From an uncultured Bacteroidales bacterium (GTDB lineage Bacteria > Bacteroidota > Bacteroidia > Bacteroidales > P3), in NCBI GenBank assembly GCA_900316235.1, contig ONCC01000025.1, positions 1-64,000 on the forward strand: DNA of 64,000 bases, given 5' to 3'. The notes below the pieces were generated by a model. The model worked only from the letters and a program-made list of their open reading frames with translations, ran no database searches and had not been told where the DNA came from. Numbering within the stretch: position 1 is the stretch's first letter; each line of letters begins with the position of its first letter. Both the position numbers and the translations under genes were made by a program. Shown here one piece after another: positions 1-64,000 of the stretch.

Positions 1-1
1 C

Positions 2-193
2 GACGCCGCCAAGAGCCAGCAGTATGCCGCCAAGATGCAGGAAGAAGGCATCTTCGTCACCGGCTTCTACTATCCCGTCGTCCCGAAGGGCCAGGCCCGT
101 ATCCGCGTTCAGATCAGCGCCGCCCACGAGCACGAGCACCTCGACAAGTGCATCGAGGCCTTCAAGAAAGTCCGTGCCGAAATCGAGAAATAA
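2..193 (+). CDS. kbl: Glycine C-acetyltransferase (2-amino-3-ketobutyrate CoA ligase), C-terminal end only
   Basis: The window opens inside this gene; 63 codons and a TAA stop are visible. The tail contains the stretch GFYYPVVPKGQARIRVQISA followed by AHEHEHLD, which matches the end of the fold-type I PLP enzymes of the alpha-oxoamine synthase family, closest to Kbl. Kbl joins 2-amino-3-ketobutyrate, from threonine dehydrogenase, with CoA to give glycine and acetyl-CoA in the cytoplasm. The PLP lysine and most of the fold lie outside the window. A strong hairpin terminator follows the stop, so the gene ends its transcript. The family call is good; separating Kbl from serine palmitoyltransferase-like paralogues would need the upstream part. 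Confidence 0.85.
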   Translation, partial: DAAKSQQYAAKMQEEGIFVTGFYYPVVPKGQARIRVQISAAHEHEHLDKCIEAFKKVRAEIEK

Positions 194-218
194 TTAACAC
201 TCGCACAATAGCAGAAAG

Positions 219-243
219 GGCACCCAACCGGGTGCCTTTTTTT
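219..243 (+). terminator. Intrinsic terminator of kbl
   Basis: A 7-bp stem GGCACCC/GGGTGCC with a four-base loop AACC is followed directly by a run of seven T. It begins 26 bases after the kbl stop codon and has the classical rho-independent form. Confidence 0.9.
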
Positions 244-257
244 ACCCCTATAGCTAC

Positions 258-285
258 TATATATTCTTCTAAAGAAGAATATATA
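258..285. repeat. Perfect AT-rich inverted repeat
   Basis: Thirteen bases (TATATATTCTTCT) are followed after AA by their exact reverse complement. It lies in the 395-base gene-free stretch between kbl and the DUF6266 gene and could be a cruciform, a protein site or a second terminator-like hairpin. No function is assigned. Confidence 0.6.
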
Positions 286-431
286 AATCAGCAAGTTATA
301 GTTGGCGGCAACTACCCCGACTAACACATAAAAAACAGATGATGAGAATTATGAGGAAGATGAGTAATCGATGCATAGCGCAAGCCACTCATTAACATTT
401 CCATTCCTTAGCAACCCTGCGGGAATATATA

Positions 432-454
432 TTATTATCTCTTCGAGATAATAA
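432..454. repeat. Second AT-rich inverted repeat
   Basis: Arms TTATTATCTC and GAGATAATAA form a perfect 10-bp stem around TTC. It is unrelated in sequence to the inverted repeat at 258-285 but lies in the same non-coding stretch. I see no open reading frame of note between 194 and 588. Confidence 0.55.
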
Positions 455-490
455 GCCCCATGATTTTACGTTATATTGAAGAATCTAGGA

Positions 491-534
491 TAATTCTAGG
501 GAAACTCTAGGGTAATTCTAGGGTAAATATAGGG
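491..534. repeat. Four tandem 11-bp units ending in TAGGG
   Basis: Four consecutive 11-mers (TAATTCTAGGG, AAACTCTAGGG, TAATTCTAGGG, TAAATATAGGG), preceded by the related GAATCTAGGA at 481-490. The array ends 54 bases before the DUF6266 start. An 11-bp period is close to one helical turn, so the same face of the DNA is presented each time; this could be an iteron-like binding array or simple slippage. Confidence 0.75.
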
Positions 535-588
535 ACACCCCATGATAACAAGCATATAACAAGGTAATAACTAGCACACAACAAGCCT

Positions 589-1293
589 ATGTCAAAGATT
601 GATTCTAATGGATTGGAGCACGGCAAGCGTGGCAACAATATATATGTGGGGCTCAACAACCAGCAGGTCAAGAAACGCCTATACCGCCCAACCAATCCAC
701 GCACACCTGCGCAGCAGAGACATCGAGCCAAGCTGGCATTTGCCAACCGCCTCTCGGCCCATTTATCCGAAGCCGTCAACCTCGGCTTCGCCCGTGTCGC
801 CGAAGAGACCAAGGGCCTGACACCTCGCAACGCCTTCGTCAAAGCCAACTGGGACAACGGTGCTATGCGCTGGAATGAGGAGACTTCCCTGTGGGAGCTC
901 TGCCCCGAGCAACTGCTGCTGGCTCAGGGGCCGCGCCATATCCCTGCCGGCATAACTGCCGAACTCGACGGCAACCTCCTGCGCATCACCTGCCCTGACG
1001 CAGGACTTTATGATATGTATGCCGTACCCGACGACCAACTCCTCGTGGCCGTCTATCTGCCCGACCTTCCCGCGATGAGTCTCTATCGCGGCCCCATGCG
1101 TGACAACTGTTCCCAATGCACCTTCGAGCTTTCCACGGAGATGTGCGCCTCCGGTTCCCAGATGCATGTCTATGCCTGGTTCTGCGCCACCTGCTTCCAT
1201 CGCGCCACCGCCACCAAATCCCAAGTCCGCCCCGACCAATCCAGCCCCAGCCGCCACCTCGGCACATTCCATATTCCTACATCCATACACTAA
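589..1293 (+). CDS. DUF6266 family protein
   Basis: A 234-residue protein of unknown function. Residues about 35-60 carry the family signature NPRTPAQQRHRAKLAFANRL, which marks DUF6266, a family common and often multi-copy in Bacteroidales. The usual N-terminal glycine-rich segment is degenerate here (HGKRGNNIYVG). There is no signal peptide or membrane segment; the C-terminal third is rich in Cys, Thr, Ser and Pro. The gene stands alone behind an array of 11-bp repeats, and a truncated relative lies at 38031. High GC compared with the flanking non-coding DNA and a normal length suggest an intact gene. Its role is not known; repeated copies next to short tandem repeats hint at a surface or phage-related function, but that is only a guess. 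Confidence 0.7.
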   Translation: MSKIDSNGLEHGKRGNNIYVGLNNQQVKKRLYRPTNPRTPAQQRHRAKLAFANRLSAHLSEAVNLGFARVAEETKGLTPRNAFVKANWDNGAMRWNEETSLWELCPEQLLLAQGPRHIPAGITAELDGNLLRITCPDAGLYDMYAVPDDQLLVAVYLPDLPAMSLYRGPMRDNCSQCTFELSTEMCASGSQMHVYAWFCATCFHRATATKSQVRPDQSSPSRHLGTFHIPTSIH

Positions 1294-1351
1294 CACGCTA
1301 ACACATTTACATATTAACGCATTCAATAATATTTTGCCAATTCGGAAATTA

Positions 1352-1389
1352 TTCGTATATTTTGCACTCGATTTTGATTGAAAATCGAG
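1352..1389 (+). promoter_or_regulatory. Promoter-like box and hairpin left from a deleted ATPase gene
   Basis: A TATATTTTGCA box, close to the Bacteroidota -7 consensus, runs straight into a hairpin with arms CTCGATTTT and AAAATCGAG around GATTG (1367-1389). The following ATG at 1410 gives only five codons before TAA. Since the C-terminal end of a DUF4143 ATPase resumes at 1428, I read this as the regulatory region of that gene, left after an internal deletion. Confidence 0.4.
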
Positions 1390-1427
1390 TTTAGAAAACA
1401 ATATTTTAAATGAAATTCACGCAGTAA

Positions 1428-1715
1428 TACAGTCATCATGTTACCGCGTATTCTCAACTTATCCAACGCAACTGGCACACCTACACAGGCATCGAGGTGG
1501 ATGCTGTCATTGGCGATGCCAGAGTGGCGATAGAGATCAAGTCAGCGGAAGAAATCCAACGACGTCACCTCAAAGGTCTCAAAGCCTTTGCCGACGAATA
1601 CCCCGAAAGCCGACGGATAGTGGTATCTCTCGACAAACTCAGCCGAACCATCGACGGCATAGAATGCCTCTATGTCCTTGGCTTCTTCAAAACGTTATGG
1701 AACAAAGGATTATAA
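1428..1715 (+). pseudogene. C-terminal remnant of an AAA ATPase with DUF4143 domain
   Basis: An open frame without a proper start encodes a stretch typical of the end of DUF4143: the sequence NWHTYTGIEVDAVI, then VAIEIKSAEEIQRRHLKGL and a final VVSLD segment. In intact genes this end follows an N-terminal P-loop ATPase of about 300 residues, which is missing here; the frame opens only after the stop at 1425-1427. DUF4143 ATPases are widespread in Bacteroidota as possible toxin or defence components. The remnant, together with the promoter-like hairpin just upstream, indicates an internal deletion. Confidence 0.65.
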
Positions 1716-1717
1716 AA

Positions 1718-1768
1718 TCCACAAATTCCCACATTCCCACATTCCCACATTAAAAAAGCATTCCCACA
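1718..1768. repeat. Low-complexity CACATTCC minisatellite
   Basis: Near-perfect reiteration of ACATTCCC, then ACATTAAAAAAGCATTCCC. The segment CATTAAAAAAGCATTCCC returns at about 1928-1946, on the other side of the 73-bp repeat, so the flanks of that repeat are duplicated too. Similar CACATTTACA/GCATT-type tracts occur at 1290-1325 and in reverse orientation at 16720-16975. Confidence 0.65.
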
Positions 1769-1769
1769 C

Positions 1770-1911
1770 TCTGCCTGGCTCCATCGGAGACACGGCCTGC
1801 GACGCTAGCACGACAATGTGCAAAGGGCTGGAGCAAACACATTCTGCCTGGCTCCATCGGAGACACGGCCTGCGACGTTAGCGCGGCCAAGTGCAGAGGG
1901 CTGGAGCAAAC
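1770..1911. repeat. Two direct copies of a 69-bp repeat, 73-bp period
   Basis: Copies at 1770-1838 and 1843-1911 both begin TCTGCCTGGCTCCATCGGAG and end GGGCTGGAGCAAAC, differing at a handful of positions in the middle. No reading frame is maintained in a recognisable product. The region 1912-2332 that follows holds another short minisatellite to about 1950, then AT-rich DNA with no gene that I can support, and finally the BREX promoter. Confidence 0.8.
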
Positions 1912-2128
1912 GCAATAACGCATTCACGCATTAAAAAAGCATTCCCGCATTCTTTCTCCCTTCTATATGCCTTCTTCGTGCCTTCTTTGAAAAGCCACTA
2001 TTATTTTGAAAATCAGCACGTTGTTCTTGCACCAACAAAAGCGCTTCATTTCGCTGTAAATCAGCATAGTACCCATTTGTTTAACTACAACATCTACCCT
2101 CCCGCACGCGCGTTGCGCGAATATATTT

Positions 2129-2157
2129 TACTGTTTTAAATATTTTTCGTATCTTTG
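2129..2157 (+). promoter_or_regulatory. Bacteroidota-type promoter of the BREX operon
   Basis: TATCTTTG at 2150-2157 fits the -7 consensus TAnnTTTG exactly, with an AT-rich tract (TTTTA, about 2125-2129) at the -33 distance. It lies about 175 bases upstream of the first codon of brxP, and no other good promoter is seen before brxC, so it probably drives the whole operon. Confidence 0.55.
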
Positions 2158-2332
2158 CAAAATTATTGTGCGTATACACACACGCGTATATGCGCATAAA
2201 GTATAACAGAAAGGTATTGCGTTATCGTCTTGTGACACATGACATAAAGCACATAAGTCTCATGCCTTTCTTATTGTTGAATTTGTCCGTGGGAGGCTTG
2301 CGGAATGAAAATAAGACGACCACTGAAACAAC

Positions 2333-4810
2333 GTGTACAAAGTTGTTTGGGACAAAGATATAAACGGGGTGTTGTTGCAGAGCCTCGTGACCAGAGAGAC
2401 CCTCGGGGTGTCGCCGCGTCCGGTGTTCTTCGAGGAGTTGGATCTGCTGGGACTTGACAAGCTTGGGTGGAAGTACCCTCGCTGTCAGGAACCGCTGATG
2501 TGGGCGTGCAACAAGCAATATTTCTACTGCGGCCAGTTGCTTTTCGAAGCGAAGGGGGCCAATATCTACGATGCTGCTACGGTGGTTCCTGCCGAAGGTG
2601 TGAAGCCGATGTCGCTGAAGCCGGCGAACATGAAGAAAATGTTGGAGCGCAACCGCGAGGCGATGTTCCTGCTGGAAAGCGAAGCCATCGAGTTTATCCG
2701 CGACACTTATGAGACCTACACCCGTGCCAGTCGTGCTGTGGAGGCCAATGTGATTGACTATGAAGAGTTGGCCGCCCGTCAGCAGAAGAAGACGAAGCAG
2801 AAGATGGCTGTGGTGAAGGAGGATTGCGACAGTTTCGACATTATGCCTGCCGACGAAGCCGAGTTGAAGGGCAAGAAGGTGTTGCACACCACCAAGGTGG
2901 ACATCTTCCTCGCCTCGTTCAGTGGAGGCAAAGACTCGCAGGTGGTGTTAGACCTCTGCACGAGGGCGCTGCCTCCGAGTGCTTTCCAGGTCATCTATAG
3001 CGACACCGGCTATGAGTTGCCTTCGTCGCTTACGTTGTACGAGCAGGTGAAGGAGCATTATGGCAAGCTCTATCCCGACCTCAAGTTCAGTACTGCCCGT
3101 AACCACGAGCAGGTGCTGAACTACTGGGACAAGATTGGTACTCCCAGCGATACACACCGTTGGTGTTGCTCAATAATGAAAACTGCCCCTCTTTACAACA
3201 CCTTCAAGCAACATAACACTAATCAGCAAAATCGAATTCTCACATTCGATGGTGTACGTTCAGAAGAAAGCCAAAAGAGGTCTGGGTATCAGAGAATCGG
3301 TAAAGGAAAGCATATTGGAATATACAATGCTCATCCAATATTAGATTGGAACACAACGGAAATAATGCTTTATCTGTTCAAACAGAGTTTGCATATTAAC
3401 CAGTCTTACCGAGACGGGAAGGCAAGAGTTGGATGCATAATATGCCCATTCTCTACTGCATGGGATGATATGATAGTGCAAAAGACCTATCCCAAAGAAT
3501 TAGAACCTTTTGTTGAAAGGATTGAAAAATGGGCAAAATCGAGTGGGATAAAAGATACTACAGATTTTCTAAAAGACCGAAGATGGAAGTTGAAAATTCT
3601 TGGCAACAAAGTCAAGCCTCATGTTGAACTGGTTCAGAAAGGACAGACACTCTCGGCGACCATTTCTCATCCATCAACACCTCTTCAAACTTGGATTCAA
3701 ACAATAGGTGACGTTTCGATGAATGGTGGTGTTGGAGAACTAAGGTTTGAAGGGAAGGTCTATTCTTTCAAGATAATCCAAGATAAAAGGGACGTCCTTG
3801 ATTTCACAATAGACATCGCAAATAACACAAAATTACTCTACTTCATAAAGAGAGCAATAAACAAAAGTGCATATTGTGTTAAATGTGAAGTCTGTACAGC
3901 AGAATGCCCAACAGGCGCTTTAGACATTTTGTCGGACAATATTATAAACAAAGACTTATGCATCAAATGTCATAAGTGTTTGGAATTTCACGAGCAGGGT
4001 TGTATAGCCGCTGACTCAGTTAGAATGGTAAATTTTGTAACAAAGAAAATGAACGCAAAATTAGCTGCTTACAAAAAGTTTGGTTTACGTGAAGAATGGG
4101 TTAGTGAGTATTTTGCATCCCCGGAGGATTTCTGGGATGCCAATTATCTTGGTACTGCAATGGTAGATAGTGCCAAACGGTGGTTCAAAGATGCTGGTGT
4201 TATTGATGACAAGAATAATATTACAGCATTTGGTCAGTTACTCCATGAATTATATATGGATAACCCCGATTTGGTATGGGAACTATTATTGATAGGGCTG
4301 TCGTATAACTCATTTATTGTAAACTGGTTCGTCAATCATGTAAGTCTAAATCAGCGGTATGACAGAAAAATGCTATTAGACGAACTGATAGAAATCCCTC
4401 TTGAAGCATCAAATACCACCAGAGATAATGCGCTAATTGCAATAATGGACATGTTCGACAAATCCCCATTAGGAGAGACAATGGGATTGGCAATTCCGGA
4501 GGACAAAATATATATCCGAAAGGAATACGGGGATTCGAGTAATGCCGCAATTGCGTATTGCATTTATCGTTTTGCGGACAATCTTGGTGTAAAAACATTA
4601 CGTGTTTCTGACTTTTATAGTGGTGAATGCGAAAATGGACCTTTACAAATACTAGGAGTCACAAAAAGTAAATTTGAAAAGGCTCTTCGGGAGATTAACT
4701 CAAGTTCAAATCGAGTATTGATAGCAGAGTTATCTATGGGACTTGATCATATTACATTACGTGACGATATCAGTTCAGAAAATGTTATTCAAATCATGCT
4801 TGGTTTATGA
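2333..4810 (+). CDS. brxP: BREX type 4 protein BrxP: PAPS-reductase-like domain with ferredoxin-type clusters
   Basis: 825 residues. An N-terminal region conserved in the family (PVFFEEL at 31-37, PLMWAC at 54-59) precedes an ATP-pyrophosphatase domain with the PP-loop SFSGGKDS at 195-202, the conserved RWCCSIMKTAP at 276-286 and a C-x2-C pair at 368/371. Cysteines 515, 518, 521, 525 and 543, 546, 549, 557 form two 4Fe-4S ferredoxin-type motifs. The domain is related to PAPS reductase and to DndC, which activates DNA for phosphorothioation. The gene heads a brxP-brxC-pglZ-brxL series that defines type 4 BREX. The start is GTG, close after an in-frame stop at 2324, with no clear ribosome-binding site. 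Composition changes sharply near codon 281: 35 of 60 bases are G or C at 2941-3000 against 17 of 60 at 4201-4260, suggesting a recombination joint within the gene. Confidence 0.85.
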   Translation: MYKVVWDKDINGVLLQSLVTRETLGVSPRPVFFEELDLLGLDKLGWKYPRCQEPLMWACNKQYFYCGQLLFEAKGANIYDAATVVPAEGVKPMSLKPANMKKMLERNREAMFLLESEAIEFIRDTYETYTRASRAVEANVIDYEELAARQQKKTKQKMAVVKEDCDSFDIMPADEAELKGKKVLHTTKVDIFLASFSGGKDSQVVLDLCTRALPPSAFQVIYSDTGYELPSSLTLYEQVKEHYGKLYPDLKFSTARNHEQVLNYWDKIGTPSDTHRWCCSIMKTAPLYNTFKQHNTNQQNRILTFDGVRSEESQKRSGYQRIGKGKHIGIYNAHPILDWNTTEIMLYLFKQSLHINQSYRDGKARVGCIICPFSTAWDDMIVQKTYPKELEPFVERIEKWAKSSGIKDTTDFLKDRRWKLKILGNKVKPHVELVQKGQTLSATISHPSTPLQTWIQTIGDVSMNGGVGELRFEGKVYSFKIIQDKRDVLDFTIDIANNTKLLYFIKRAINKSAYCVKCEVCTAECPTGALDILSDNIINKDLCIKCHKCLEFHEQGCIAADSVRMVNFVTKKMNAKLAAYKKFGLREEWVSEYFASPEDFWDANYLGTAMVDSAKRWFKDAGVIDDKNNITAFGQLLHELYMDNPDLVWELLLIGLSYNSFIVNWFVNHVSLNQRYDRKMLLDELIEIPLEASNTTRDNALIAIMDMFDKSPLGETMGLAIPEDKIYIRKEYGDSSNAAIAYCIYRFADNLGVKTLRVSDFYSGECENGPLQILGVTKSKFEKALREINSSSNRVLIAELSMGLDHITLRDDISSENVIQIMLGL

Positions 4811-5244
4811 ATGACTTGTTGTTCAGTTTCTACAAGACGGCATTCCTCTCGATTGTCAGAGGCAATCATCGTGGTGTAGTTATCAATGCAAAGCCATTGT
4901 ACTATATCACAATCATTGACCTGATTGACAAAGGAGAAGAAGTACTAAACAATAAAATACCATTCTCTGAGATTCTGAACGAAGCATACTTAAGCATTTG
5001 CAAAGAATATCAACCAGATATTGTTCCCACACCCCTCTTCAAACCTTACTATTACTCAAAAAACGAGCATTTTTACCATCTGAAATTCAAGCAAAAGCCA
5101 CCTAACATTGGGCCTTCTGCAAAGTTCATTCGTGATAATATCGAGTATGCTTACCTGGATAATGCATTATGGGACCTACTACAAGTGCCTGAAGTACGGC
5201 AGCAGCTGCGTGAGGCTCTGGTGACACACTTCCTTACACGATAG
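4807..5244 (+). CDS. Small protein resembling the ScoMcrA-type DNA sulphur-binding domain
   Basis: 145 residues, start ATG overlapping the brxP stop (ATGA), so translationally coupled. The pattern AKPLYYITIIDLIDKG, then NKIPFSEI, FYHLK, and the end AYLDNALWDLLQVPEVRQQL followed by LREAL..HF is that of the N-terminal domain of McrA-type HNH endonucleases, the domain which in ScoMcrA binds phosphorothioate DNA. No HNH or other nuclease motif is present, so if the assignment holds this is a stand-alone reader or adaptor. Its place between a DndC-like BrxP and BrxC fits recognition of sulphur-modified DNA. The first two-thirds are AT-rich like the end of brxP; the last 30 codons are GC-richer like brxC. 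The family call rests on pattern memory and should be checked by profile or structure comparison. Confidence 0.6.
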   Translation: MNDLLFSFYKTAFLSIVRGNHRGVVINAKPLYYITIIDLIDKGEEVLNNKIPFSEILNEAYLSICKEYQPDIVPTPLFKPYYYSKNEHFYHLKFKQKPPNIGPSAKFIRDNIEYAYLDNALWDLLQVPEVRQQLREALVTHFLTR

Positions 5245-5282
5245 AGAAAAACAAATTGATTCGATAATAACAACCACAAGAT

Positions 5283-8200
5283 ATGGCAATAAAAACCTAC
5301 TGGGATGCGGTACAAATCCGCGAAGGAAAGCCCGCCTACAATATTGAAATGGAAGAGGCCGGCAACTGGGAGAGTTTCCTGCCTAATCAACAATTTAACG
5401 AGATTCTGCTCAAGGCCATCGGCTCTGTGCGGAACAACGATATGGACAAACACCGCTCACTGTGGATTGAGGGTACCTATGGTACGGGCAAGAGCCATGC
5501 TGGCGCGGTGCTGAAACATCTGCTTTGCGACAATGTGGAGGAGATACGCCAATGGGTGGACGAGGAATATCGCGACACGCAGTACGACCTGCTACGCAAG
5601 CAAATCTATGGGCTTCGCGAGAAAAAACGCCTGATGCCTGTCACCTTGGTAGGACAATGTGGTATCTCGAATAAAGAGGATCTTGCGCTGGTGCTACAGA
5701 CGCGCATCCAGAAGGCTTTGCAAGCCAATGGCATCGAACTGGATATTCGCACCGACTACGACAACTATATCCAGCACATAGAACATAACGCCAGTTTCTG
5801 GGATTTGACCATTGCTGCCGACGGAGAGCTACGTTCCATAGCTCCCGACCGCAAAAGGCTGGTGAAGCTGCTACGGGATTACGACGGCGCAACATTGAGG
5901 ACGGCAAAGGATGCCTGTCGCCGACAGGGGCTTAGTGTGCGTTTGCGTCAGGAGAACCTCAACCGCTGGTTCTTTGAAGTACAGAACCTGCTGCGCGAGA
6001 AGACCGCCTATAACGGCCTTCTGGTAGTGTGGGATGAGTTTACCGATGTGGTGAAATCCGAACTTGGAATATCCATTCTGGTAGAGCTGCAGCTATTGGC
6101 AGAGGAAGCCATGAATGCTGAAAACGACAGCTACTTTCTTTTTATCTCCCATCCGTCGGCACTCGACCGCCTTAGTGCACAGGAACGCACAAAGACCATT
6201 GGGCGCTACCATTATCTGCACTACAATATGGAGCCGGTGTCGGCTTTCAAGATAATGAGCCGCAAGTTCCGTCAGATAGTTCCTCTAAGCGAGGTGACTG
6301 CATCGGCAACATTCTATTTCGAGGCGAAAGACCTCTACACGCAGTTGGCTCAAACAAGCAACCAACCGGCAGAAACAGAAAAAGACCTCAAGAATCTTTT
6401 CCCGTTGCACCCAGCCACCGCCAACTTGGCTACCTACTACGCCCGTGAGGTGGGTTCGAGCAGCCGTTCTGTGTTCGACTTCCTGGCCAGCGACCCAGTA
6501 CGAGAGTTTCTGAATGATCCCAAAGTATTCAAACAGGGAGAAACCATCACGGTGGATTACCTGTGGGATTACATCATGCCCGAGATGCAGCAGAACGTAA
6601 GCAAGTTCGGTGTGGTGAACGAAAGATACAACTCATACCAGAAAACGGTGGAGCATCAGGGAGATGCTACCATTCGAGTGTTTAAGGGTATATTGCTGCT
6701 AAATGCTTTCAACAATATAGCCAATACCGAAACAGTCACTCCGAGCGAAGAGAACATTGCCAATTTGTTCTTGGGTACCACCGTCGAACCTCAGCTGAAC
6801 GATATTCTCGGATGGCTGAACGAAGCAGGTGTTATCCAGCGTTCACCGGCTGGGTTGTACGAGATACGTTTCTCGGCATTGCCGCTGGGTGAGGTGAACG
6901 ACATCAAGCAAAACCTCAAACTGACAGAGTTCAGATACACCTACAACATACTTCGTGCTTTCAATATTGCCCGCACGGTTATTGATAAGAAATTAGCCAA
7001 TGTCGCACGTCCATATTGGCTTGAGTTTTTCTCGTTGGATTCCAATGAATATACACTCTTGGGAAGTGTGGAACGTGCAGCGAAAAAGGTTCAGGGGTAT
7101 GAATTGATGTTGGCTATGTTCTTCGCCCGCAATGCCGACGAACTGATAGAACTGCGACAGATAGCAGAAAAGGCTTCGAAAGACGAAGACGGGAAATACA
7201 ATGACGTTGTATTCTTGGTGATGGATAAGACTTTGGGTGATGGCGAATACGAACGATTCATAGAATATCAAGCCAACGCCCAATGCGCCCAACGGCATGG
7301 TTTTGCCGACCAAATGAAATCGCATACCGATAACGCCGAACAGATGGTGAAAGAATGGGTGGAGAGTGCAATGAGAGGAATTGCATACATCTCTATAGGC
7401 GGCAAACAAATGAGCACATCGGAAACGCTCAGTATAGATGCTGGAAGAATCACCTCATTCATCAATAGCAGCATCGCCCCGATGATTTTCCCCGCAGGTC
7501 CCGAGGGATTGGAACTGATACGCCTGAAATCTTCCACCACCTACTGGAAGAAGCAGTTTGTAAAAGCCACTGTGGAAGCCGTACTGCAATTCAATACGAA
7601 GCAGGAGGTCTGTGACCGCTGCAAAGGTCCGGCGATGCATATGAACTTCCTGCTACAGGACAGCGTGGACGAGAACCTGCAATTCAAGGACGATGTCGAC
7701 CCCAACCATCCGTTGGTAAAGATCTGTAAGTTTGTGAAGAGCAAGATTGACCATGCGGACAAGTCGGCCAACTTCAACCTCTCATATCATTTGGAGGCAT
7801 TGACCAAGCCACCCTACGGATTGTTCCCCTCGCATGCGGGTATGGGAATGGTAGCTTTTGCGTTGCGTCCCTATATTGGTAAGATATTTGACCTCAACGG
7901 AAAGCCCCGTACGGCCAAGCATCTGGTGGATGATGTGGCGGAACTGTTCAAAGTGTGGGACGGTGGTGGAAACCGCAACAAACTTGAGTTCAAGTTCCAA
8001 ACCAAAGAGGAAGGTCAGCTTGCAAAGCAATTCATTAATCTGTTTAAGCTCAATACGCTGAAAGACTACCACGACGTGAGCAGCTTGACCGATGCCCGCT
8101 GGGCACTTACACATGCCTATTTGAAAGAGAAGGGTGCGCCTCTATGGGGATTGAAATACTGCAAAGCAATGCCCAACAATGCAATGCGCAACAGCTTGTG

Positions 8201-8744
8201 CCAGATTGTGGACAACCTTCTGCGTATATGCGAACCTGATGGAATGAAGAATCCGGCTTTGATGACGGAAACACTGGAATTGCTGAAAAACTATGACTTT
8301 GAGTTCCGCAGTTTACTCACCGTCACCGAAAAACAAAACAACTTCATCGAGGGTTATGAGCAGTTCTTGTTCTCTCAAGACAAAGTGGGGTTGAAACCCA
8401 ATGAACTGGATGAAGCTAAACTTTATGTGCAGCAAAATATGCAGGCGGAAGTGGGATTATGGACGGAAGCAGATGTGGCAGAGAAGTTGAAAGACTGGAG
8501 GCTGAGCCAGATGTCGCACACAAATCTATCCAGTCGTAATACTATCCGAATTGTCGACAAGATAGATCTCGAAGGCGAAAGTAAAGTTGCAGAAGATACC
8601 ACTAAGTATGGGTCACAAGAAAAAGTGGCAAAGGCTCGCGGAAGGGTGAATGGTATTAAAACATTGGATGAGGCCAAGAGGCTGCTCAATAGAATTACCG
8701 AGTTGGAAATTGAAGATGTATTGGAAGTTCTGATAAACGATTGA
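5283..8744 (+). CDS. brxC: BREX ATPase BrxC
   Basis: 1153 residues, the usual size for BrxC/PglY-type proteins. The Walker A motif GTYGTGKS is at 64-71 and the Walker B-like LLVVWDEF at 246-253; the rest is a long, mainly helical region without other recognisable domains. A CDRC pair near residue 777 could bind metal. BrxC is a core component of BREX and is thought to power DNA handling by the modification or exclusion complex. The gene follows the small reader-like gene by 38 bases and precedes pglZ by four. The ATG start is fixed by the conserved N-terminal segment before the P-loop. A sample at 5881-5940 has 37 of 60 G or C, unlike the AT-rich segment just upstream. Confidence 0.88.
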   Translation: MAIKTYWDAVQIREGKPAYNIEMEEAGNWESFLPNQQFNEILLKAIGSVRNNDMDKHRSLWIEGTYGTGKSHAGAVLKHLLCDNVEEIRQWVDEEYRDTQYDLLRKQIYGLREKKRLMPVTLVGQCGISNKEDLALVLQTRIQKALQANGIELDIRTDYDNYIQHIEHNASFWDLTIAADGELRSIAPDRKRLVKLLRDYDGATLRTAKDACRRQGLSVRLRQENLNRWFFEVQNLLREKTAYNGLLVVWDEFTDVVKSELGISILVELQLLAEEAMNAENDSYFLFISHPSALDRLSAQERTKTIGRYHYLHYNMEPVSAFKIMSRKFRQIVPLSEVTASATFYFEAKDLYTQLAQTSNQPAETEKDLKNLFPLHPATANLATYYAREVGSSSRSVFDFLASDPVREFLNDPKVFKQGETITVDYLWDYIMPEMQQNVSKFGVVNERYNSYQKTVEHQGDATIRVFKGILLLNAFNNIANTETVTPSEENIANLFLGTTVEPQLNDILGWLNEAGVIQRSPAGLYEIRFSALPLGEVNDIKQNLKLTEFRYTYNILRAFNIARTVIDKKLANVARPYWLEFFSLDSNEYTLLGSVERAAKKVQGYELMLAMFFARNADELIELRQIAEKASKDEDGKYNDVVFLVMDKTLGDGEYERFIEYQANAQCAQRHGFADQMKSHTDNAEQMVKEWVESAMRGIAYISIGGKQMSTSETLSIDAGRITSFINSSIAPMIFPAGPEGLELIRLKSSTTYWKKQFVKATVEAVLQFNTKQEVCDRCKGPAMHMNFLLQDSVDENLQFKDDVDPNHPLVKICKFVKSKIDHADKSANFNLSYHLEALTKPPYGLFPSHAGMGMVAFALRPYIGKIFDLNGKPRTAKHLVDDVAELFKVWDGGGNRNKLEFKFQTKEEGQLAKQFINLFKLNTLKDYHDVSSLTDARWALTHAYLKEKGAPLWGLKYCKAMPNNAMRNSLCQIVDNLLRICEPDGMKNPALMTETLELLKNYDFEFRSLLTVTEKQNNFIEGYEQFLFSQDKVGLKPNELDEAKLYVQQNMQAEVGLWTEADVAEKLKDWRLSQMSHTNLSSRNTIRIVDKIDLEGESKVAEDTTKYGSQEKVAKARGRVNGIKTLDEAKRLLNRITELEIEDVLEVLIND

Positions 8745-8748
8745 CATT

Positions 8749-11151
8749 ATGTTTCAACAATGTGAAAGTCTGGCTGACCTGATGGCTGCACTGGATGACG
8801 ACCGGTGTCAGAAGGGTGCGGGAGCATCAACGCGCGACCGCTTCCCAGTGAGGCTGCTACTATTCGACAATTTCCGTGACTGCTGTAGCTTTATTGAAGA
8901 GCAGCAGAACAGGATTCCCATGACCTTCATAAGCATCGACAAATGGATGGATGAAGAATATCCTGATACCCTTATTACCCACACCACTTTGGAAAGGAAG
9001 GTAAGAGAAACCATCCATGGGCATAGTAGCGAACATTTGCTGATTACTCCACTCTCGGAACTGGCAAGATTCTACGACAATAGCGAGCCGAGATTTGAGT
9101 TCAACGCATTGATAGGCACCATTCGTGGCATTGAGGCCTCTACAGAAGGTGTGGATTTTCACCAGCGCGTGTATATCCCCATCATAGGATTGGAGAGCAA
9201 AACGGAGCGATTCCGTGAGCAGAGCCAGTCGTTCATCTACTACTTCCATAATAGCGACCGTCAACTGAACTACCGCTTGGTATTGACGAGTAATACCACC
9301 TATGGAGTACGTGATGTGGAACGACACTACAATATCGCTCCAACGGTGACGGAATGGCTAAGATGCTGGCGCTATCCGGAATTGAAGCCCAATATTATCT
9401 GCACCTCTTCGGCCATTTTTGCCAATGCAGGACACGCACAACCCGACAACGCATTCAGCTATTGCATCTGCAACAACGCTTACCAGTTTCTGCACGATGC
9501 ATTGGATGTCAAACTGCCACATTGTGAATATCGCGAGGAAGACAGCCAATACTGGGAACAACTGGCAACAGAGATAAACATTGAAGACTTCGATTTCGAC
9601 AACTATTTTGCCAGACGTTTCGGTATTTACGAACTGGCTGAATATAGCAGTTTCTACCGCCTTTGGTTTGACAACAATAGCAGTTTTGACCGCTGGCTTA
9701 TCTCCATGTATTATCGCGACCGCTTTTGCGAAAAAGGATACATCTGTCGAGTTCTGGCCACGATGGATGACTATACGACACCTCGATTCCTTGAACAGAT
9801 AGCACTTCACATATTCACCCTTGAGGAGGAAGCATACGATTATCTCGAAGAGCGAAAGAGTGGTATGGAAGAGGCCGTGCGGAGAGGTGTCGTTCTGTCG
9901 CCCACAGCACAGACGATGCTGGCTGAACGACTGCAAAAGGTGGCTGAAAGGGATGGATACGCTACAGCGCTGCGATTCTTTACTCATGCTACGGACGTAG
10001 AAAAGCGACTTGTCATTGAGTGGTACAATGGCGGTCATATTGTACAAACCGACCTAAAGAGACTATATCCCGATCTGTTTTATTATTTAACCAACACACA
10101 ACTATCGACGGAAGTTACTTGGTTGACCCAATATATTGAAGAGTACAAATACGCCAAATTAGCGGGCAAGTATTCCAAGGATATGGAGGAACGTATTTCG
10201 AGCGTCAATGCATCGGAGGCTTCTTTCCACGATTGGTACGACCGCTTCTCGACTGTGAAAACCGTGATGAGTGGACGCACAGACATAAACGTCTATTTCT
10301 GGATAGACGGATTAGGGTTGGATTGGGTACCGCTAATACAGCAGGTGGTGAAGGAACGCGAAAATGATGGCTACTACCTCAACGAGGTGCTGGTGGCTCG
10401 TGCGAAACTACCCACCAGAACGGAGAACAACAAAGAAGACTTACAACAATTGGGTGGTGTTCTTTTGGAAAAGATAGGCGACCTTGATTCGCTTGCACAT
10501 ACCATAAGAGAATATCCGCAGTATATTATTGACGACATAGCTGCGGTACGTAAAGCCATCAATACTGTTTTGGATGCACATCCGAAGCAGAAGATAGCCA
10601 TAGTGAGCGACCATGGAATGACCTACTTGTCGCAGATGGTTGATGGGAGAAACCTCAAAGGTATTGAGAGTGACCATTACGGACGTTGTGCGGGTTGTAA
10701 GAAAGGCATTGTGGCCGACGAGTATTATCTGCGCATCAACGAGGGAAAAGAATTGGTGGCATTACGACACAACTCCCTTAGTAGAAAAGTGGCAGAAGGG
10801 ACTGGAGCCCACGGTGGTGCAACACCCGAAGAGGCACTTGTACCCATCATTGTTATTTCGGACAAAAAGGAATCGAGACATTGGACGGCCAAACAGATTA
10901 CAACCTCGCTGAACGCTTCCAATCCAATATTTGAGGTTGCTTTTGTGGGATTGCAATCAAACGAAACACCAAGCCTCCTCTACAATGGGAAGAGCTACAA
11001 GCTGAGAAAGGAAGATGCAAGTTATAGAAGTGAGAGGCTGGAATTAAACCCTGATGTAAAACAAGTGACAGTAATCGTTGGATTGCATAGTGAGACTTTT
11101 GATGTGGAATTGCAACTGGCCGTAAAAGAAAACGATATAATGGATTTCTAG
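8749..11151 (+). CDS. pglZ: BREX protein PglZ (alkaline-phosphatase superfamily)
   Basis: 800 residues with a C-terminal PglZ domain. The metal-binding and nucleophile regions of the alkaline phosphatase superfamily are visible as VYFWIDGLGLDW from about residue 515, IAIVSDHGMTYL around 620 and GAHGGATPEEALVP from 686. The N-terminal 500 residues are family-specific. PglZ is shared by all BREX types; it is needed for both modification and defence, but its reaction is not settled. It follows brxC by four bases and precedes brxL by three, so the three are surely cotranscribed. Cysteines just before the last motif (CAGC) may bind metal. Confidence 0.88.
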   Translation: MFQQCESLADLMAALDDDRCQKGAGASTRDRFPVRLLLFDNFRDCCSFIEEQQNRIPMTFISIDKWMDEEYPDTLITHTTLERKVRETIHGHSSEHLLITPLSELARFYDNSEPRFEFNALIGTIRGIEASTEGVDFHQRVYIPIIGLESKTERFREQSQSFIYYFHNSDRQLNYRLVLTSNTTYGVRDVERHYNIAPTVTEWLRCWRYPELKPNIICTSSAIFANAGHAQPDNAFSYCICNNAYQFLHDALDVKLPHCEYREEDSQYWEQLATEINIEDFDFDNYFARRFGIYELAEYSSFYRLWFDNNSSFDRWLISMYYRDRFCEKGYICRVLATMDDYTTPRFLEQIALHIFTLEEEAYDYLEERKSGMEEAVRRGVVLSPTAQTMLAERLQKVAERDGYATALRFFTHATDVEKRLVIEWYNGGHIVQTDLKRLYPDLFYYLTNTQLSTEVTWLTQYIEEYKYAKLAGKYSKDMEERISSVNASEASFHDWYDRFSTVKTVMSGRTDINVYFWIDGLGLDWVPLIQQVVKERENDGYYLNEVLVARAKLPTRTENNKEDLQQLGGVLLEKIGDLDSLAHTIREYPQYIIDDIAAVRKAINTVLDAHPKQKIAIVSDHGMTYLSQMVDGRNLKGIESDHYGRCAGCKKGIVADEYYLRINEGKELVALRHNSLSRKVAEGTGAHGGATPEEALVPIIVISDKKESRHWTAKQITTSLNASNPIFEVAFVGLQSNETPSLLYNGKSYKLRKEDASYRSERLELNPDVKQVTVIVGLHSETFDVELQLAVKENDIMDF

Positions 11152-11154
11152 GTT

Positions 11155-12576
11155 ATGAAACAAGAAATTGCCGAAAAAGTACAGACATACCTGAAGGATG
11201 TCGCCATCTATAAAGATAGTGCCACTACTAACACGTTTTTCAGTGGACGCAATCTTCCTTCTTTTGTAAAGGACTTTCTGCTACGTCGCTACTCAAACGG
11301 GAGCGAAGTGGATGCTGGTGGATTGAGCAGGTTTCTCTCCGAGATGATGCCCAAGGGTAACATCAAACGTATGCTTCACGAAGGGCAGGAGGTGAAACTG
11401 CTGACTCGATTCACGGTGAATATCGACCTCAGGAACAACATCTGCCGTTTCGGTATTCCTGAACAGGGAATTGGTGAAAACGAGGGAATCATTCCGATGC
11501 GTCTCACAACGAAATATCCTGAGCTGGTGGATGGAGAGATGTGGGGTATCATCAAGATTTGTCTGATGCCAAACGACAACGGGAAAACCAATCATGTGGA
11601 GATGATTGACTTCCGTCCTTTCAAGCCGTTTACCGACATCAACATAGATTTCTTCCAGGAGGCACGTCGTCATTTCACACTTGAGGAGTGGATTGACCTG
11701 ATGCTTTCGTCGATGGAGTACGAGCCGGATGCTTTCCAAGGTATGCGTCAGAAGCTGGAATTCCTCACGCGACTGCTTATCTTTGTGGAACCCCGTCTGA
11801 ACATGATTGAGCTGGCACCGAAAAGTACGGGCAAATCGTATGTGTTCAACAATATCAGCAAATACGGCTGGCTGGGAAGCGGCAAAATCACCCGCGCAAA
11901 GATGTTCTACGACCTCTCGAAGAAGCAGCCAGGCATATTGATGAAACGCGACTTCGCGGTGCTCGACGAGGTGCAAACCATCATTATGGCGGAACCTGCC
12001 GACCTGCAAGGTGCTTTCAAATCGTATCTAGAACAGGGCAAAGTTTCTATCGCTGACCAGAACCTCACCTCGGAATGTGGCATGATGCTGATGGGTAACA
12101 TCGCGTTGACAGAGAACCGGAAACCACGCTCTCTGCGCTATTTTGACGAGTTGCCGGATACCTTCCGAGAGTCGGCACTCATCGAGCGTTTCCATTGTTT
12201 CATTGAAGGCTGGTTGCTGCCGCGTATCGACACGAGTATGCTTTACAAGGGCTGGACGCTCAACATCGAGTATTTCTCAGAGATAATGCACATGATGCGA
12301 GTGCAGAGCAACTACGGAAGACTCTACGACAAACTGATAGAATACGACCCCAGCGACATGCGCGACTTCACGGCCATTAAACGAATTGCGACGGCGTATA
12401 TGAAGCTGCTGTTTCCACATTGGGTGGACGAGAAGGATGTCAACATGGAGGAGTTTGACACCTACTGCTTACAACCTGCTATTGCCCGTCGCCGCATCAT
12501 CATCGAGCAATGCCAACTGATTGACCCCGAATACTCCGTCCGCATGCCGAATATCCATGTGAAAGAGGTGAGTTAA
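11155..12576 (+). CDS. brxL: BREX protein BrxL, short form (AAA+ ATPase without Lon protease part)
   Basis: 473 residues. Walker A is APKSTGKS at 221-228, followed by a Walker B-like AVLDEVQTI and the conserved MGNIALT and ALIERFHCFIEGW segments of BrxL. E. coli-type BrxL is about 680 residues because it adds a C-terminal Lon-like domain; this one ends soon after the ATPase, with no Ser-Lys protease dyad. BrxL is a ring-forming DNA-associated ATPase required for phage exclusion in type 1. It is the last gene of the canonical type 4 set. No frameshift remnant of a protease domain follows; the DNA after the stop is a different, AT-rich gene, so the short form seems genuine. Confidence 0.82.
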   Translation: MKQEIAEKVQTYLKDVAIYKDSATTNTFFSGRNLPSFVKDFLLRRYSNGSEVDAGGLSRFLSEMMPKGNIKRMLHEGQEVKLLTRFTVNIDLRNNICRFGIPEQGIGENEGIIPMRLTTKYPELVDGEMWGIIKICLMPNDNGKTNHVEMIDFRPFKPFTDINIDFFQEARRHFTLEEWIDLMLSSMEYEPDAFQGMRQKLEFLTRLLIFVEPRLNMIELAPKSTGKSYVFNNISKYGWLGSGKITRAKMFYDLSKKQPGILMKRDFAVLDEVQTIIMAEPADLQGAFKSYLEQGKVSIADQNLTSECGMMLMGNIALTENRKPRSLRYFDELPDTFRESALIERFHCFIEGWLLPRIDTSMLYKGWTLNIEYFSEIMHMMRVQSNYGRLYDKLIEYDPSDMRDFTAIKRIATAYMKLLFPHWVDEKDVNMEEFDTYCLQPAIARRRIIIEQCQLIDPEYSVRMPNIHVKEVS

Positions 12577-12612
12577 TATAGTTTATTTGTCAAAAACATA
12601 AAAAGAGCCATT

Positions 12613-13143
12613 ATGAACAGAGATTCATTTCTAAGTAAATATAGACAATCAAGTTTATACCTATGTCAATATTTCCTTGACCCCAATAGATGGGATGTAG
12701 TTCCCAGTGAGATAAGAGACACCCTTCGAAAACAAGCGTGGTCTAATTATATAAAATATTTAGATGCTGATGGTAATCTATCAAAAGAACTTGATTTGTT
12801 ACCAGAAAACGAAGGAGGTATTTATATGTTTTTCATTCAAGGGCAAACTCTACCCGAATTTGAAATGTATCCAGCATACATTGGTAGAGCATTATGTACA
12901 GAAGGACAAAACATCCAGAAAAGAGTTAAATGCTATTTACGAGAGAGCAGGGGAAAGAATCGGCCTAAAATAATAAATCTGTTTGAGTCATGGAAAGACT
13001 TTCTTTACATAAAGTATTTTCATACGTCGGACAATGCGTTAATTGACGTTGGAGAAAAGGTACTTATTCGCTCCATCCTACCTCCATTTAATAGTGAAAT
13101 TCCAGATAGAATCAAATTCAGAACCCCCCAAAAAGCATTTTAA
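12613..13143 (+). CDS. GIY-YIG family nuclease
   Basis: 176 residues. All key positions of the GIY-YIG fold are present: GIY at 69-71, YIG at 89-91, Arg104, Glu148 and the final PPFN with Asn160. The arrangement, with a proline-rich N instead of extra DNA-binding domains, recalls Eco29kI-type single-domain restriction enzymes. No separate specificity domain is visible. It begins 36 bases after brxL and its stop is five bases before the DGQHR gene, so the pair forms a unit. It is distinctly AT-rich (19 of 60 G or C at 12721-12780) compared with brxL. A role as the restriction or phage-DNA-cleaving arm of the locus is an inference from position. Confidence 0.75.
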   Translation: MNRDSFLSKYRQSSLYLCQYFLDPNRWDVVPSEIRDTLRKQAWSNYIKYLDADGNLSKELDLLPENEGGIYMFFIQGQTLPEFEMYPAYIGRALCTEGQNIQKRVKCYLRESRGKNRPKIINLFESWKDFLYIKYFHTSDNALIDVGEKVLIRSILPPFNSEIPDRIKFRTPQKAF

Positions 13144-13147
13144 TATT

Positions 13148-14410
13148 ATGAATTCAGTTAACATACCCGCCATTCGTGGCGTAATCGGTGATATGGTTTT
13201 TTATACCACAACATTTACATTTACCCAAATATCAGAGCGTGTCAAAAAAATTGATGATGAGCTCCACACATCAAAGTCATTAAATGAACAATTACAACGT
13301 GCTTTAACTTCAAATTTTCAAAGCATTTCGGATTATATTATTACGCAAAAGGAGCACTTTTTTAATTCCTTGGTTTTAGCAATATACGACGGAGATCCTG
13401 AATGGAATGAAATGGAAGTAAACTTCAAAGGTGAAGACTATTATTCCATGGGATTTCTAAAATTGAACGGAGAAGAGAAAATATTTCCAGTTGATGGACA
13501 GCATAGGGTTGAAGGGATAAAAGATGCATTAATTCGTAATCCCGAACTTAAAGATGAATCTATCTCGGTAATTTTAATTGGTCACCATAAAGACAAAGAG
13601 GGAATGGAAAAAACCAGAAGGATTTTTTCCACATTAAACAGATATGCCAAACCAGTATCTACTGGTGATATTATTGCCTTGGACGAAGACGACACTGTAG
13701 CCATTGTCACTAGAAAATTGCTGGAAAGCTTTCCTCTTTTTATGAACGAGAGAATCAGCGATGATAAAAAAACTAAGGCAATAGCAGAGAAAGACATGAA
13801 GTCGTTTACTTCTCTTATTAAATTGTATGAAACAAACCGAGAAATCTACAAATATTATACATCCTTCCGTGACAGAACAAAAAGACCATATACAAAAACG
13901 AGAATAGATACATTCTTAAGGTTTAGGCCTGCACAGGAAGAAATAGATAACTTTGAGAGGTATCTTACTGTTTTCTGGACACATTTTAGTGGTACTTTTG
14001 ACGGCATGAAAGAATATCTTGCATCAAATGAAGAAATCCCCGCTGCAAAATTCAGAAATCGCGAGGTCGGTGGCCTGCTATATTTCAGACCTATTGCATT
14101 ACCTCAACTTGTTATATCAATATTGGAGTCTTGTTTTAGGAAGAACAAACCTCTTTCAGAATGTATGTCGGACTATTCCAAATTAGAGATGTGTATTTCA
14201 AAGGAACCCTGGAAGAATGTTTTATGGGATGCAACTAACAGAACAATGATAATGAAAAATGCCACAATGGTTCATCTATTGTTAATGTATATGTATGATG
14301 ATAGTATTTTAAAGAAAACTGAGTTGGAGAGCTTAAAATCCCGTTATGCAAAAGTACTGGAAATAGACCTGTCGGAAATAGACGATAAACTTAGGTCGTT
14401 ACGATCATAA
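13148..14410 (+). CDS. DGQHR domain protein, DndB-like
   Basis: 420 residues from the ATG five bases after the nuclease gene; the frame stays open upstream into that gene, but no homology is seen there. The signature FPVDGQHRVEGI has DGQHR at 116-120, followed by a TLNRYAKPVSTGDII segment as in DndB and other DGQHR proteins. DndB is a regulator in phosphorothioation operons; DGQHR proteins also occur in other DNA modification and defence loci. Found here behind a BrxP with a DndC-like domain, it strengthens the link to sulphur modification. It is AT-rich like the nuclease gene and ends the operon; no T-rich hairpin terminator is visible after it. Confidence 0.75.
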   Translation: MNSVNIPAIRGVIGDMVFYTTTFTFTQISERVKKIDDELHTSKSLNEQLQRALTSNFQSISDYIITQKEHFFNSLVLAIYDGDPEWNEMEVNFKGEDYYSMGFLKLNGEEKIFPVDGQHRVEGIKDALIRNPELKDESISVILIGHHKDKEGMEKTRRIFSTLNRYAKPVSTGDIIALDEDDTVAIVTRKLLESFPLFMNERISDDKKTKAIAEKDMKSFTSLIKLYETNREIYKYYTSFRDRTKRPYTKTRIDTFLRFRPAQEEIDNFERYLTVFWTHFSGTFDGMKEYLASNEEIPAAKFRNREVGGLLYFRPIALPQLVISILESCFRKNKPLSECMSDYSKLEMCISKEPWKNVLWDATNRTMIMKNATMVHLLLMYMYDDSILKKTELESLKSRYAKVLEIDLSEIDDKLRSLRS

Positions 14411-14492
14411 GATAAAAACGACACGGTTCTGTGCGCTTGTCCCACACCAAAAGTAAGGGAATATCAGGTGACACATTTTCGGTTTTTGGATA

Positions 14493-14546
14493 CTAATAAG
14501 ATGTAGGATGTATGATGGAAGAAGTAAGATGTATGATGAAATAGGC
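14493..14546. repeat. Minisatellite of AAGATGTATGATG-like units
   Basis: Two imperfect copies of a roughly 22-base unit (AAGATGTAGGATGTATGATG, then AAGTAAGATGTATGATG). It lies in the 280-base gap between the DGQHR and DUF4062 genes, which otherwise holds only AT-rich sequence and a nine-codon frame at 14630 that I do not consider a gene. Confidence 0.55.
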
Positions 14547-14690
14547 AATATGTGAAATGATTTGAGTAACATTGCAAAAGAGATTTGGAAAACGCCATGA
14601 ATAAAAAAAAACAACAATATACTTTATTATGAACAGAGACGAGGACATCTCATTTTGACTATCCAGATATAACAAGACAAATGACTTATT

Positions 14691-15521
14691 ATGTATTTTT
14701 CTAACGTATATAATATTATGATTGGCTCCCCTTCTGATATTCAAGAAGAGGTCACTACTGCAATAAATGTAATCAACCGATGGAATTATATTAATTCAAG
14801 ATCAACTAATATTGCGTTAATCCCGCTGCATTGGTCATTTAGTTCTTACCCAACATCTATCGCCCCGCCACAGAAGTCAATCAACAAACAGTTGGTTGAA
14901 CAGAGCGACTTGATGATTGCTATCTTCGGTACAAAAATTGGGACACCAACCGACACCGAAATAAGTGGAACTGTTGAAGAAATAAAGGAACACATTAAAG
15001 CAGGGAATGACGTAATGCTGTTTTTTAAATTGTCTAGCGAAGACATTACCTCCATTGAGCCACAACAGTTACAAAAAATAAAGGATTTTAAAGCTAGTAT
15101 AAAAGACAACGTTTTATGGTGTGATTTCACAAACAATGATGATTTCAAGCAGAAGTTATACGATAAAATTCAACTATATATTAATAACAACTGGAAAGAT
15201 TCACAAACAGTCTCACGTGTTATATATGCCCCTTCAGATCAATTGCAACTATCTGATGAGGAAAAACAACGTTTGATAGACTGGACCAACGAAAGTAATG
15301 CAGAATCAGTAAGTTTTTCTTTTAATAGAGGTTATCTATATCGTTTAGGGTACAAACAATACGAAGTGAACGAAGGTCGAGAAAATGCCGAATGGGAAGA
15401 CTTCTTCAAACGTCTTAAAAAAGCAAACTTCATAGAACTTGAAAGATACAATAAAGACGGGCGCCCGATATATAAATTAACTAAGGCTGCCTACGACTAT
15501 GTCGATGAATTGCAGAAGTAA
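14691..15521 (+). CDS. DUF4062 domain protein with winged-helix-like C-terminus
   Basis: 276 residues. The N-terminal half is a DUF4062 domain, a Rossmann-like fold related to TIR domains: VYNIMIGSPSDIQEE at 6-20, the SFSSYP segment, and QLVEQSDLMIAIFGTKIGTP near 65-85. In most proteins DUF4062 heads a STAND NTPase; here the rest is about 90 residues ending in an ERYNKDGRPIYKLT segment that looks like a winged helix. No NTPase, nuclease or membrane part is seen. It is AT-rich and separately placed from the BREX operon. DUF4062 proteins are common in defence islands; a nucleotide-sensing or effector role is plausible but not shown. Confidence 0.7.
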   Translation: MYFSNVYNIMIGSPSDIQEEVTTAINVINRWNYINSRSTNIALIPLHWSFSSYPTSIAPPQKSINKQLVEQSDLMIAIFGTKIGTPTDTEISGTVEEIKEHIKAGNDVMLFFKLSSEDITSIEPQQLQKIKDFKASIKDNVLWCDFTNNDDFKQKLYDKIQLYINNNWKDSQTVSRVIYAPSDQLQLSDEEKQRLIDWTNESNAESVSFSFNRGYLYRLGYKQYEVNEGRENAEWEDFFKRLKKANFIELERYNKDGRPIYKLTKAAYDYVDELQK

Positions 15522-15558
15522 CAAATGTGCTTTTTTTACATTGCATATTAAAACACAC

Positions 15559-15566
15559 TAACTTTG
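15559..15566 (+). promoter_or_regulatory. -7 promoter element of the AbiH gene
   Basis: TAACTTTG matches TAnnTTTG, with a T-rich tract about 20 bases upstream. Because transcription would begin near 15572, translation must start at the ATG at 15588 and not at the in-frame TTG inside this element. Confidence 0.6.
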
Positions 15567-15587
15567 CTTTATGCCCAGAATGGTTAT

Positions 15588-16688
15588 ATGAATAGAATTG
15601 TACTTATAGGCAACGGTTTCGATATAGCACATGGACTCAAAACCAAATATGAGGATTTCATTATTTGGTATTGGGAACAATGTGGAATAAGATTGTCAGA
15701 ATGCCAGTCGGAGAGATATGAGGATGAATTATGCTCATTTGAGCTATTGGGTGATCACCGATTTTTGGGTTGGAACTGGGTGGCAGATACTTATATGAAG
15801 AAATTATTAAACCCCAATCAATTTGATGGATATTGTTTTATACAATGGGCAAGGAAATTACGGTATTGCGTCATCGAATATAAAAGTGAACTATTTAAGA
15901 GAATAAGCCAAAGCGTCGAGTCTAAGAAATGGGTGGATATTGAAAATATCTACTACGAGATTCTAGTTCGGGAAAAAAGTTTTGGCGACAGATACAAGAT
16001 CCTAAATAACCAGCTGGACTTTTTGAGAGGAAAGTTAATAGAGTACTTGCTTGAAATAGAAAAAAGTGATTTTACATTGATTGAGAGTATTAAAGAAAAA
16101 ATATTTCGTCCCATCAAAAGATGCGAGGTGTCGGTTAGATATCGTTATAAGACTGAAGATTTCTTTACACTCTCGAATATCATGTTGCTAAACTTCAACT
16201 ATACTAGCACCCCTGAAATATACTTGGATGGCGAGGCAACAATCAACTATATACATGGAAAATTAGACAATCCCCAAAGTGTGATTTTTGGCTATGGGGA
16301 TGAGTTGGACGAGAATTATAAGAGGCTCAAGGAGCAAAATGATAGCGAGTGTATGCGTCATGTGAAGTCCATCCGATATCTGGAACACGACAACTACCGG
16401 CGCATGCTCGAGTTCATCGAGTCGGACTCTTTCCAAGTCGTCATTATGGGGCACTCCTGTGGCAATAGCGACAGAACATTGCTTAACACCATCTTTGAAC
16501 ACCCCAACTGTGTATCGATAAAGCCATATTATTACCAGATAGACGACAGAACAGACAACTATTCCGAATTGACAATAAACATCAACCGAAACTTCAACGA
16601 CCCCAAACTGATGCGCGACCGCGTAGTATGTAAAGACTACTGCGAACCACTAACAGGAGTAAAACCTGGCGTAGTTGTAATGGGATAA
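15588..16688 (+). CDS. AbiH family abortive-infection protein
   Basis: 366 residues from the ATG chosen below the promoter. The opening NRIVLIGNGFDIAHGLKT is the signature of AbiH, followed by the family's FNYTSTPEIY, YIHGKL, FGYGDELDENYK and, near residues 287-295, MGHSCGNSD. AbiH was named for phage abortive infection in Lactococcus; its activity is unknown, though the N-terminal motif looks like a nucleotide-binding loop. The gene stands alone. The first two-thirds are AT-rich (23 of 60 G or C at 15661-15720) while the end is GC-rich (33 of 60 at 16381-16440), with the change at about 16350, which suggests that the conserved 3' part came from another allele. Confidence 0.85.
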   Translation: MNRIVLIGNGFDIAHGLKTKYEDFIIWYWEQCGIRLSECQSERYEDELCSFELLGDHRFLGWNWVADTYMKKLLNPNQFDGYCFIQWARKLRYCVIEYKSELFKRISQSVESKKWVDIENIYYEILVREKSFGDRYKILNNQLDFLRGKLIEYLLEIEKSDFTLIESIKEKIFRPIKRCEVSVRYRYKTEDFFTLSNIMLLNFNYTSTPEIYLDGEATINYIHGKLDNPQSVIFGYGDELDENYKRLKEQNDSECMRHVKSIRYLEHDNYRRMLEFIESDSFQVVIMGHSCGNSDRTLLNTIFEHPNCVSIKPYYYQIDDRTDNYSELTININRNFNDPKLMRDRVVCKDYCEPLTGVKPGVVVMG

Positions 16689-16730
16689 TAAATGGAAGAT
16701 GCACATGAATATGGTATGTAAAAACGAATG

Positions 16731-16785
16731 TGTAAATCTTGAACAATTGATTGCTTGAACTGAGGTCGACGACCCTGTGAAGCCA
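16731..16785. repeat. Dispersed repeat, copy A
   Basis: The 38 bases 16731-16768 match 18807-18844 with three differences, and 16757-16785 (GAACTGAGGTCGACGACCCT and nine more bases) match 27249-27277 inside the flippase gene with three differences. So one repeat family is found between genes and within a coding sequence. Confidence 0.8.
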
Positions 16786-16894
16786 ACATTTGAATGCGGA
16801 AATGTGTAAATGCGTAAACGTGTTAGTGAATAACAGAATGTACTAATGTGTAAATGCGTGAGTGAAATTGAATATTTAATTTAAATAAAACCCG

Positions 16895-16902
16895 TATCTT
16901 TG
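16895..16902 (+). promoter_or_regulatory. -7 promoter element of the AlbA_2 gene
   Basis: TATCTTTG, an exact match to the Bacteroidota consensus, 77 bases upstream of the start codon and preceded by AT-rich DNA. Confidence 0.6.
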
Positions 16903-16979
16903 CACCGGAAATGGAGAATGTAAAATGCGTGAATGTGCGACTGTGTGAATGCGTGAGTAACCATGTAAAAAAATGAAAT

Positions 16980-18485
16980 ATGGCACTGCCAATTAACATT
17001 GAAGACTTGCTGAATAAGCACAAAGTTGAAAGTAACCGAATTGAATTTAAGAAGGGTTGGAATCCAACAAAGATATACCATAGTATCTGTGCCTTCGCAA
17101 ATGATTTTGACAATATAGGTGGTGGTTATATCCTTGTTGGTGTTGAGGAGAAAGACGGGATTGCTGTACGTCCAGTGACGGGAATACCATTAGATCAACT
17201 TGACAAAATACAGCGTGAAATGGTGAACTTCAACAATATGATGGATCCATTCTACTCTCCTCGCATATCTGTAGAAGAGGTCGATGACACTCACATTCTC
17301 GTAATCTGGGTTCCAAGCGGAATAAATAGACCCTATGCAGTACCAACAGATGTGAAATCAAAACACAAACAATACGCCTACTATATCCGCTATGGTACCA
17401 CATCAATAGAGGCAAAAGGGGAAAGACTTGACGAACTTCGAGAGATGGCCAATAGGGTGCCTTTCGATGACAGAGGTAACCCTGATATCCAAGCAACAGA
17501 TATTTCCACGACGCTGTTGCGTGATTACCTTGTGACTGTCAACAGCCGCTTGGCCAATGAGAATCTAACAGGTAATCTTCTGGACATCTTGGAGCAAATG
17601 AACTTGCTGGAAGGCCCTACAGAAAAACGCATGATAAAGAATGTCGCAGCGATGATGTTCTGCGACCAGCCGACAAAGTTCTTCCCCGTTTCTCAAGTGG
17701 AAATTGTAACATTCCCAGAAGGGAGAGAGAGAAATCCAAATAATCTTGTTGAAGCACCAATTATTAAAGGGTCCGTACCTTATATGATTCGTGAGGCGCT
17801 AAACTATCTTCGCACAAATGTGATTAAAGAACAAATAATTAAGCCGAAGGACGATGAGAGGTCAATACGGTTCTTTAATTATCCTTATCAAGCATTGGAA
17901 GAGGCCGTTGTCAACGCATTATACCATAGGAATTACCAACTAAGAGAACCCGTTGAAATTACCATAGAGCCCGAGAGAATCACAATCCTTAGCCATGCTG
18001 GCCCAGATCGTTCTATCAGTTTAAAGGCCATAAAAGAAGCGAAAATATTGCGTTCACGACGTTATCGCAACCGTCGTCTCGGTGAGTTCTTGAAAGAACT
18101 AGACTTGACCGAGGGGCGCGCAACAGGTATTCCCACCATACAGGAAGAGCTCCGAAAGAATGGTTCAGGAAAGGCCGTTATTGAAACCGATGACGACAGG
18201 ACTTATTTCTTGATGGACATACCCTGTCATCCATATTGGCATCAAAATGTCGAGAAGGAGAGTTTAAATGATATGGTAGAAAATAACATATTATCCTCTC
18301 GTCAAAAACAAATCATTCAGTTGATTCAAAACACCCCTCATGTTACACAGATTGAGATGGCAAGAAAACTTAATGTAAGCCGACAAACCATTTATAGAGA
18401 TATTACATATTTGGCTTCTATAGAGATAATTGTAAGAGAGGGATCTAATAAAAAAGGCTATTGGATTATAGCTGATTTACAATAA
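16980..18485 (+). CDS. AlbA_2/Schlafen-like ATP-binding regulator
   Basis: 501 residues in three parts: an AlbA_2 (Schlafen-like) domain from about 12 to 135, opening with ESNRIEFKKGW and IGGGYILVGVEE; an HATPase_c_4-type ATP-binding domain with EEAVVNALYHRNY and GRATGIPTIQEELRKNG, about 295-405; and a C-terminal helix-turn-helix with QIEMARKLNVSRQTIYRDI, about 450-475. Proteins of this build are common in Bacteroidota, usually annotated as putative transcriptional regulators or RNA-binding proteins; related Schlafen-like proteins act in antiviral defence in other hosts. It lies in a defence island, alone in its transcript. The last two codons and the stop are part of a 12-bp tandem array, and a relic of a paralogue with the same end lies about 1 kb downstream. 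Confidence 0.8.
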   Translation: MALPINIEDLLNKHKVESNRIEFKKGWNPTKIYHSICAFANDFDNIGGGYILVGVEEKDGIAVRPVTGIPLDQLDKIQREMVNFNNMMDPFYSPRISVEEVDDTHILVIWVPSGINRPYAVPTDVKSKHKQYAYYIRYGTTSIEAKGERLDELREMANRVPFDDRGNPDIQATDISTTLLRDYLVTVNSRLANENLTGNLLDILEQMNLLEGPTEKRMIKNVAAMMFCDQPTKFFPVSQVEIVTFPEGRERNPNNLVEAPIIKGSVPYMIREALNYLRTNVIKEQIIKPKDDERSIRFFNYPYQALEEAVVNALYHRNYQLREPVEITIEPERITILSHAGPDRSISLKAIKEAKILRSRRYRNRRLGEFLKELDLTEGRATGIPTIQEELRKNGSGKAVIETDDDRTYFLMDIPCHPYWHQNVEKESLNDMVENNILSSRQKQIIQLIQNTPHVTQIEMARKLNVSRQTIYRDITYLASIEIIVREGSNKKGYWIIADLQ

Positions 18486-18560
18486 ATGTTACAATAAATG
18501 TTACAATAAATGTTACAATAAATGTTACAATAAAGTTTACAATAAAGTTTACAATAAATA
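18477..18560. repeat. Seven tandem 12-bp units starting in the last codons of the AlbA_2 gene
   Basis: Seven contiguous units: four TTACAATAAATG, two TTACAATAAAGT and one TTACAATAAATA. The first unit supplies the final Leu-Gln-stop of the AlbA_2 protein. As the unit is a multiple of three and carries an in-frame TAA, changes in copy number cannot alter the protein. A four-unit relative stands in the same position after the relic at 19441. Confidence 0.9.
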
Positions 18561-18806
18561 ATGCATATCATAGAGGAGATTTATAAATATTTGAATGCGA
18601 TATAGACCTAAACATTTATAAGTGAATGCGTGTGCCGAAGGCTACGAGCCGAAGGCCATGAGTACCTTGAAAATAGATATAATGCAGCGAATAACACCTT
18701 TGAAATTAATTAATGAAGTGAGTTAATGTGATTTTCGCTAGATTTGATTTTTTTTCAGTGGGGCTCAAATCCTGTAGAACAGGCAAAAGGTATAAATGTG
18801 CAAATT

Positions 18807-18893
18807 TGTAAATCTTGAATAATCGATTGCTTAAACTGAGGTCGGCTGTATGGTTAAGGGTTCACGGTTAAGAGTTCACGGTTAAGGGTTCAA
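18807..18893. repeat. Dispersed repeat copy B and three 14-bp tandem units
   Basis: 18807-18844 is the second copy of the repeat at 16731. Directly after it come three 14-bp units, GGTTAAGGGTTCAC, GGTTAAGAGTTCAC and GGTTAAGGGTTCA, at 18852-18893. The 650-base stretch 18486-19141 contains no gene that I can support; it is made of this array, further GTGAATGCG tracts and the 32-base-period repeats described separately. Confidence 0.8.
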
Positions 18894-18992
18894 AGAGAAT
18901 GCGTGAATGCTAATATTTACTTCTGACTTCTAATTTCTAAGTGAAAATGCGGGAATAGAACCGATTATCAATTTTTCATAATGGCATATTAT

Positions 18993-19134
18993 TGCAAAAA
19001 GTTACATAATTACCCTTTCTGCATTTGCAAAAAGTTGTATTATTTTTTATTTAATCCTGCAAAAAGTTGTAATTTTTCTCATATTAATCTACAAAAAGTT
19101 GTATTTTTGTATCTTGAAATCCAGAAAGTTATTA
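18993..19134. repeat. Five direct repeats of TGCAAAAAGTTGTA at a 32-base period
   Basis: Copies start at 18993, 19026, 19058, 19090 and about 19120: TGCAAAAAGTTACA, two exact TGCAAAAAGTTGTA, TACAAAAAGTTGTA and a weaker CCAGAAAGTTATTA. Start-to-start distances are 33, 32, 32 and about 31, near three helical turns. The array ends just before the ATG of the BRO-N relic, so it may be an operator for that gene or its missing partner. Confidence 0.75.
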
Positions 19135-19141
19135 TTTGAAT

Positions 19142-19453
19142 ATGACAAAGAAGCAAGCGATACAGCTGTTTGAAGAAAAGAAGGTTCGTACCGTTTGGGA
19201 CGATCAGGCCGAGAAGTGGTACTTCTCCATTGTAGATGTGGTGGAGGTACTGACTGAAAGCTCCAACCCACAAACCTATTGGAGGGTATTGAAAAACCGG
19301 TTAAAGAAAGAGGGCAACGAAACCGTTACAAATTGTAACGCTTTCAAACTTCAAGCCGCCGACGGAAAGATGCGACTGACGGATGTGGCTTATACCGAAC
19401 AGCTTTTCCGTCTGATTCAATCCATAGAGATATTTCCTATATGTCTGCCATAA
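19142..19453 (+). pseudogene. Truncated BRO-N (phage antirepressor-like) gene
   Basis: About 95 codons encode the N-terminal BRO domain: KKQAIQLFEEKKVRTVWDD, then EKWYFSIVDVVEVLTESSNP, YWRVLKNRLKKEG and the LTDVAYTEQLFRLIQSI end. Full proteins of this type continue for roughly another 150-200 residues. Here the homology stops at QSI and an unrelated EIFPICLP precedes the stop, exactly where the tail of an AlbA_2 gene begins in another frame. BRO-N proteins are found in phages and as antirepressor-like host proteins. The gene is cut by a deletion that fused it to the next relic. Confidence 0.75.
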
Positions 19454-19515
19454 AGGTAATTAGAAGGGTTGGGTCCGATAAAAAAGGGTATTGGATTATA
19501 TCTGTGTTACAATAA
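19441..19515 (+). pseudogene. C-terminal relic of a second AlbA_2-type gene
   Basis: The frame reads VIRRVGSDKKGYWIISVLQ then stop, against IIVREGSNKKGYWIIADLQ at the end of the intact AlbA_2 protein at 16980-18485. The final Leu-Gln-stop again lies in the first unit of a 12-bp array. Only about 24 codons remain, joined to the truncated BRO-N gene. Confidence 0.75.
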
Positions 19516-19554
19516 ATGTTACAGTAAACTTTACATTAAATTTTACAATAAATT
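19507..19554. repeat. Four tandem 12-bp units after the AlbA_2 relic
   Basis: TTACAATAAATG, TTACAGTAAACT, TTACATTAAATT and TTACAATAAATT. This is a diverged copy of the array at 18477-18560 and reaches within six bases of the start codon of the thioesterase gene, so it forms that gene's leader. Confidence 0.85.
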
Positions 19555-19559
19555 TTACT

Positions 19560-19943
19560 ATGATACAAACAGGAATCAAAGGCCGTCTGGAAGAGACGGT
19601 GACGGCGGAGATGAGTGCCGCGCGTGTGGGAAGCGGGCTGGTGGATGTGTTCGCTACGCCGATGATGATAGCATTGGTCGAGAAGACCTGCAACGAGAGC
19701 GTGCTGCCCTACCTCGACGAGGGGCAGGGTACCGTGGGTACGTTGGTCAACGTGGTGCATACTTCCGCAACGCCTATCGGCATGCGTGTGTGGTGCGAGA
19801 GCGAGTTGGTTGAAGTCGACCGCCGAAGGTTGGTGTTCAAAGTGAAAGCCTTCGACGAATGCGGACCCATCGGCGAAGGCTCTCATGAGCGTTTTATTAT
19901 CGACACCGCGAAATTCTTTGAAAAAGTAAAGGCCAAGATGTGA
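19560..19943 (+). CDS. Thioesterase of the FlK-like hot-dog family
   Basis: 127 residues from the ATG after the repeat array; the frame is open further upstream but only through repeat sequence. The pattern VGSGLVDVFATPMMIALVEKTC, then GQGTVGTLVNVVHTSATPIG and FKVKAFDECGPIGEGSHERFII, matches the fluoroacetyl-CoA thioesterase-like hot-dog family widespread in bacteria. These proteins hydrolyse small acyl-CoA esters; the Thr, Glu and His of the family's active site are plausible at the T of CNESV-preceding EKT, E and H of VVHT. The natural substrate is unknown. It is followed by a hairpin shared with the converging fabD gene. Confidence 0.75.
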   Translation: MIQTGIKGRLEETVTAEMSAARVGSGLVDVFATPMMIALVEKTCNESVLPYLDEGQGTVGTLVNVVHTSATPIGMRVWCESELVEVDRRRLVFKVKAFDECGPIGEGSHERFIIDTAKFFEKVKAKM

Positions 19944-19955
19944 ATCTTGGCCTTT
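19928..19955. terminator. Bidirectional terminator between the thioesterase gene and fabD
   Basis: A 12-bp perfect stem, AAAGGCCAAGAT/ATCTTGGCCTTT, around GTGA, which includes the thioesterase stop codon. T-rich DNA follows on both strands, fitting termination of the two converging genes. Confidence 0.75.
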
Positions 19956-19974
19956 ATTCATTTTATTTTGCCGA

Positions 19975-20853
19975 TTATTCTGCTGAGTGGGCGTTGGCGT
20001 CGGGATTGACACGTTTCACCATGCCTTGCAGGGCGGTGCCGGGGCCGACCTCGATGAACTCGTCGGCACCGTCTTTGAGCATGTTCTGCACGGTGTAGGT
20101 CCAGCGGACGGGCGAGGTGAGCTGCATGAGGAGGTTCTTCTTGATCTCAGCGGGGTCGCTGTGCGGCAGGGCGTCGACATTCTGGTAGATGGGGCAGACG
20201 GGCATGCGGAACTCCGTGCGCTCGATGGCTTCGGCCAGCTCCACGCGGGCGGGCTCCATCAGGGGGCTGTGGAAGGCACCACCCACCGCCAGTGGCAGGG
20301 CTTTACCCTTGGCCTCTTTAATCTTCTCGCAGGCAGCAGCCACACCCTCGTTGGTGCCGCTGATGACCAGCTGGCCGGGGCAGTTGTAGTTGGCTGGCAC
20401 CACCACCTGGTCGGTGATGGAGGCGCAGATATCCTCGATGGTCTTGTCGTCGAGCTTCAGGGCAGCGGCCATGGTCGAGGGAGTCTTCTCGCAGCATTTC
20501 TGCATGGCGTTGGCACGGGCGATGACGAGTCTCAAGCCGTCCTCAAAGCTCATGGCGCCAGCGGCGACGAGGGCGGAGAACTCGCCCAGCGAGTGGCCAC
20601 CCACCATGTCGGGCTTAAAGCTCTCGCCCATATATTTAGCTAGAATGACGCTGTGGAGGAAGATGGCGGGCTGTGTCACCTTGGTTTGTTTGAGGTCTTC
20701 CGGCGTACCGGCGAACATAAGGTCGGTGATACGGAAACCGATGATTTCATTGGCTTTTTCAAACATGGCGCGGCACTCTTCATTGCCGTCATAAAGATTT
20801 TTACCCATGCCCACAAACTGGGCTCCCTGTCCAGGGAAAACGTATGCTTTCAT
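19975..20853 (-). CDS. fabD: Malonyl-CoA:ACP transacylase
   Basis: 292 residues, full length for FabD. It transfers malonyl from CoA to acyl carrier protein, supplying the elongation unit of fatty acid synthesis in the cytoplasm. PGQGAQ lies at 7-12, the nucleophile elbow GHSLG at 86-90 with Ser88, Arg113 in LVIARANAM and the catalytic His195 in AFHSPLM. The gene is monocistronic, with an 8-bp-arm palindrome (GTTATATT/AATATAAC, 20872-20889) in its upstream region. No other fab genes are nearby. Confidence 0.95.
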   Translation of the reverse strand: MKAYVFPGQGAQFVGMGKNLYDGNEECRAMFEKANEIIGFRITDLMFAGTPEDLKQTKVTQPAIFLHSVILAKYMGESFKPDMVGGHSLGEFSALVAAGAMSFEDGLRLVIARANAMQKCCEKTPSTMAAALKLDDKTIEDICASITDQVVVPANYNCPGQLVISGTNEGVAAACEKIKEAKGKALPLAVGGAFHSPLMEPARVELAEAIERTEFRMPVCPIYQNVDALPHSDPAEIKKNLLMQLTSPVRWTYTVQNMLKDGADEFIEVGPGTALQGMVKRVNPDANAHSAE

Positions 20854-20871
20854 TCAGTCGTTTTGTTATTA

Positions 20872-20889
20872 GTTATATTTGAATATAAC
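20872..20889 (-). promoter_or_regulatory. Palindrome upstream of fabD
   Basis: GTTATATT-TG-AATATAAC, 19 bases before the fabD start codon. Its position fits an operator or a 5' leader hairpin; there is no direct evidence for either. Confidence 0.35.
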
Positions 20890-20929
20890 GAGAACCACGG
20901 TAAGATATTGTGTGGCACATTATAGATTA

Positions 20930-22285
20930 TTACTTTGTTTGACCATGCTGCAAATCGAGCAGTCGGCGACGTGCCACAATATATGTTGTGCTTCGGTCTG
21001 TGATGGCGTTCTGAGCCTGCAGAAGCAGTGTGTGAGCTTGTAGCACATCGTTGAGTGTATTGGTGCCGGCGGTATAGTTGAGATTGGCCAGACGGTAGTT
21101 TTCTTTGGCAATCTCCAGCGCGGAGGAATCGGACTTGAGCAACATGTAGGAGTCGACCATGTCACGATAGGCTTTCTCCTCTTCCAGTGACATCATGCGG
21201 TTGAAGTTGTCTTGTTTGAGACGTGCTTCTTCTATACGTATGTTGTGTTGGCGCAGCTTGTGGGAGGTCTCCCACCAAGAGGTCAGTGGCACCGACAGGG
21301 AAAGCACCCCTATGACATTACCTGAGGGATTGTTTTTGATGATGTTTCCATAATAGGCGATGCCAAGGAGTGTGAGTTGCGGGAGCGCCTCACCGAGAGT
21401 CAAGCGTCGATTCAACTCTTCAGCCTCGACACTGAGTTGCAGTAACCGTCTCTCGGGGCGGTTGGAGGCACCATCGGTGAAGGTCAGGAGGTCGGGGCGG
21501 GTGAGTTGCTCGTCTGCAAAGACAAGGTCGTCGCTGTATTCGATGCCGATCTGGCAGCAGAGCAGGCGTTTGGAAAGGCGGATGCCGCTACTGAGCTGTT
21601 GCTGGTTGGCCAGCATCTCATTTCTCTTGAGTTGTATTTGCAACGCGTCGGCACGGGTGACGAGACCATTGGCAAGGGCCGACTGAACTGTGCGGTCGAG
21701 GGAGTCGATAAGTGCTAGCGCCGAGGTTACCGTGGCTACTTTCTGTTGCAACCCCACCACCAGAAAATATGTCGACTCGATGTTCTCTATCACGTCGCGA
21801 ATCTTCATCTCGGACTGCAACTCGGCAGCCTCGACACCCAACTTGGCCAACTTGTTACCGGTGACAATGCGTCCACCGGCATAGATAGGCTGGGCGGCGA
21901 CCACTGAACTGGAGACACCTTTTTTCATCAGCGTTAGCTCATTCTGAATATCGCTACCGGAGGAGGAGAAAGCATCATAGATGTCCTGGAGGAGTTCTCT
22001 CATGTCGCCCGACTGGACATCCTCGATGCCAAATTGAACAACCGGAGAGGCTGCAAAGTAGCCCAGTCCCGAGAGTTGCACTTGGGGGAAATATTTGGTG
22101 AATACCTGCTTCTTCACCTCTTGGGCTTGCAGGATATCCATTTGCGAGGTGCGTATGTCTACATTGTTCCGTCGCGCCAAAGCAAGACAACTGTCGAGAG
22201 TCAGGGTCTGGGCAAATAACTCAACTTGGGGTGCAGAAAGCAGGCTGGCGCAGAGCAGGGCCTTGAAAAATATGTTATGTTTCAT
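20930..22285 (-). CDS. TolC-family outer membrane efflux protein
   Basis: 451 residues with a signal peptide (cleavage likely after LFAQ, about residue 26) and the two repeated coiled-coil OEP domains of TolC. The start TLTLDSCLALARRNNVDI is the usual first helix, and the second repeat has NYRLANLNYTAGTNTLNDVL near the end. It forms the outer membrane channel of a tripartite pump. It lies three bases after the RND pump gene and is the last of a three-gene operon with its adaptor, all on this strand. Confidence 0.9.
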   Translation of the reverse strand: MKHNIFFKALLCASLLSAPQVELFAQTLTLDSCLALARRNNVDIRTSQMDILQAQEVKKQVFTKYFPQVQLSGLGYFAASPVVQFGIEDVQSGDMRELLQDIYDAFSSSGSDIQNELTLMKKGVSSSVVAAQPIYAGGRIVTGNKLAKLGVEAAELQSEMKIRDVIENIESTYFLVVGLQQKVATVTSALALIDSLDRTVQSALANGLVTRADALQIQLKRNEMLANQQQLSSGIRLSKRLLCCQIGIEYSDDLVFADEQLTRPDLLTFTDGASNRPERRLLQLSVEAEELNRRLTLGEALPQLTLLGIAYYGNIIKNNPSGNVIGVLSLSVPLTSWWETSHKLRQHNIRIEEARLKQDNFNRMMSLEEEKAYRDMVDSYMLLKSDSSALEIAKENYRLANLNYTAGTNTLNDVLQAHTLLLQAQNAITDRSTTYIVARRRLLDLQHGQTK

Positions 22286-22288
22286 TTC

Positions 22289-25200
22289 TCAATTGCTAAG
22301 TTTAATTGTGTGAATCGGACGGAAGTTCTGACGTTTCTTGTTTTCAAAAGCCACACAATAGGCCACGGGGAGGATGGTGATGACCAAGGGTAGGGTGAAG
22401 AGGGTGCCGAAGCAGATGACCACACCCATAGGCATCCATAGCAAGGTGCCTGCCAGAATCATGGGCACCACGCCCAGAGCCGTCGTTGCCGAGGTGAGGA
22501 AAATGGGACGCATACGTCGCAAGCCAGCCTGGTAGGCGGCCTCGGAGACCGAGAGGTTCTTGTTTCGCAACTCGGCTACATAATCATACATGATGATGGC
22601 GTTTCGCACAATGATACCCACCAAGGAGATGAGTCCTAGTGTCGCCGAGATGGAGAAATCGAGTCCGAAGAGCCACAATCCGAAGGCGGTGCCGAAGATG
22701 CACAACACTGCCATCGAGATGGACAGTACCGAAATACCCAACTTGCCGTAGTGGATGATGAGCACCAGGAACATGACGCATACTGCCGCTATCACCGCCA
22801 TCATCAGGCCCGGCAAGAGTTCTTCGGTGTAAGCTTTGGTGCCTCCTGGTTCCACGGTGACCCCTTCGGGGATTTCCATCTTTTTGAATTCTTTATCAAC
22901 TTTAAAGTATTCGTGGATTTGTCCGGCTCCGGCTATAACATCAGCAGAAACGGTGACGCATCGCAATCCATTACGGTGGGGCATGTTGTTATGATGGAAA
23001 CGAGGTTGGATGTCGGCAATCTGACGCAGAGGTACCCATGCTCCGGGGTTTGCACACGGTACTAACAGGTCGCCCAACGACCCATAGTCGATATGTTGTT
23101 TGTCCTCGGAGTAGATGGATATGGGAATGTTGTAGTCTCCTTCCCACAAGGAGGAAAGGGTGGTTCCCGACAACGCACTGCTGAGGTAAAGGGAGAGCGT
23201 GGACTGTGTAATGCCCAGTCGGTTGGCCTCTTCGGTTTTCAGCACCACGTCGACCATCTCCTCGGTTTCGTCATAGTCGGAATGGACATAGAACAGGTTG
23301 GGATTCTGTTTCATGATGCGCAACAACGAGTCGCGGACCATCGCTATGTCATTGTAGTTGTCGCCTTTCACATAGAATTCAATGGGAGACATCGTGGACT
23401 GGTAGTCCATCTGCTTGAAACGTATCTGGGCGTTGGGGAAGATGTTCTCGTATTTCTGTGCATATTCCGCAATGAGTTCCTTTGTGGCCTCTTCGCTTAC
23501 GGTATTGACAATGAATTGGGCGTAGTTGTCAGAGGCTAGCTGCGGAGCGTAGGTCATGTGGAAGCGCGGTGACGACATGCCAACGAACGAAGTGACACTT
23601 GCCACTCGCTTGTCATTCATCAGAATGGCCGACAGCGAATCGGCCACGATGCCGGTTTCCTCTATCGACGAGCTAGCCGCCATGTGAATCTCGACGGCGA
23701 AACTGTCGCGTTCGGCCTTGGGCAGAATCTGTATGTTAATGAGTAAAAAGAAGAATACGCCGAGCACCACAGATAGAACGCCTATTGCCAAGGTGAGTTT
23801 TTTATGGCGGAAGCAGCGGTCGAGCAGCCACTTGTATCCTTCCTGTAGCCAGTCGAAGAATCTGTCTTGGATTTGGCTCATTTTGGAAACCTTTTGACTG
23901 GTCGATCGGTTGATAATACGTGAGGAAAGGAAGGGAATGACCAGGATGGCATAAAGGAAACTACAAGCCAGTGCTATTAAGATCGTCCAGGGGAAGAGTC
24001 CGATGAAGTCACCCATCACGTTGCCCTTCAAGATGGCAATGGCAGGGAAGAACATCATAGCAATCGAGGCGGTGGCAAAGAGCATGGAACTGGATAGCTT
24101 GGTGGTTGACACTGCTGCCGAGTACCATCGCGAATGACCTGCATGTAGCAGGTCTGTGTATCCATCGATGACCACCACTGAGTCATCAACTATCATACCC
24201 AGCACTGCGATGAGGGCAGCAAGTGTCACAGTATTCAACTCGAAGCCCAGGAAATACATGATGCCCAGTGTGGCAGCGATGCAGATGGGTACGGAGGTAG
24301 AGCTGACCAAGGCGGTGCGTAGGGGGAAGAGCATAAGCATCACGATGATGACCACCAGGATGGCTTCGATGAGGTCTTTCAGGAAGGAGCGTACAGAGCG
24401 GTCGACGACTTTAGGCTGGTCGGTGATACGGTGGATGTGAATATCGGGGGTGAGGGTCTGCTCGTAATCCTTGATGATTTTCTCCACCTTATTGCCGAAG
24501 TCCACCACATTATTGCCCGAGCGCATCTCTATGGAGAGCATCACGCAACGGTTGTCTCTCACGGCGGTATCGCTGTATTTGATATGAGGTTTTGCTTCCT
24601 CATAGCGAGATTCAATAGTGGCCACATCGCGCAGGCGTAGCGTCTGTCCGGTCACTGGATCGGCAAAGACGACCAGTTCGTTCAAATCAGCGATGCTGCC
24701 GTAAGGTATTGACACATGCACCATAGCACTACCTTCGGTGTTGGTCACACGGCCCGAAATGGTTCTGAATCCATGTGCGGCAAGTTCGGCTGACACCATT
24801 GCGGGAGAGATGGCATACTGCGTGAGTTTCATGGGGTCCATGTGGACAGCTATCTCTTCTTTCTGGTCACCCACAGTGCTTATCCTTCCCATCTCAGGGA
24901 TGCTGCGCAACTTGGCCGAAAGTTGTTGGGAGATGGCCTCCAACTCACGAGGCGAGCGTTCTTTGCTCTCGATGGCTAACAGCAGCGACGAAGCGTCGCC
25001 GAAGTCGTCGATGACAGCTGTCGCCACCACACCTTGCGGCAGGCTGGTGATCCTGAAGAGCGTCAATCCCTCACGGATGCGCGACCAGGTAACTTTGGGG
25101 TCTCCGTCCGAATGCACCAGCGAGACGAAGATATACAACATGCCATTCTTGCTGTAGGAGTAGGTCTTGGTCTTGTCGACATCGGTGAAGGTGAACAGGT

Positions 25201-25414
25201 AGTCCTCCACTTTGCCGGCGACCTGCTCCTCGATTTCTTCGGCGGTGGCACCGGGATAGATTACAGCAACAACACCCTGCTTGATTGCAACGGAGGGGAA
25301 CTCGTTCTTGTTTAGATGAGGTAGGGCATAAAAACCTAGGGCGATGATAATAATAATGGTAAACGCGAGCATCGGAAAACTCCGCATCGCGCCTTCAATC
25401 ATATTGGTTTTCAT
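22289..25414 (-). CDS. RND-family efflux pump, inner membrane subunit
   Basis: 1041 residues, the normal size, with the 12-helix, two-porter-domain build of AcrB-like transporters. Helix 1 is at about 14-34; the proton-relay segment GMIVDDSVVVIDGYTDL lies near residue 410; the second half repeats the pattern with GLISLVGIIVRNAIIMYDYV near 940. It uses the proton gradient to export substrates through the adaptor and TolC partners encoded beside it. The substrate cannot be told: the sequence looks like the multidrug (HAE-type) group rather than heavy metal pumps. It starts 16 bases after the adaptor gene's stop. Confidence 0.92.
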   Translation of the reverse strand: MKTNMIEGAMRSFPMLAFTIIIIIALGFYALPHLNKNEFPSVAIKQGVVAVIYPGATAEEIEEQVAGKVEDYLFTFTDVDKTKTYSYSKNGMLYIFVSLVHSDGDPKVTWSRIREGLTLFRITSLPQGVVATAVIDDFGDASSLLLAIESKERSPRELEAISQQLSAKLRSIPEMGRISTVGDQKEEIAVHMDPMKLTQYAISPAMVSAELAAHGFRTISGRVTNTEGSAMVHVSIPYGSIADLNELVVFADPVTGQTLRLRDVATIESRYEEAKPHIKYSDTAVRDNRCVMLSIEMRSGNNVVDFGNKVEKIIKDYEQTLTPDIHIHRITDQPKVVDRSVRSFLKDLIEAILVVIIVMLMLFPLRTALVSSTSVPICIAATLGIMYFLGFELNTVTLAALIAVLGMIVDDSVVVIDGYTDLLHAGHSRWYSAAVSTTKLSSSMLFATASIAMMFFPAIAILKGNVMGDFIGLFPWTILIALACSFLYAILVIPFLSSRIINRSTSQKVSKMSQIQDRFFDWLQEGYKWLLDRCFRHKKLTLAIGVLSVVLGVFFFLLINIQILPKAERDSFAVEIHMAASSSIEETGIVADSLSAILMNDKRVASVTSFVGMSSPRFHMTYAPQLASDNYAQFIVNTVSEEATKELIAEYAQKYENIFPNAQIRFKQMDYQSTMSPIEFYVKGDNYNDIAMVRDSLLRIMKQNPNLFYVHSDYDETEEMVDVVLKTEEANRLGITQSTLSLYLSSALSGTTLSSLWEGDYNIPISIYSEDKQHIDYGSLGDLLVPCANPGAWVPLRQIADIQPRFHHNNMPHRNGLRCVTVSADVIAGAGQIHEYFKVDKEFKKMEIPEGVTVEPGGTKAYTEELLPGLMMAVIAAVCVMFLVLIIHYGKLGISVLSISMAVLCIFGTAFGLWLFGLDFSISATLGLISLVGIIVRNAIIMYDYVAELRNKNLSVSEAAYQAGLRRMRPIFLTSATTALGVVPMILAGTLLWMPMGVVICFGTLFTLPLVITILPVAYCVAFENKKRQNFRPIHTIKLSN

Positions 25415-25429
25415 AGACGCATCCCCCTA

Positions 25430-26452
25430 TCAGTTTTCAAATTTTACCTTGGCTCCGGTAAACAGCTTCTGCTGACCGGCCGTAATGACGGTATCGCCAG
25501 CCGACAAGCCTTCTTTTACCACGACGCCGTTCCTGATAAAGTCACCAACCACAATGGTGCGGTGTTGGGCTGTGCCATTCTCAATTACCCATACGGTATT
25601 ACCTTCAGGCATAGTCTGCACACAGTCGGCGGGCACCACGATACCGCCCTGGGTATTCAACTGGATATTCACCTTGGCCACCATGTCGGGTAGAATGTCC
25701 TTCACATTGTCTGATACGATGGCGGCATGCACCTTGTAGGTATGTCCAAGGGGGTTGGCGATGAGGCTCTTGTCATTCACCCGTAAGGTGATTTTGCGGT
25801 CATCCAATGCGGGCACGGTAGCGGTGGCCATATCCCCCACTTGTATTAAGGGAATCTCCTGTTCTGGAACCGAGAAGTCCACACGCAGTTTTGTCATGTC
25901 AACGATACGGGCGTAGGGCTCGCCGGGCTTCATCTCTTGGCCCTCCTGCCGGGCGCTGCACGAAATCACCCCATTGAAGGGCGCTCTCTTGACGCAGTCC
26001 TCTTTATGCTTGCGGGCGGTCACCTCGGCTTGGCGCGCTTTCTCGAGGTTGGTCTCCATCTCTATCCATTTCACGTCGCTGAGACCACCCTCTTTGTGGA
26101 GCGATTGCAGGCGGCGGTAGGCATCCTCGGCCTGGCGTAACGTAGCCAGAGCCGTAGCATACAGACTGTTGGCGGTGGTGGCGTCCACCTCTGCAATCAG
26201 CTGGCCTTTGGTAACCTGCTGGCCATTTTTCACGGCCACGTTTGTAAGTGTTCCACCGAGCAGGAAGGAAAGAGTGGCTTCACGTTCCGACCCGATGTCG
26301 CCGACATAATTGCGCTCAGTGGGCGTTGTCCCGTCGTTGACAATCATGATTTTAACCAATGTGGTATCCGACCAGCCTGTGGGAACCTTGTTTTTCCCAC
26401 AGGAACAGAATAAAAATAATGCGCCGAAGCAGATGGTAATTATTTGTTTCAT
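25430..26452 (-). CDS. RND efflux periplasmic adaptor (membrane fusion protein), lipoprotein
   Basis: 340 residues. The N-terminus (MKQIITICFGALFLFCSC, lipid-modified Cys18 likely) makes it a lipoprotein. The HlyD/AcrA-like order is visible: barrel-sandwich half with GTLTNVAVKNGQQVTKGQLI, an alpha-helical hairpin with SLHKEGGLSDVKW, the second half with RAPFNGVIS, then the beta-barrel domains. It links the pump to TolC in the periplasm. First gene of the operon, with its own promoter. Confidence 0.9.
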   Translation of the reverse strand: MKQIITICFGALFLFCSCGKNKVPTGWSDTTLVKIMIVNDGTTPTERNYVGDIGSEREATLSFLLGGTLTNVAVKNGQQVTKGQLIAEVDATTANSLYATALATLRQAEDAYRRLQSLHKEGGLSDVKWIEMETNLEKARQAEVTARKHKEDCVKRAPFNGVISCSARQEGQEMKPGEPYARIVDMTKLRVDFSVPEQEIPLIQVGDMATATVPALDDRKITLRVNDKSLIANPLGHTYKVHAAIVSDNVKDILPDMVAKVNIQLNTQGGIVVPADCVQTMPEGNTVWVIENGTAQHRTIVVGDFIRNGVVVKEGLSAGDTVITAGQQKLFTGAKVKFEN

Positions 26453-26490
26453 AGACTATTGTATTTCATCTATCCATTTTGTTGTTTCAG

Positions 26491-26498
26491 CAAAGATA
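26491..26498 (-). promoter_or_regulatory. -7 promoter element of the RND efflux operon
   Basis: TATCTTTG on this strand, 38 bases upstream of the adaptor start and downstream of the flippase stop, so the efflux operon is transcribed separately from the flippase gene. A -33 TTG is not clear. Confidence 0.55.
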
Positions 26499-26537
26499 CA
26501 ATTTTTTTGGATATTTGGGTAAAAAATTGAAGATGAT

Positions 26538-27887
26538 TCAATCTTCATGGCTACTTTTCAGCAGGGAGACGAAGTGCTTGAAATCGTTGACTCCCGGAAT
26601 GCGGAAAGTGCTGAGAGGTAGGCGGAAGAGATGGATGGCCAGAACGAATTGGGCCAAAGCCATAAAGGTTTGTGCCGTAAGTGAAGCCCAGGCAGAGCCC
26701 GTGGCACCAAAGCGAGGGATGAGCAGCAGGTTTACCACCACGTTGAGTACCAGAGTTGTTGCTGCAAAAATATTCAGTTGTCGCAGATATCCGCCTGCAG
26801 TGAGGAGGGTACCGAAGATATAAGTGAGGCCGATGGGAATAATGCCGAAGATGACCACGCGGAACACTGGCACATACAGCACACCTCTCTCGTGGTAGAG
26901 CAGGTTCATGAGGGGCTCGGCCCACAGCACACAGACCACCGACACACCTACGGCAAATAGCATCATGGGCCAGAAGACAATGAGGATTACATCCGTCACT
27001 GACTCCTTCTCTTTGCAGAGTTTTGAAAACACCGGAAGCAGGGGGACGCTGACAAGGTAGGCCACCATGGTCAATGCGTCGAGCAGGCGGAAAGCACCGG
27101 CATAGATACCGGCATCGGCATCGCTGGCTAAGCGGCGCAGCAGAATGGGGTCGATGCGGTTGTAGCTGGCCATGAGTAGCACCAGCAGGGCAAAAGGGGC
27201 ACTCTTCTTGAGGATGACCAGGAAGAAGGCAGGTGAAAGGTGAAAGGTGAACTGAGGTCGGCGACCTTGTGGAGCCAAAGGTGAAAATTTTGCTTTGCGG
27301 GCAATGACGGCAAAGGCCAGCAAGGCCGTCAACCCATAGGCAATCGCCTGTGCATAGACAAACCAATAGATGTTGAATCCTTCTCGTAGAGGGCTCCACA
27401 GCAGACAGCTGCAGATGAGAATCATCAGCACACGGTCGAGTACCGAAAATAGGCTGTCCCATTTGAAAAGCATCAATCCCTCGAAGTTGCTGCGCAGATA
27501 GAGGATGAGGGAATTGAGGAACTGGCACAGTGTGAGCCACGCCAGCAGGCGGAATTCTTTGCTGCCGTAACCCATCAGGGCACCCACGGTGAAAGTTACC
27601 ACCAGATAGAGTGCCAACAGGCACACCTTGATGCCGAGGATACCCGAGAGGTGTTTCGTGATGAGTTGCGGATGCTGCGCAATGTTGCGTGTGTTGAAGT
27701 TGGTGATGCCCAGGTCGAGCAGGATGTTGAGGATGTAGCTGAGATTGAAGATGGAGAAATAGAAGCCATACGTCTCGTTGCCGACAGCATTTTGCACGCC
27801 TACTTCGACGCCGAGAATCCAGAAGGGTTTCACCAGCAGGTTGGCCAGCAACACCCAAAAGAGTCCGGAGAGTAGCTTCTTCTGCAT
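26538..27887 (-). CDS. Polysaccharide flippase, Wzx/MATE-like
   Basis: 449 residues and about 12-14 membrane helices. The opening SGLFWVLLANLLVKPFWILG and the NETYGFYFSIFNLSYILNI segment are those of oligosaccharide flippases of the MOP superfamily, which move lipid-linked glycans across the inner membrane. Residues about 199-220 (FSPLAPQGRRPQFTFHLSPA) look out of place between two helices; their DNA (27228-27293) consists of an AAGGTGAAAGGTGAA tract plus a copy of the dispersed repeat at 16757. No glycosyltransferases adjoin. It lies 9 bases after the Big_5 lipoprotein gene and probably shares its transcript. Confidence 0.82.
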   Translation of the reverse strand: MQKKLLSGLFWVLLANLLVKPFWILGVEVGVQNAVGNETYGFYFSIFNLSYILNILLDLGITNFNTRNIAQHPQLITKHLSGILGIKVCLLALYLVVTFTVGALMGYGSKEFRLLAWLTLCQFLNSLILYLRSNFEGLMLFKWDSLFSVLDRVLMILICSCLLWSPLREGFNIYWFVYAQAIAYGLTALLAFAVIARKAKFSPLAPQGRRPQFTFHLSPAFFLVILKKSAPFALLVLLMASYNRIDPILLRRLASDADAGIYAGAFRLLDALTMVAYLVSVPLLPVFSKLCKEKESVTDVILIVFWPMMLFAVGVSVVCVLWAEPLMNLLYHERGVLYVPVFRVVIFGIIPIGLTYIFGTLLTAGGYLRQLNIFAATTLVLNVVVNLLLIPRFGATGSAWASLTAQTFMALAQFVLAIHLFRLPLSTFRIPGVNDFKHFVSLLKSSHED

Positions 27888-27896
27888 GGTTGGAGA

Positions 27897-29621
27897 TTAT
27901 TTGCCGCGTAAGGGATTGTCGGGGATGGTGCCGATGTGCCCTCCATGTTTGGCGGGAACGATTGTCTTGAGAATATCCCTCTTCTCAGGGCGTGCCACTG
28001 CCCATTTCTCTTCCATCTCCCATTTCTCGCGCAGGCTGAGGGTCTTCTCAAAAAGAACGGCCTCTTCGGGAAGGCGTTGCTGGCGGTAGTCGCCGGGAGT
28101 CCAGCGGCCGTCGCCGTTGCGGTCCACTACGGCACGCAGACGATAATCGCCTGCGGGTAGATGGGTGAACCTTACCTTGCCTGAGGTATTCAAAACCTGC
28201 TGTTGCATTACTGTGTCCCGTTTGTCGAGCACTTCAATGACCAAGGGGTATCCCATGCGGTTGTCGATATCAATGCTGAGGATGCCGTAATCCTTGGGAG
28301 TGAGAGTGAAAGAGAGGCTGTCGCTAGACTTCCCATAGAGGTCGGTGAAGAGATTCTCTGCTATGTGTACATGATATTTCTCGCCCGACTTGAGGCTGGT
28401 CTCAATCCGTGCACCGAGGCCATTGCTGTCCAGTGCGATGGGGTAGTGGTGTACCGAGCTGTCTTTTAGCAGCATGATTTCGGCCATGGCGCTATCGGAT
28501 ATTTTGACGATGGGGTTACCGAAGGCCAGCCGCAGGTCGTCATAGTAGGCCTTGCTGCCGTCGCAGAGGGTTTTCATCAGAGGCATCTTTTCCTCCTTGA
28601 CGCCCATCTTCCGCCGACCGCCCTTGGCGGCTTTCTTGGTGAAGCGCAGCTTCAGGGTGTCTTGAATTCCCGAGGGGTCGCTAATCACCAGTTGTGCCGA
28701 ATCGCGTTTGGCGTCAAAGCACCACAGTGTCAGCGTGTCATGCTGCTCGTTCATTCGCCATTCGCCTTCCACGCCCTCAATCACGGGTTTTTCCAAAGGC
28801 TGCTGGCAGGTGATGACGATGCGTCCGGCTTCGGCGAACTCACTCTTGGTGATGCGCTGCTGCCTATTGTCGGGCTTCGAGATGAGGTAGAGCAACTGGT
28901 GGGTGCTGTCGGCGACAGGGTGGCTGGCCACGCTGGCGGTGTCCCATGCCACAGCGTCGGCCACGTCGACGCGCAGGTTGCGGTTCTTGTCCTCGAGGGC
29001 CACCAGGCGGTATTTGCCCTCGGGGATAAAGTGGAAGGCGAAATTGCCCTCCTTGTCGCAGCGGGTCACGAAGTCGGGCTGGGCAAAAGTGGCGATGGTG
29101 TCGTCTAAAGCGACGACATCGCTTTCAGGGTCTTTGTAGGCCATCACGGTCACCGTCTCTTTCCAAGGCTTGCCGTTGCGGGCATTGAGCACCTGGCCGC
29201 CGAGGCTCATGGTGTCCATTGCCTCGCCGGTGGAGAATACATATTCGTAGCTCGGCAAAAGGTTACCCTCCGTGAAGTCGGCGATAGCCTCCTTGAACTG
29301 GAAGAGGTAGGTGGTGTTCTCCTGCAGGGTGTCGTTGAGTTTCACCAGGATTCCTTTCCCCTTGGTGGTGAATTCGGGCTTCTGCTTCATGGGTGGCGAC
29401 ACCAGGATGTTCTCCGAGGCGTTCTTCAGCACCACATATTCGTCGAACTGGATGTAGAACTCATTGTCGTTGAAGTTGCGGCTCTCGTTGGCAGGCTTGC
29501 ATCCGAGGGCCGCGGGTGGCATCTCGTCCTTGGGTCCACCGGTGGGATAGCCTGGCCGGGCACAACCACTAGTCGCAACTAGTATTACTAGTCCTACTAG
29601 AGATACTAGAAAATGCCTCAT
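27897..29621 (-). CDS. Lipoprotein with N-terminal Ig-like (Big_5) domain
   Basis: 574 residues. The signal peptide ends in a lipobox, VATSGC with Cys20, followed by the strongly conserved Bacteroidales segment RPGYPTGGPKDEMPPA. An SbsA-like Ig domain (Big_5) spans about 35-130 with IQFDEYVVLKN and TTYLFQFKEAIADFTEGN; further beta-sandwich repeats follow, with a late segment AGDYRLRAVVDRNGDGRW resembling calcium-binding or carboxypeptidase-like folds. Such proteins are outer membrane lipoproteins of unknown function, nearly universal in the order. It is followed closely by the flippase gene and preceded by four bases by the next membrane protein. Confidence 0.8.
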   Translation of the reverse strand: MRHFLVSLVGLVILVATSGCARPGYPTGGPKDEMPPAALGCKPANESRNFNDNEFYIQFDEYVVLKNASENILVSPPMKQKPEFTTKGKGILVKLNDTLQENTTYLFQFKEAIADFTEGNLLPSYEYVFSTGEAMDTMSLGGQVLNARNGKPWKETVTVMAYKDPESDVVALDDTIATFAQPDFVTRCDKEGNFAFHFIPEGKYRLVALEDKNRNLRVDVADAVAWDTASVASHPVADSTHQLLYLISKPDNRQQRITKSEFAEAGRIVITCQQPLEKPVIEGVEGEWRMNEQHDTLTLWCFDAKRDSAQLVISDPSGIQDTLKLRFTKKAAKGGRRKMGVKEEKMPLMKTLCDGSKAYYDDLRLAFGNPIVKISDSAMAEIMLLKDSSVHHYPIALDSNGLGARIETSLKSGEKYHVHIAENLFTDLYGKSSDSLSFTLTPKDYGILSIDIDNRMGYPLVIEVLDKRDTVMQQQVLNTSGKVRFTHLPAGDYRLRAVVDRNGDGRWTPGDYRQQRLPEEAVLFEKTLSLREKWEMEEKWAVARPEKRDILKTIVPAKHGGHIGTIPDNPLRGK

Positions 29622-29625
29622 CGTT

Positions 29626-30153
29626 TCAGAACAGTTCGTTGATTTCCTTGTGCAGTTCCTCGAGGGCGCTGTCGGTGGGCTTTTGCTGGGCCGCCGAAGC
29701 GAAGATGGTGGCGGCCAGACGCGTCGGATCGTCAGTGTCGGTGAGGGTCACGGCGCTGGAGTTCACCAGGTTGACCATCTCGTCCTTCGCCGCACGGATG
29801 CGTGTCCAGCATTCGGGGGTCAGGTAGACCTGCTGCGAGAGGTTGTGCTCCCACTCGTCGCGGATATTCTTGGTCATCACGCCCTGCAGCAGTTTGAGGT
29901 CCATGCCGGGTTGGTAGCAACGCAAAACCAGGCTGTCGGGTGAGATGCGCTCCAGGAAGAGCGCCATGCGTTCATAGGCCTGCAGGCGGATGGGTGTCAC
30001 CACCTTGAGGGTCTCGCGGCGCTCGTCGATTTTCATCTGCAGCAGACGCTCTTTCTGCTGGTTGTCGAAATAGCGCTTCACCAGCAGGTAGAAAATCGCG
30101 CCCGCAAGGGCAAAGGCGGCCAAGATGGCCAAAGCTAACAGTAGGTATTTCAT
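29626..30153 (-). CDS. Conserved Bacteroidota single-pass membrane protein
   Basis: 175 residues starting at MKYLLLALAILAAFALAGA; an upstream extension of the frame overlaps the sirtuin gene and is not used. One membrane helix (about 4-25) is followed by a cytoplasmic region with the well-conserved LQAYERMALFLERISPDSL and LRCYQPGMDLKLLQ. No known activity. Its ATG overlaps the sirtuin stop (ATGA), so it is translationally coupled, and the Big_5 lipoprotein gene follows after four bases. Confidence 0.7.
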   Translation of the reverse strand: MKYLLLALAILAAFALAGAIFYLLVKRYFDNQQKERLLQMKIDERRETLKVVTPIRLQAYERMALFLERISPDSLVLRCYQPGMDLKLLQGVMTKNIRDEWEHNLSQQVYLTPECWTRIRAAKDEMVNLVNSSAVTLTDTDDPTRLAATIFASAAQQKPTDSALEELHKEINELF

Positions 30154-30833
30154 TGTTCGTTTAAAAGTTGATTGACTAATTGTGTGACGCCTTTGGTGGC
30201 CACCTCTTTGATGAACGTAACGGGGTGGCTCACGGGAACTTCTTTCGGGTCGACCACGTAGCACGGAACGCCGCGCTGCACGTAATGTATCAACCCTGCT
30301 GCGGGGTAGACAGCCATCGAGGTGCCGACGACGATGAAGATGTCGGCCTCCTCGCACAATGCCGCGGCAGGCTCAATATTGGGCACTGCTTCGCCAAACC
30401 ACACGATGTGAGGTCTCAGCTGTGTGCCGTCGGGCGCCTTGTCGCCCAGCTTGATGTCTCGGTCGCCCACCTCGACGATGAGGTCGGGGTTGCGGTCGGA
30501 GCGCCCTTTGGTCAGTTCGCCGTGCAAGTGCAGCACATGACTCGAGCCCGCACGCTCGTGCAGGTCGTCGATGTTCTGCGTAACAATCTGTACGTCATAT
30601 TTTTCTTCCAGACGCACCAGCTGGCGATGGGCCTCGTTGGGTTGCGCCTTGAAAAGTTGGCGGCGGCGCTCGTTGTAGAAGTTGAGCACCAATTCGGGGT
30701 TGCGCTCGTAGGCCTCGTGCGTGGCCACATCCTCCACGCGGTAGTGCTCCCAGAGCCCGTCGCTGTCGCGGAAGGTCGAGATACCGCTTTCTGCGCTGAT
30801 GCCCGCGCCGGTCAATACCACTATCTTTTTCAT
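30150..30833 (-). CDS. cobB: NAD-dependent protein deacylase (sirtuin)
   Basis: 227 residues, class III sirtuin. GAGISAESGISTFRD at 9-23, TQNIDDLHERAG at 85-96, catalytic His104 in LHLHGEL and the RPHIVWFGE segment are all present. It removes acetyl or succinyl groups from lysines using NAD. The four zinc-binding cysteines found in most sirtuins between HGEL and RPHIVWFGE are absent (RSDRNPDLIVEVGDRD instead), a form I believe to be common in this phylum. It heads a likely operon with the membrane protein, the lipoprotein and the flippase. Confidence 0.9.
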   Translation of the reverse strand: MKKIVVLTGAGISAESGISTFRDSDGLWEHYRVEDVATHEAYERNPELVLNFYNERRRQLFKAQPNEAHRQLVRLEEKYDVQIVTQNIDDLHERAGSSHVLHLHGELTKGRSDRNPDLIVEVGDRDIKLGDKAPDGTQLRPHIVWFGEAVPNIEPAAALCEEADIFIVVGTSMAVYPAAGLIHYVQRGVPCYVVDPKEVPVSHPVTFIKEVATKGVTQLVNQLLNEQ

Positions 30834-30872
30834 ATCTTTTAATAACGTATCCGTTCTTAAAAATATTGTGTT

Positions 30873-32477
30873 TTAGTTATTTTTTATCGGAGTTAGGGTG
30901 GTGCGGCGGTTCTGGGCGCGGCCTTCGGGGGTGTCGTTGGGGGCGATGGGTTGCGACTCGCCGTAGCCGCGGTAGGTCAGGCGGGCGGGGTCTACCCCTC
31001 TGAGGATGAGGTAGTCGTAGACGGCTTTGGCGCGCCGTTCGCTGAGGATGAGGTTATCCTCGTCCTTGCCCACATTGTCGGTATGGCCGCCCACCTCGAG
31101 GCGCAGCTTCGGGTGGCGGTTGAGGGCTTCGGCCAGACGGTCGAGACCCGCCTTCGAGGCCTCATAGAGTTCGGCACTGGCGGTGAGGAAATGGATGTTG
31201 CGCAGCGTCACCGTGTCACCCAGGGTCAGCAGGTTCTCGGCTTGGACAACGGGGTCGATGAAGGTGATGCGCTCCGGCCGCACGGGGGCGGGCATGACGA
31301 AGGAGTAGAGGTCCTGGTGGCCGTAGCCGCCGTAGCGGTCGCTGCTGAAGATGGCTGTCCGGCCGTCGGGAGCCACGATGAGGTTGTTCTCGTCATCGGG
31401 AGTGTTGATGGGATAGCCCAGGTTCTTCACCTCGCCCCAGGTGCTGTCGTTCACACGTTTGGCACAGAAGAGGTCCATGCCGCCCATGCCTGTATGGCCG
31501 TCGGAGGCGAAATAGAGCGTCTTGTCATCGAAGTGGATATAAGGCGCCGTCTCGTTGCCTTTGGTGTTGACGGCGGGGCCCAGGTTCCGGGGTTCGCTCC
31601 AGCGGCCCTCCTCCAGCGAGCAGCACCAGATGTCGGTGCCACCGTATCCGCCGGGACGGTTGGAGGCGAAATAGAGCGTGTAGCCGTCAATGGAGAGCGA
31701 GGGGAACGACTCCCAGTAGCGCGAGTTGACGGGAGCACCCAGATTGCGGGGTTTGCCCCAGCGGCCACCCTGGCGCACACTCATGTAGATGTCGCAGCCC
31801 GTGTGCTCTTTCTCGTTGCGTCCGCAGGCGGTGAAGATGACCACGCGGCCGTCGTGCGAGATGGTTTGGGCTCCCTCATTGCCGTGGCTGTTGAGGGGTT
31901 CGGGCATGCGGTGAGCCGGGCCCCAGTCGAGCTCCATGGTGTCATAATCCGACCAATAAAAATCTTCCTCTTTGTCCAATCCTATGTCGGTCAATGGGTT
32001 GCGCGGTACGCGACGGGTGAATACCAGCATCCGGTAGTCGGCCGTCAGCGCTGGCAGGTATTCGTCATCCTCGGTGTTGACGTTGGGTCCGAGGTTGATG
32101 GGACGGAAAGGAACGGGGTTCTCCACGGCCTTTTTGCGCCAGCGAGCCATCTGGAGGCCGTCTTGCGCCTCGCGGCGCCACTGCTTGACGCTCTTGCTCT
32201 CCTTGAGGTCGGCGAGCAGCGTGGCGGCACGTTCGTAGTTCTCAATGGCATCGGCATATTTCTCCAGCAGCAGGTGCTGGCGCCCCAGCAACAGCCACGC
32301 TTCGGCGTAGCCGGGGTCGAGGTCGATGGCTTTGTTGAGCAACTTCACGGCCTCCTCATATTGTCCCACCACCGATTTCTCCACCGCCCGCTCGAACAGC
32401 GGCTCGCTTTTCGGTGTCTGCCCCACCGCAGCCAGCGGCAGCAGCAGCAACATTAGGATTGCCAGATATTGTTTCAT
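30873..32477 (-). CDS. PorE-like protein: TPR, PD40 repeats and OmpA domain
   Basis: 534 residues from the ATG that begins the signal peptide (MKQYLAILMLLLLPLAAVGQ). TPR repeats lie at about 25-100, WD40-like PD40 beta-propeller repeats at about 140-390 (several GYTLYFASNRPGGYGGTDIW-type units), and a C-terminal OmpA domain at about 420-534 with LEVGGHTDNVGKDEDNLILS and the AQNRRTTL end. This order is that of PorE, the peptidoglycan-binding component of type IX secretion; unlike PorE of Porphyromonas no lipobox cysteine is seen. The presence of T9SS cargo elsewhere in the window supports the link, but other OmpA family proteins share the build. Confidence 0.75.
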   Translation of the reverse strand: MKQYLAILMLLLLPLAAVGQTPKSEPLFERAVEKSVVGQYEEAVKLLNKAIDLDPGYAEAWLLLGRQHLLLEKYADAIENYERAATLLADLKESKSVKQWRREAQDGLQMARWRKKAVENPVPFRPINLGPNVNTEDDEYLPALTADYRMLVFTRRVPRNPLTDIGLDKEEDFYWSDYDTMELDWGPAHRMPEPLNSHGNEGAQTISHDGRVVIFTACGRNEKEHTGCDIYMSVRQGGRWGKPRNLGAPVNSRYWESFPSLSIDGYTLYFASNRPGGYGGTDIWCCSLEEGRWSEPRNLGPAVNTKGNETAPYIHFDDKTLYFASDGHTGMGGMDLFCAKRVNDSTWGEVKNLGYPINTPDDENNLIVAPDGRTAIFSSDRYGGYGHQDLYSFVMPAPVRPERITFIDPVVQAENLLTLGDTVTLRNIHFLTASAELYEASKAGLDRLAEALNRHPKLRLEVGGHTDNVGKDEDNLILSERRAKAVYDYLILRGVDPARLTYRGYGESQPIAPNDTPEGRAQNRRTTLTPIKNN

Positions 32478-32667
32478 AATAGAATAATAACGAAACAACA
32501 TTGTTTTTATTGTTCCGCAAGCAAGCACGCAAAAAGTACCTCGCACTGGGTGTAATTTTTGTTTTTTTCGACATACTTTATCCTCAAAAAAAAACGCATA
32601 ATATCTTTGAGTATGGAATTTTATTTAGCTAAATAACAAATCATTATAAATATTTTTCAAATTATAT

Positions 32668-32698
32668 TTGGTTTATATCATAAACTTGTTTATTTTTG
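32668..32698 (+). promoter_or_regulatory. Promoter of the membrane protein/winged-helix pair
   Basis: TTG at 32668-32670, 20 bases, then TATTTTTG at 32691-32698: a full match to the Bacteroidota housekeeping promoter, 35 bases before the start codon. The rest of the 256-base gap to the PorE-like gene is AT-rich without a gene. Confidence 0.75.
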
Positions 32699-32733
32699 CA
32701 CTGTCAATTTGGAACAAAAAAAAGTAAACAACA

Positions 32734-33417
32734 ATGGAAGAAAATGCAAACCTAACTGCAGAACGCAGTCTTGAAATTATCACCGAACAAATAGAGCGTA
32801 GCAGGAATGTCGTAGCAAAGGACACAGGGCAGTTGCTCTACCTGTCGGGTCTCGCAACAATGGGGACAGCCGTCATAGTAGCTCTCGTCAACGGATTGTC
32901 AGCTTCGCCTATGGGACAACTTCTATGGCTTATCCTTCCCTTCATCATCTGGGGGATTAAGCGTATCCACGACAAAAAGCAGGTACAGGCGCCCGTCTCT
33001 CTTGTTGGCACACTTGTTTGCAAGACTTGGTGGTGTTTCGGTTATATTGTCATCGGTTTCTACCTCTTTGCGCTTATTTGGAATATCCTAGTGTTGAGAT
33101 TATACGACAACCTTACAACAGCAACCCAAGCAATGGTGACAATCACACCTGTCATCATTCTGCTGATGGGTATAGCAGTCGCCGTTACGGGACATATATT
33201 GAAAAGACGTTGGCTGGTATTGTTTGGTATTCTCGGCGGCCTGCTTGTAGCCATTTGTGAGTACTCGGGAGTCATCCGAGCAATAATTGTTTATAGTGTT
33301 GCTTCGGTTAAGACAATAATCGTTTTGAATTTAATCACACCCTGTTTGTCAATATTTCTCTTCTCACTTATCGGCCTCGTGATTCCCGGTTGGATGCTAA
33401 AAAAACAGAACCCATGA
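32734..33417 (+). CDS. Conserved integral membrane protein
   Basis: 227 residues: a soluble N-terminal helix (SLEIITEQIERSRNVVAKDTG) and about six membrane helices in the rest. Proteins like this occur in Bacteroidota next to a small winged-helix protein, as here, where the stop overlaps the next start. The function is not known; the pairing suggests the neighbour regulates its own operon. Confidence 0.65.
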   Translation: MEENANLTAERSLEIITEQIERSRNVVAKDTGQLLYLSGLATMGTAVIVALVNGLSASPMGQLLWLILPFIIWGIKRIHDKKQVQAPVSLVGTLVCKTWWCFGYIVIGFYLFALIWNILVLRLYDNLTTATQAMVTITPVIILLMGIAVAVTGHILKRRWLVLFGILGGLLVAICEYSGVIRAIIVYSVASVKTIIVLNLITPCLSIFLFSLIGLVIPGWMLKKQNP

Positions 33418-33707
33418 TGTTCCCTGCATTAGACCCATTGCTGCACTCCGAGTTGCGGCTGGCAGTCGTCTCTTTGCTCATGAGTGTCGACGAAGCCGAC
33501 TTCACCTATATCAAGGAACAGACGGGTGCCACTTCGGGCAACCTCAGCGTGCAGCTTGACAAACTCACCGCCGCAGGCTATATCACGGTTGAAAAAGGCT
33601 TCAAAGGTAAGATGCCTCGCACCACCTGTCGTATCACTCCCGCGGGGACAGAAGCTTTCAGAGACTATGTAAAGGCATTGAAAAAATACATCTCAGCCAA
33701 GAAATAG
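33414..33707 (+). CDS. Winged-helix transcriptional regulator
   Basis: 97 residues. The whole protein is one MarR/ArsR-like winged helix: LDPLLHSELRLAVVSLLMS, the recognition region TYIKEQTGATSGNLSVQLDKL and the wing GYITVEKGFKGKMPRTTCRI. The ATG lies inside the ATGA overlap with the membrane protein gene, giving translational coupling. Probably an autoregulator of the pair. Confidence 0.8.
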   Translation: MMFPALDPLLHSELRLAVVSLLMSVDEADFTYIKEQTGATSGNLSVQLDKLTAAGYITVEKGFKGKMPRTTCRITPAGTEAFRDYVKALKKYISAKK

Positions 33708-33724
33708 CCCTTGTATAATAAACG

Positions 33725-33758
33725 CAGAAACGGATTTCCGAAAGGAAATCCGTTTCTG
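33725..33758. terminator. Strong hairpin between the winged-helix gene and ackA
   Basis: CAGAAACGGATTTCC and its exact complement around GAAA, a 15-bp stem with a stable tetraloop. It lies between two converging genes; neither side has a long T tract, so the hairpin itself or rho may end transcription. Confidence 0.65.
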
Positions 33759-33780
33759 TAGTATATCCACCTAAGTAAAT

Positions 33781-34974
33781 TTATTTCACCAACGCGTAGG
33801 TGTCGCTGGCGATGACATATTCCTCGTCGGTGGTGACGACGACGACAGCCATCTTCGAGTCGGGTGTCGAGAGGATGATGTCCTCACCCATTACGTTGTC
33901 GTTCTTCGAGAAGTCAATCTTGATACCGAGGCATTCCATGTTCTCCAGGATGGGACGGCGCATGAACCAGGCGTTCTCGCCGATACCGCCAGTGAAGAGC
34001 AGCAGGTCGCAGCCGCCCATCTCGGCCATGTAGCCGCCGATGTATTTCTTCACCTTCTGGGCGAACATGTCGAAGGCGTAGGTGGCACGCTCGTCGCCTG
34101 CATCGCGGCCGGCACGGATGTCGCGCATATCCTGCTTGTCGCCGCTGATGCCCAGCAGACCGCTCTGCTTGTAGAGCATTTTGGTGAGGGCCTTGCTGTC
34201 GTAGCCGAGGTCCATGAGGTAGAGGATGACGCCGGGGTCGACATCGCCGCAGCGCGAGCCCATGATGAGGCCCTCGAGGGCGGTGAGTCCCATGGTGGTG
34301 TCGACGCTCTTGCCGTGGTCAATGGCGGCAATGGAGGCACCGCTGCCCAGGTGGCAGGAGATAATCTTCAGGTCGTGCCAGTCTTTGCCAATCATCTTGG
34401 CAGCCTTCTCGGCGACGAACTTGTGGCTGGTGCCGTGGAAGCCGTAGCGGCGGATGCCGTACTTCTCATACATCTCGTAGGGCAGGCCATAGAGGAAGCT
34501 CTTCGGCGGCAGGGTGCTGTGGAAGGCGGTGTCGAAGACAGCCGTCTGGGGCACGCCGGGCAGCACCTCGCGCATGGCGTAGATACCGGCCAGGTTGCCG
34601 GGGGTGTGCAGCGGGGCCAGGTGCTCGAGGCTCTTGATCTGCTCGATGACCTTGTCGTCCACGCGCACGCTCTCCTTGAAGATTTCGCCGCCGTGGGCCA
34701 CACGGTTACCAACGGCGCCAATCTCCTTGAGGTCTTTGATGACGCCAATCTTCGGGTCGGTCAGGGCCTTGAGGACAATCTTGATACCCTCGGTGTGGTT
34801 GGGGATGGGCAGCTGCTCATAGTGCTTCTGACCGTTCCACTTGTGGGTGAACTCGCCCATTTCCAGACCGATACGCTCCAGCAGACCTTTGGCCATCACG
34901 TTGGCATTGTTGGCCATGTCGACCAGCTGATACTTGATTGATGAACTTCCGCAGTTTAAAACTAAGATTTTCAT
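33781..34974 (-). CDS. ackA: Acetate kinase
   Basis: 397 residues, normal length. It makes ATP from acetyl phosphate and ADP, giving acetate at the end of fermentation. The start LVLNCGSSSIKYQLVDM is the first signature; VAHGGE, DTAFHSTLPP, RRYGFHGTSHKFV, the second phosphate-binding segment and LLFTGGIGENAW follow in order. Pta, its usual partner, is not next to it. Preceded by AT-rich DNA with no clear shared operon. Confidence 0.97.
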   Translation of the reverse strand: MKILVLNCGSSSIKYQLVDMANNANVMAKGLLERIGLEMGEFTHKWNGQKHYEQLPIPNHTEGIKIVLKALTDPKIGVIKDLKEIGAVGNRVAHGGEIFKESVRVDDKVIEQIKSLEHLAPLHTPGNLAGIYAMREVLPGVPQTAVFDTAFHSTLPPKSFLYGLPYEMYEKYGIRRYGFHGTSHKFVAEKAAKMIGKDWHDLKIISCHLGSGASIAAIDHGKSVDTTMGLTALEGLIMGSRCGDVDPGVILYLMDLGYDSKALTKMLYKQSGLLGISGDKQDMRDIRAGRDAGDERATYAFDMFAQKVKKYIGGYMAEMGGCDLLLFTGGIGENAWFMRRPILENMECLGIKIDFSKNDNVMGEDIILSTPDSKMAVVVVTTDEEYVIASDTYALVK

Positions 34975-35070
34975 TTTATTGTAACTATTTGATTTTTATA
35001 TTTTATTGTATGTTGTTCGCCAAATAATGATTGGTCAAAGATACGAAAAAAAAATGAAATGCAAAATATT

Positions 35071-35763
35071 TTAACATTTCATTATCTCGGCGGAGCCGTT
35101 GACGAGGTATTGACGACCGGAGGGTATCTCGCGGCAGAGCCAGCGCGTGCGCCGCTTCGCGAGGGCTTCGAAGAGTTGCTCAGGCCTGCGTCTCAGGCAA
35201 AAGCGGTCGCCGCTCTGCAGTTGGTCAAGGGTGAGTTGGTCGGGGTCGAAGTCGGCATCATAGCGGTGCAGGGCGGCTTCAATCTCTTTGGCGATAGGGT
35301 GGGAGAGAGGGATGCGGCGGGTGTACCTCTTCAGCAATGTCTGAATCTCGGCGGGGAAGAGGTCGGCATGAGCAATGAGCAGTTGTCGGTATTCTTCCTG
35401 CCACTCATGCCCGTGGGGGGAAGGTGAAAGGTGAGAGGTGAAAGGTGAGAGGTGAGAGGTGTATTTGAGATAGGTTTCCAGGTGCGCCGCCTCGTGGAGG
35501 AAGACCCAGAGGAAGAAATATGGATTGAGGTCGCCATTGATGGAAATCTCATGGAAATTGTGGTCAGGTGAAGGGCGGCGGTAATCGCCCAGCTTCGACA
35601 TCCGTTCGAGGGTGATATGGAAATGTACTTTGTGAAGGTTCAGGTAGTCGTATACCCAATCCACCGCTGAAACAAGACGGTTCACTCCTTGACAGTCGTG
35701 CACCTCCTTGTCCGGCGGTAAGTGGTTGGCCAGAATCCTCCTGTATCGTTCCTCGTTGGTCAT
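35071..35763 (-). CDS. SprT-like zinc metalloprotein with an inserted repeat peptide
   Basis: 230 residues. The zinc site is HEAAH at 90-94 with a third ligand expected in HGHEW at 117-121, as in SprT-like proteins, where HExxH and the HG-x-x-W motif are close together. Here the linker is lengthened by SHLSPFTSHLSPSP (about 102-115), encoded by an AAGGTGAGAGGTGAAAGGTG tract at 35418-35461 that matches intergenic repeats elsewhere. The C-terminal half has a zinc-free DNA- or RNA-binding-like region with LCRRRPEQLF. SprT-like enzymes act on DNA-protein crosslinks or are of unknown role in bacteria. Whether the insertion disables the protein is not clear. Confidence 0.72.
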   Translation of the reverse strand: MTNEERYRRILANHLPPDKEVHDCQGVNRLVSAVDWVYDYLNLHKVHFHITLERMSKLGDYRRPSPDHNFHEISINGDLNPYFFLWVFLHEAAHLETYLKYTSHLSPFTSHLSPSPHGHEWQEEYRQLLIAHADLFPAEIQTLLKRYTRRIPLSHPIAKEIEAALHRYDADFDPDQLTLDQLQSGDRFCLRRRPEQLFEALAKRRTRWLCREIPSGRQYLVNGSAEIMKC

Positions 35764-35787
35764 CCGCTTGATTCGTTCAATTCGCTG

Positions 35788-35916
35788 TCAAAACGAGGGA
35801 CAGTCGCAGTCGGAACGCTTGTGTTTGTGCATATTGGCGCTGCTGCCGCAGGCGCCGCAAACCAGTGCCACCACCAGCAGAACAGCCATCAGTCGGAGTA
35901 TTTTTTTCTGTCTCAT
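35788..35916 (-). CDS. Very small lipoprotein
   Basis: 42 residues: MRQKKILRLMAVLLVVALVC followed by GACGSSANMHKHKRSDCDCP and Ser-Phe. The hydrophobic segment ends in a lipobox-like VCGAC; the tail KHKRSDCDCP is a pattern I recall from very small Bacteroidales lipoproteins. The reading frame fits between the SprT-like gene, 24 bases downstream, and the divergent sigma-factor promoter. No function is known. Confidence 0.6.
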   Translation of the reverse strand: MRQKKILRLMAVLLVVALVCGACGSSANMHKHKRSDCDCPSF

Positions 35917-36083
35917 GTCTTCAATAACGCCGAAACTCCTCTTTTATTGTAGGTGGCCAATGCTCTTTTTCTTCTTTCTTCCTAAGCTATATCCTAGGCA
36001 TACCCTTCCCTCACTCTACCCTTCCCCCAAATCAAACTCATCCGCCATCTCCGTTCAGTGTAAGTCATAAAGCATGATTTTTT

Positions 36084-36115
36084 TTGTTGCATATGTCACA
36101 TTTTTGTTATTTTTG
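36084..36115 (+). promoter_or_regulatory. Promoter of the ECF sigma factor operon
   Basis: TTG at 36084-36086 or 36087-36089 followed at 21 or 18 bases by TATTTTTG (36108-36115), 28 bases before the start codon. Confidence 0.65.
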
Positions 36116-36143
36116 CGACTAATATGGGCAAAACGACACTGAA

Positions 36144-36650
36144 ATGAAAGACAAACAAGAAGAACAATTTTTGGAAATGCTCGCGCGATGCGAGCGGACG
36201 GTGTTCAAGGTGTGCCTCTTCTACACCGACCGCCAGCCCGACAATGTACGCGATATGTATCAAGACATTGTCTGCAACCTGTGGGAGGCGTGGCATCGTT
36301 TTCGAGGTGAAAGCACAGAGAACACTTGGGTGTACCGTATTGCCCTCAATACTGCAACGACACAACTGCGGCGAAGGAGTCGTGCGCCGTCTATCGTCAG
36401 GCTGACCGACGAGATGGTACAATCGCTCGCCGACCGCCAGCAGGAGGAACTTGCCGACCGCCTTTACCGCCTAATCGACAGTTTGGGCAAAGCCGACAAA
36501 TCGCTCATCCTGCTCTATCTTGATGGCCTGCCGTACAAAGATATCGCAAGCATCACCGGCATTGCAGAAACCATCGCCCGCAAGAGGGTGGAGCGAATCA
36601 AACAAAAGTTAATCACTTTAAATGAAGAAAACAATGGAAACAACATTTGA
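36144..36650 (+). CDS. ECF-type RNA polymerase sigma factor
   Basis: 168 residues. Region 2 covers about 10-85 with NVRDMYQDIVCNLWEAWHRF and the -10 contact helix ENTWVYRIALNTA; region 4 covers about 110-160 with LLYLDGLPYKDIASITGIAE followed by the helix VERIKQKL. It would direct polymerase to an alternative promoter set in response to an envelope or other signal. The next gene, overlapping by 29 bases, encodes a membrane protein that may hold it inactive. Confidence 0.9.
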   Translation: MKDKQEEQFLEMLARCERTVFKVCLFYTDRQPDNVRDMYQDIVCNLWEAWHRFRGESTENTWVYRIALNTATTQLRRRSRAPSIVRLTDEMVQSLADRQQEELADRLYRLIDSLGKADKSLILLYLDGLPYKDIASITGIAETIARKRVERIKQKLITLNEENNGNNI

Positions 36651-37254
36651 ACAGATAGAAAAACTTTGGCATCAACAGGATGAAAGGCTGCAACGCATCG
36701 AGCGGGTACAGCGTGAGAGCGTCAGCCGTCTGTTAAGCAAGAATATCAAAAGCACTCATCGCCACTTTATGATTCTGGGTGGCAGTGCCACTGTGATAGG
36801 GGGCCTTGCCTTGTTGCTCGTGCTTACACAGGCAGGCAAGTTCTTCGGCAGTTGGCAGATGGCGGCGGCATATCTCGTCTTCGTGGGTACCTATGGGTTC
36901 ATCGTGGGATGGTATGCCGTGTGGATGCTTCGGCTGCACCGCAATGCTACGTTGTCCACGCCCACAATCAAAGCCATGCAGACCCTCGACCGTTGGCATC
37001 TGGCGCAGCGACGTTCGCTACTCTGGATTGTTGGCATTGCGACGCCTGTGTGTATTGTGGCTGGATTGCCCGTGGCGGCGCACTATTTTGGCCACTCGTT
37101 CCACTACTCCGACCTTCAATACCTCGACCCTTGGCGCATCGCCATCGCAGTGGTAGTATATCTTATCGCCATTGGCAGTACCCTGCGCGACATGCGTCTC
37201 ACTCGCGAGCTGAAGGACAATCTAAAACAATACGATGAGCTAACCAACGAATAA
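36622..37254 (+). CDS. Four-helix membrane protein, probable partner of the sigma factor
   Basis: 210 residues, or 206 if the second ATG at 36634 is used. A coiled-coil-like start (QIEKLWHQQDERLQRIERVQ) precedes four membrane helices at about 48-68, 80-103, 135-152 and 170-187. No anti-sigma zinc motif is seen, but the overlap with the ECF sigma gene and the cytoplasmic N-terminus fit a regulator of it. It ends the operon. Confidence 0.65.
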   Translation: MKKTMETTFEQIEKLWHQQDERLQRIERVQRESVSRLLSKNIKSTHRHFMILGGSATVIGGLALLLVLTQAGKFFGSWQMAAAYLVFVGTYGFIVGWYAVWMLRLHRNATLSTPTIKAMQTLDRWHLAQRRSLLWIVGIATPVCIVAGLPVAAHYFGHSFHYSDLQYLDPWRIAIAVVVYLIAIGSTLRDMRLTRELKDNLKQYDELTNE

Positions 37255-37295
37255 AATAATGTAGTTCACGAACATTAACTCCTGTTCTGTGTGCT

Positions 37296-37410
37296 GCAAT
37301 ATCATTGCAGCCTTAAAAGCGGTATCGCTTGCAGCGATGATATTAAAAAAGAAAAAGCCCCCAATAAGGTATCGCCTATGGCGATGATTGATTTATGAAA
37401 AAAGCCCCCA
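37296..37410. repeat. Hairpins with ATCGC-GCGAT cores and AAAAAGCCCCCA duplications
   Basis: An imperfect long hairpin, AATATCATTGCAGC paired with GCAGCGATGATATT (37300-37345), includes the smaller ATCGC-TTGCA-GCGAT; the related ATCGC-CTATG-GCGAT lies at 37370-37385. Each is followed or preceded by AAAAAGCCCCCAA. They could terminate the sigma-factor operon. The 775-base gap 37255-38030 otherwise holds the palindromes and promoter described next and no supported gene before 38031. Confidence 0.6.
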
Positions 37411-37452
37411 ACAAAAAAAGAGAAACCGCTGCTTGCGGCTCCGCTTGCTTAC

Positions 37453-37614
37453 GGGCGGCTGCGCCGCCCTCCTCTCTCGCTTCTTTTCTCTCTTCCTTCT
37501 TTCGGGCGGCTGCGCCGCCCTACCCCTTCCGCTTCTCTTCCTCTTCTCCTCGCTTCTTCGGCGGCTGCGCCGCCTCACACTACCCCGCGCTCTCGTGGGC
37601 GGCTGGCGCCGCCC
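37453..37614. repeat. Cluster of four GGCGGC-TGC-GCCGCC palindromes
   Basis: GGGCGGCTGCGCCGCCC at 37453-37469 and 37504-37520, the same core at 37560-37574 and a variant at 37597-37614, separated by pyrimidine-rich CTCTTCCTC spacers. Both strands are open in several frames because of low complexity. The strand asymmetry of the spacers and the strong GC hairpins make a coding role unlikely. Confidence 0.8.
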
Positions 37615-37809
37615 CCTCGCCCTCTCCTCTTTCCTCTCTATCAAACAATTAACAAACCCCTAACGCCGTCGCATGTCATAAATTTTTTTTCTTTTTCCAT
37701 AATTGCTTAAACGTTTAAGGATTAATTTATTATCTAATTTTTCATAATCGATATGAGGGTACAAATATAGGAAACTTTGCCGATATAGCAAAATTATTTT
37801 TCGTCCCCT

Positions 37810-37852
37810 CGTCCCAAAGGGACGTCTCCCAGCCCCGTCAGGGGCGCCAGAT
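37810..37852. repeat. Pair of short hairpins
   Basis: CGTCCC-AAA-GGGACG followed by GCCCC-GTCA-GGGGC. They stand just upstream of the promoter for the truncated DUF6266 gene and could terminate transcription on either strand. Confidence 0.5.
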
Positions 37853-37864
37853 GAAATAAAAATT

Positions 37865-37894
37865 TTGCTGTTCCAGAAATTCTTCGTACTTTTG
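37865..37894 (+). promoter_or_regulatory. Promoter upstream of the truncated DUF6266 gene
   Basis: TTG at 37865-37867, 19 bases, TACTTTTG at 37887-37894. The 136-base leader that follows is a pyrimidine-rich TCTCTAC/TTTCTAC minisatellite (about 37915-37985). Confidence 0.6.
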
Positions 37895-38030
37895 CATCCT
37901 GGAAGAAAAAAGATACATCCTCCTACCATCTTCTCTACCTCTTCTCTACTCCTTTTCTACCTTTTCTCTACATTATCACTACATCTTTTGTAGACAGAAA
38001 GTAGACATAATATATAGAAAAACTATCGAT

Positions 38031-38327
38031 ATGAGTAAGAACATCAATGGAATCATGGGGCCCCAGGTGGGCAAGATCGGCACCGTCGTCGGCTATGTGG
38101 CCAACGGCAAGATGATTTACCGTGCCTACCAAAGATATGTCAAGAATCCGCAGACGCCCGCGCAACAGGCACACCGCTTCAAGCTTAAGACCCTCTCGCA
38201 GGCCTCCAAGGACCTCGAGCGCATGCTGAAGGGGAATGAAGGGGAACAGGGGACAGGCACCTGTCCCACGACAATTTCCGGCAATTTTCTTTACTCAAAT
38301 CATCGACCGAACCTAGAACGAACCTGA
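38031..38327 (+). pseudogene. Truncated DUF6266 gene
   Basis: The first 65 or so codons are a clear DUF6266 N-terminus: MGPQVGKIGTVVGY, then NPQTPAQQAHRFKLKTLSQA, comparable to the protein at 589-1293. After RMLKGNE the homology is lost at a palindromic repeat (GGGACAGG-CA-CCTGTCCC, 38250-38267) and the frame ends after some 25 unrelated residues. A full protein would have about 210-230 residues. The promoter and start are intact, so a short product may still be made. Confidence 0.65.
38250..38267. repeat. Palindrome GGGACAGG-CA-CCTGTCCC
   Basis: A perfect 8-bp inverted repeat exactly where DUF6266 homology stops. The sequence resembles repetitive extragenic palindromes seen in many bacteria, which points to a mobile or REP-type element as the cause of the truncation. 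Confidence 0.6.
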
Positions 38328-38381
38328 ACAGAAGAAGAGGCGTCTAAAGTATTGATAATCTTCAGAAAGGCCGCAGGGAGT

Positions 38382-38411
38382 TTGTGGTTGTGGAATTTTT
38401 TTGTAATTTTG
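38382..38411 (+). promoter_or_regulatory. Promoter of the secreted peptidase gene
   Basis: TTG at 38382-38384, 19 bases, TAATTTTG at 38404-38411. It supports the ATG at 38435 as the start rather than the in-frame TTG at 38423. Confidence 0.65.
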
Positions 38412-38434
38412 CATATCTATAATTGAATAAAGAA

Positions 38435-40729
38435 ATGGGTAAATCATTTTTATGGGTATTGGTAATCAGTTTGTTGTGCCAAACGGGGCTGCGGGCACAG
38501 GTGGCGGATTCGGTCGACGTGCTCGACTATGACATCTGTCTCGACCTTAGCCAGGTCACCTCCTGCCGGGGTGAGGCAACACTGAGCATGAAACTTCTGC
38601 GCCCCTGTCAGACCATCGGCTTGTCGCTCATTGGCACGGTGGATTCGGTGGAGGTCGCAGGTACGGCGGTGAGCAATCCCGACCTCGGGGCATTGCCGGT
38701 CGCTGGAATCGCCGTAGGACAGGTGTTCATGGTCCATATGTGGTACAGCCCTTCCGGCTATGTGGAGGGTTATGGCTTCGGCGGCTTGCACCTGAGCAAC
38801 GGTCTGGCATATAATCTCGGCGTGGGATTCGATACTGACCCTCATCCGATTGGAAGGGCTTGGTTCCCCTGCCGTGATAATTTCCACGACAAGGCCACCT
38901 ACACCCTTCGCGTGAAGACCAAAGCGGGCTGGACGGCCGAATGCGGCGGCATACGCCAGAGCGTGTCCACCGACAGCACCGGTTGCGAGAATTCCGTGTG
39001 GCGCATCGACCAGCAGATACCCACCTATCTCGCTTCGATAAGTCAGGCCAACTGGAACCGTATCCAGGATACAATCACTTCGGTCTATGGCGATTATCCA
39101 TTGACCATCGGCTACAGGAGTGGTTCGAGGGGTGCCATTATTCGTGCTTTCGAGGAACTCGACTCGGTGGTGCCGATGTTTGAACGTTGCTTCGGCCCCT
39201 ACCGCTGGGGGCGCATCGGCTATATCGCCACACCCAAGGGCTCGATGGAGCATACCAACAATATCGCCCTGGTGGCGGATTTTGTTTCGTCGATGACGGA
39301 GCCCGCCCAGACGACTATCGCCCACGAGCTGGGGCACGCCTGGTTCGGCAACCTTATCACTTGTGCCGACGAGGGTGACATGTGGATTAACGAGGGCGGC
39401 GCGTCGTTTACGAGCGAGGTGGCCATGGAGGCAGTCAAGGGTCGTGAGGCGAGCGACGAATACTACCAGCGTTATCTTGAAAAGGTGCTGCGCACCAACC
39501 ATATCACTGACGGAAGCTACTTGGCCCTCCACGGTATCCCCCACAGACACACCTACGGTTCAACGGCTTATGAAAAAGGATGGATGGTATGGCATTCGCT
39601 GCGCGGATTCCTCGGAGAGGAGCGCTTCTATAACGCTCTGAGGACGTTGATGGAACGTTGCGCCTTTGGTACGCTCGACGCCTACCAGCTGCGCGACTCG
39701 TTGAGCCTCTACAGCGGTGTCGACCTGACAGACTTCTTCAACTTCCACGTCTTCAGTCCCGGATTTGTCGACTATCATGTGGAGATGACCGATGTGAGTG
39801 ACGAGGGGGCGACGGTGAGGGTCCGGCAGCAGGCGGTGGCGACATCGCAGACGCTGAACAACAACCGTGTCCCGGTGGCCATCTATGGCTATGTCAACGA
39901 AAGGCTTGATTCTGTCAAGCGTTGGGTGGATTTCGAGGGCATGGAGGGCAGCGCCACCTACGCAGGGCTTCCTTTCCGGCCGGCATTTTGCATGATAGAT
40001 TGTGATTACGAGATTTCGGACGCAGCCATAGTGGCGGGTCTCCGCCTCGCAGGGTATGGCGACCCCGTGCCGCTGCATATGGCTCATGTGAAAGTGGGCT
40101 CCAAAACGATGATTGACGTCAGGGTGGAGCATCACATGGCACCTGCCATGGGCGACCTGCCGGGGGGCGTGATTCGTCGTGCCGGACGCTATTGGATGCT
40201 GCGAGGAAACTGGGGCGTCGCCGACAGCGTGGAACTGTGGTTCCGCCATGTGCGTACAGGTTATGTCAATGGGGGATACCCCTACCTGGATCAGGGCTTC
40301 TATTTCACGGCGGCTTCTGTCGACTCGCTGGGCCTCTTCTATCGGCCAAATAGTTCCAGCCCCTGGGTGCTTGTCTCGCGTAATCACACGGGGGATGCCA
40401 ACGAGGGATGGATGGGCGGCCGCGGACTCCTGCCGGGCGAATACACACTGGCGGTGGTCGACTTCGAGCACCTCGCCATCTCCCACCCGACTCCCGTCGA
40501 GATCCAGCTGTTTCCCAACCCCCTGTCTCAGGGACAGTCGCTGACGGTGGAGGTGGATTCGCCGGAGCCCTTCACGGTGTCGATCTTCGATGCCGGTGGA
40601 CGCCAAGTGTGGCAGAAAGAGGGATGCCGAAGCGGCGAAAAAATAAACCCGCGACTGGCAAAAGGAACATATTTTGTCAGAATTGAAAATAATTTCATAT
40701 CTTTGCAGTCGAAATTGATACAGTTATGA
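38435..40729 (+). CDS. M1-type metallopeptidase with T9SS type A sorting domain
   Basis: 764 residues with a signal peptide (MGKSFLWVLVISLLCQTGLRA). The zinc motif of M1 aminopeptidases is present: HELGHAWFGN with His297, Glu298 and His301, then Glu320 in WINEGGASF, fitting HExxH-x18-E. The usual exopeptidase GAMEN motif is not conserved (GSMEHTNNIA). The last 75 residues, from IQLFPNPLSQGQSLTVEV to the KGTYFVRIEN and final LIQL, form a type IX secretion C-terminal domain, so the protein should be exported across the outer membrane and held at the surface or released. It starts a run of genes ending at the LolC/E permease. Confidence 0.85.
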   Translation: MGKSFLWVLVISLLCQTGLRAQVADSVDVLDYDICLDLSQVTSCRGEATLSMKLLRPCQTIGLSLIGTVDSVEVAGTAVSNPDLGALPVAGIAVGQVFMVHMWYSPSGYVEGYGFGGLHLSNGLAYNLGVGFDTDPHPIGRAWFPCRDNFHDKATYTLRVKTKAGWTAECGGIRQSVSTDSTGCENSVWRIDQQIPTYLASISQANWNRIQDTITSVYGDYPLTIGYRSGSRGAIIRAFEELDSVVPMFERCFGPYRWGRIGYIATPKGSMEHTNNIALVADFVSSMTEPAQTTIAHELGHAWFGNLITCADEGDMWINEGGASFTSEVAMEAVKGREASDEYYQRYLEKVLRTNHITDGSYLALHGIPHRHTYGSTAYEKGWMVWHSLRGFLGEERFYNALRTLMERCAFGTLDAYQLRDSLSLYSGVDLTDFFNFHVFSPGFVDYHVEMTDVSDEGATVRVRQQAVATSQTLNNNRVPVAIYGYVNERLDSVKRWVDFEGMEGSATYAGLPFRPAFCMIDCDYEISDAAIVAGLRLAGYGDPVPLHMAHVKVGSKTMIDVRVEHHMAPAMGDLPGGVIRRAGRYWMLRGNWGVADSVELWFRHVRTGYVNGGYPYLDQGFYFTAASVDSLGLFYRPNSSSPWVLVSRNHTGDANEGWMGGRGLLPGEYTLAVVDFEHLAISHPTPVEIQLFPNPLSQGQSLTVEVDSPEPFTVSIFDAGGRQVWQKEGCRSGEKINPRLAKGTYFVRIENNFISLQSKLIQL
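40674..40705 (+). promoter_or_regulatory. Internal promoter for the beta-barrel gene
   Basis: TTG at 40674-40676, 21 bases, TATCTTTG at 40698-40705, inside the last codons of the peptidase gene. It would let the outer membrane protein, rbfA and the permease be expressed separately. Confidence 0.6.
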
Positions 40730-41346
40730 TGAAGATAAAAACTCTCGTTTTGGCTGTGCTGGTGGGCATTTCGCTCACTTCGGAGGCACAGTATTCGCAG
40801 CTCGGAAAGAAGAATGAATTCATGCTCAAGGTGGAAGGCGGCTACGGTTTCTTCATGGGGAATGTGGGTAATGCCGACAAAACTACGGGCAAATATAACC
40901 TTGATAAATTCCACAGCCTGGCCAATCTCAATGTGATGGCCGGCATTAATATCAGTCAGGACTGGTTCCTCGGTGGCGGCGCGGGATTCTGCTATTTCGT
41001 CAGCCCCAAACAGGAGACCGCGGAGTCGCTGATGGGTGCCAACGTATTTGTTGACTTTGACTTCCGCCCTATCTGGAAGGCTATTATGGGCCTCGACTAC
41101 CAGCCCACCTCCATCAAGTTCGCCCCGATGATTGGTGCCCGACTTGGAGGTAGCGCCTTGTTCGCCGACGAGATGATGCTTACCCCTATGGTGGAAATCT
41201 ATGGCGGCTTGAACTGGTACTATTGGTACCATTTCCACGGTATGCGTAATATGACTCGCAACTGGCATAGTTTCTATGTCACCGTTGGTGTGGCTTACAT
41301 GCAGCAGACCGTCTTTTTGCCCGTTCGTATAGGTTGGAGGTGGTAG
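40726..41346 (+). CDS. Outer membrane beta-barrel protein
   Basis: 206 residues with a signal peptide ending near SEAQ. Alternating hydrophobic strands, high Gly/Tyr/Trp content and a final aromatic residue (VRIGWRW) mark an eight-strand-type barrel. The exact family is not recognised. The start overlaps the peptidase stop (ATGA), though an internal promoter is also present. It is followed three bases later by rbfA. Confidence 0.7.
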   Translation: MMKIKTLVLAVLVGISLTSEAQYSQLGKKNEFMLKVEGGYGFFMGNVGNADKTTGKYNLDKFHSLANLNVMAGINISQDWFLGGGAGFCYFVSPKQETAESLMGANVFVDFDFRPIWKAIMGLDYQPTSIKFAPMIGARLGGSALFADEMMLTPMVEIYGGLNWYYWYHFHGMRNMTRNWHSFYVTVGVAYMQQTVFLPVRIGWRW

Positions 41347-41349
41347 GCC

Positions 41350-41694
41350 ATGCAGAGCACGCGACAAAATAAAATCTGCCGCCTCATCCAGCAGGATATG
41401 GGCGACATTTTCCTCAAGGAGATGAAGCCCGTCTTCGGACAGTCGCTCATCACTGTCACCCAGGTACGCATCACGCCCGACCTCTCCATCGCACGCATCT
41501 ATGTGTCGCTGATGATGATTGGTGGCGGTACCAAGGAGGAATTGCTGGAACTGATACGCGAGAATACCCCCGACTTGCGCCGCCGTCTGGGTTTGCGTGA
41601 GGGCAAACAGCTGAGAATCATCCCCCACCTTGAGTTCTACCTCGACGATTCACTCGACTATATCGAAAACATTGAGCGCCTGTTGAAACAATGA
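41350..41694 (+). CDS. rbfA: 30S ribosome-binding factor RbfA
   Basis: 114 residues, normal length. RQNKICRLIQQDMGDIFLKE is the first helix, VTQVRITPDLSIARIYVSL the KH-type core, and LRIIPHLEFYLDDSLDY the conserved end. It binds 16S rRNA during 30S maturation and cold adaptation. Its stop overlaps the start of the permease gene by four bases; this rbfA-lolC/E pairing is common in Bacteroidota. Confidence 0.95.
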   Translation: MQSTRQNKICRLIQQDMGDIFLKEMKPVFGQSLITVTQVRITPDLSIARIYVSLMMIGGGTKEELLELIRENTPDLRRRLGLREGKQLRIIPHLEFYLDDSLDYIENIERLLKQ

Positions 41695-42896
41695 AGATTG
41701 AGGCCCTCATCGCTGTCCGCTACCTTTTCTCCCGCAAGCAGCGCTCTGTGGTCAATGTTATCTCGTGGATTTCGCTCATCGGCCTCATGGTGAGTACCAT
41801 GGCCTTGATAGTGGTATTGTCGGTTTATAACGGTATCGGCGACATCACAAAGACCCTTTTCAATACTTTCGACCCCGAGCTAGTCATCGAGCCGGCCGAG
41901 GGCCGCACGTTCCATACTTATGAGATTGACCTCCAATCCCTCGGGAATTCTGGCGTGGAATGTGTTTCCCGTATCGCTACCGAGACGGCGTGGGTGACTT
42001 ATGGACAGAATCAGTCGATTGTCAAGCTGCGGGGAGTGGACAGCAACTATGCTGCCATCACGGGACTCGACACCCTGTTGTCAGTGGGAGAATATCGTCT
42101 GTCCGACGGCAACACGCTTATCGTCGGGGGACAGATATTCCACGAACTGGGGATGCGTCTCCCTGCCACCATGCCTGCCGCCGTGCATATCCCCAAGCGT
42201 GGCACTACCGCGATGGGACTCACCATGGATCAGGCTTTCAATATCGGCTATGCCTATCCTGTGGCCAATTTCTTTATCCAGCAGGATCTCGACCGCCAGT
42301 ATGTGGTGACCGACCTTGCTTTTGTGCAACGACTGATGAACTACGCTCCCGACGAAGTCTCTTCCCTGGCCCTCAAGCTGAAACCTGGTGCCGACGTAAA
42401 GAAGGTGAAGAAGGCTATCAATTCATCACTCATCACTCATCATCCATCACTTGTTGTCAAAGACCGCTACGACCAGCAGCCGCTCTACTATAAAATCTAT
42501 AGTACCGAGCGCTTCGGCATCTACCTCATCCTCTCGCTCATCGTGCTTATCTCCACCCTTAGTCTGGTGGCCTCGCTGTCGCTGCTCATCATCAACAAGC
42601 GTGATGATATCTTCATCCTGCGCTCTATGGGGATGGAACGGCAAGGCCTGCGGAAGGCTTTCATGGCCGAGGGGCTCCTCATCTGTGCCCTTGCCACCGT
42701 GGCGGGGTTGGTGCTGGGGTTTGTCGTTTGTTTCCTCCAGCAACAGTTCGGCATCATCCGCATGGGCGATGGCAACTTTGTCGTCAGCGCCTTCCCGGTG
42801 GCCATGCGTGCCGTCGATTTCCTCATCACCTTCCTCCTCGTGATGGCCATCAGCACTTTTTCGGTGGTACTCACCGTCCGCAGGGCACGGATTTAA
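41691..42896 (+). CDS. LolC/LolE-type ABC transporter permease (FtsX family)
   Basis: 401 residues with four membrane helices: one near 25-45, then three at about 275-300, 325-350 and 375-395, and a periplasmic MacB-like domain between the first and second. The opening IALRYLFSRK-like segment (AVRYLFSRKQRSVVNVISWI) and RRARI end are typical of LolC/E, which release lipoproteins from the inner membrane with LolD. Residues about 243-253 (SSLITHHPSL) come from a TCATCACTCATCA minisatellite at 42424-42452 and look like an insertion in the periplasmic domain. Confidence 0.85.
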   Translation: MKIEALIAVRYLFSRKQRSVVNVISWISLIGLMVSTMALIVVLSVYNGIGDITKTLFNTFDPELVIEPAEGRTFHTYEIDLQSLGNSGVECVSRIATETAWVTYGQNQSIVKLRGVDSNYAAITGLDTLLSVGEYRLSDGNTLIVGGQIFHELGMRLPATMPAAVHIPKRGTTAMGLTMDQAFNIGYAYPVANFFIQQDLDRQYVVTDLAFVQRLMNYAPDEVSSLALKLKPGADVKKVKKAINSSLITHHPSLVVKDRYDQQPLYYKIYSTERFGIYLILSLIVLISTLSLVASLSLLIINKRDDIFILRSMGMERQGLRKAFMAEGLLICALATVAGLVLGFVVCFLQQQFGIIRMGDGNFVVSAFPVAMRAVDFLITFLLVMAISTFSVVLTVRRARI

Positions 42897-42906
42897 AGAA
42901 AAAATG

Positions 42907-42914
42907 TATATTTG
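42907..42914 (+). promoter_or_regulatory. -7 promoter element of trpS
   Basis: TATATTTG, 25 bases before the trpS start codon; the -33 region overlaps the end of the permease gene and has no clear TTG. Confidence 0.5.
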
Positions 42915-42939
42915 CAATTCCGAATAAATAAAACAGAAT

Positions 42940-43938
42940 ATGAGTAAAGATATAGTTTGCAGCGGTATACGTCCCACCGGAAATCTCCATCTGGGGAATT
43001 ATTTCGGTGCACTGAAGAACTTTGTCAAGATGCAGGACGAGTACGACTGCTTTTTCTTCATCGCCGACTATCATTCGCTGACCACCCACCCCACGCCGGG
43101 CAGCATCTATAATGACGCCCGCGCCATCCTCGTGCAGTATCTGGCATCGGGTCTCGATCCCGAAAAGGCCACCATCTATTTCCAGAGCGACCTGCCCGAG
43201 ACCATCGAACTCTACCTGTTCTTCAACATGAACGCCTACCTCGGCGAGCTCGAACGCGTCACCTCTTTCAAGGACAAGGTGCGCCAGAATCCCAACAACG
43301 TCAACGCCGGCCTGCTGACCTATCCCACCTTGATGGCCGCCGACATCCTTATCCACAAGGCTACCAAGGTTCCTGTCGGCAAGGATCAGGAACAACATCT
43401 CGAGATGACACGCACGTTTGCACAGCGTTTCAATAACATGTACAAATGTGAAGTCTTCCCCCTGCCGCAGGCCATGGGCTCCAACGGAACCTTGGTCAAG
43501 ATTCCCGCCCTTAACGGTAGCGGCAAGATGGGGAAGAGCGAAGGCGAGGCCAGTACCATCTTCCTCACCGATGAACCCGATGTCATCCGCAAGAAAATAA
43601 TGAAGGCCAAGTCTGATAGTGGCCCCACGGAGATGAACCAAAAGAAACCCGAGGAGATAGAGAATCTATTCTTGCTGCTCAAAGCTGTCTCCAAGCCCGA
43701 TACCGTGGAGTATTTCGATGACCTCTACAATCGTTGCCAGATACGCTACGGCGACCTCAAGAAGCAGCTGGCCGAGGATATGGTGAGCTTTGTGGAACCG
43801 TTGCGTCAGCGCATCCTCGAGATTGGCTCCGACGACGAGGCCTTGCGTCGCATCATCGACCACGGCAAAGAGAAAGCCCGCGAGAGTGCCCGCCGCACAT
43901 TGGATGAAGTGCGCCATGTCATCGGCTACCGCAACTAG
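42940..43938 (+). CDS. trpS: Tryptophanyl-tRNA synthetase
   Basis: 332 residues, a class I synthetase of the bacterial type. PTGNLHLGNYFG at 12-23 is the HIGH-like motif and GKMGKSEG near 194 the KMSKS loop (Gly in place of Ser). It charges tRNA-Trp. ATPase-site residues DQEQHLEMTR are conserved. A strong terminator follows. Monocistronic. Confidence 0.96.
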   Translation: MSKDIVCSGIRPTGNLHLGNYFGALKNFVKMQDEYDCFFFIADYHSLTTHPTPGSIYNDARAILVQYLASGLDPEKATIYFQSDLPETIELYLFFNMNAYLGELERVTSFKDKVRQNPNNVNAGLLTYPTLMAADILIHKATKVPVGKDQEQHLEMTRTFAQRFNNMYKCEVFPLPQAMGSNGTLVKIPALNGSGKMGKSEGEASTIFLTDEPDVIRKKIMKAKSDSGPTEMNQKKPEEIENLFLLLKAVSKPDTVEYFDDLYNRCQIRYGDLKKQLAEDMVSFVEPLRQRILEIGSDDEALRRIIDHGKEKARESARRTLDEVRHVIGYRN

Positions 43939-43954
43939 TCAAGAGATATAAAAC

Positions 43955-43985
43955 AAAAAAGCCGTCCAATTGGACGGCTTTTTTT
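43955..43985. terminator. Terminator of trpS
   Basis: AAGCCGTCC-AATT-GGACGGCTT flanked by A-run and seven T. It works on both strands, so it may also end the converging small lipoprotein gene. Confidence 0.9.
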
Positions 43986-44002
43986 CATTTGCTAATTGCA
44001 AT

Positions 44003-44197
44003 TTACTGAGCAACGGCTTCGGTAGCAACCTCTTCAACAGCGGCCTCAACGGCGGTGCTGTCCATGGTCTCTTCGACGGCCTCTTCGACGGCGACTTCCT
44101 CAACGAGGGTGTCAGTGTTCTCGGTGTTGTTGCTGCCACAAGCGGCGAAGCCAAACATACCGGCGATTGCGAATGCAAAAAATACTTTCTTCATCAT
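44003..44197 (-). CDS. Small acidic lipoprotein
   Basis: 64 residues: a signal peptide with lipobox AACG (Cys20) and a mature part made of repeated Val-Glu-Glu/Ala (VEEVAVEEAVEETM, AVEEVATEAVAQ). Small acidic lipoproteins of this build are frequent in Bacteroidales and appear to have no assigned role. Ends at the trpS terminator. Confidence 0.7.
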   Translation of the reverse strand: MMKKVFFAFAIAGMFGFAACGSNNTENTDTLVEEVAVEEAVEETMDSTAVEAAVEEVATEAVAQ

Positions 44198-44434
44198 TTT
44201 AAATTTTTAAATGTTTATTAATTTTGTTAACTATCTTCTTTTGTTAAAGGTTTTTCCCTTTTTTCGGAGTGCAAAAGTACTACTAAATTTGAAAGTGTTA
44301 AAAAATAAAGTTTTAATAATTCCTAAAAAACTTATAACTATCAGTTTTATAATAGATTATACTGTTCAAAAAATGTGCATTTTTTTGTTTTTTACCCTTA
44401 CAAAAGAGCTCTTTAACCTCTGTAAAGCCCAAAA

Positions 44435-44472
44435 ATCAACCCCGTCGTGAATGGCGGGGTTGATCTTTTTTT
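44435..44472. terminator. Hairpin terminator downstream of rnfA
   Basis: ATCAACCCCG/CGGGGTTGAT, a 10-bp stem, with T-runs on both outer sides. It lies 22 bases after the rnfA stop. The rest of the 296-base gap 44198-44493 is AT-rich with no gene. Confidence 0.8.
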
Positions 44473-44493
44473 CATTCTTTTTCATTGCGTTTT

Positions 44494-45084
44494 TTACGGC
44501 AACGGCACCAGGTTGTTGAAGCCCATGAAGGCCATGGCCAGGATGCCGGCGGTGACCAGCGCGATGGGGACACCTTTCATCCCTTTGGGGGTGCCGGTGA
44601 GCTCGAGCTGCTCGCGGATGCCAGCGAAGATGACCAGCGCCAGGGTGAAGCCCACGGCGATGCTGGCCGAGTAGATGACGCTCTCAAGGAAGTTCATGTT
44701 TTTCTGGATGACCAGGATGGCCACGCCAAGGACGGCGCAGTTGGTGGTAATCAGCGGCAGGAACACTCCCAGTGCCTGATAAAGGGCAGGAGCAATCTTC
44801 TTTAGCACAATCTCGACCATCTGCACCAAGGCGGCGATGACAAGAATGTAAGCGATGGTCTGCAGATACTCCAGATTCAGGGGCATCAGCACATATTGCA
44901 TGATGAGGTAGGTCACCATGGTGGCCAGCAACATCACGAAGAGCACGGCGCCACCCATGCCGAGAGAACTCTTGACATCCTTCGACACTCCCAAGAAGGG
45001 GCAGATGCCGAGGAATTGGGCCAACACTACGTTGTTCACGAAGATGGCTCCAATGATGAGTGCGAATATTGAGATACCTGTCAT
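44494..45084 (-). CDS. rnfA: Rnf/Rsx electron transport complex subunit A
   Basis: 196 residues, six membrane helices. NNVVLAQFLGICPFLGVSK at 17-35 and the TTNCAVLGVAILV segment with its buried cysteine match RnfA/RsxA (and NqrE), which carry an iron-sulphur site between the two half-repeats. Rnf couples ferredoxin:NAD oxidoreduction to ion transport. In this window rnfA stands alone, with its own promoter; rnfBCDGE are not adjacent. Confidence 0.93.
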   Translation of the reverse strand: MTGISIFALIIGAIFVNNVVLAQFLGICPFLGVSKDVKSSLGMGGAVLFVMLLATMVTYLIMQYVLMPLNLEYLQTIAYILVIAALVQMVEIVLKKIAPALYQALGVFLPLITTNCAVLGVAILVIQKNMNFLESVIYSASIAVGFTLALVIFAGIREQLELTGTPKGMKGVPIALVTAGILAMAFMGFNNLVPLP

Positions 45085-45113
45085 AAGTCTATTATTTTAT
45101 TTAATTCGAACTG

Positions 45114-45144
45114 CAAAAGTACAAACTTTTTCCGAACCGACCAA
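45114..45144 (-). promoter_or_regulatory. Promoter of rnfA
   Basis: On this strand TTG (45142-45144), 20 bases, TACTTTTG (45114-45121), 30 bases upstream of the start codon. So rnfA is transcribed independently of oadA. Confidence 0.7.
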
Positions 45145-45151
45145 ATTTATT

Positions 45152-45187
45152 TTCACCTTTTACCTTTCACCTTTTACCTTTCACCTT
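45152..45187. repeat. TTTCACCTTTTACC minisatellite
   Basis: Three near-identical units of TTTTACCTTTCACC between the rnfA promoter and the end of oadA. The same unit type is inside the flippase, SprT-like and TonB-receptor genes, where it encodes FHLSP-type peptides. Confidence 0.8.
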
Positions 45188-46955
45188 ATTCAACCCATCC
45201 CAGCACGTCACCTTTCTTCACCATCTGGCCTTGTTTGGCGCAGGTGTCGACCACCTTGCCACCTTTCAGGGCGACGAGTGGCATGAGGGCGTAAGAAGCT
45301 TCGATATGGGCGATAGTGGAACCCTCTTTTACCTCGGTTCCGGGGGCGGGAGGAGTGCTCTGGTCGTCGAAATTCACTTCCCACAGCAGACGTCCTGTGG
45401 CATCGGCTACGATGGGTGTGGCGCTGGGGTGTTTGGGGGTGATGTAGTTGAGGGCGATGCTTTCGGCAGTGGCGGGAGCCTTGGGAGCATCCTTTTCGGC
45501 GCGCAACTGTGCCACCTCCTTGTTGAAGCGCTCCTTGGCCAGGCCGCTCTTGTAGTCGCGGTACTGGCGGTCGTGCATGGCCAGCTCGAAGAGTTCCTCG
45601 TCGTCTTCGCCACGTTCCCAGCCGTTCTGCTCCATCTCTTTGATGTACTCGGGTAGGGCGTCGGGATAGGCATCCTGTGGCACTCCGGTGTAGAATTCCA
45701 TACCCTGTGCTTTGGCCAACTCCACGATTTCGGGGGCCAACTCGCCGGGCAGTTTGCCGGCACGGCCGAGAATCATGCTCCACGAGTCCTTGTCAATCTG
45801 GCTGAAACGCGGTTTGCCTTGAGCCATGGAGAGCAGGTTCATCACAGCGATGTTCTTGGTATACTGGCTGAAGGGGGTCACCAGCGGGGGATAGCCCAGC
45901 ATGGGCCATATGTGCTCCACCTCCAGGAACAGCTGCACCGTCAACTCTTCAAACGAGACTTCAGGTTTGCCGTTCTTTTTGAGGGCCATGTTGATAGCGC
46001 CGTGCACACCGCGCAGGTCGCTCATCATCGAGCCCATCATGCCACCGGGCAGGCCGCAACCCACCAGCAGCGAGGTGCTTACGCGGTTGCCGGGGTTGAT
46101 ATAGAGACCCAGGAAGTCGTCGATGAACTCTTGCGTCAGTTTGCGGGCCTCCATGTAGGCGTCCATATTGATGTCTTTCACCAGGAAACCGGCATCCTTC
46201 AGCATGGCCTGCACGCTGATGACGTCGGGGTGCACCATACCCCACGACAGGGGTTCCATGGCGCAGTCGATGACGTCGGCACCGGCCTGAGCCACCATCA
46301 GGGTTGAGGCCATCGAGAGGCCGGGGCCTGTGTGGCCGTGGTACTGCACCTTGATGTGGGGATATTTGGTCTTGATTTCATGCACCAGTTTGCCCAGCGT
46401 GGCGGGACGGCCCACTCCGGCCATGTCCTTCAGGCAGATCTCGTCGGCACCAAACTCCACCAACTTGTCCACGATGCCCATGTAGTACTCCACGGTGTGG
46501 ACGGGTGAATGGGTGATGCTCAAGGCGGCCTGGCTGATCATGCCAGCTTCCTTAGCATATTTCACGCTGAGTTCCAGATTGCGGGGGTCATTCAGACCGC
46601 AGAATGAGCGCATGATGTCCACGCCTTGGGCTTTCTTCACCTTGGGCATCAGACGACGCACGTCGGCAGGCACGCCATACATGCGGAGGCCGTTCAAGGC
46701 ACGCTCCAGCATGTGGGTCTGGATACCGGCTTTGTTGAAAGCCTTGGTCCAGGCACGGACGGCTTTGTTGGGGTTCTCACCGTACATCAGGTTCACCTGC
46801 TCAAAGGCGCCGCCATTGGTCTCGATGCGGTCAAAGCAGCCCATGTCCACAATCACCGGGGCGATTTTCACCAACTGGTCTACCCTCGGCTGGTATTTTC
46901 CGCTCGATTGCCACATGTCGCGGTACACCAAGCTGAATTTTATCTCTTTTGCCAT
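45186..46955 (-). CDS. oadA: Oxaloacetate/pyruvate carboxyltransferase with degenerate biotinyl-like end
   Basis: 589 residues. The HMG-CoA-lyase-like TIM barrel has RDMWQSSGKYQPRV near 12-25, the metal and substrate residues in QYHGHTGPG and a conserved PLVTPFSQY segment of the carboxyltransferase. It moves CO2 between biotin and pyruvate/oxaloacetate, as part of a sodium-pumping decarboxylase or related complex. The C-terminal 70 residues resemble a biotinyl domain (PAPGTEVKEGSTIAHIEAS, KGGKVVDT) but EAMKM is replaced by EASYAL, so no biotinylated lysine exists and a separate carrier protein is needed. The carrier and membrane subunits are not adjacent. Confidence 0.85.
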   Translation of the reverse strand: MAKEIKFSLVYRDMWQSSGKYQPRVDQLVKIAPVIVDMGCFDRIETNGGAFEQVNLMYGENPNKAVRAWTKAFNKAGIQTHMLERALNGLRMYGVPADVRRLMPKVKKAQGVDIMRSFCGLNDPRNLELSVKYAKEAGMISQAALSITHSPVHTVEYYMGIVDKLVEFGADEICLKDMAGVGRPATLGKLVHEIKTKYPHIKVQYHGHTGPGLSMASTLMVAQAGADVIDCAMEPLSWGMVHPDVISVQAMLKDAGFLVKDINMDAYMEARKLTQEFIDDFLGLYINPGNRVSTSLLVGCGLPGGMMGSMMSDLRGVHGAINMALKKNGKPEVSFEELTVQLFLEVEHIWPMLGYPPLVTPFSQYTKNIAVMNLLSMAQGKPRFSQIDKDSWSMILGRAGKLPGELAPEIVELAKAQGMEFYTGVPQDAYPDALPEYIKEMEQNGWERGEDDEELFELAMHDRQYRDYKSGLAKERFNKEVAQLRAEKDAPKAPATAESIALNYITPKHPSATPIVADATGRLLWEVNFDDQSTPPAPGTEVKEGSTIAHIEASYALMPLVALKGGKVVDTCAKQGQMVKKGDVLGWVE

Positions 46956-47035
46956 TGCGTTAATCTATTGATTCAAAAAATATTGTATATATTATAAAAA
47001 GGATGAAAAAAATATGAAATACCTACCATCGGCCT

Positions 47036-47096
47036 ACCAACACCCTATCAACTCCTACCGTGGTAGGAGTTGGTTAGGAGTTGGTAGGGTGTTGGT
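47036..47096. repeat. Long hairpin of ACCAACACCC/TAGGAGTTGG units
   Basis: ACCAACACCCTATCAACTCC and four more bases pair with a right arm that contains an extra TAGGAGTTGG unit. It lies in the 227-base gap between tatD and oadA, which otherwise holds AT-rich DNA and no gene. Confidence 0.7.
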
Positions 47097-47182
47097 AACT
47101 GGTTTACAGCTAGTTATAGTCAGGGTGGTAAAAGGACGTTTTTGCCCGGTTTTTACCCTGATTTTAACGAAAAAAGGAAAGG

Positions 47183-48001
47183 TTAAAGGGAGAAAAGTTC
47201 CGCGGCGGAGGCGGTGGTGACGTCGGCGACTTCGGCGAGGGAGATGCCTCGCAGGTCGGCGATCTTTTGCGCGATGAGGGGTATGTAGGCACTCTCGTTG
47301 CGCTGGCCGCGGTGGGGGACCGGGGAGAGGTAGGGAGCGTCGGTTTCGAGGAGGAGACGGTCGAGGGGTGCGGCTTTGACAACTTCGGCCATGGTGGCGT
47401 TCTTGAAGGTCACCACGCCGCCGATGCCGAGGTGGAATCCCATGTCGAGGGCGCGCTGCGCTTCCTGTACGCTGCCGCCAAAACAGTGCATGACGCCGCG
47501 CCATGACGGACGATTTATTTCGCGCAATAGTGCGAAGACCTCATTGTGGGCCTTGCGGATGTGGAGACAGACGGGGAGGTTGAGGTCGATGGCCCACTGT
47601 AGTTGGGTTTTCAGTACCTCGCGCTGTTGAATCTCGAAAGTGCGGTCCCAATAGAGGTCCATGCCAATCTCGCCCACGGCGATGAAGGAATAACATACTC
47701 CTCCACCACCCTGCGGGCGGTCCCCCTCCCCTAACTTAGGGGAGGAGTATAGGCGGTCGTGGACATGCTGGAGTTCGTCCTCATAATCTTCTTTGACGGA
47801 GGTGGGGTGGAGGCCGGCCATGCGGCGGAAGTGCTGAGGATGAGCATTATATAGGGCATCGAGGGCAGGGGAGGAGCTGCTGTCGATGTCGGGCAGGAGC
47901 ATGGTGGTGACACCGGCGTCGAGGGCGCGCTGCACGGCGTTGTCGCGATCGGTGTCGAAAGCCTCGTCGTAGAGGTGGCAGTGGGTGTCAACGAATGTCA
48001 T
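47183..48001 (-). CDS. tatD: TatD-family metal-dependent hydrolase with inserted repeat peptide
   Basis: 272 residues. Metal ligands are in DTHCHLYD (His7, His9), GEIGMDLYWD, LHIRKAH, MHCFGGS and TDAPYLSPVPHRG. TatD proteins are 3'-5' DNases or deoxyribonucleases in DNA repair. The segment YSSPKLGEGDRPQGGGGVCY (about 85-104) interrupts the usual short link before the FIAVGEIG strand; its DNA (47687-47749) contains the palindrome CTCCCCTAA-C-TTAGGGGAG. The stop of the DUF2520 gene upstream overlaps its start by 14 bases. Confidence 0.88.
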   Translation of the reverse strand: MTFVDTHCHLYDEAFDTDRDNAVQRALDAGVTTMLLPDIDSSSSPALDALYNAHPQHFRRMAGLHPTSVKEDYEDELQHVHDRLYSSPKLGEGDRPQGGGGVCYSFIAVGEIGMDLYWDRTFEIQQREVLKTQLQWAIDLNLPVCLHIRKAHNEVFALLREINRPSWRGVMHCFGGSVQEAQRALDMGFHLGIGGVVTFKNATMAEVVKAAPLDRLLLETDAPYLSPVPHRGQRNESAYIPLIAQKIADLRGISLAEVADVTTASAAELFSL

Positions 48002-48806
48002 GGGATTGGATGATTTCGGTCATCATGTCGTAGAGTTGCAGCATCTTGGGGTCGTCGGCCAGAAGTCGGCGCTGGGCGTCGAGGGTTTTCTGGTCGTGGC
48101 GTCGGGCGGGACCCGTCTGCTGCTCCCAAAGGGGGCCATAGTCCATTTTCTTGACCGTCATCTCGGCCAAAGGCCGCAGCATGGAGAAATCGATGCCGTG
48201 TTTCTCGGACAGTTCCTGCGCCAACGCATTGATGGCGTTGCCGAAGTTGTTGACCATCACTGCTGCGAGATGTGCCCAGCGGCGCTGCTCGAAATCGAGG
48301 TGATAGATGTTGTTGCTGATACTGGAGAGGATACTTTCTATCTCGCTCTCTACCTTGGCATTGCTTCCCTCTATGCAAAGGGGTAGACGCGAATAGTCCA
48401 TGGCGAGGTCGCGCACAAAGGTCTGTGGCGACCATACGACACCGAAGTGTTGTGAGACGGGTTTCAGAACTGATGCGGGGGTGCTGCCGGAGGTGTGGAT
48501 GACCAGGGCGTCGGGCAGATGCAGGTCGAGGGCCAGGTCGTAGAGAGCGTCATCGTTGACGGCCAGGAGATAGACGTCGGATTGGCTGTCGAGGAGGGAT
48601 GTCTTGTCGATGGGCTGTGCACCCATACGGGAAGCCAAGAGAGCGGCGTGGTCGAACTCGCGTGAGAGGACCTGCCTGATGGTATGGCCTGCTTTGTGAA
48701 AGGCTAAAGCCATGTGGGTGGCCACATTGCCGGAGCCAATGATGGAAATGGTGCGCGAGATCGTGGGGCGACTCGTGCTGGTATTATTAATATTCGTCTT
48801 CTTCAA
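47988..48806 (-). CDS. Rossmann-fold and DUF2520 domain protein
   Basis: 272 residues from the proposed TTG. ISIIGSGNVATHMALAFHKAGH is an NADP-type Rossmann motif; the C-terminal half is DUF2520 with AAVMVNNFGNAINALAQEL. Relatives are annotated as NADP oxidoreductases or 2-dehydropantoate-reductase-like enzymes; substrate unknown. No ATG or GTG lies between the end of the upstream DUF2795 gene and the Rossmann motif. The TTG at 48806 follows AAGGAGG by 11 bases, an unusually good ribosome-binding site for this phylum, and overlaps the DUF2795 gene by 20 bases. Confidence 0.78.
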   Translation of the reverse strand: MKKTNINNTSTSRPTISRTISIIGSGNVATHMALAFHKAGHTIRQVLSREFDHAALLASRMGAQPIDKTSLLDSQSDVYLLAVNDDALYDLALDLHLPDALVIHTSGSTPASVLKPVSQHFGVVWSPQTFVRDLAMDYSRLPLCIEGSNAKVESEIESILSSISNNIYHLDFEQRRWAHLAAVMVNNFGNAINALAQELSEKHGIDFSMLRPLAEMTVKKMDYGPLWEQQTGPARRHDQKTLDAQRRLLADDPKMLQLYDMMTEIIQSHDIR

Positions 48807-49008
48807 AGAAAAAGTCCTCCTTGGTGGGATAGTCGGGCCAAATGTCCTCGATGCTCTCGTACTGATCCCCCTCATCCTCAATTTCCATGAGGTTCTCCAC
48901 AACCTCCATGGGAGCGCCGGTGCGCTGGGCATAGTCAATGAGTTCCTCCTTGGTGGCGGGCCAGGGGGCGTCTTCCAATTTCGATGCTAATTCAAGTGTC
49001 CAATACAT
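48787..49008 (-). CDS. DUF2795 domain protein
   Basis: 73 residues. MYWTLELASKLEDAPWPATK followed by EELIDYAQRTGAPMEVVENL is the DUF2795 pattern; the acidic end DFFFEEDEY is a common feature of Bacteroidales members. It is small, soluble and of unknown function. Its last codons overlap the start proposed for the DUF2520 gene, which suggests coupling. Confidence 0.82.
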   Translation of the reverse strand: MYWTLELASKLEDAPWPATKEELIDYAQRTGAPMEVVENLMEIEDEGDQYESIEDIWPDYPTKEDFFFEEDEY

Positions 49009-49088
49009 ACTCTAAAAAATGTCTGTTTCTTTCTGAAAAATCGTGCAAAAGTACATGAATTTTCTATACTGACAAATTTTTTTTTCAA

Positions 49089-49634
49089 TTAGTTGATATA
49101 CAAATCTTCCTGCTTGCCATCGGCCACAACGGCCCTTCTTCCGAGGACAAATAGATAGTCGGAAAGGCGGTTGAGATAACGGAGGATTATGTCGTCGATT
49201 TTGGCCTCGCGGGCGAGGGTGACCACACACCTCTCGGCGCGGCGGCAGACGGTGCGGCAGACATGACACTGGGCGCCAGTGATGTTACCGCCGGCAATGA
49301 CGAAGTTCTGCAGCTTGGGCAGCAGGTCGCTGAGGGTGTCAATCTGTCGCTCGAGAATATCCACCTCCTCTTCGTCCAGCTGGGGCAGACGGGCATAGAT
49401 GCCCTCGTCTTCGGTGGCCAAAAGGGTCTGGATAGTGAAAAGGTTGTGCTGCGCGGCTTTGAGCTCGTCGTAGTAGCCTCCCTGCGTGGGACGGAACATT
49501 TCGGCCAGGAGACCTATGTGAGAATTGAGCTCATCGACAGTGCCGTAGGCCTCGACGCGTTTGTCGTCCTTGGGGACGCGGCTCCCTCCGACAAGGGAGG
49601 TGGTTCCTTTATCTCCTGTCTTGGTGTATATCAT
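49089..49634 (-). CDS. Cob(I)yrinic acid a,c-diamide adenosyltransferase, PduO type
   Basis: 181 residues. MIYTKTGDKGTTSLVGG is the P-loop-like start of PduO enzymes, followed by VEAYGTVDELNSHIG and RAERCVVTLARE/YLNRLSDYLFVLGR near the end. It transfers the adenosyl group of ATP to cobalamin, giving the cofactor of methylmalonyl-CoA mutase and others. It lies 28 bases after the NifU-like gene. Confidence 0.93.
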   Translation of the reverse strand: MIYTKTGDKGTTSLVGGSRVPKDDKRVEAYGTVDELNSHIGLLAEMFRPTQGGYYDELKAAQHNLFTIQTLLATEDEGIYARLPQLDEEEVDILERQIDTLSDLLPKLQNFVIAGGNITGAQCHVCRTVCRRAERCVVTLAREAKIDDIILRYLNRLSDYLFVLGRRAVVADGKQEDLYIN

Positions 49635-49662
49635 GTAACGGTTAAAGTTTAACGTTTAAAGA

Positions 49663-49908
49663 TTAAATCTTTTCCACCGATTTTACTTCGGGGATGGCTT
49701 TCTTGAGGGCGGCCTCGATGCCTTGTTTGAGGGTGGCCATGGCATGGGGACAGGATCCGCAGTGACCTTTGAGTCGCACGATGACGACGCCCTCGGCGGT
49801 CATGTCGATATATTCCACATCGCCGCCATCCTGCTGGAGATAGGGACGGATTTGTGCCAATGCGTTCTTTACTTTCTGCTCGACAATGGGTTTTTCTTGG
49901 TCGGTCAT
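49663..49908 (-). CDS. NifU-like iron-sulphur scaffold (C-terminal domain type)
   Basis: 81 residues, a single NifU C-terminal (Nfu) domain. RPYLQQDGGDVEYID and KGHCGSCPHAMATLKQGIE carry the CxxC motif that holds a 4Fe-4S cluster. It acts as a carrier of clusters to target proteins. It follows the Mrp gene by two bases, a natural pair. Confidence 0.93.
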   Translation of the reverse strand: MTDQEKPIVEQKVKNALAQIRPYLQQDGGDVEYIDMTAEGVVIVRLKGHCGSCPHAMATLKQGIEAALKKAIPEVKSVEKI

Positions 49909-49910
49909 AA

Positions 49911-50990
49911 TTATTTCAGGTTAAGTTTGCAAATCTCTTTGATGGTGTTCTGGGCGAGGGCATCGAAGGCATCGCGCACAGGGTCTTGGGTTTGGGCGGG
50001 GTTGAAGAGTGCCGCGGGCTTGCCGCTGTCACCGCTCTCGGCGATGGCCTGCACCAGGGGAATCTCTCCAAGCAGAGGGATGTTCATCTCCTTGGCCAGC
50101 TTGCGGCAGCCACCGTTGCCGAAGATGTAGTATTTGTTGTTCGGCAGTTCGGCGGGAGTGAAATAGGCCATGTTCTCGACAAAGCCGAGGACGGGGATGT
50201 TGACGGCCTCGTTGCGGAAGAGCTCCACGCCGCGCACCACGTCGGCCAGGGCCACCTGCTGGGGGGTGCTGACGATGATGGCGCCGGTGACAGGAAGGGT
50301 TTGGGCGAGGGTGAGCTGGATGTCGCCAGTTCCCGGAGGCATGTCGACTACCATGTAGTCTATCTCTTCCCACCAGGTCTCGCCGATAAGTTGTTTGAGG
50401 GCGCCGCTTGCCATGGGACCGCGCCAAGCCAAGGCTTTGGAGGCATCGACAAAGAATCCGACACTCATCAGTTTGATGCCATATTTCTCAATGGGGAGCA
50501 TATAAGTTTTCTCGCCCACATGGTGGCCATAGACCTCTTCTCCCTGGATGTCGAACATAATGGGGATAGAAGGACCGTAGATATCGGCATCAACCAAGGC
50601 TACTTTGGCACCGGTCTTTGCAAGTGACACGGCTAGGTTGGCTGCCACGGTGCTCTTGCCCACGCCGCCCTTGCCCGAGGCTACGGCGATGATGTTATGG
50701 ACATTCTTCAGCACCTCACGGAACTCCTCCTTGGGGTCGGGCTGTGGCTTGCTGGTGAGGTTGATTTCCACCTCGGCGTTGCGGTCCACAAGCTCGTGGA
50801 TGGCGTTGATGCAGTCGTCGCTCATCTTTTTCTTCATGGGGCAGGCGGGGGTGGTGAGGACTAGGTCGAAGCTCACCTTTAGGCCGTCGACCTTGATGTT
50901 TTCAATCATGCCGAGTTCGGTGAGGCTCCGGCCAAGGTCGGGGTCGTTGACATGGCCCAGGGCCATCTCTATCTGTGTTGTTGTTATCAT
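49911..50990 (-). CDS. Mrp/NBP35-family iron-sulphur carrier ATPase
   Basis: 359 residues: an N-terminal MIP18/DUF59 domain (1-80) and an ATPase with the deviant P-loop SGKGGVGKS at 105-113. MAYFTPAELPNNKYYIFGNG replaces the CxxC seen in many ApbC proteins, as I recall for this phylum. It delivers Fe-S clusters to apoproteins. Overlaps the TlpA-like gene by four bases and pairs with the NifU-like gene downstream. Confidence 0.92.
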   Translation of the reverse strand: MITTTQIEMALGHVNDPDLGRSLTELGMIENIKVDGLKVSFDLVLTTPACPMKKKMSDDCINAIHELVDRNAEVEINLTSKPQPDPKEEFREVLKNVHNIIAVASGKGGVGKSTVAANLAVSLAKTGAKVALVDADIYGPSIPIMFDIQGEEVYGHHVGEKTYMLPIEKYGIKLMSVGFFVDASKALAWRGPMASGALKQLIGETWWEEIDYMVVDMPPGTGDIQLTLAQTLPVTGAIIVSTPQQVALADVVRGVELFRNEAVNIPVLGFVENMAYFTPAELPNNKYYIFGNGGCRKLAKEMNIPLLGEIPLVQAIAESGDSGKPAALFNPAQTQDPVRDAFDALAQNTIKEICKLNLK

Positions 50991-52021
50991 TTGTCAAATA
51001 ATTCTTTGAGTTTGTTTTCTAATTCTTGTCCCCGCAAATTGCGTGCCAGAATATTTCCGTCGGGATCGACGAGCACGGTGGAGGGGATGGATTGGATGCC
51101 ATAGAGTTTCCCGCCGGCCGAGGACCAGCCACGAAGGTCGCTGACATGGTTTGGCCAGTCAAGGTGGTCGTCAGCGATGGCTTTAAGCCAGGCATCGCGG
51201 TTGTTGTCGAGTGAGACACTGAAAATTTCGAAGCCCTGGTCGTGATACTGTTGATAGAGTCTTACGACATTGGGATTCTCCATGCGGCAGGGACGGCACC
51301 AAGAGGCCCAGAAGTCGATGAGTACCACCTTGCCTCGGAGGTCGGAGAGACGACGCATATTGCCGTCGCGGTCGGCCAGCACGATGTCGGGGGCTTCCAT
51401 GCCTGGCACCAATACCGTGCGCAGACGGCTGTCGAGATGCTGGACAAACTCGTTGTTGGGCCAATCCCCGATGAGTGCGTCGCGGATTTTCTTGTACAAT
51501 GGGGCATATTGTTCGAAGGCCTTTTCAAAATAGGTCACCAGGAAGGCGCTCATGAGAACAGAGGAGTTCTCGGAGAGGAGACTGGCGAGGTCGTTCTCTA
51601 TGGTCGGGTGCCGCTCGTCAAGGTAGGAGTTCTTGACAAGGTTGGTAAACTTCATGTAGAGCTCCATGTTTGCAGAACCCTTGGAAGAGGTGATGTCAAG
51701 GAGGTTGATGGCCGGCATGTAGTTAACGGTAAGGGATATATTCTCCCGGGGGGCCATAATCACATGGATGTAGGGGCTGTTGTTCTTGGTGAGGTTCATT
51801 GCAAGCAAGATGGGTTCAGCGCTGTTGCGCTCGAGTTTGATGCGTCCCTTGGTATCGGGAGTGAGGGTGTCGGTGGGTACCAATCGGCCTCCCTGGGCTT
51901 GGCTGACGATGATATGCATGCCGTTCTCCAGCCCGTTGAAAGTGCAGTTAAGGGTGCTTTTCTGCGCACCGGCGACGAAGGTTGTCGCCATAAGGGTTAT
52001 GAGTAAAAACAGACGTTTCAT
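50987..52021 (-). CDS. TlpA-like thiol:disulphide oxidoreductase
   Basis: 344 residues with a signal peptide (cleavage near AGAQ, residue 19), an N-terminal DUF4369-type beta region and a C-terminal thioredoxin domain with the active site WASWCRPCRMENPNV at about 237-251 and a cis-proline SIPSTVLVD. It acts in the periplasm. Members of this group are very numerous in Bacteroidota. Confidence 0.9.
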   Translation of the reverse strand: MKRLFLLITLMATTFVAGAQKSTLNCTFNGLENGMHIIVSQAQGGRLVPTDTLTPDTKGRIKLERNSAEPILLAMNLTKNNSPYIHVIMAPRENISLTVNYMPAINLLDITSSKGSANMELYMKFTNLVKNSYLDERHPTIENDLASLLSENSSVLMSAFLVTYFEKAFEQYAPLYKKIRDALIGDWPNNEFVQHLDSRLRTVLVPGMEAPDIVLADRDGNMRRLSDLRGKVVLIDFWASWCRPCRMENPNVVRLYQQYHDQGFEIFSVSLDNNRDAWLKAIADDHLDWPNHVSDLRGWSSAGGKLYGIQSIPSTVLVDPDGNILARNLRGQELENKLKELFDK

Positions 52022-52043
52022 AACTGTTTTGTATCTTTTTTTT

Positions 52044-53645
52044 CTATTTTATTGCACGTGTTTGTTTCAAATCTTCGTCCTCGGGGAGGTAGATGCGGTA
52101 GAAGACCTCTTGGCCATAGAGGAAGTCTCCGATATAGGCTTTCACCATGGTGCGCATGAGGTGGCGCTGGGCGGCGAGGCCTTTCTGGTCGAGGGGGATA
52201 CCCTCGTTCTCGCCAAGAGCCACCACACGTTGGATGACCTGGTCGGACACTATGAAGCGACGGCAGAAGTCGTCGGCAGTGGGATATTGTTTCAGTAATC
52301 TTCCGGCATTCCGGCGTACCTCCTCGAAGGCTACCCGTGAGAGAATACCGTTGGAGGAGAGCTTATTATAGTAGGCGAAGGTGGGGTCTTTCCGGTAAGG
52401 GATGAGATGGTCAGGGAAGATGCCGCCACCGCCGTAAACCACCCGGCCTCCCACGGTGTAGTAGGGTGTGGAATCGGTGACATGCAGTGTGGGATTGTCG
52501 GCATAGGACTCTTCCATCAATTGGTCGACATAATCGCGGTAGTATTCATCAGTTCCTTTGCTGTAGGGGCGTTGGATGGAACGACCCGAAGGAGTGTAGT
52601 AGCGGGCCACGGTGAGCAGTACCGAGGAGCCGTCGTCCAGTCCGAACTCGCGTTGCACCAGTCCTTTCCCGAAGGTGCGGCGACCGACGATAGTGGCGCG
52701 GTCATTGTCCTGCAGGGCTCCACTTACCACCTCGCTGGCCGATGCTGAGCCTTCGTCAACCATTACCGTCACCTTCCCTTGGGTGAACAGGCCTCCGCGG
52801 CGCGCATTGACGTTCTGTCGCCGCTGGTGCGCCCCTTGGGTGTAGACAATGAGACTGCCGGCAGGGAGCAACTCGTTGGCGATGCCCACGGCTGCCTCGA
52901 GGGAGCCACCCGTGTTGCCGCGCAGGTCGAAGATGAGACTCTTCATGCCCTTGTGTACCAGGTCATACAATGCATCGTGGAACTCGTCATAGCTGGTTGC
53001 TGAGAAGGTGGAGAGCATTATATATCCAGTGGTATCGTCAAGCATACCGCTATAGGCCAGCGATTTGTGGCTAACCACGCCTCGACGGATAGTGAAGCTC
53101 ATGCTTTTGCTGTCTTCGCGGAGAATCTCGATGTCCACTTTCGTGCGACGGGGACCACGCAAGCGTGCTACTACCGAGTCGGCGGGCATCTTCACGCCAC
53201 TCACCCTTACGCCGTCAACCTTTACAATCAAGTCGCCAGGCAGGATTCCTGACCCTGCTGAAGGACCATCAGAGAGTACTTGCCCGACATAGGTGCTGTC
53301 GCCTTCGCGGCGTAGTACTAAGCCCACGCCCTCAAAGTTGCCACGCATCATCTCGGTGGTATGTTCGGTTTCGCGGGCAGTGAGGTAGGTGCTGTGGGGA
53401 TCAAGTTCGCTGAGCATCACACCCACCAGCCGTTCGCTGAGCGAGTCGGCATCGACAGAGTCCACATACTGGCTTTCCACCAGGTCGAGGACCTCGCTCA
53501 TCTTGCCCTGCAGGGAGCCATGGTCGGCTGAGGGGAAGTTCTGTTGGTGCGAACCGAACATCAGGCCGATGAGTACTCCCATCACCATGGCGAGGACAAC
53601 CAGTATCTTGGTGCCGCTGTTGGACGATTGGTTTTCTGTAGCCAT
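52044..53645 (-). CDS. S41-family C-terminal processing protease
   Basis: 533 residues with one N-terminal membrane helix (about 14-33), a PDZ domain (about 95-180) and the S41 core. The catalytic serine is in MVDEGSASASEVV near residue 304 and the lysine in FGKGLVQ about 22 residues later. Such enzymes trim periplasmic or secreted proteins. It starts one base from the stop of the DMT transporter gene. Confidence 0.93.
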   Translation of the reverse strand: MATENQSSNSGTKILVVLAMVMGVLIGLMFGSHQQNFPSADHGSLQGKMSEVLDLVESQYVDSVDADSLSERLVGVMLSELDPHSTYLTARETEHTTEMMRGNFEGVGLVLRREGDSTYVGQVLSDGPSAGSGILPGDLIVKVDGVRVSGVKMPADSVVARLRGPRRTKVDIEILREDSKSMSFTIRRGVVSHKSLAYSGMLDDTTGYIMLSTFSATSYDEFHDALYDLVHKGMKSLIFDLRGNTGGSLEAAVGIANELLPAGSLIVYTQGAHQRRQNVNARRGGLFTQGKVTVMVDEGSASASEVVSGALQDNDRATIVGRRTFGKGLVQREFGLDDGSSVLLTVARYYTPSGRSIQRPYSKGTDEYYRDYVDQLMEESYADNPTLHVTDSTPYYTVGGRVVYGGGGIFPDHLIPYRKDPTFAYYNKLSSNGILSRVAFEEVRRNAGRLLKQYPTADDFCRRFIVSDQVIQRVVALGENEGIPLDQKGLAAQRHLMRTMVKAYIGDFLYGQEVFYRIYLPEDEDLKQTRAIK

Positions 53646-54581
53646 TTACGTAGTTGTTTTTTGTGTTTCCGCCACTGCTGCGCGGCTTTGGTTAACCACC
53701 CATACGCCGGAGAATACCAGTGCGGTGGCGAGAATTTTGGTGAAGGTCAAACGGTCCATGCCGGTCCAGATGGCTACGGCAATGGCTATGATGGGCTGCA
53801 GGTAGCCGTACATGCTCACCAGGGTGGGCCTGATGCGCTGCTGTCCGATGGGGATGAGGTAGTAGGCGATGAAGGTCGAAAAGACAATCATGAACCCTAT
53901 TTCCCACCACACCTGTGAGGAGACGGCGGCAAACTCGGTGGTGGCAAGCTTGGGAATGCTGAAGGGCAGCGAGATGAGGAACGAGACGAGGAACATCCAT
54001 TTCATCGAGGTTACCACTGAATAGCGCGCTATTAGGTTGCGGCAGGTGCCCAGGTAGAAGGCGAAGACGATGTAGTTGGCAAAGCAGAACATGATGCCGA
54101 TGGGCTCTGTTTCCGAAGCCCCGTTGCCCCCGAAAGTACTCTGGAGGATGAGCCACAGAATGCCTCCGAAACTCAGCGCCACACCGAGGGCTTTCTTCCA
54201 TGTGATGGGTTCTTTGAGGAAGATGGCGGCAACGAACATGGTGAAGATGGGCGTCGTGGTGCTCATCACTGAGAGGTCGACAGGCGTGGTGTGCGCGATG
54301 GCGTGGAGGAAAGTGAGCTGCGGCAGAAAGAGTCCGAGGACTCCGGCACCACAGAGCTTCAGCAGGTCTTTGGTGGGCACATGCTCTTTGGGCATGAAAA
54401 ACGACAGCAGCCAGAACAGGGCACCGGCCACTAGTGCACGCATGGAGAAAAGGACGATGGGCTCGATATGCCCTTCGATGGCTATATCGCGGCATACCAC
54501 CACGTTGATGCCAAAGATGACATACGCCGCTGCCGCGGCTGCATGGCCCACGGCAATCCTCGAATTCATTTTGCCCAGCAT
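53646..54581 (-). CDS. EamA/DMT-superfamily transporter
   Basis: 311 residues (307 if the second Met is used) and ten membrane helices in two EamA repeats; the repeats show as LFSMRALVAGALFWLLSFFM and LEPLAIA-like YLQPIIAIAVAIWTGMDRL. Substrates of this family are amino acids, nucleotide sugars or other metabolites; none can be assigned here. It lies 17 bases downstream of purD and was probably cotranscribed with it. Confidence 0.88.
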   Translation of the reverse strand: MLGKMNSRIAVGHAAAAAAYVIFGINVVVCRDIAIEGHIEPIVLFSMRALVAGALFWLLSFFMPKEHVPTKDLLKLCGAGVLGLFLPQLTFLHAIAHTTPVDLSVMSTTTPIFTMFVAAIFLKEPITWKKALGVALSFGGILWLILQSTFGGNGASETEPIGIMFCFANYIVFAFYLGTCRNLIARYSVVTSMKWMFLVSFLISLPFSIPKLATTEFAAVSSQVWWEIGFMIVFSTFIAYYLIPIGQQRIRPTLVSMYGYLQPIIAIAVAIWTGMDRLTFTKILATALVFSGVWVVNQSRAAVAETQKTTT

Positions 54582-54598
54582 ATCAACCTTTCAACCCC

Positions 54599-55906
54599 TT
54601 ATCCCTCTTGCATCAGTTTCAGCAGGTCCTGTCCGATATCGCGACGGTAGTATTTGCCGTTCCAGTTGATTTCCAGGCTGCGGTTGTAGCTCTTCAGCAG
54701 AGCCTCGGGAAGGCTGTTGGCCAGTGCCGTGGTGCAGAGCACGCGGCCACCATTGGTCACCAGTTTGCCCAGCTCGTTGCGAGCGGTGCCGCAATGGAAG
54801 ACGATGGTCTCGTCGTCGTTACCCAGGTCAATGAGATCACCCTTCTTGTAACTTTCGGGGTAGCCGCCGGCCACCATCATTACGCAAGCCGCGGTCCGCG
54901 GATCCACCTCGAGTTTGCAGCCGTCGAGGTTGCCATGGGCGGCATTCTCGAAGACTTCCACCATGTCGCTCTTGATGCGAGGGAAGACACTCTCGGTTTC
55001 GGGGTCGCCCATGCGGACGTTGTATTCGATGACGTAGGGTTCGGCCTCAGGAGTACCGATGTTCTTGCACATCAGGCCAATGAAGATGAAACCACAATAG
55101 GGTATCTTTTCGTCGCGCAGGCCGCGCACCGTGGGTTTCACGATGCGGTCCTCCACCTTTTTCATGAAGGCCTTGTCGGCAAATGGCACGGGACTCACCG
55201 AGCCCATGCCGCCGGTGTTGAGGCCGGTGTCGCCTTCACCGATGCGCTTGTAGTCTTTGGCCGAGGGCAGCAGCAGGTAGTGGCTGCCGTCGGTGAGCAC
55301 GAAGACACTCATCTCAATGCCCTCGAGGTATTCTTCTATCACCACGCTTGCCGAAGCATCGCCGAACTTGCGGTCCTTCAGCATCTCGCGTAGATGGGCC
55401 TTGGCGGTGGCCAGGTCGTTTTCAATCAGCACACCCTTTCCGGCTGCCAGGCCGTCGGCCTTCAGCACGTAGGGCGCCGTCAGTGTCTCAAGGAATTTCT
55501 CTCCCTTGGCCAGTGTGGCTGCGGTGAAGGTCTGGTAGCGTGCCGTGGGGATGTTGTGCCTCATCATGAAGGCTTTGGCATAGTCTTTGCTGCCTTCCAG
55601 CATGGCACCTTGCTTCGAGGGTCCGATGACCATGATGTTCTTCAGCAGGGGCTGCTCGGCAAAATAGTCGGCGATGCCACCCACTAGGGGCGCCTCGGGA
55701 CCTACTACCATCATCTCCACCCTGTGGCTGATGGCGAACTGACCCACGGCCTCGAAATCATTGATGTCGAGTTTTACGTTCTCGCCCACCCTCTCCGTGC
55801 CCGCGTTGCCGGGGGCTATGAAGAGCTGGCTGCACTGAGCGCTTTGCGCTAATTTATAGGCTATTGCGTGTTCGCGTCCGCCCGATCCAAGGAGTAGAAT
55901 GTTCAT
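54599..55906 (-). CDS. purD: Phosphoribosylamine-glycine ligase
   Basis: 435 residues from the ATG that gives MNILLLGSGGREHAIAYKLA. ATP-grasp signatures follow: YVLKADGLAAGKGVLI, VVIEEYLEGIEMSVFVLTDG, then YNVRMGDPETESV. It joins glycine to phosphoribosylamine in purine synthesis. A frame extending upstream to 55972 crosses the promoter and is not used. First gene of a short operon with the transporter and the S41 gene. Confidence 0.96.
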   Translation of the reverse strand: MNILLLGSGGREHAIAYKLAQSAQCSQLFIAPGNAGTERVGENVKLDINDFEAVGQFAISHRVEMMVVGPEAPLVGGIADYFAEQPLLKNIMVIGPSKQGAMLEGSKDYAKAFMMRHNIPTARYQTFTAATLAKGEKFLETLTAPYVLKADGLAAGKGVLIENDLATAKAHLREMLKDRKFGDASASVVIEEYLEGIEMSVFVLTDGSHYLLLPSAKDYKRIGEGDTGLNTGGMGSVSPVPFADKAFMKKVEDRIVKPTVRGLRDEKIPYCGFIFIGLMCKNIGTPEAEPYVIEYNVRMGDPETESVFPRIKSDMVEVFENAAHGNLDGCKLEVDPRTAACVMMVAGGYPESYKKGDLIDLGNDDETIVFHCGTARNELGKLVTNGGRVLCTTALANSLPEALLKSYNRSLEINWNGKYYRRDIGQDLLKLMQEG

Positions 55907-55941
55907 ATTTGATATATATATTTTGTACCCTAATAAAAATG

Positions 55942-55972
55942 CAAAGGTACAAAATCCCTCCGACATGACCAA
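55942..55972 (-). promoter_or_regulatory. Promoter of purD
   Basis: On this strand TTG (55970-55972), 20 bases, TACCTTTG (55942-55949), 36 bases upstream of the start codon. Confidence 0.65.
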
Positions 55973-56056
55973 AAAAAAGTTTTATCTCCTTGGGTCTTAG
56001 GTTGAACCCCTCACTATTCCCTCTTTTCCAGCGTTTATTAGATTCTCACGAACAAA

Positions 56057-56719
56057 TCAGCCCTTGGTTTCATAGGTTTGGAAGAGGAGAATCCAGCCGG
56101 TGGTGCGGAGGGTGAAGTTTTCCTTGAGGGCTTCGTTGAGGGTGGCATTCCACCAGAGTCTGGCATGGAAATTGTCGAGAGGCCAGCGGAGGCCGTCGGA
56201 GGTGACGGCGGTGGTGGAGTCGGGGATGAGGATGGAGACCTGCTGGCGAGGGAAGCTGTCGAAGGTGCGCTCGCCGCGGAAGGCGAGGAAGCGGCCGTGG
56301 TTGGTGAGCATCACGATGTCGGCTCCGGGATGCTCCTCTGCGAAGGTGACCAAATAGCTGATGTTGCCGAGGGTGTGGTCCTCTCGTTTGCCGGTGGCAC
56401 CGAGAATGGTGAAGCGGGAAGATGGGAGTGGGAAGCGGGAAGTGCCCCAGGATATGGCTTTATGGAGATCGTTGTAGTCCTGCTCGGGAACATGTATCCA
56501 ACGGTCGCCGAGTTGACGTTTGTCTTGTTCAGACAACGAATCCCCGTCGCCAATCACGATGTAATTCCTAATTTCTAATTTCTTATTTCTAATTGCTTCA
56601 TAGGCCGAGTCGCAGCAGACGACGAAGTCGGCCTCCTGCAGGGCTTTCAGGGGGATGGGGTGCGAGGGAAAGTCGCCCGCCGCCAGGATTACGATATTTT
56701 TAGACTTTCTTTCCTCCAT
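56057..56719 (-). CDS. thiN: Thiamine pyrophosphokinase with two inserted repeat peptides
   Basis: 220 residues, starting at MEERKSKNIVILAAGDFP, 31 bases before the end of the pnuT frame. TPK motifs are IVIGDGDSLS at 54-63, PEQDYNDLHKA at 78-88 and ILGATGKREDHTLGN at 105-119. It pyrophosphorylates thiamine to TPP. Two stretches look foreign: RNKKLEIRN (44-52), from an AATTTCTAATTTCTTATTTC tract at 56562-56597, and SRFPLPSSRF (94-103), from GGGAAGCGGGAAG-type units at 56412-56443. Both match simple repeats between genes. Last gene of the thiamine operon. Confidence 0.88.
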   Translation of the reverse strand: MEERKSKNIVILAAGDFPSHPIPLKALQEADFVVCCDSAYEAIRNKKLEIRNYIVIGDGDSLSEQDKRQLGDRWIHVPEQDYNDLHKAISWGTSRFPLPSSRFTILGATGKREDHTLGNISYLVTFAEEHPGADIVMLTNHGRFLAFRGERTFDSFPRQQVSILIPDSTTAVTSDGLRWPLDNFHARLWWNATLNEALKENFTLRTTGWILLFQTYETKG

Positions 56720-57297
56720 TTTATTACACCGAGTATGCAGAAGACTTCGAAGACGGCGTAGAGCACCGCCGAAGCATAGTTTTCGGTAAGGATGAAGATG
56801 ACTATCATCAGGGGCTCGACGAGCATCCAGCAGAACCACTGCTGCCACCATTTGTGCGCTAGCATGAGCATGCCGACAATGGTGAGGGCTGACGAGATGC
56901 CGTCTAGAGCAGCAAGGTTGAGGGTGCGGCCACTGGGGAGCGTGTAGGTGCTCTGGTTGAGGTAGCCCAGCTGCCAGGTGAGCACAGCGCTGAGTGCCAC
57001 AACGACGGTAATGATCTGCCACCAGTAGGCCTTGGGGCAGGAGGAGATGTGACGTTCGCCACCCTGGTCTTCTTTGCGCTTCTGCAAAATTCCGCGCCAC
57101 ACGAGGATGCCGTAGATGGACATCACAAAGTTGTAGACGCAGATGGCGCCGTTGGCGTAGATGCCGCTGGTGAAGTCGATGACGGCATAGAAGGCCGACA
57201 TCAGCAGCGAGAGTGGCCAGAACCACCGGTCCGCCCTATATTCGCTGACGATATAGAACAGGCCGATGGTTGCGCCGATGATTTCGAAAATATCCAT
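56689..57297 (-). CDS. pnuT: PnuT-type thiamine transporter
   Basis: 202 residues, seven membrane helices, PnuC family: ISEYRADRWFWPLSLLMSAF-like start (VSEYRADRWFWPLSLLMSAF), then NGAICVYNFVMSIYGILVW and the NYASAVLYAVFEVFCILG end. Within a TPP-riboswitch operon next to a TonB receptor and TPK this is the thiamine transporter PnuT rather than a nicotinamide riboside transporter. Its ATG overlaps the end of the TonB-receptor gene. Confidence 0.88.
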   Translation of the reverse strand: MDIFEIIGATIGLFYIVSEYRADRWFWPLSLLMSAFYAVIDFTSGIYANGAICVYNFVMSIYGILVWRGILQKRKEDQGGERHISSCPKAYWWQIITVVVALSAVLTWQLGYLNQSTYTLPSGRTLNLAALDGISSALTIVGMLMLAHKWWQQWFCWMLVEPLMIVIFILTENYASAVLYAVFEVFCILGVIKWRKESLKIS

Positions 57298-59555
57298 TAG
57301 AATCTATAAATTACGCGGGCCATGAAGTTGATGCCGGGCTGCTGGAGCCAGGCGCGGTCGTGGTAGTAGTAGGCTGCTGCGGGGCCAGTCCAGTCGTCGA
57401 CCCAGTCACCCACCCAGGCGCTGAGACGATACTTGTGGTCGAGGAGGTTGTTGACGAGCAGCTGGGCTTCGATCTCGTTGGTGCCTTTGAGTTTCCAGGT
57501 GTAGGAGGCCTTGAGGTTGAGGAGGAAGTAGGGGTCGATGGCGTAGCACTCGCGGGAAGTGTTGTCGGCATACTGTTTGCCGACATATTTGCCGATGAGC
57601 TGCAGCTTGGCGTCCTTGCAGGGGGTGAAGGTGGCGATGGCGGCGCCCACGATATTGGGTGAGAGAGCCAGGTCGGTGGTGCGGGTGACGAGGTTGGGGT
57701 CGGCGTCGCCGTCGGCGAAGTCGGCGAAAGTGTAGTCGAGCACCTTGTTCTGGCTGAGCGTGAGGTTGGCGTCCATGCGGAACCAGTCGGTGAACATGTA
57801 TCCGCCCTCGAGTTCGATACCGATGCGGTAGCTCTTGTCGACATTCTCCATGAGGGCGTAGCCGCTGCTGCTGAGGTCACCGCTGGGGGTGAGCTGGTCT
57901 TTGTAGAACATGCCGTAGAGGTTTACGTTGAAGGCCCAGCGGTTGTAAGCCAGCTGGTAGCCCAGCTCGAGGTCGAGCATGGTCTCGGCCTTCACGGTGT
58001 CGTTGCGGCCGATGGCGTCCTTGATGTCGCTCTTGGTAGGCTCGCGGTTGGAGATGCCGGCCACGAAGTAGGTGCGCTGGTTGCCGTTGATGCGGTAGTT
58101 GATGCCGGCCTTGGGATTGAAGAAGAGGTAGTTTTGGTCGAAGTCTACCATGCATTGCTCCTTGGCGGTGTTGCGGTCGTCGGTGCTGCCTTTTAGTTTG
58201 TAGTTCACTGTTCGCAGTTGCAGGTCGGCGTAGATGTTGAGGTCGTCGGTGAAGTCGTAGGCGGCTTTGACATAGAAGCTGTTGTCTGTCTTGGTGCCGT
58301 TGTAGCGGTACCACTCGTAGGGGCTGTCGATGTGAATTGCTGTGTCGCGGAACCACAGCACATTGCCGAAGTGGTAGCCGTCGAAATAGAGCAGGTGGTC
58401 GCCAACCGAGAGGGAGAGTTTGTTGCCGCTATAGTGCATTGAGAGGTTGCCGGTGATGGCGTTGTTGTCCATCTGCTTGCGGGTGATATAGTCGCCAGAG
58501 CCGCTGATATCTGTGAGGAAAAGTTTCTTCTTGTAGCTGGCGTCGGCCTTATACTGCTCGTAGTAGCCGTCGCCGTGGGTGTAGTCGAGGGCGCCGTGGA
58601 TGCTCCACTGGTCGGTAAGCAGGTGCGAGATATAGAGCTGGTAGTGGCGCTGCCAGTAATTGTCGGTCTCGTTGGGGTAGTACATGGTGTTTCCGTCCAT
58701 GGTGTACTCGCCGCTGGGGTTGTAGGTGGGGTCTTCGTCGAGCTGGTAGTCGTAGGCGCCGTCCCAGGTGATGCCGGTGGTCTGGCTGCCGATGATGGTG
58801 AGGAGTTTTATAAAGGTCTTCTTGCCGTACCAGCTGGCGCTGCCGAAGAAGCTCTGCTGGTCGGTGCCCCAACTGCGGATGTAGCCGTCGGAGGTGAGGC
58901 CGCTGTAGGCGAAGTCGAAGGAAAGTCCGCTCTTCATGATACCCGTACCGGCGCTGACGCTGTACTGGCGCGTGTTCCAGCTGCCGAAGCCGAGGTCGGC
59001 CTCGCCGTAGGCGCGATCGCGGGCGTTGAGGGTCTGCAGGTTGATGGCGGCGCCGAAGGCGGGGCTGCCGCCTGTGGAGGCTCCCACGCCGCGCTGTATC
59101 TGCAGGCTCTGGGCCATGCCGCCGAGGTTGGGGATGTTGTACCAATAGACCTGCTGGCTCTCGGGGTCGTTGAGCGTGATGCCGTTAATATTAACATTGA
59201 TACGCGAGGCGTCGACACCGCGGATGCGGATGTAGGCGGCACCCACGCCGCCGTTCTCGCCACTGGCCACCACGGAGGTCTGCGTCTCGAGCATGTAGGG
59301 CATGCTGATGCTGGCACGGGCGTCGTCGAGTTCCTTCAGGTCGAGGGTGCTGGTAGTTAGCGGTGTCTTGTTGTTGACACGCACGTCCTGGATAATCACC
59401 TCGTCGAGACGGCGCACAGTATCTTGCGCGTTCGAGGTGAAAGGAGAAAAGTGAAAGGTGAAAGCTAACGCACAGCAGGCTATCATCTGCTTGCGACTAA
59501 TCCTGGTGGCCTGATAAATCAGATAGCGGCCACAGCTATAAAAGTTGTGTTTCAT
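57297..59555 (-). CDS. TonB-dependent receptor, probable thiamine uptake
   Basis: 752 residues from MKHNFYSCGR. A plug domain at about 65-180 with GVGAAYIRIRGVDASRINVNI and GGMAQSLQIQRGVGAST precedes a 22-strand barrel ending in MARVIYRF. It should carry thiamine or its esters over the outer membrane with TonB energy; the TPP riboswitch and the pnuT and TPK genes behind it support this. The signal peptide is odd: an ordinary IACCALA core is extended by FTFHFSPFTS (32-41), from an AAGTGAAAGGTGAAAG tract at 59431-59462 found also between genes. Confidence 0.88.
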   Translation of the reverse strand: MKHNFYSCGRYLIYQATRISRKQMIACCALAFTFHFSPFTSNAQDTVRRLDEVIIQDVRVNNKTPLTTSTLDLKELDDARASISMPYMLETQTSVVASGENGGVGAAYIRIRGVDASRINVNINGITLNDPESQQVYWYNIPNLGGMAQSLQIQRGVGASTGGSPAFGAAINLQTLNARDRAYGEADLGFGSWNTRQYSVSAGTGIMKSGLSFDFAYSGLTSDGYIRSWGTDQQSFFGSASWYGKKTFIKLLTIIGSQTTGITWDGAYDYQLDEDPTYNPSGEYTMDGNTMYYPNETDNYWQRHYQLYISHLLTDQWSIHGALDYTHGDGYYEQYKADASYKKKLFLTDISGSGDYITRKQMDNNAITGNLSMHYSGNKLSLSVGDHLLYFDGYHFGNVLWFRDTAIHIDSPYEWYRYNGTKTDNSFYVKAAYDFTDDLNIYADLQLRTVNYKLKGSTDDRNTAKEQCMVDFDQNYLFFNPKAGINYRINGNQRTYFVAGISNREPTKSDIKDAIGRNDTVKAETMLDLELGYQLAYNRWAFNVNLYGMFYKDQLTPSGDLSSSGYALMENVDKSYRIGIELEGGYMFTDWFRMDANLTLSQNKVLDYTFADFADGDADPNLVTRTTDLALSPNIVGAAIATFTPCKDAKLQLIGKYVGKQYADNTSRECYAIDPYFLLNLKASYTWKLKGTNEIEAQLLVNNLLDHKYRLSAWVGDWVDDWTGPAAAYYYHDRAWLQQPGINFMARVIYRF

Positions 59556-59559
59556 AATT

Positions 59560-59652
59560 TCATTCCTTACGCCGGCATTATCCGGATCAAGTTTCAAGGG
59601 TATGTTCTCAGCTTCTTCGTGCTCATTCCGAGCAACATAAGAGCACCCCTAT
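59560..59652 (-). promoter_or_regulatory. TPP (THI-box) riboswitch
   Basis: On this strand the classic elements are GGGGTGC near the 5' end, CTGAGA at 59606-59611, ATACCCTTGAA, then TGATCCGGATAATGCCGGCG and the closing GTAAGGAATGA. The element ends only four bases before the start codon of the TonB receptor, so it probably acts on translation initiation. It controls the receptor-pnuT-TPK operon in response to TPP. Confidence 0.95.
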
Positions 59653-59668
59653 GCTCTCTTTGACGGGG

Positions 59669-59676
59669 CAAAGATA
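59669..59676 (-). promoter_or_regulatory. -7 promoter element of the thiamine operon
   Basis: TATCTTTG on this strand, about 17 bases upstream of the riboswitch start. No clear -33 TTG, as often seen. Confidence 0.6.
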
Positions 59677-59726
59677 CGAAAAAAAAAGAAAAGTGAAAAT
59701 TTTTTTCACTTTTACCCTTTCTCATT

Positions 59727-62675
59727 TCACCTTAATAGGGTGACGGTGCCGATTTGGGTGGTCCAGCTGTCGGGCCGGTCGGCGGTGCGGAGTCGCAGAT
59801 GCCACACGTAGGCTCCCTGTGGGCAAGGACTTCCGTCGTGGGTACCATCCCAACCAGTCGCTATGTCTGTGGTGCTGTATACAAATAGACCTTGGCGATT
59901 GTAGATGGTGAGCTCGGCTTCGAGAGCGCCTTCGCAGACGATGATGAAGCGATTGTTGGCGTCGGCGGTGGGGGTGAAGATGTTGGGCACGAAGAGGTTT
60001 GTTTGGAGGATGGAGATGGTTTGGGTGGCTGTGTCGAGGCAAAGGCGGTCGATGACGGTAAGGATAACTTTAATACTGTCGAGTTCTATGGGGACACGGT
60101 ATGTTATGCGTCGCAATGTGTCGGGCAGATGGATGGTGTCGCCCCTTCCAAAGGTGACGAGGCCCCACCGGCGACTGGAATATTCTTCGCTTAGATCGTA
60201 AGCCGTGATTTCCTGTCTGTCGGCGGTAAGGATATTGGGGTTGACATTCATTTTCGCATGGGGGAAAGATGGGCGTGAGAGGGTGCGGCTGGTGCTGGTA
60301 GGGCAGAAGAGCGAGTCCCCGTAATAGGAAACTAGGGTGTATGTGGTGTTACTTTCGGGGAACACCCATAGATGACGATCTGCTTCGTGGCCATCAAGTG
60401 CGGAGTCATAGGGTGAGGAACTCCATTGCCAGAAAGGATTGTCCGTGGTGGCAGTCAGCATATAATATCCCATGCCGCAGTCGGGCTCTGTTTTGATGGA
60501 GATGTCATCGGGCGGCAGCTGCACCAAAGGCAAGTAAACTACCGAGTCGCATCCGTTGGCGGCGGTGAGGGTGTCGGTGAGAATGGGGAAAAGAGTGTCA
60601 GTCGAAGAGTGGTTGATAGGTGCCGAGTTGCCACGCCATGTATAACTGCTATTGTAGCAAAAGGTGACGGCCGGCAGGGAGAAATGTGCCGATGGCAGGA
60701 TAGAGAGGTGGAGGGTGTAGATGGTGTCGCAGCGGTAGAAATGCACTCTGGCGGTTGGGCCTATGGTGTCACGTGAGTACCAAATGCTATCGAGCCAGAG
60801 AAGGGAGTCGCAGCAGGTGAGGTGTTGGGCACCAGGTGCCCATGCATCTGGAGCAACTATGGTATAAGTGGTGGTGTCGGTACATTGGTCTTCTGCAAGT
60901 CCCGACACAAGGGTGACGGTGTAGGTTCCAGGATGACGATAGATGTGGGTGGGTGAATATTCATGACTGAAGAAGCCGTCTCCGAAACTCCATTGTGCCG
61001 TTTCGCAAGGAGGATTACCCGGGAGGGCAAGACTGTCATCGCCAAGGATGGTGCTACGGTTGAGGAATTGCACTGTGTGGCCGTCGCAACCGTTGTCGAC
61101 GGTATAGAGGGTATCGACAACAGCGTGTGGCCAGAAATGAGTGACATAGGTGTTCATTGTGACGTAGCAGGTTGGATTCTCGATGAACGAAAGTCGGCAG
61201 TGGACAGTGCTTCCTTCGGTGGAAAAGGTGGCTTGTTGGTCGGTGGAGATGGGGTTGGATGGAGAATCACTATACCATAGATAGTTGAATCCGTCGGGTG
61301 CGGTGAGGGTGACCGTGTCGACGGTGCCGCATTGGTCGGCGATGGCTGAGGGTTGTTGACATTCGGCATAGAAGTAAGCGTAACCGAAATGTGCACCCTC
61401 GAGACAATCGTAGGTGGAGAATTGCAGTCTCACATCCTGTCCGTGGTATTGGGCCAGATTGATACCCACCGTGGTCCAGTCTTTCCACAGCACTTCTGCA
61501 ACGTCGACGTTCCAGCCGAGAGAAGAGTCGGCAATAAAGTCGGCCGCTCCGCATTGCTCGTCAATGACACTGTCATTCTGGTCCAAAATCCTCATCTTGA
61601 ATCTGGGCTGTAAGCTGGGAGCATGATTGGGATTCTGAAGCACGGCGGCATAGTGGAGAAGGATGAGCGAATAGAGCGTTGTGTCAATGTGGAGATAGTA
61701 GACAATGGATTCGTTTTCGGCCCCACTGCGCCAATTTCCTAAACGCACAGAACCCGGCATGCCGGGACATACAGTATGCAACAGCCCTCCTGCAATGGAA
61801 TCTATTTCGTTGGGATTGGTGTGAACGGTGTGGCGACTGAAGGCCAAAGACGGCCCGTAATCTTGAATGCCGATAGAATTGTTGCAAAAGCAACGCACGT
61901 AGTCGGAATAGAGGTTCAGCACGTCAGGGCATCCAATATGTGCTTGTGGGATAGTGTAGAAATCGATCCTTCGACAACAACATGGGTATTCCTGTTGATT
62001 ATATGGGATGGCTTTTACATGATAATGAGTATTGGGAGCGAGTCCAGAAAGGTGAAGAGTGCCACCATTGGCGGTGTAATATTGACCATTCACGCTGATG
62101 AGTAGGGTGGTGCTGTCGGGTGTCCAGTGAATATCGGCACTCGAGGTGGTGACATTCTGCACGCCGATGTTGAACGAGGAGGTGCAGGGATTACTACTGG
62201 GAAGGGGATGTAAATAATCCGACGGACGCCAGGAAAATGATAACTCTCGGACGAGTGGGTATATTGTATCAGTAGAGTAGGCATTGTAATGAACGTGAAT
62301 AGTGACTTGTTCTTGGGTGATGGGGAGGGACTGAATGGTGAGATTTGCTCCTGTAAAATGGTCTACCAACAGGGTGCCAGTGACATCGTCTCCATCCCAA
62401 ATATCTATATATCCGTAGTTTTCCCCAGGCTCTGAACCACGGAAACATGTGTAAGCTATATCAAGGACGCATGAGGAATCTACTCCAGTGATGACTCCCC
62501 AGGAATCGAACGCTTGCAGGAGTCGTACATAGTTATGGGTAAATCCTCCTCCAGAAGGGCTGGAGCAGAAATAGGTGGTATCGTTGTTGTACAATGTTTG
62601 TGCGCACAAATGTCCCCACCCTATCACCACTATCAGCAGCAACAGCGTCAGCAGTCCATGTGTGGCATGTTTCAT
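59727..62675 (-). CDS. Large secreted protein with PKD domain and T9SS type B sorting domain
   Basis: 982 residues with a signal peptide (cleavage near LCAQ, residue 26). A fibronectin III-like domain lies near 165-225 (SSADIHWTPDS), a PKD domain near 535-600 (WSFGDGFFSHEYSPTHIYRH). The last 90 residues, VPNIFTPTADANNRFIIVCE to PQGAYVWHLRLR, are the gliding-motility-associated type B C-terminal domain recognised by type IX secretion. Probably a surface adhesin or binding protein; no catalytic motif is seen. It lies two bases after recQ. Confidence 0.85.
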   Translation of the reverse strand: MKHATHGLLTLLLLIVVIGWGHLCAQTLYNNDTTYFCSSPSGGGFTHNYVRLLQAFDSWGVITGVDSSCVLDIAYTCFRGSEPGENYGYIDIWDGDDVTGTLLVDHFTGANLTIQSLPITQEQVTIHVHYNAYSTDTIYPLVRELSFSWRPSDYLHPLPSSNPCTSSFNIGVQNVTTSSADIHWTPDSTTLLISVNGQYYTANGGTLHLSGLAPNTHYHVKAIPYNQQEYPCCCRRIDFYTIPQAHIGCPDVLNLYSDYVRCFCNNSIGIQDYGPSLAFSRHTVHTNPNEIDSIAGGLLHTVCPGMPGSVRLGNWRSGAENESIVYYLHIDTTLYSLILLHYAAVLQNPNHAPSLQPRFKMRILDQNDSVIDEQCGAADFIADSSLGWNVDVAEVLWKDWTTVGINLAQYHGQDVRLQFSTYDCLEGAHFGYAYFYAECQQPSAIADQCGTVDTVTLTAPDGFNYLWYSDSPSNPISTDQQATFSTEGSTVHCRLSFIENPTCYVTMNTYVTHFWPHAVVDTLYTVDNGCDGHTVQFLNRSTILGDDSLALPGNPPCETAQWSFGDGFFSHEYSPTHIYRHPGTYTVTLVSGLAEDQCTDTTTYTIVAPDAWAPGAQHLTCCDSLLWLDSIWYSRDTIGPTARVHFYRCDTIYTLHLSILPSAHFSLPAVTFCYNSSYTWRGNSAPINHSSTDTLFPILTDTLTAANGCDSVVYLPLVQLPPDDISIKTEPDCGMGYYMLTATTDNPFWQWSSSPYDSALDGHEADRHLWVFPESNTTYTLVSYYGDSLFCPTSTSRTLSRPSFPHAKMNVNPNILTADRQEITAYDLSEEYSSRRWGLVTFGRGDTIHLPDTLRRITYRVPIELDSIKVILTVIDRLCLDTATQTISILQTNLFVPNIFTPTADANNRFIIVCEGALEAELTIYNRQGLFVYSTTDIATGWDGTHDGSPCPQGAYVWHLRLRTADRPDSWTTQIGTVTLLR

Positions 62676-62677
62676 TT

Positions 62678-64000
62678 CTAATGCCCGTAGTCGGTTATGA
62701 ATTTGATGCGCATCAGGCGGATCTCCTCCTCGGTGTAGTCAGGATCGTCCTCATATTCTTCGTAGGCTTCCTCAAGGGAGGCGTTCTCCGAGTTGCGCCA
62801 GTAGTCGAGCAGTTCCTCCTGATGGTCGGGCTCTATCATCTCATTAATATAGTAATCTATATTTAATTTAGTACCGCTGGAGATGATATGCTCCATCTCG
62901 GTGAGAAGCTCGTCCATTGACATCCCCTTTCCTGCGGCAATGTCTTCAAGGCTCTTGCGACGGTCGATGCTTTGGATGATGTAGACTTTATTGGCCGACT
63001 TGTTGGCAGCCGAGCGCACCACGATGTCCTGCGGACGCTCGATGTCGTTGTCCTCCACATAGCGCTTGATAAGTTCGATGAAAGGCTCACCATATTTCTG
63101 AGCCTTGGCGATGCCCACACCAGCGCAGTGGCTCAATTCCTCGACGTTGCAGGGGTATTGCAGCGTCATGTCCTTGAGCGACGATTCCTCGAAGATGACG
63201 TAAGCAGGAAGTTTCTCGCGTGAGGCGATGCTCTTGCGCAGGCTCTTAAGTTGCACGTAGAGTGCTTCATCGCCCGCCGCTGAGGCACCGCCGCTAGCAG
63301 CCACCAAATCTTCATCATCTTCGCTGGTGGATGCTGAATAGTCGTGGTCGCAAGTGACGTAGAGACTGTAGGGGCTCTTGATGAATTTGTGACCCGCAGG
63401 GGTGAGTTTCAGCACGCCGTATTGTTCAATCTCCTTCTGCAGCAATCCTTCGAACTGTGCCTGCCGCAGGACGGCTTTCCAGAAGAGATCGTCGTGGTCG
63501 GCGCCGCCGCCGAACTGCTCCAGTTTGTCCAGGTGGTAGGTCTTGGTATTGGCATTCTTGCGGCCCATCAGTACGTCGACAATGTCTTTAGGTTTGAAGG
63601 CCTGCTTCATGGCCAGGATGGTCTCGAGGGCAAATTGCATCTCCTCCTTGGCCTCGACTTGGGGTTTAGGATGGGTGCAATTGTCGCAGTTGCCGCAATA
63701 GGGCTCGTTGTAGTCCTCGCCAAAATATTTCAATATATTGAGTCTCCGGCAGGCCGAACTTTCGGCGTAGGAGACCATCTCCTGCACCAATTGCTTGGCC
63801 ATCTCCTGCTCGGTGACATTCTTGTCGGTGAAGAATTTGTAAAGTTTCTCCACATCCTGTTCGCTGTAGAAGGCGATGCAGCGTCCTTCGCCGCCATCAC
63901 GTCCGGCACGTCCGGTCTCCTGATAGTAGCCCTCGATGCTCTTCGGGATGTCATAGTGGATGACGAACCTCACGTCGGGTTTGTCGATGCCCATGCCGAA
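62678..64000 (-). CDS. recQ: ATP-dependent DNA helicase RecQ, C-terminal part
   Basis: The visible 440 codons begin inside motif V ([19 protein letters not shown]) and continue with motif VI ([12 protein letters not shown]), the RecQ zinc-binding region ([20 protein letters not shown]), the winged-helix RQC domain and an HRDC domain near [20 protein letters not shown]. The N-terminal helicase motifs lie beyond the window. RecQ unwinds DNA in recombination and fork repair. The acidic C-terminal tail is usual in Bacteroidales. Confidence 0.95.

Follow-up and report, generated by a model that had tools for sequence, protein, structure and literature searches.

Gene organization of a type 4 BREX operon in a Bacteroidales genome

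The window, a 64,000-nucleotide stretch of DNA from an uncultured Bacteroidales bacterium, carries at positions 2333-14410 seven intact and tightly packed open reading frames (ORFs), all on the + strand, the closest neighbours overlapping by 4 bp and the farthest lying 38 bp apart. The gene order of this anti-phage operon is brxP-SBD-brxC-pglZ-brxL-GIY-DGQHR, and the features are as follows.

2150..2157, + strand: candidate Bacteroidota -7 promoter element TATCTTTG, about 175 bp 5' of brxP (direct reading, weak)
2333..4810, + strand: brxP, GTG start; PP-loop (PAPS-reductase-like) sulphur transferase with a 4Fe-4S ferredoxin-like part and a C-terminal DUF4007 (SspB-like, DNA-binding)
4807..5244, + strand: SBD, free-standing DNA sulphur-binding domain of 145 aa, likely phosphorothioate (PT) reader
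5283..8744, + strand: brxC, AAA+ ATPase, SspC-like, with Walker A GTYGTGKS
8749..11151, + strand: pglZ, BREX-4 alkaline-phosphatase-superfamily protein
11155..12576, + strand: brxL, Lon-like AAA+ protein (PF13337 4.9e-105, PF20442 2.8e-20)
12613..13143, + strand: GIY, GIY-YIG nuclease-like protein of 176 aa
13148..14410, + strand: DGQHR, ParB/Srx-superfamily NTPase, partner of the GIY-YIG protein

No full -33/-7 match was found near the candidate promoter element. The true start of DGQHR was placed at ATG 13148, against a mechanical call at TTG 13043, because its homologues begin there. Unrelated defence genes (DUF4062, AbiH and SLFN_AlbA) flank the operon.

The BREX core and its probable sulphur writer

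A sequence-only reading had assigned the locus to type 4 BREX, and profile searches agreed. The genes brxP, brxC, type 4 pglZ and brxL lie together in one operon, identical in content and order to the known system, with high-scoring models for each product. PADLOC E-values were 3e-255 for BrxP, 0 for BrxC, 1e-206 for PglZ and 7e-190 for BrxL, and the NCBIfam model “BREX-4 system phosphatase PglZ” (NF033445) matched at 1.5e-196. BrxC also matches SspC (2e-21). As that reading had stated, domain and defence-system profile searches of the operon ORFs revealed no PglX-type methyltransferase.

BrxP matches PF01507 (2.8e-31), Fer4 and, through its fused DUF4007, PF13182 (2.3e-6). The SGGKDS PP-loop and eight ferredoxin cysteines are invariant among 16 aligned BrxP sequences. 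The searches that collected BrxP used a limit of 1e-60; looser profile E-values pull in ordinary PAPS-reductase/ferredoxin proteins in most genomes. The PP-loop of BrxP had been taken as related to that of DndC. The PP-loop itself is invariant, but BrxP is closer to an SspD joined to a DUF4007 (SspB-like) domain than to DndC, and it reportedly lacks the DndC cysteine dyad (PMC12839542).

Yuan et al. have reported that type 4 BREX writes PT on host DNA (cited in PMC11931770 and PMC12839542). The link to PT, which the sequence-only reading also made, agrees with that report and is not new here. The operon probably marks its own DNA with sulphur. A linked cysteine desulfurase is present in 56% of type 4 BREX loci (PMC12839542). 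Unlike these, the locus has none: an operon-encoded desulfurase was considered and rejected, none being found among the operon ORFs, and two Aminotran_5 (cysteine-desulfurase-type) genes are located elsewhere in the genome. Most likely, BrxP and BrxC would place PT on host DNA with a housekeeping cysteine desulfurase as the sulphur source, and the DUF4007/BrxC part would set the target sequence. Type 4 BREX is said to act without restriction-endonuclease activity (PMC11931770), and PglZ and BrxL would be its core effectors. The locus differs from the known system by an SBD gene between brxP and brxC, and by the GIY-DGQHR pair after brxL.

A free-standing sulphur-binding domain within the writer genes

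The prediction of a ScoMcrA-SBD-like protein was confirmed by comparison with the solved SBDHga1 structure (PDB 8h0l), which gave E-values of 6.7e-7 with the single sequence and 5.4e-23 with a profile, the homology spanning the whole domain. Residues A28, K29, P30 and P80 are invariant among eight homologues, while most of the protein varies. The sulphur pocket of ScoMcrA requires R117, which is Lys in most homologues, as well as P165 (PMC6224610); K29 and P80 align with these two positions, so that the pocket Lys and Pro are kept in this 145-aa protein. At the remaining position of the pocket set compared (H116, R/K117, P165; PMC6224610), all eight homologues have Ala in place of His116. The protein also differs from ScoMcrA and SBDHga1 in being free-standing, without SRA or HNH, and in lying within a PT-writer operon.

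An SBD gene between brxP and brxC was found at 9 of the 13 loci of one Bacteroidales BrxP clade and at none of the eight loci outside it. Its place among the writer genes, the Ala at the His116 position and the four loci of the clade that manage without SBD would suit a protein that no longer reads sulphur and now serves the BrxP-BrxC writer complex as a structural subunit. Against this, the pocket Lys and Pro do not vary although most of the protein does, and we consider a purely structural role quite unlikely. A role as the type 4 BrxA was rejected, the literature giving that role to DUF4007 (PMC12839542). No further SBD match was detected in the host genome, and therefore no SBD-HNH enzyme was found there. 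A scan of viral contigs with the SBD alignment found no relatives, and BrxP searches of plasmids returned Methanosphaera only, without SBD.

A GIY-YIG protein paired with a DGQHR protein

The GIY-YIG assignment made from the sequence was upheld by its catalytic residues. In 11 homologues, Y71, Y89, R104, Y108 and E148 are invariant and N160 is near-invariant, and the six are in register with Y19/Y29/R39/Y43/E76/N88 of UvrC, so that the protein has the GIY-YIG catalytic set. The GIY-YIG comparison with hhalign gave 91.7%. The window protein alone has no match to the Pfam GIY-YIG model, whereas its homologue in L082, at 26.7 bits, exceeds that model's cut-off of 22.6. The best Foldseek match of a poor AlphaFold model (pLDDT 46) was T4 EndoII (prob 0.94, E 0.029), which, coming from a low-confidence model, counts as weak support.

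The downstream protein belongs to the DGQHR family (PF14072 4.6e-31, TIGR03187 7e-31). Its motifs QR (50-51), DGQHR (116-120) and FxxxN (160-164) are invariant among 12 homologues; its AlphaFold model, built on a two-sequence alignment, was poor (pLDDT 35) and was left unused. The sequence-only reading had proposed a DndB-like regulator. The family assignment stood: the protein shares PF14072/TIGR03187 with DndB, with which hhalign gave 99%, and DndB reportedly acts as a negative regulator that depends on ATP (review: PMC10853773). On this basis it could, like DndB, regulate transcription or limit PT, next to an incidental or separate GIY-YIG nuclease and with no PT gating. However, it scored 81 bits with the equivalog DndB model TIGR03233, against a cut-off of 328, and the DGQHR proteins form a clade apart from DndB (support 100/100). 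As they coexist with a true dndB in two Dnd loci, stand in a separate clade and pair with a nuclease, a DndB regulator is unlikely. The agreement of the GIY and DGQHR trees, the constant position directly 3' of the GIY gene and the presence of the protein with Ssp and BREX writers argue the same way, and we therefore regard the regulator reading as a whole as unlikely.

The DGQHR family shares homology with the DUF262 domain of GmrS/SspE/DndI (PMC4619093, PMC11662687), although a direct hhalign comparison against a protein of the GmrSD type gave a weak result (prob 10%), and domain searches found no DUF262 or DUF1524 match in the GIY or DGQHR proteins. GIY-YIG (URI) nucleases near Dnd genes receive a one-line mention in PMC10853773. 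Our literature search found no paper on DGQHR paired with GIY-YIG in PT systems.

Distribution and mobility of the GIY-DGQHR pair

The sample comprised about 850 genomes, together with records of plasmids, phages and viruses. The full seven-gene order was also present in two other Bacteroidales genomes (L007 and L173), and since the identical order recurs there, the pattern is beyond chance; the extra genes, which the sequence-only reading had left to be sought at other type 4 loci, were not absent from them. Wherever the gene context could be read, at 10 of 10 loci, the GIY-DGQHR pair adjoins a PT writer: type 4 BREX in the window, L007 and L173, Ssp in L076, L082, L083, L169 and L168, and Dnd in L170 and L171. 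The identity of the GIY protein was established for the plasmid and phage records among these loci. The DGQHR gene lies directly 3' of the GIY gene in every one of them.

The defence genes flanking the operon, and the L001 locus, which lacks the pair although its BrxP is 93% identical to that of the window, would be in line with defence-island hitch-hiking, the pair and perhaps SBD being independent defence genes brought into the operon by chance. The exact order in three genomes, the tight spacing and the linkage of the pair to PT writers of three classes at every readable locus make this very unlikely.

The GIY and DGQHR trees both join L007 (BREX) with L076 (Ssp), and the AU test rejected a single BREX clade (p 0.003). 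The pair has moved between BREX and Ssp. In L171 it sits next to a DndI-like Orf5 protein, and because Orf5 is present beside it, the pair does not simply replace a DndI-like effector. GIY-DGQHR is not BREX-specific, and these associations suggest a shared, swappable weapon of PT systems. Since the pair also adjoins Ssp and Dnd writers and has moved between BREX and Ssp, the seven genes make up a modular variant and not a fixed new subtype. The distinct BREX subtype that had been suggested is thus borne out in that the full set recurs, but not in its constancy, SBD being tied to one BrxP clade and the portable pair being missing from L001.

The two accessory parts of the operon might also act together in the manner of type IV restriction, SBD guiding the GIY-YIG protein to PT DNA of other systems so that foreign DNA is restricted if its PT motif is the wrong one. 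Known SBDs are mostly HNH-nuclease fusions that cut PT DNA (PMC6224610, PMC7461809), and SBD and GIY share an operon in the window, L007 and L173. However, the cell probably writes PT itself, and a nuclease that attacked PT DNA would kill its own cell unless the motifs differ. Moreover, Ssp genomes carry GIY-DGQHR without any SBD, and six BREX loci have SBD without GIY. We consider such an arm very unlikely.

A model for PT-linked restriction in type 4 BREX

We lean towards a type 4 BREX that unites, in one operon, a writer and a reader of PT with an added PT-linked nuclease module resembling SspE or DndI. The SBD, with no nuclease of its own, would bind PT sites and most likely signal “self” to the BrxP-BrxC-PglZ complex, or feed back on the writer. 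GIY-YIG and DGQHR would be an added two-gene effector, probably acting as a complex, as the counterpart of SspE or DndI, which are PT-gated NTPase-nickases (PMC9646914, PMC11662687). In this effector, the DGQHR protein would be the NTP-hydrolysing PT sensor, in the role of the DGQQR domain of SspE/DndI, and the GIY-YIG protein the nuclease, in the role of their HNH domain. The effector would be kept off PT-marked host DNA and would nick or cut incoming DNA without PT. What ties the module to PT is its genomic context. This counts against the model, as do the DndI-like neighbour of the pair in L171, the Ala of the SBD at the His116 position, the poor AlphaFold models of the GIY and DGQHR proteins, the weak hhalign comparison of DGQHR with a GmrSD-type protein and the description of type 4 BREX as a system that works without a restriction endonuclease (PMC11931770).

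The likeness to DndI, SspE and GmrSD (DUF262-DUF1524) lies in the coupling of a nuclease to a ParB-like NTPase that bears a DGQ(H/Q)R motif, and in the linkage to a PT writer. Unlike them, the candidate module here consists of two genes instead of one, its NTPase is of the DGQHR and not the DUF262 subfamily and its putative nuclease is GIY-YIG, not HNH. Since separate DGQHR and GIY proteins were found in place of the DUF262 (DGQQR)-DUF1524 HNH fusion of SspE/DndI, the pair may be said to work like SspE/DndI, not to be one of them. Compared with SspABCD-SspE and SspABCD-SspFGH, BrxP covers SspD and SspB (PAPS reductase and DUF4007), BrxC is SspC-like, and the pair lies beside SspBCD in five loci, whereas the locus has PglZ and BrxL, its sensor and nuclease are separate proteins, and the nuclease is GIY-YIG rather than HNH.

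It is quite possible, as a more tentative generalization, that GIY-DGQHR is a universal and portable PT-gated restriction effector for all three PT-writer classes (Dnd, Ssp and type 4 BREX), which in one Bacteroidales lineage joins a BREX with its own free-standing PT reader, bringing writer, reader, sensor and nuclease into one operon.

To our knowledge, type 4 BREX has no obvious restriction nuclease, and how PT systems with few modified sites discriminate self from non-self is debated. The free-standing SBD could serve as a small PT-binding reagent. The swapping of the pair between BREX and Ssp suggests that the three classes of writer have a signal in common. If our model is true, a separate PT reader encoded among the writer genes and an effector pair common to Dnd, Ssp and BREX would offer a testable handle on both the nuclease gap and the self/non-self question.

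A type 4 BREX operon with three additional genes

Seven intact ORFs lie on the forward strand at 2333-14410 of the window, in the order brxP-SBD-brxC-pglZ-brxL-GIY-DGQHR, with intergenic gaps of -4 to +38 bp. The sequence-only reading had called this locus type 4 BREX, and library scans of the window bore this out, with models matching brxP (PADLOC, 3e-255), brxC (E 0), pglZ (type 4 model, 1.5e-196) and brxL (7e-190). BrxP joins a PAPS-reductase/PP-loop domain to a ferredoxin-like 4Fe-4S part, with DUF4007 at the C terminus; all 16 BrxP proteins compared keep the SGGKDS loop and the eight ferredoxin cysteines unchanged. The core of the operon is an ordinary type 4 BREX. In the literature, PMC11931770, citing Yuan et al. 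2024, names brxPCZL as a third family for phosphorothioate (PT) synthesis. PMC12839542 links BrxP with SspD plus SspB (DUF4007) and BrxC with SspC. No desulfurase gene is present among the seven ORFs. Elsewhere the genome carries two Aminotran_5 genes, which agrees with the reliance on housekeeping enzymes for sulphur supply that PMC12839542 describes. The three additional genes are:

4807-5244, forward strand: free-standing sulphur-binding domain (SBD) protein, 145 aa, by homology to SBDHga1 (8h0l)
12613-13143, forward strand: GIY-YIG nuclease-like protein (GIY), 176 aa, by conserved residues in the UvrC register
13148-14410, forward strand: DGQHR protein, 420 aa, by DndB/DGQHR models

Downstream of the operon on the same strand, positions 14691-18485 encode a DUF4062 protein (PADLOC PDC-S60, 3e-24), AbiH (1.5e-29) and an SLFN_AlbA_2/winged-helix protein; these three defence-type genes and the operon suggest a small defence island.

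Predicted functions of the additional proteins

A single-sequence PDB search with the SBD protein returned SBDHga1 (8h0l) at 6.7e-7 and no other notable match, and a profile of eight BREX homologues reached it at 5.4e-23. Just 12 alignment columns are invariant (n=8), A28-K29-P30 and P80 among them. The ScoMcrA sulphur pocket consists of H116, R117 (replaced by Lys in the majority of homologues), Y164, P165 and A168, with R117 and P165 essential (PMC6224610). In our own residue matching, made via the SBDHga1 alignment, K29 aligns to R117 and P80 to P165, which keeps the pocket Lys/Pro positions, whereas Ala replaces His116. Because SBDHga1 homology is combined with K29 and P80 at essential pocket positions, the protein is predicted as a likely PT binder. 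Two genomes belonging to a single genus (G101 and G286) also hold free-standing SBD proteins without BrxP (L077 2662-3186 and L078 15487-15975, E about 1e-36), the one in L077 near a restriction-type gene; this could be an SBD-only reader gene.

A Pfam scan of the 176-aa protein gave no GIY-YIG match. Its profile best matched the UvrC GIY-YIG domain in the PDB, weakly (E 0.15), and hhalign gave 91.7%. Across 11 homologues, G69, Y71, F73, Y89, G91, R104, Y108, E148 and P157 are invariant and N160 nearly so. In the printed alignment, Y71/Y89/R104/Y108/E148/N160 stand in register with UvrC Y19/Y29/R39/Y43/E76/N88, the catalytic residues of UvrC. One homologue (L082) exceeds the Pfam GIY-YIG cut-off, and Foldseek matched a low-confidence model best to T4 EndoII, a GIY-YIG enzyme. 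We take the protein to be an active-site-complete predicted GIY-YIG nuclease. The six residues in register and L082 uphold the initial GIY-YIG assignment, as the profile match and the invariant K29 and P80 do the SBD-like one.

The initial description of the third protein as DndB-like stands as far as family models go; its score against the DndB equivalog model (81 bits) falls below the cut-off of 328. The QR, DGQHR and FxxxN motifs, invariant among 12 homologues, are common to the DUF262 domain of GmrS (PMC4619093). The true dndB genes of Rhizobium NXC14 and Salmonella SARB27 co-occur with DGQHR and form a separate clade (support 100/100).

Distribution among type 4 BREX loci

The BrxP tree comprised 21 distinct loci, drawn from both named and sampled genomes and from records of plasmids, phages and viruses. 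The SBD gene lies directly 3' of brxP in nine (the window, L001, L002, L005, L007, L008, L047, L056 and L173), and GIY-DGQHR follows brxL in three (the window, L007 and L173), each time with SBD; because sampling favoured close relatives, these fractions are not population frequencies. The three additional genes do recur with type 4 BREX. All nine SBD-positive loci fall within one 13-member BrxP clade (support 100/100), and none of the eight loci outside carries SBD. SBD presence requires three changes along this tree, a number compatible with a single gain plus two losses. L001 lacks GIY-DGQHR although its BrxP is 93% identical to that of the window, and no DGQHR relatives were found in the genomes of other BREX carriers tested. 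Other genes found after brxL are:

L005: helicase, small protein and ATPase
L008: small protein and ATPase
Methanosphaera plasmid: GmrSD-type protein
L087 and L057: apparent cysteine desulfurase, judged from sequence

The position downstream of brxL looks like a site for interchangeable accessory genes.

The L005 (21709-22511, after the helicase) and L008 (20295-22517) genes encode a 91-95 aa protein and a large SMC/RecF-like ATPase, possibly another accessory module in this slot; the L008 module weakly matches LmuB, PbeC and DndD. The Methanosphaera plasmid pNP174 protein (L055 20213-21925), of GmrSD type (DUF262), has an SspE-like domain set. In L001, SBD and brxC are separated by an inserted AAA_14/DUF4143 ATPase gene (13032-14258), and a second similar-looking ATPase gene occupies the place of GIY-DGQHR after brxL (21804-22475). 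Directly 5' of brxP, L002 (508-2751) and L007 (7891-10023) encode a related-looking 710-747 aa protein, family unassigned, whose sole match, a weak one, is RNA polymerase alpha CTD-like.

GIY-DGQHR beside other PT writers

Among 393 Bacteroidales genomes searched, five carry GIY relatives, the window's own included. GIY adjoins SspB-SspC-SspD in L076, L082 and L083; that of L085 sits at a contig end with unreadable context and is outside the locus count below. In plasmid and phage records, GIY was recognised among "hypothetical" neighbours by profile search (E 1e-14 to 1e-21):

Roseobacter litoralis pROLI83: desulfurase-DUF4007-SspC-SspD-GIY-DGQHR
Rhizobium Ti plasmids (three near-identical, counted as one locus): pair beside SspABCD plus SspFGH
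Rhizobium NXC14: pair adjoining dndBCDE
Salmonella Infantis SARB27: pair adjoining dndBCDE and a DndI-like Orf5

The viral contig L167 holds a GIY fragment and DGQHR with no readable writer. In all 10 loci with readable context, the pair lies beside a PT writer cluster, and three writer classes are represented. SBD had no match in the Ssp genomes carrying the pair (G388, G114 and G176), so GIY-DGQHR does not depend on SBD.

L007 (BREX) and L076 (Ssp) were joined in both trees (DGQHR 100/99, GIY 98/99). Forcing the three BREX pairs together was rejected (concatenated lnL 17.5 lower; AU p 0.003, somewhat optimistic because the group was chosen after the tree was seen). GIY-DGQHR moves as one unit.

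An ~815-aa GHKL-type ATPase was seen near the pair in L083 (6821-9274), L082 (3470-5938) and L167 (11581-14022), and its HATPase_c_3 match exceeds the cut-off in L083 and is weak in L167. This ATPase may, in some lineages, act as a third partner.

A putative effector added to PT systems

Already known are type 4 BREX and its connection with PT, HNH-fused SBDs, and DndB; GIY-YIG (URI) nucleases near Dnd genes have received a one-line mention (PMC10853773). Neither a free-standing SBD inside type 4 BREX nor a GIY-DGQHR pair common to BREX, Ssp and Dnd was found in the literature searched; papers outside that search, Yuan et al. among them, could contain either.

In SspE and in DndI, one protein combines a ParB-like DGQQR NTPase domain, which senses PT, with an HNH nickase under that domain's control, so that self DNA marked by PT is spared (PMC9646914, PMC11662687). 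The GIY-DGQHR pair shows the same two-part make-up, divided between two genes and with a predicted GIY-YIG nuclease in place of HNH, and keeps the same genomic company; it therefore most likely works like these effectors. DUF262 and DUF1524 are absent from both proteins, and the claim is therefore one of working like SspE/DndI. SBD would be a separate reader in service of the BrxP-BrxC complex, and GIY-DGQHR would be an SspE/DndI-like effector added onto type 4 BREX. Since the pair stands beside a DndI-like protein in SARB27, the two effectors can be stacked.
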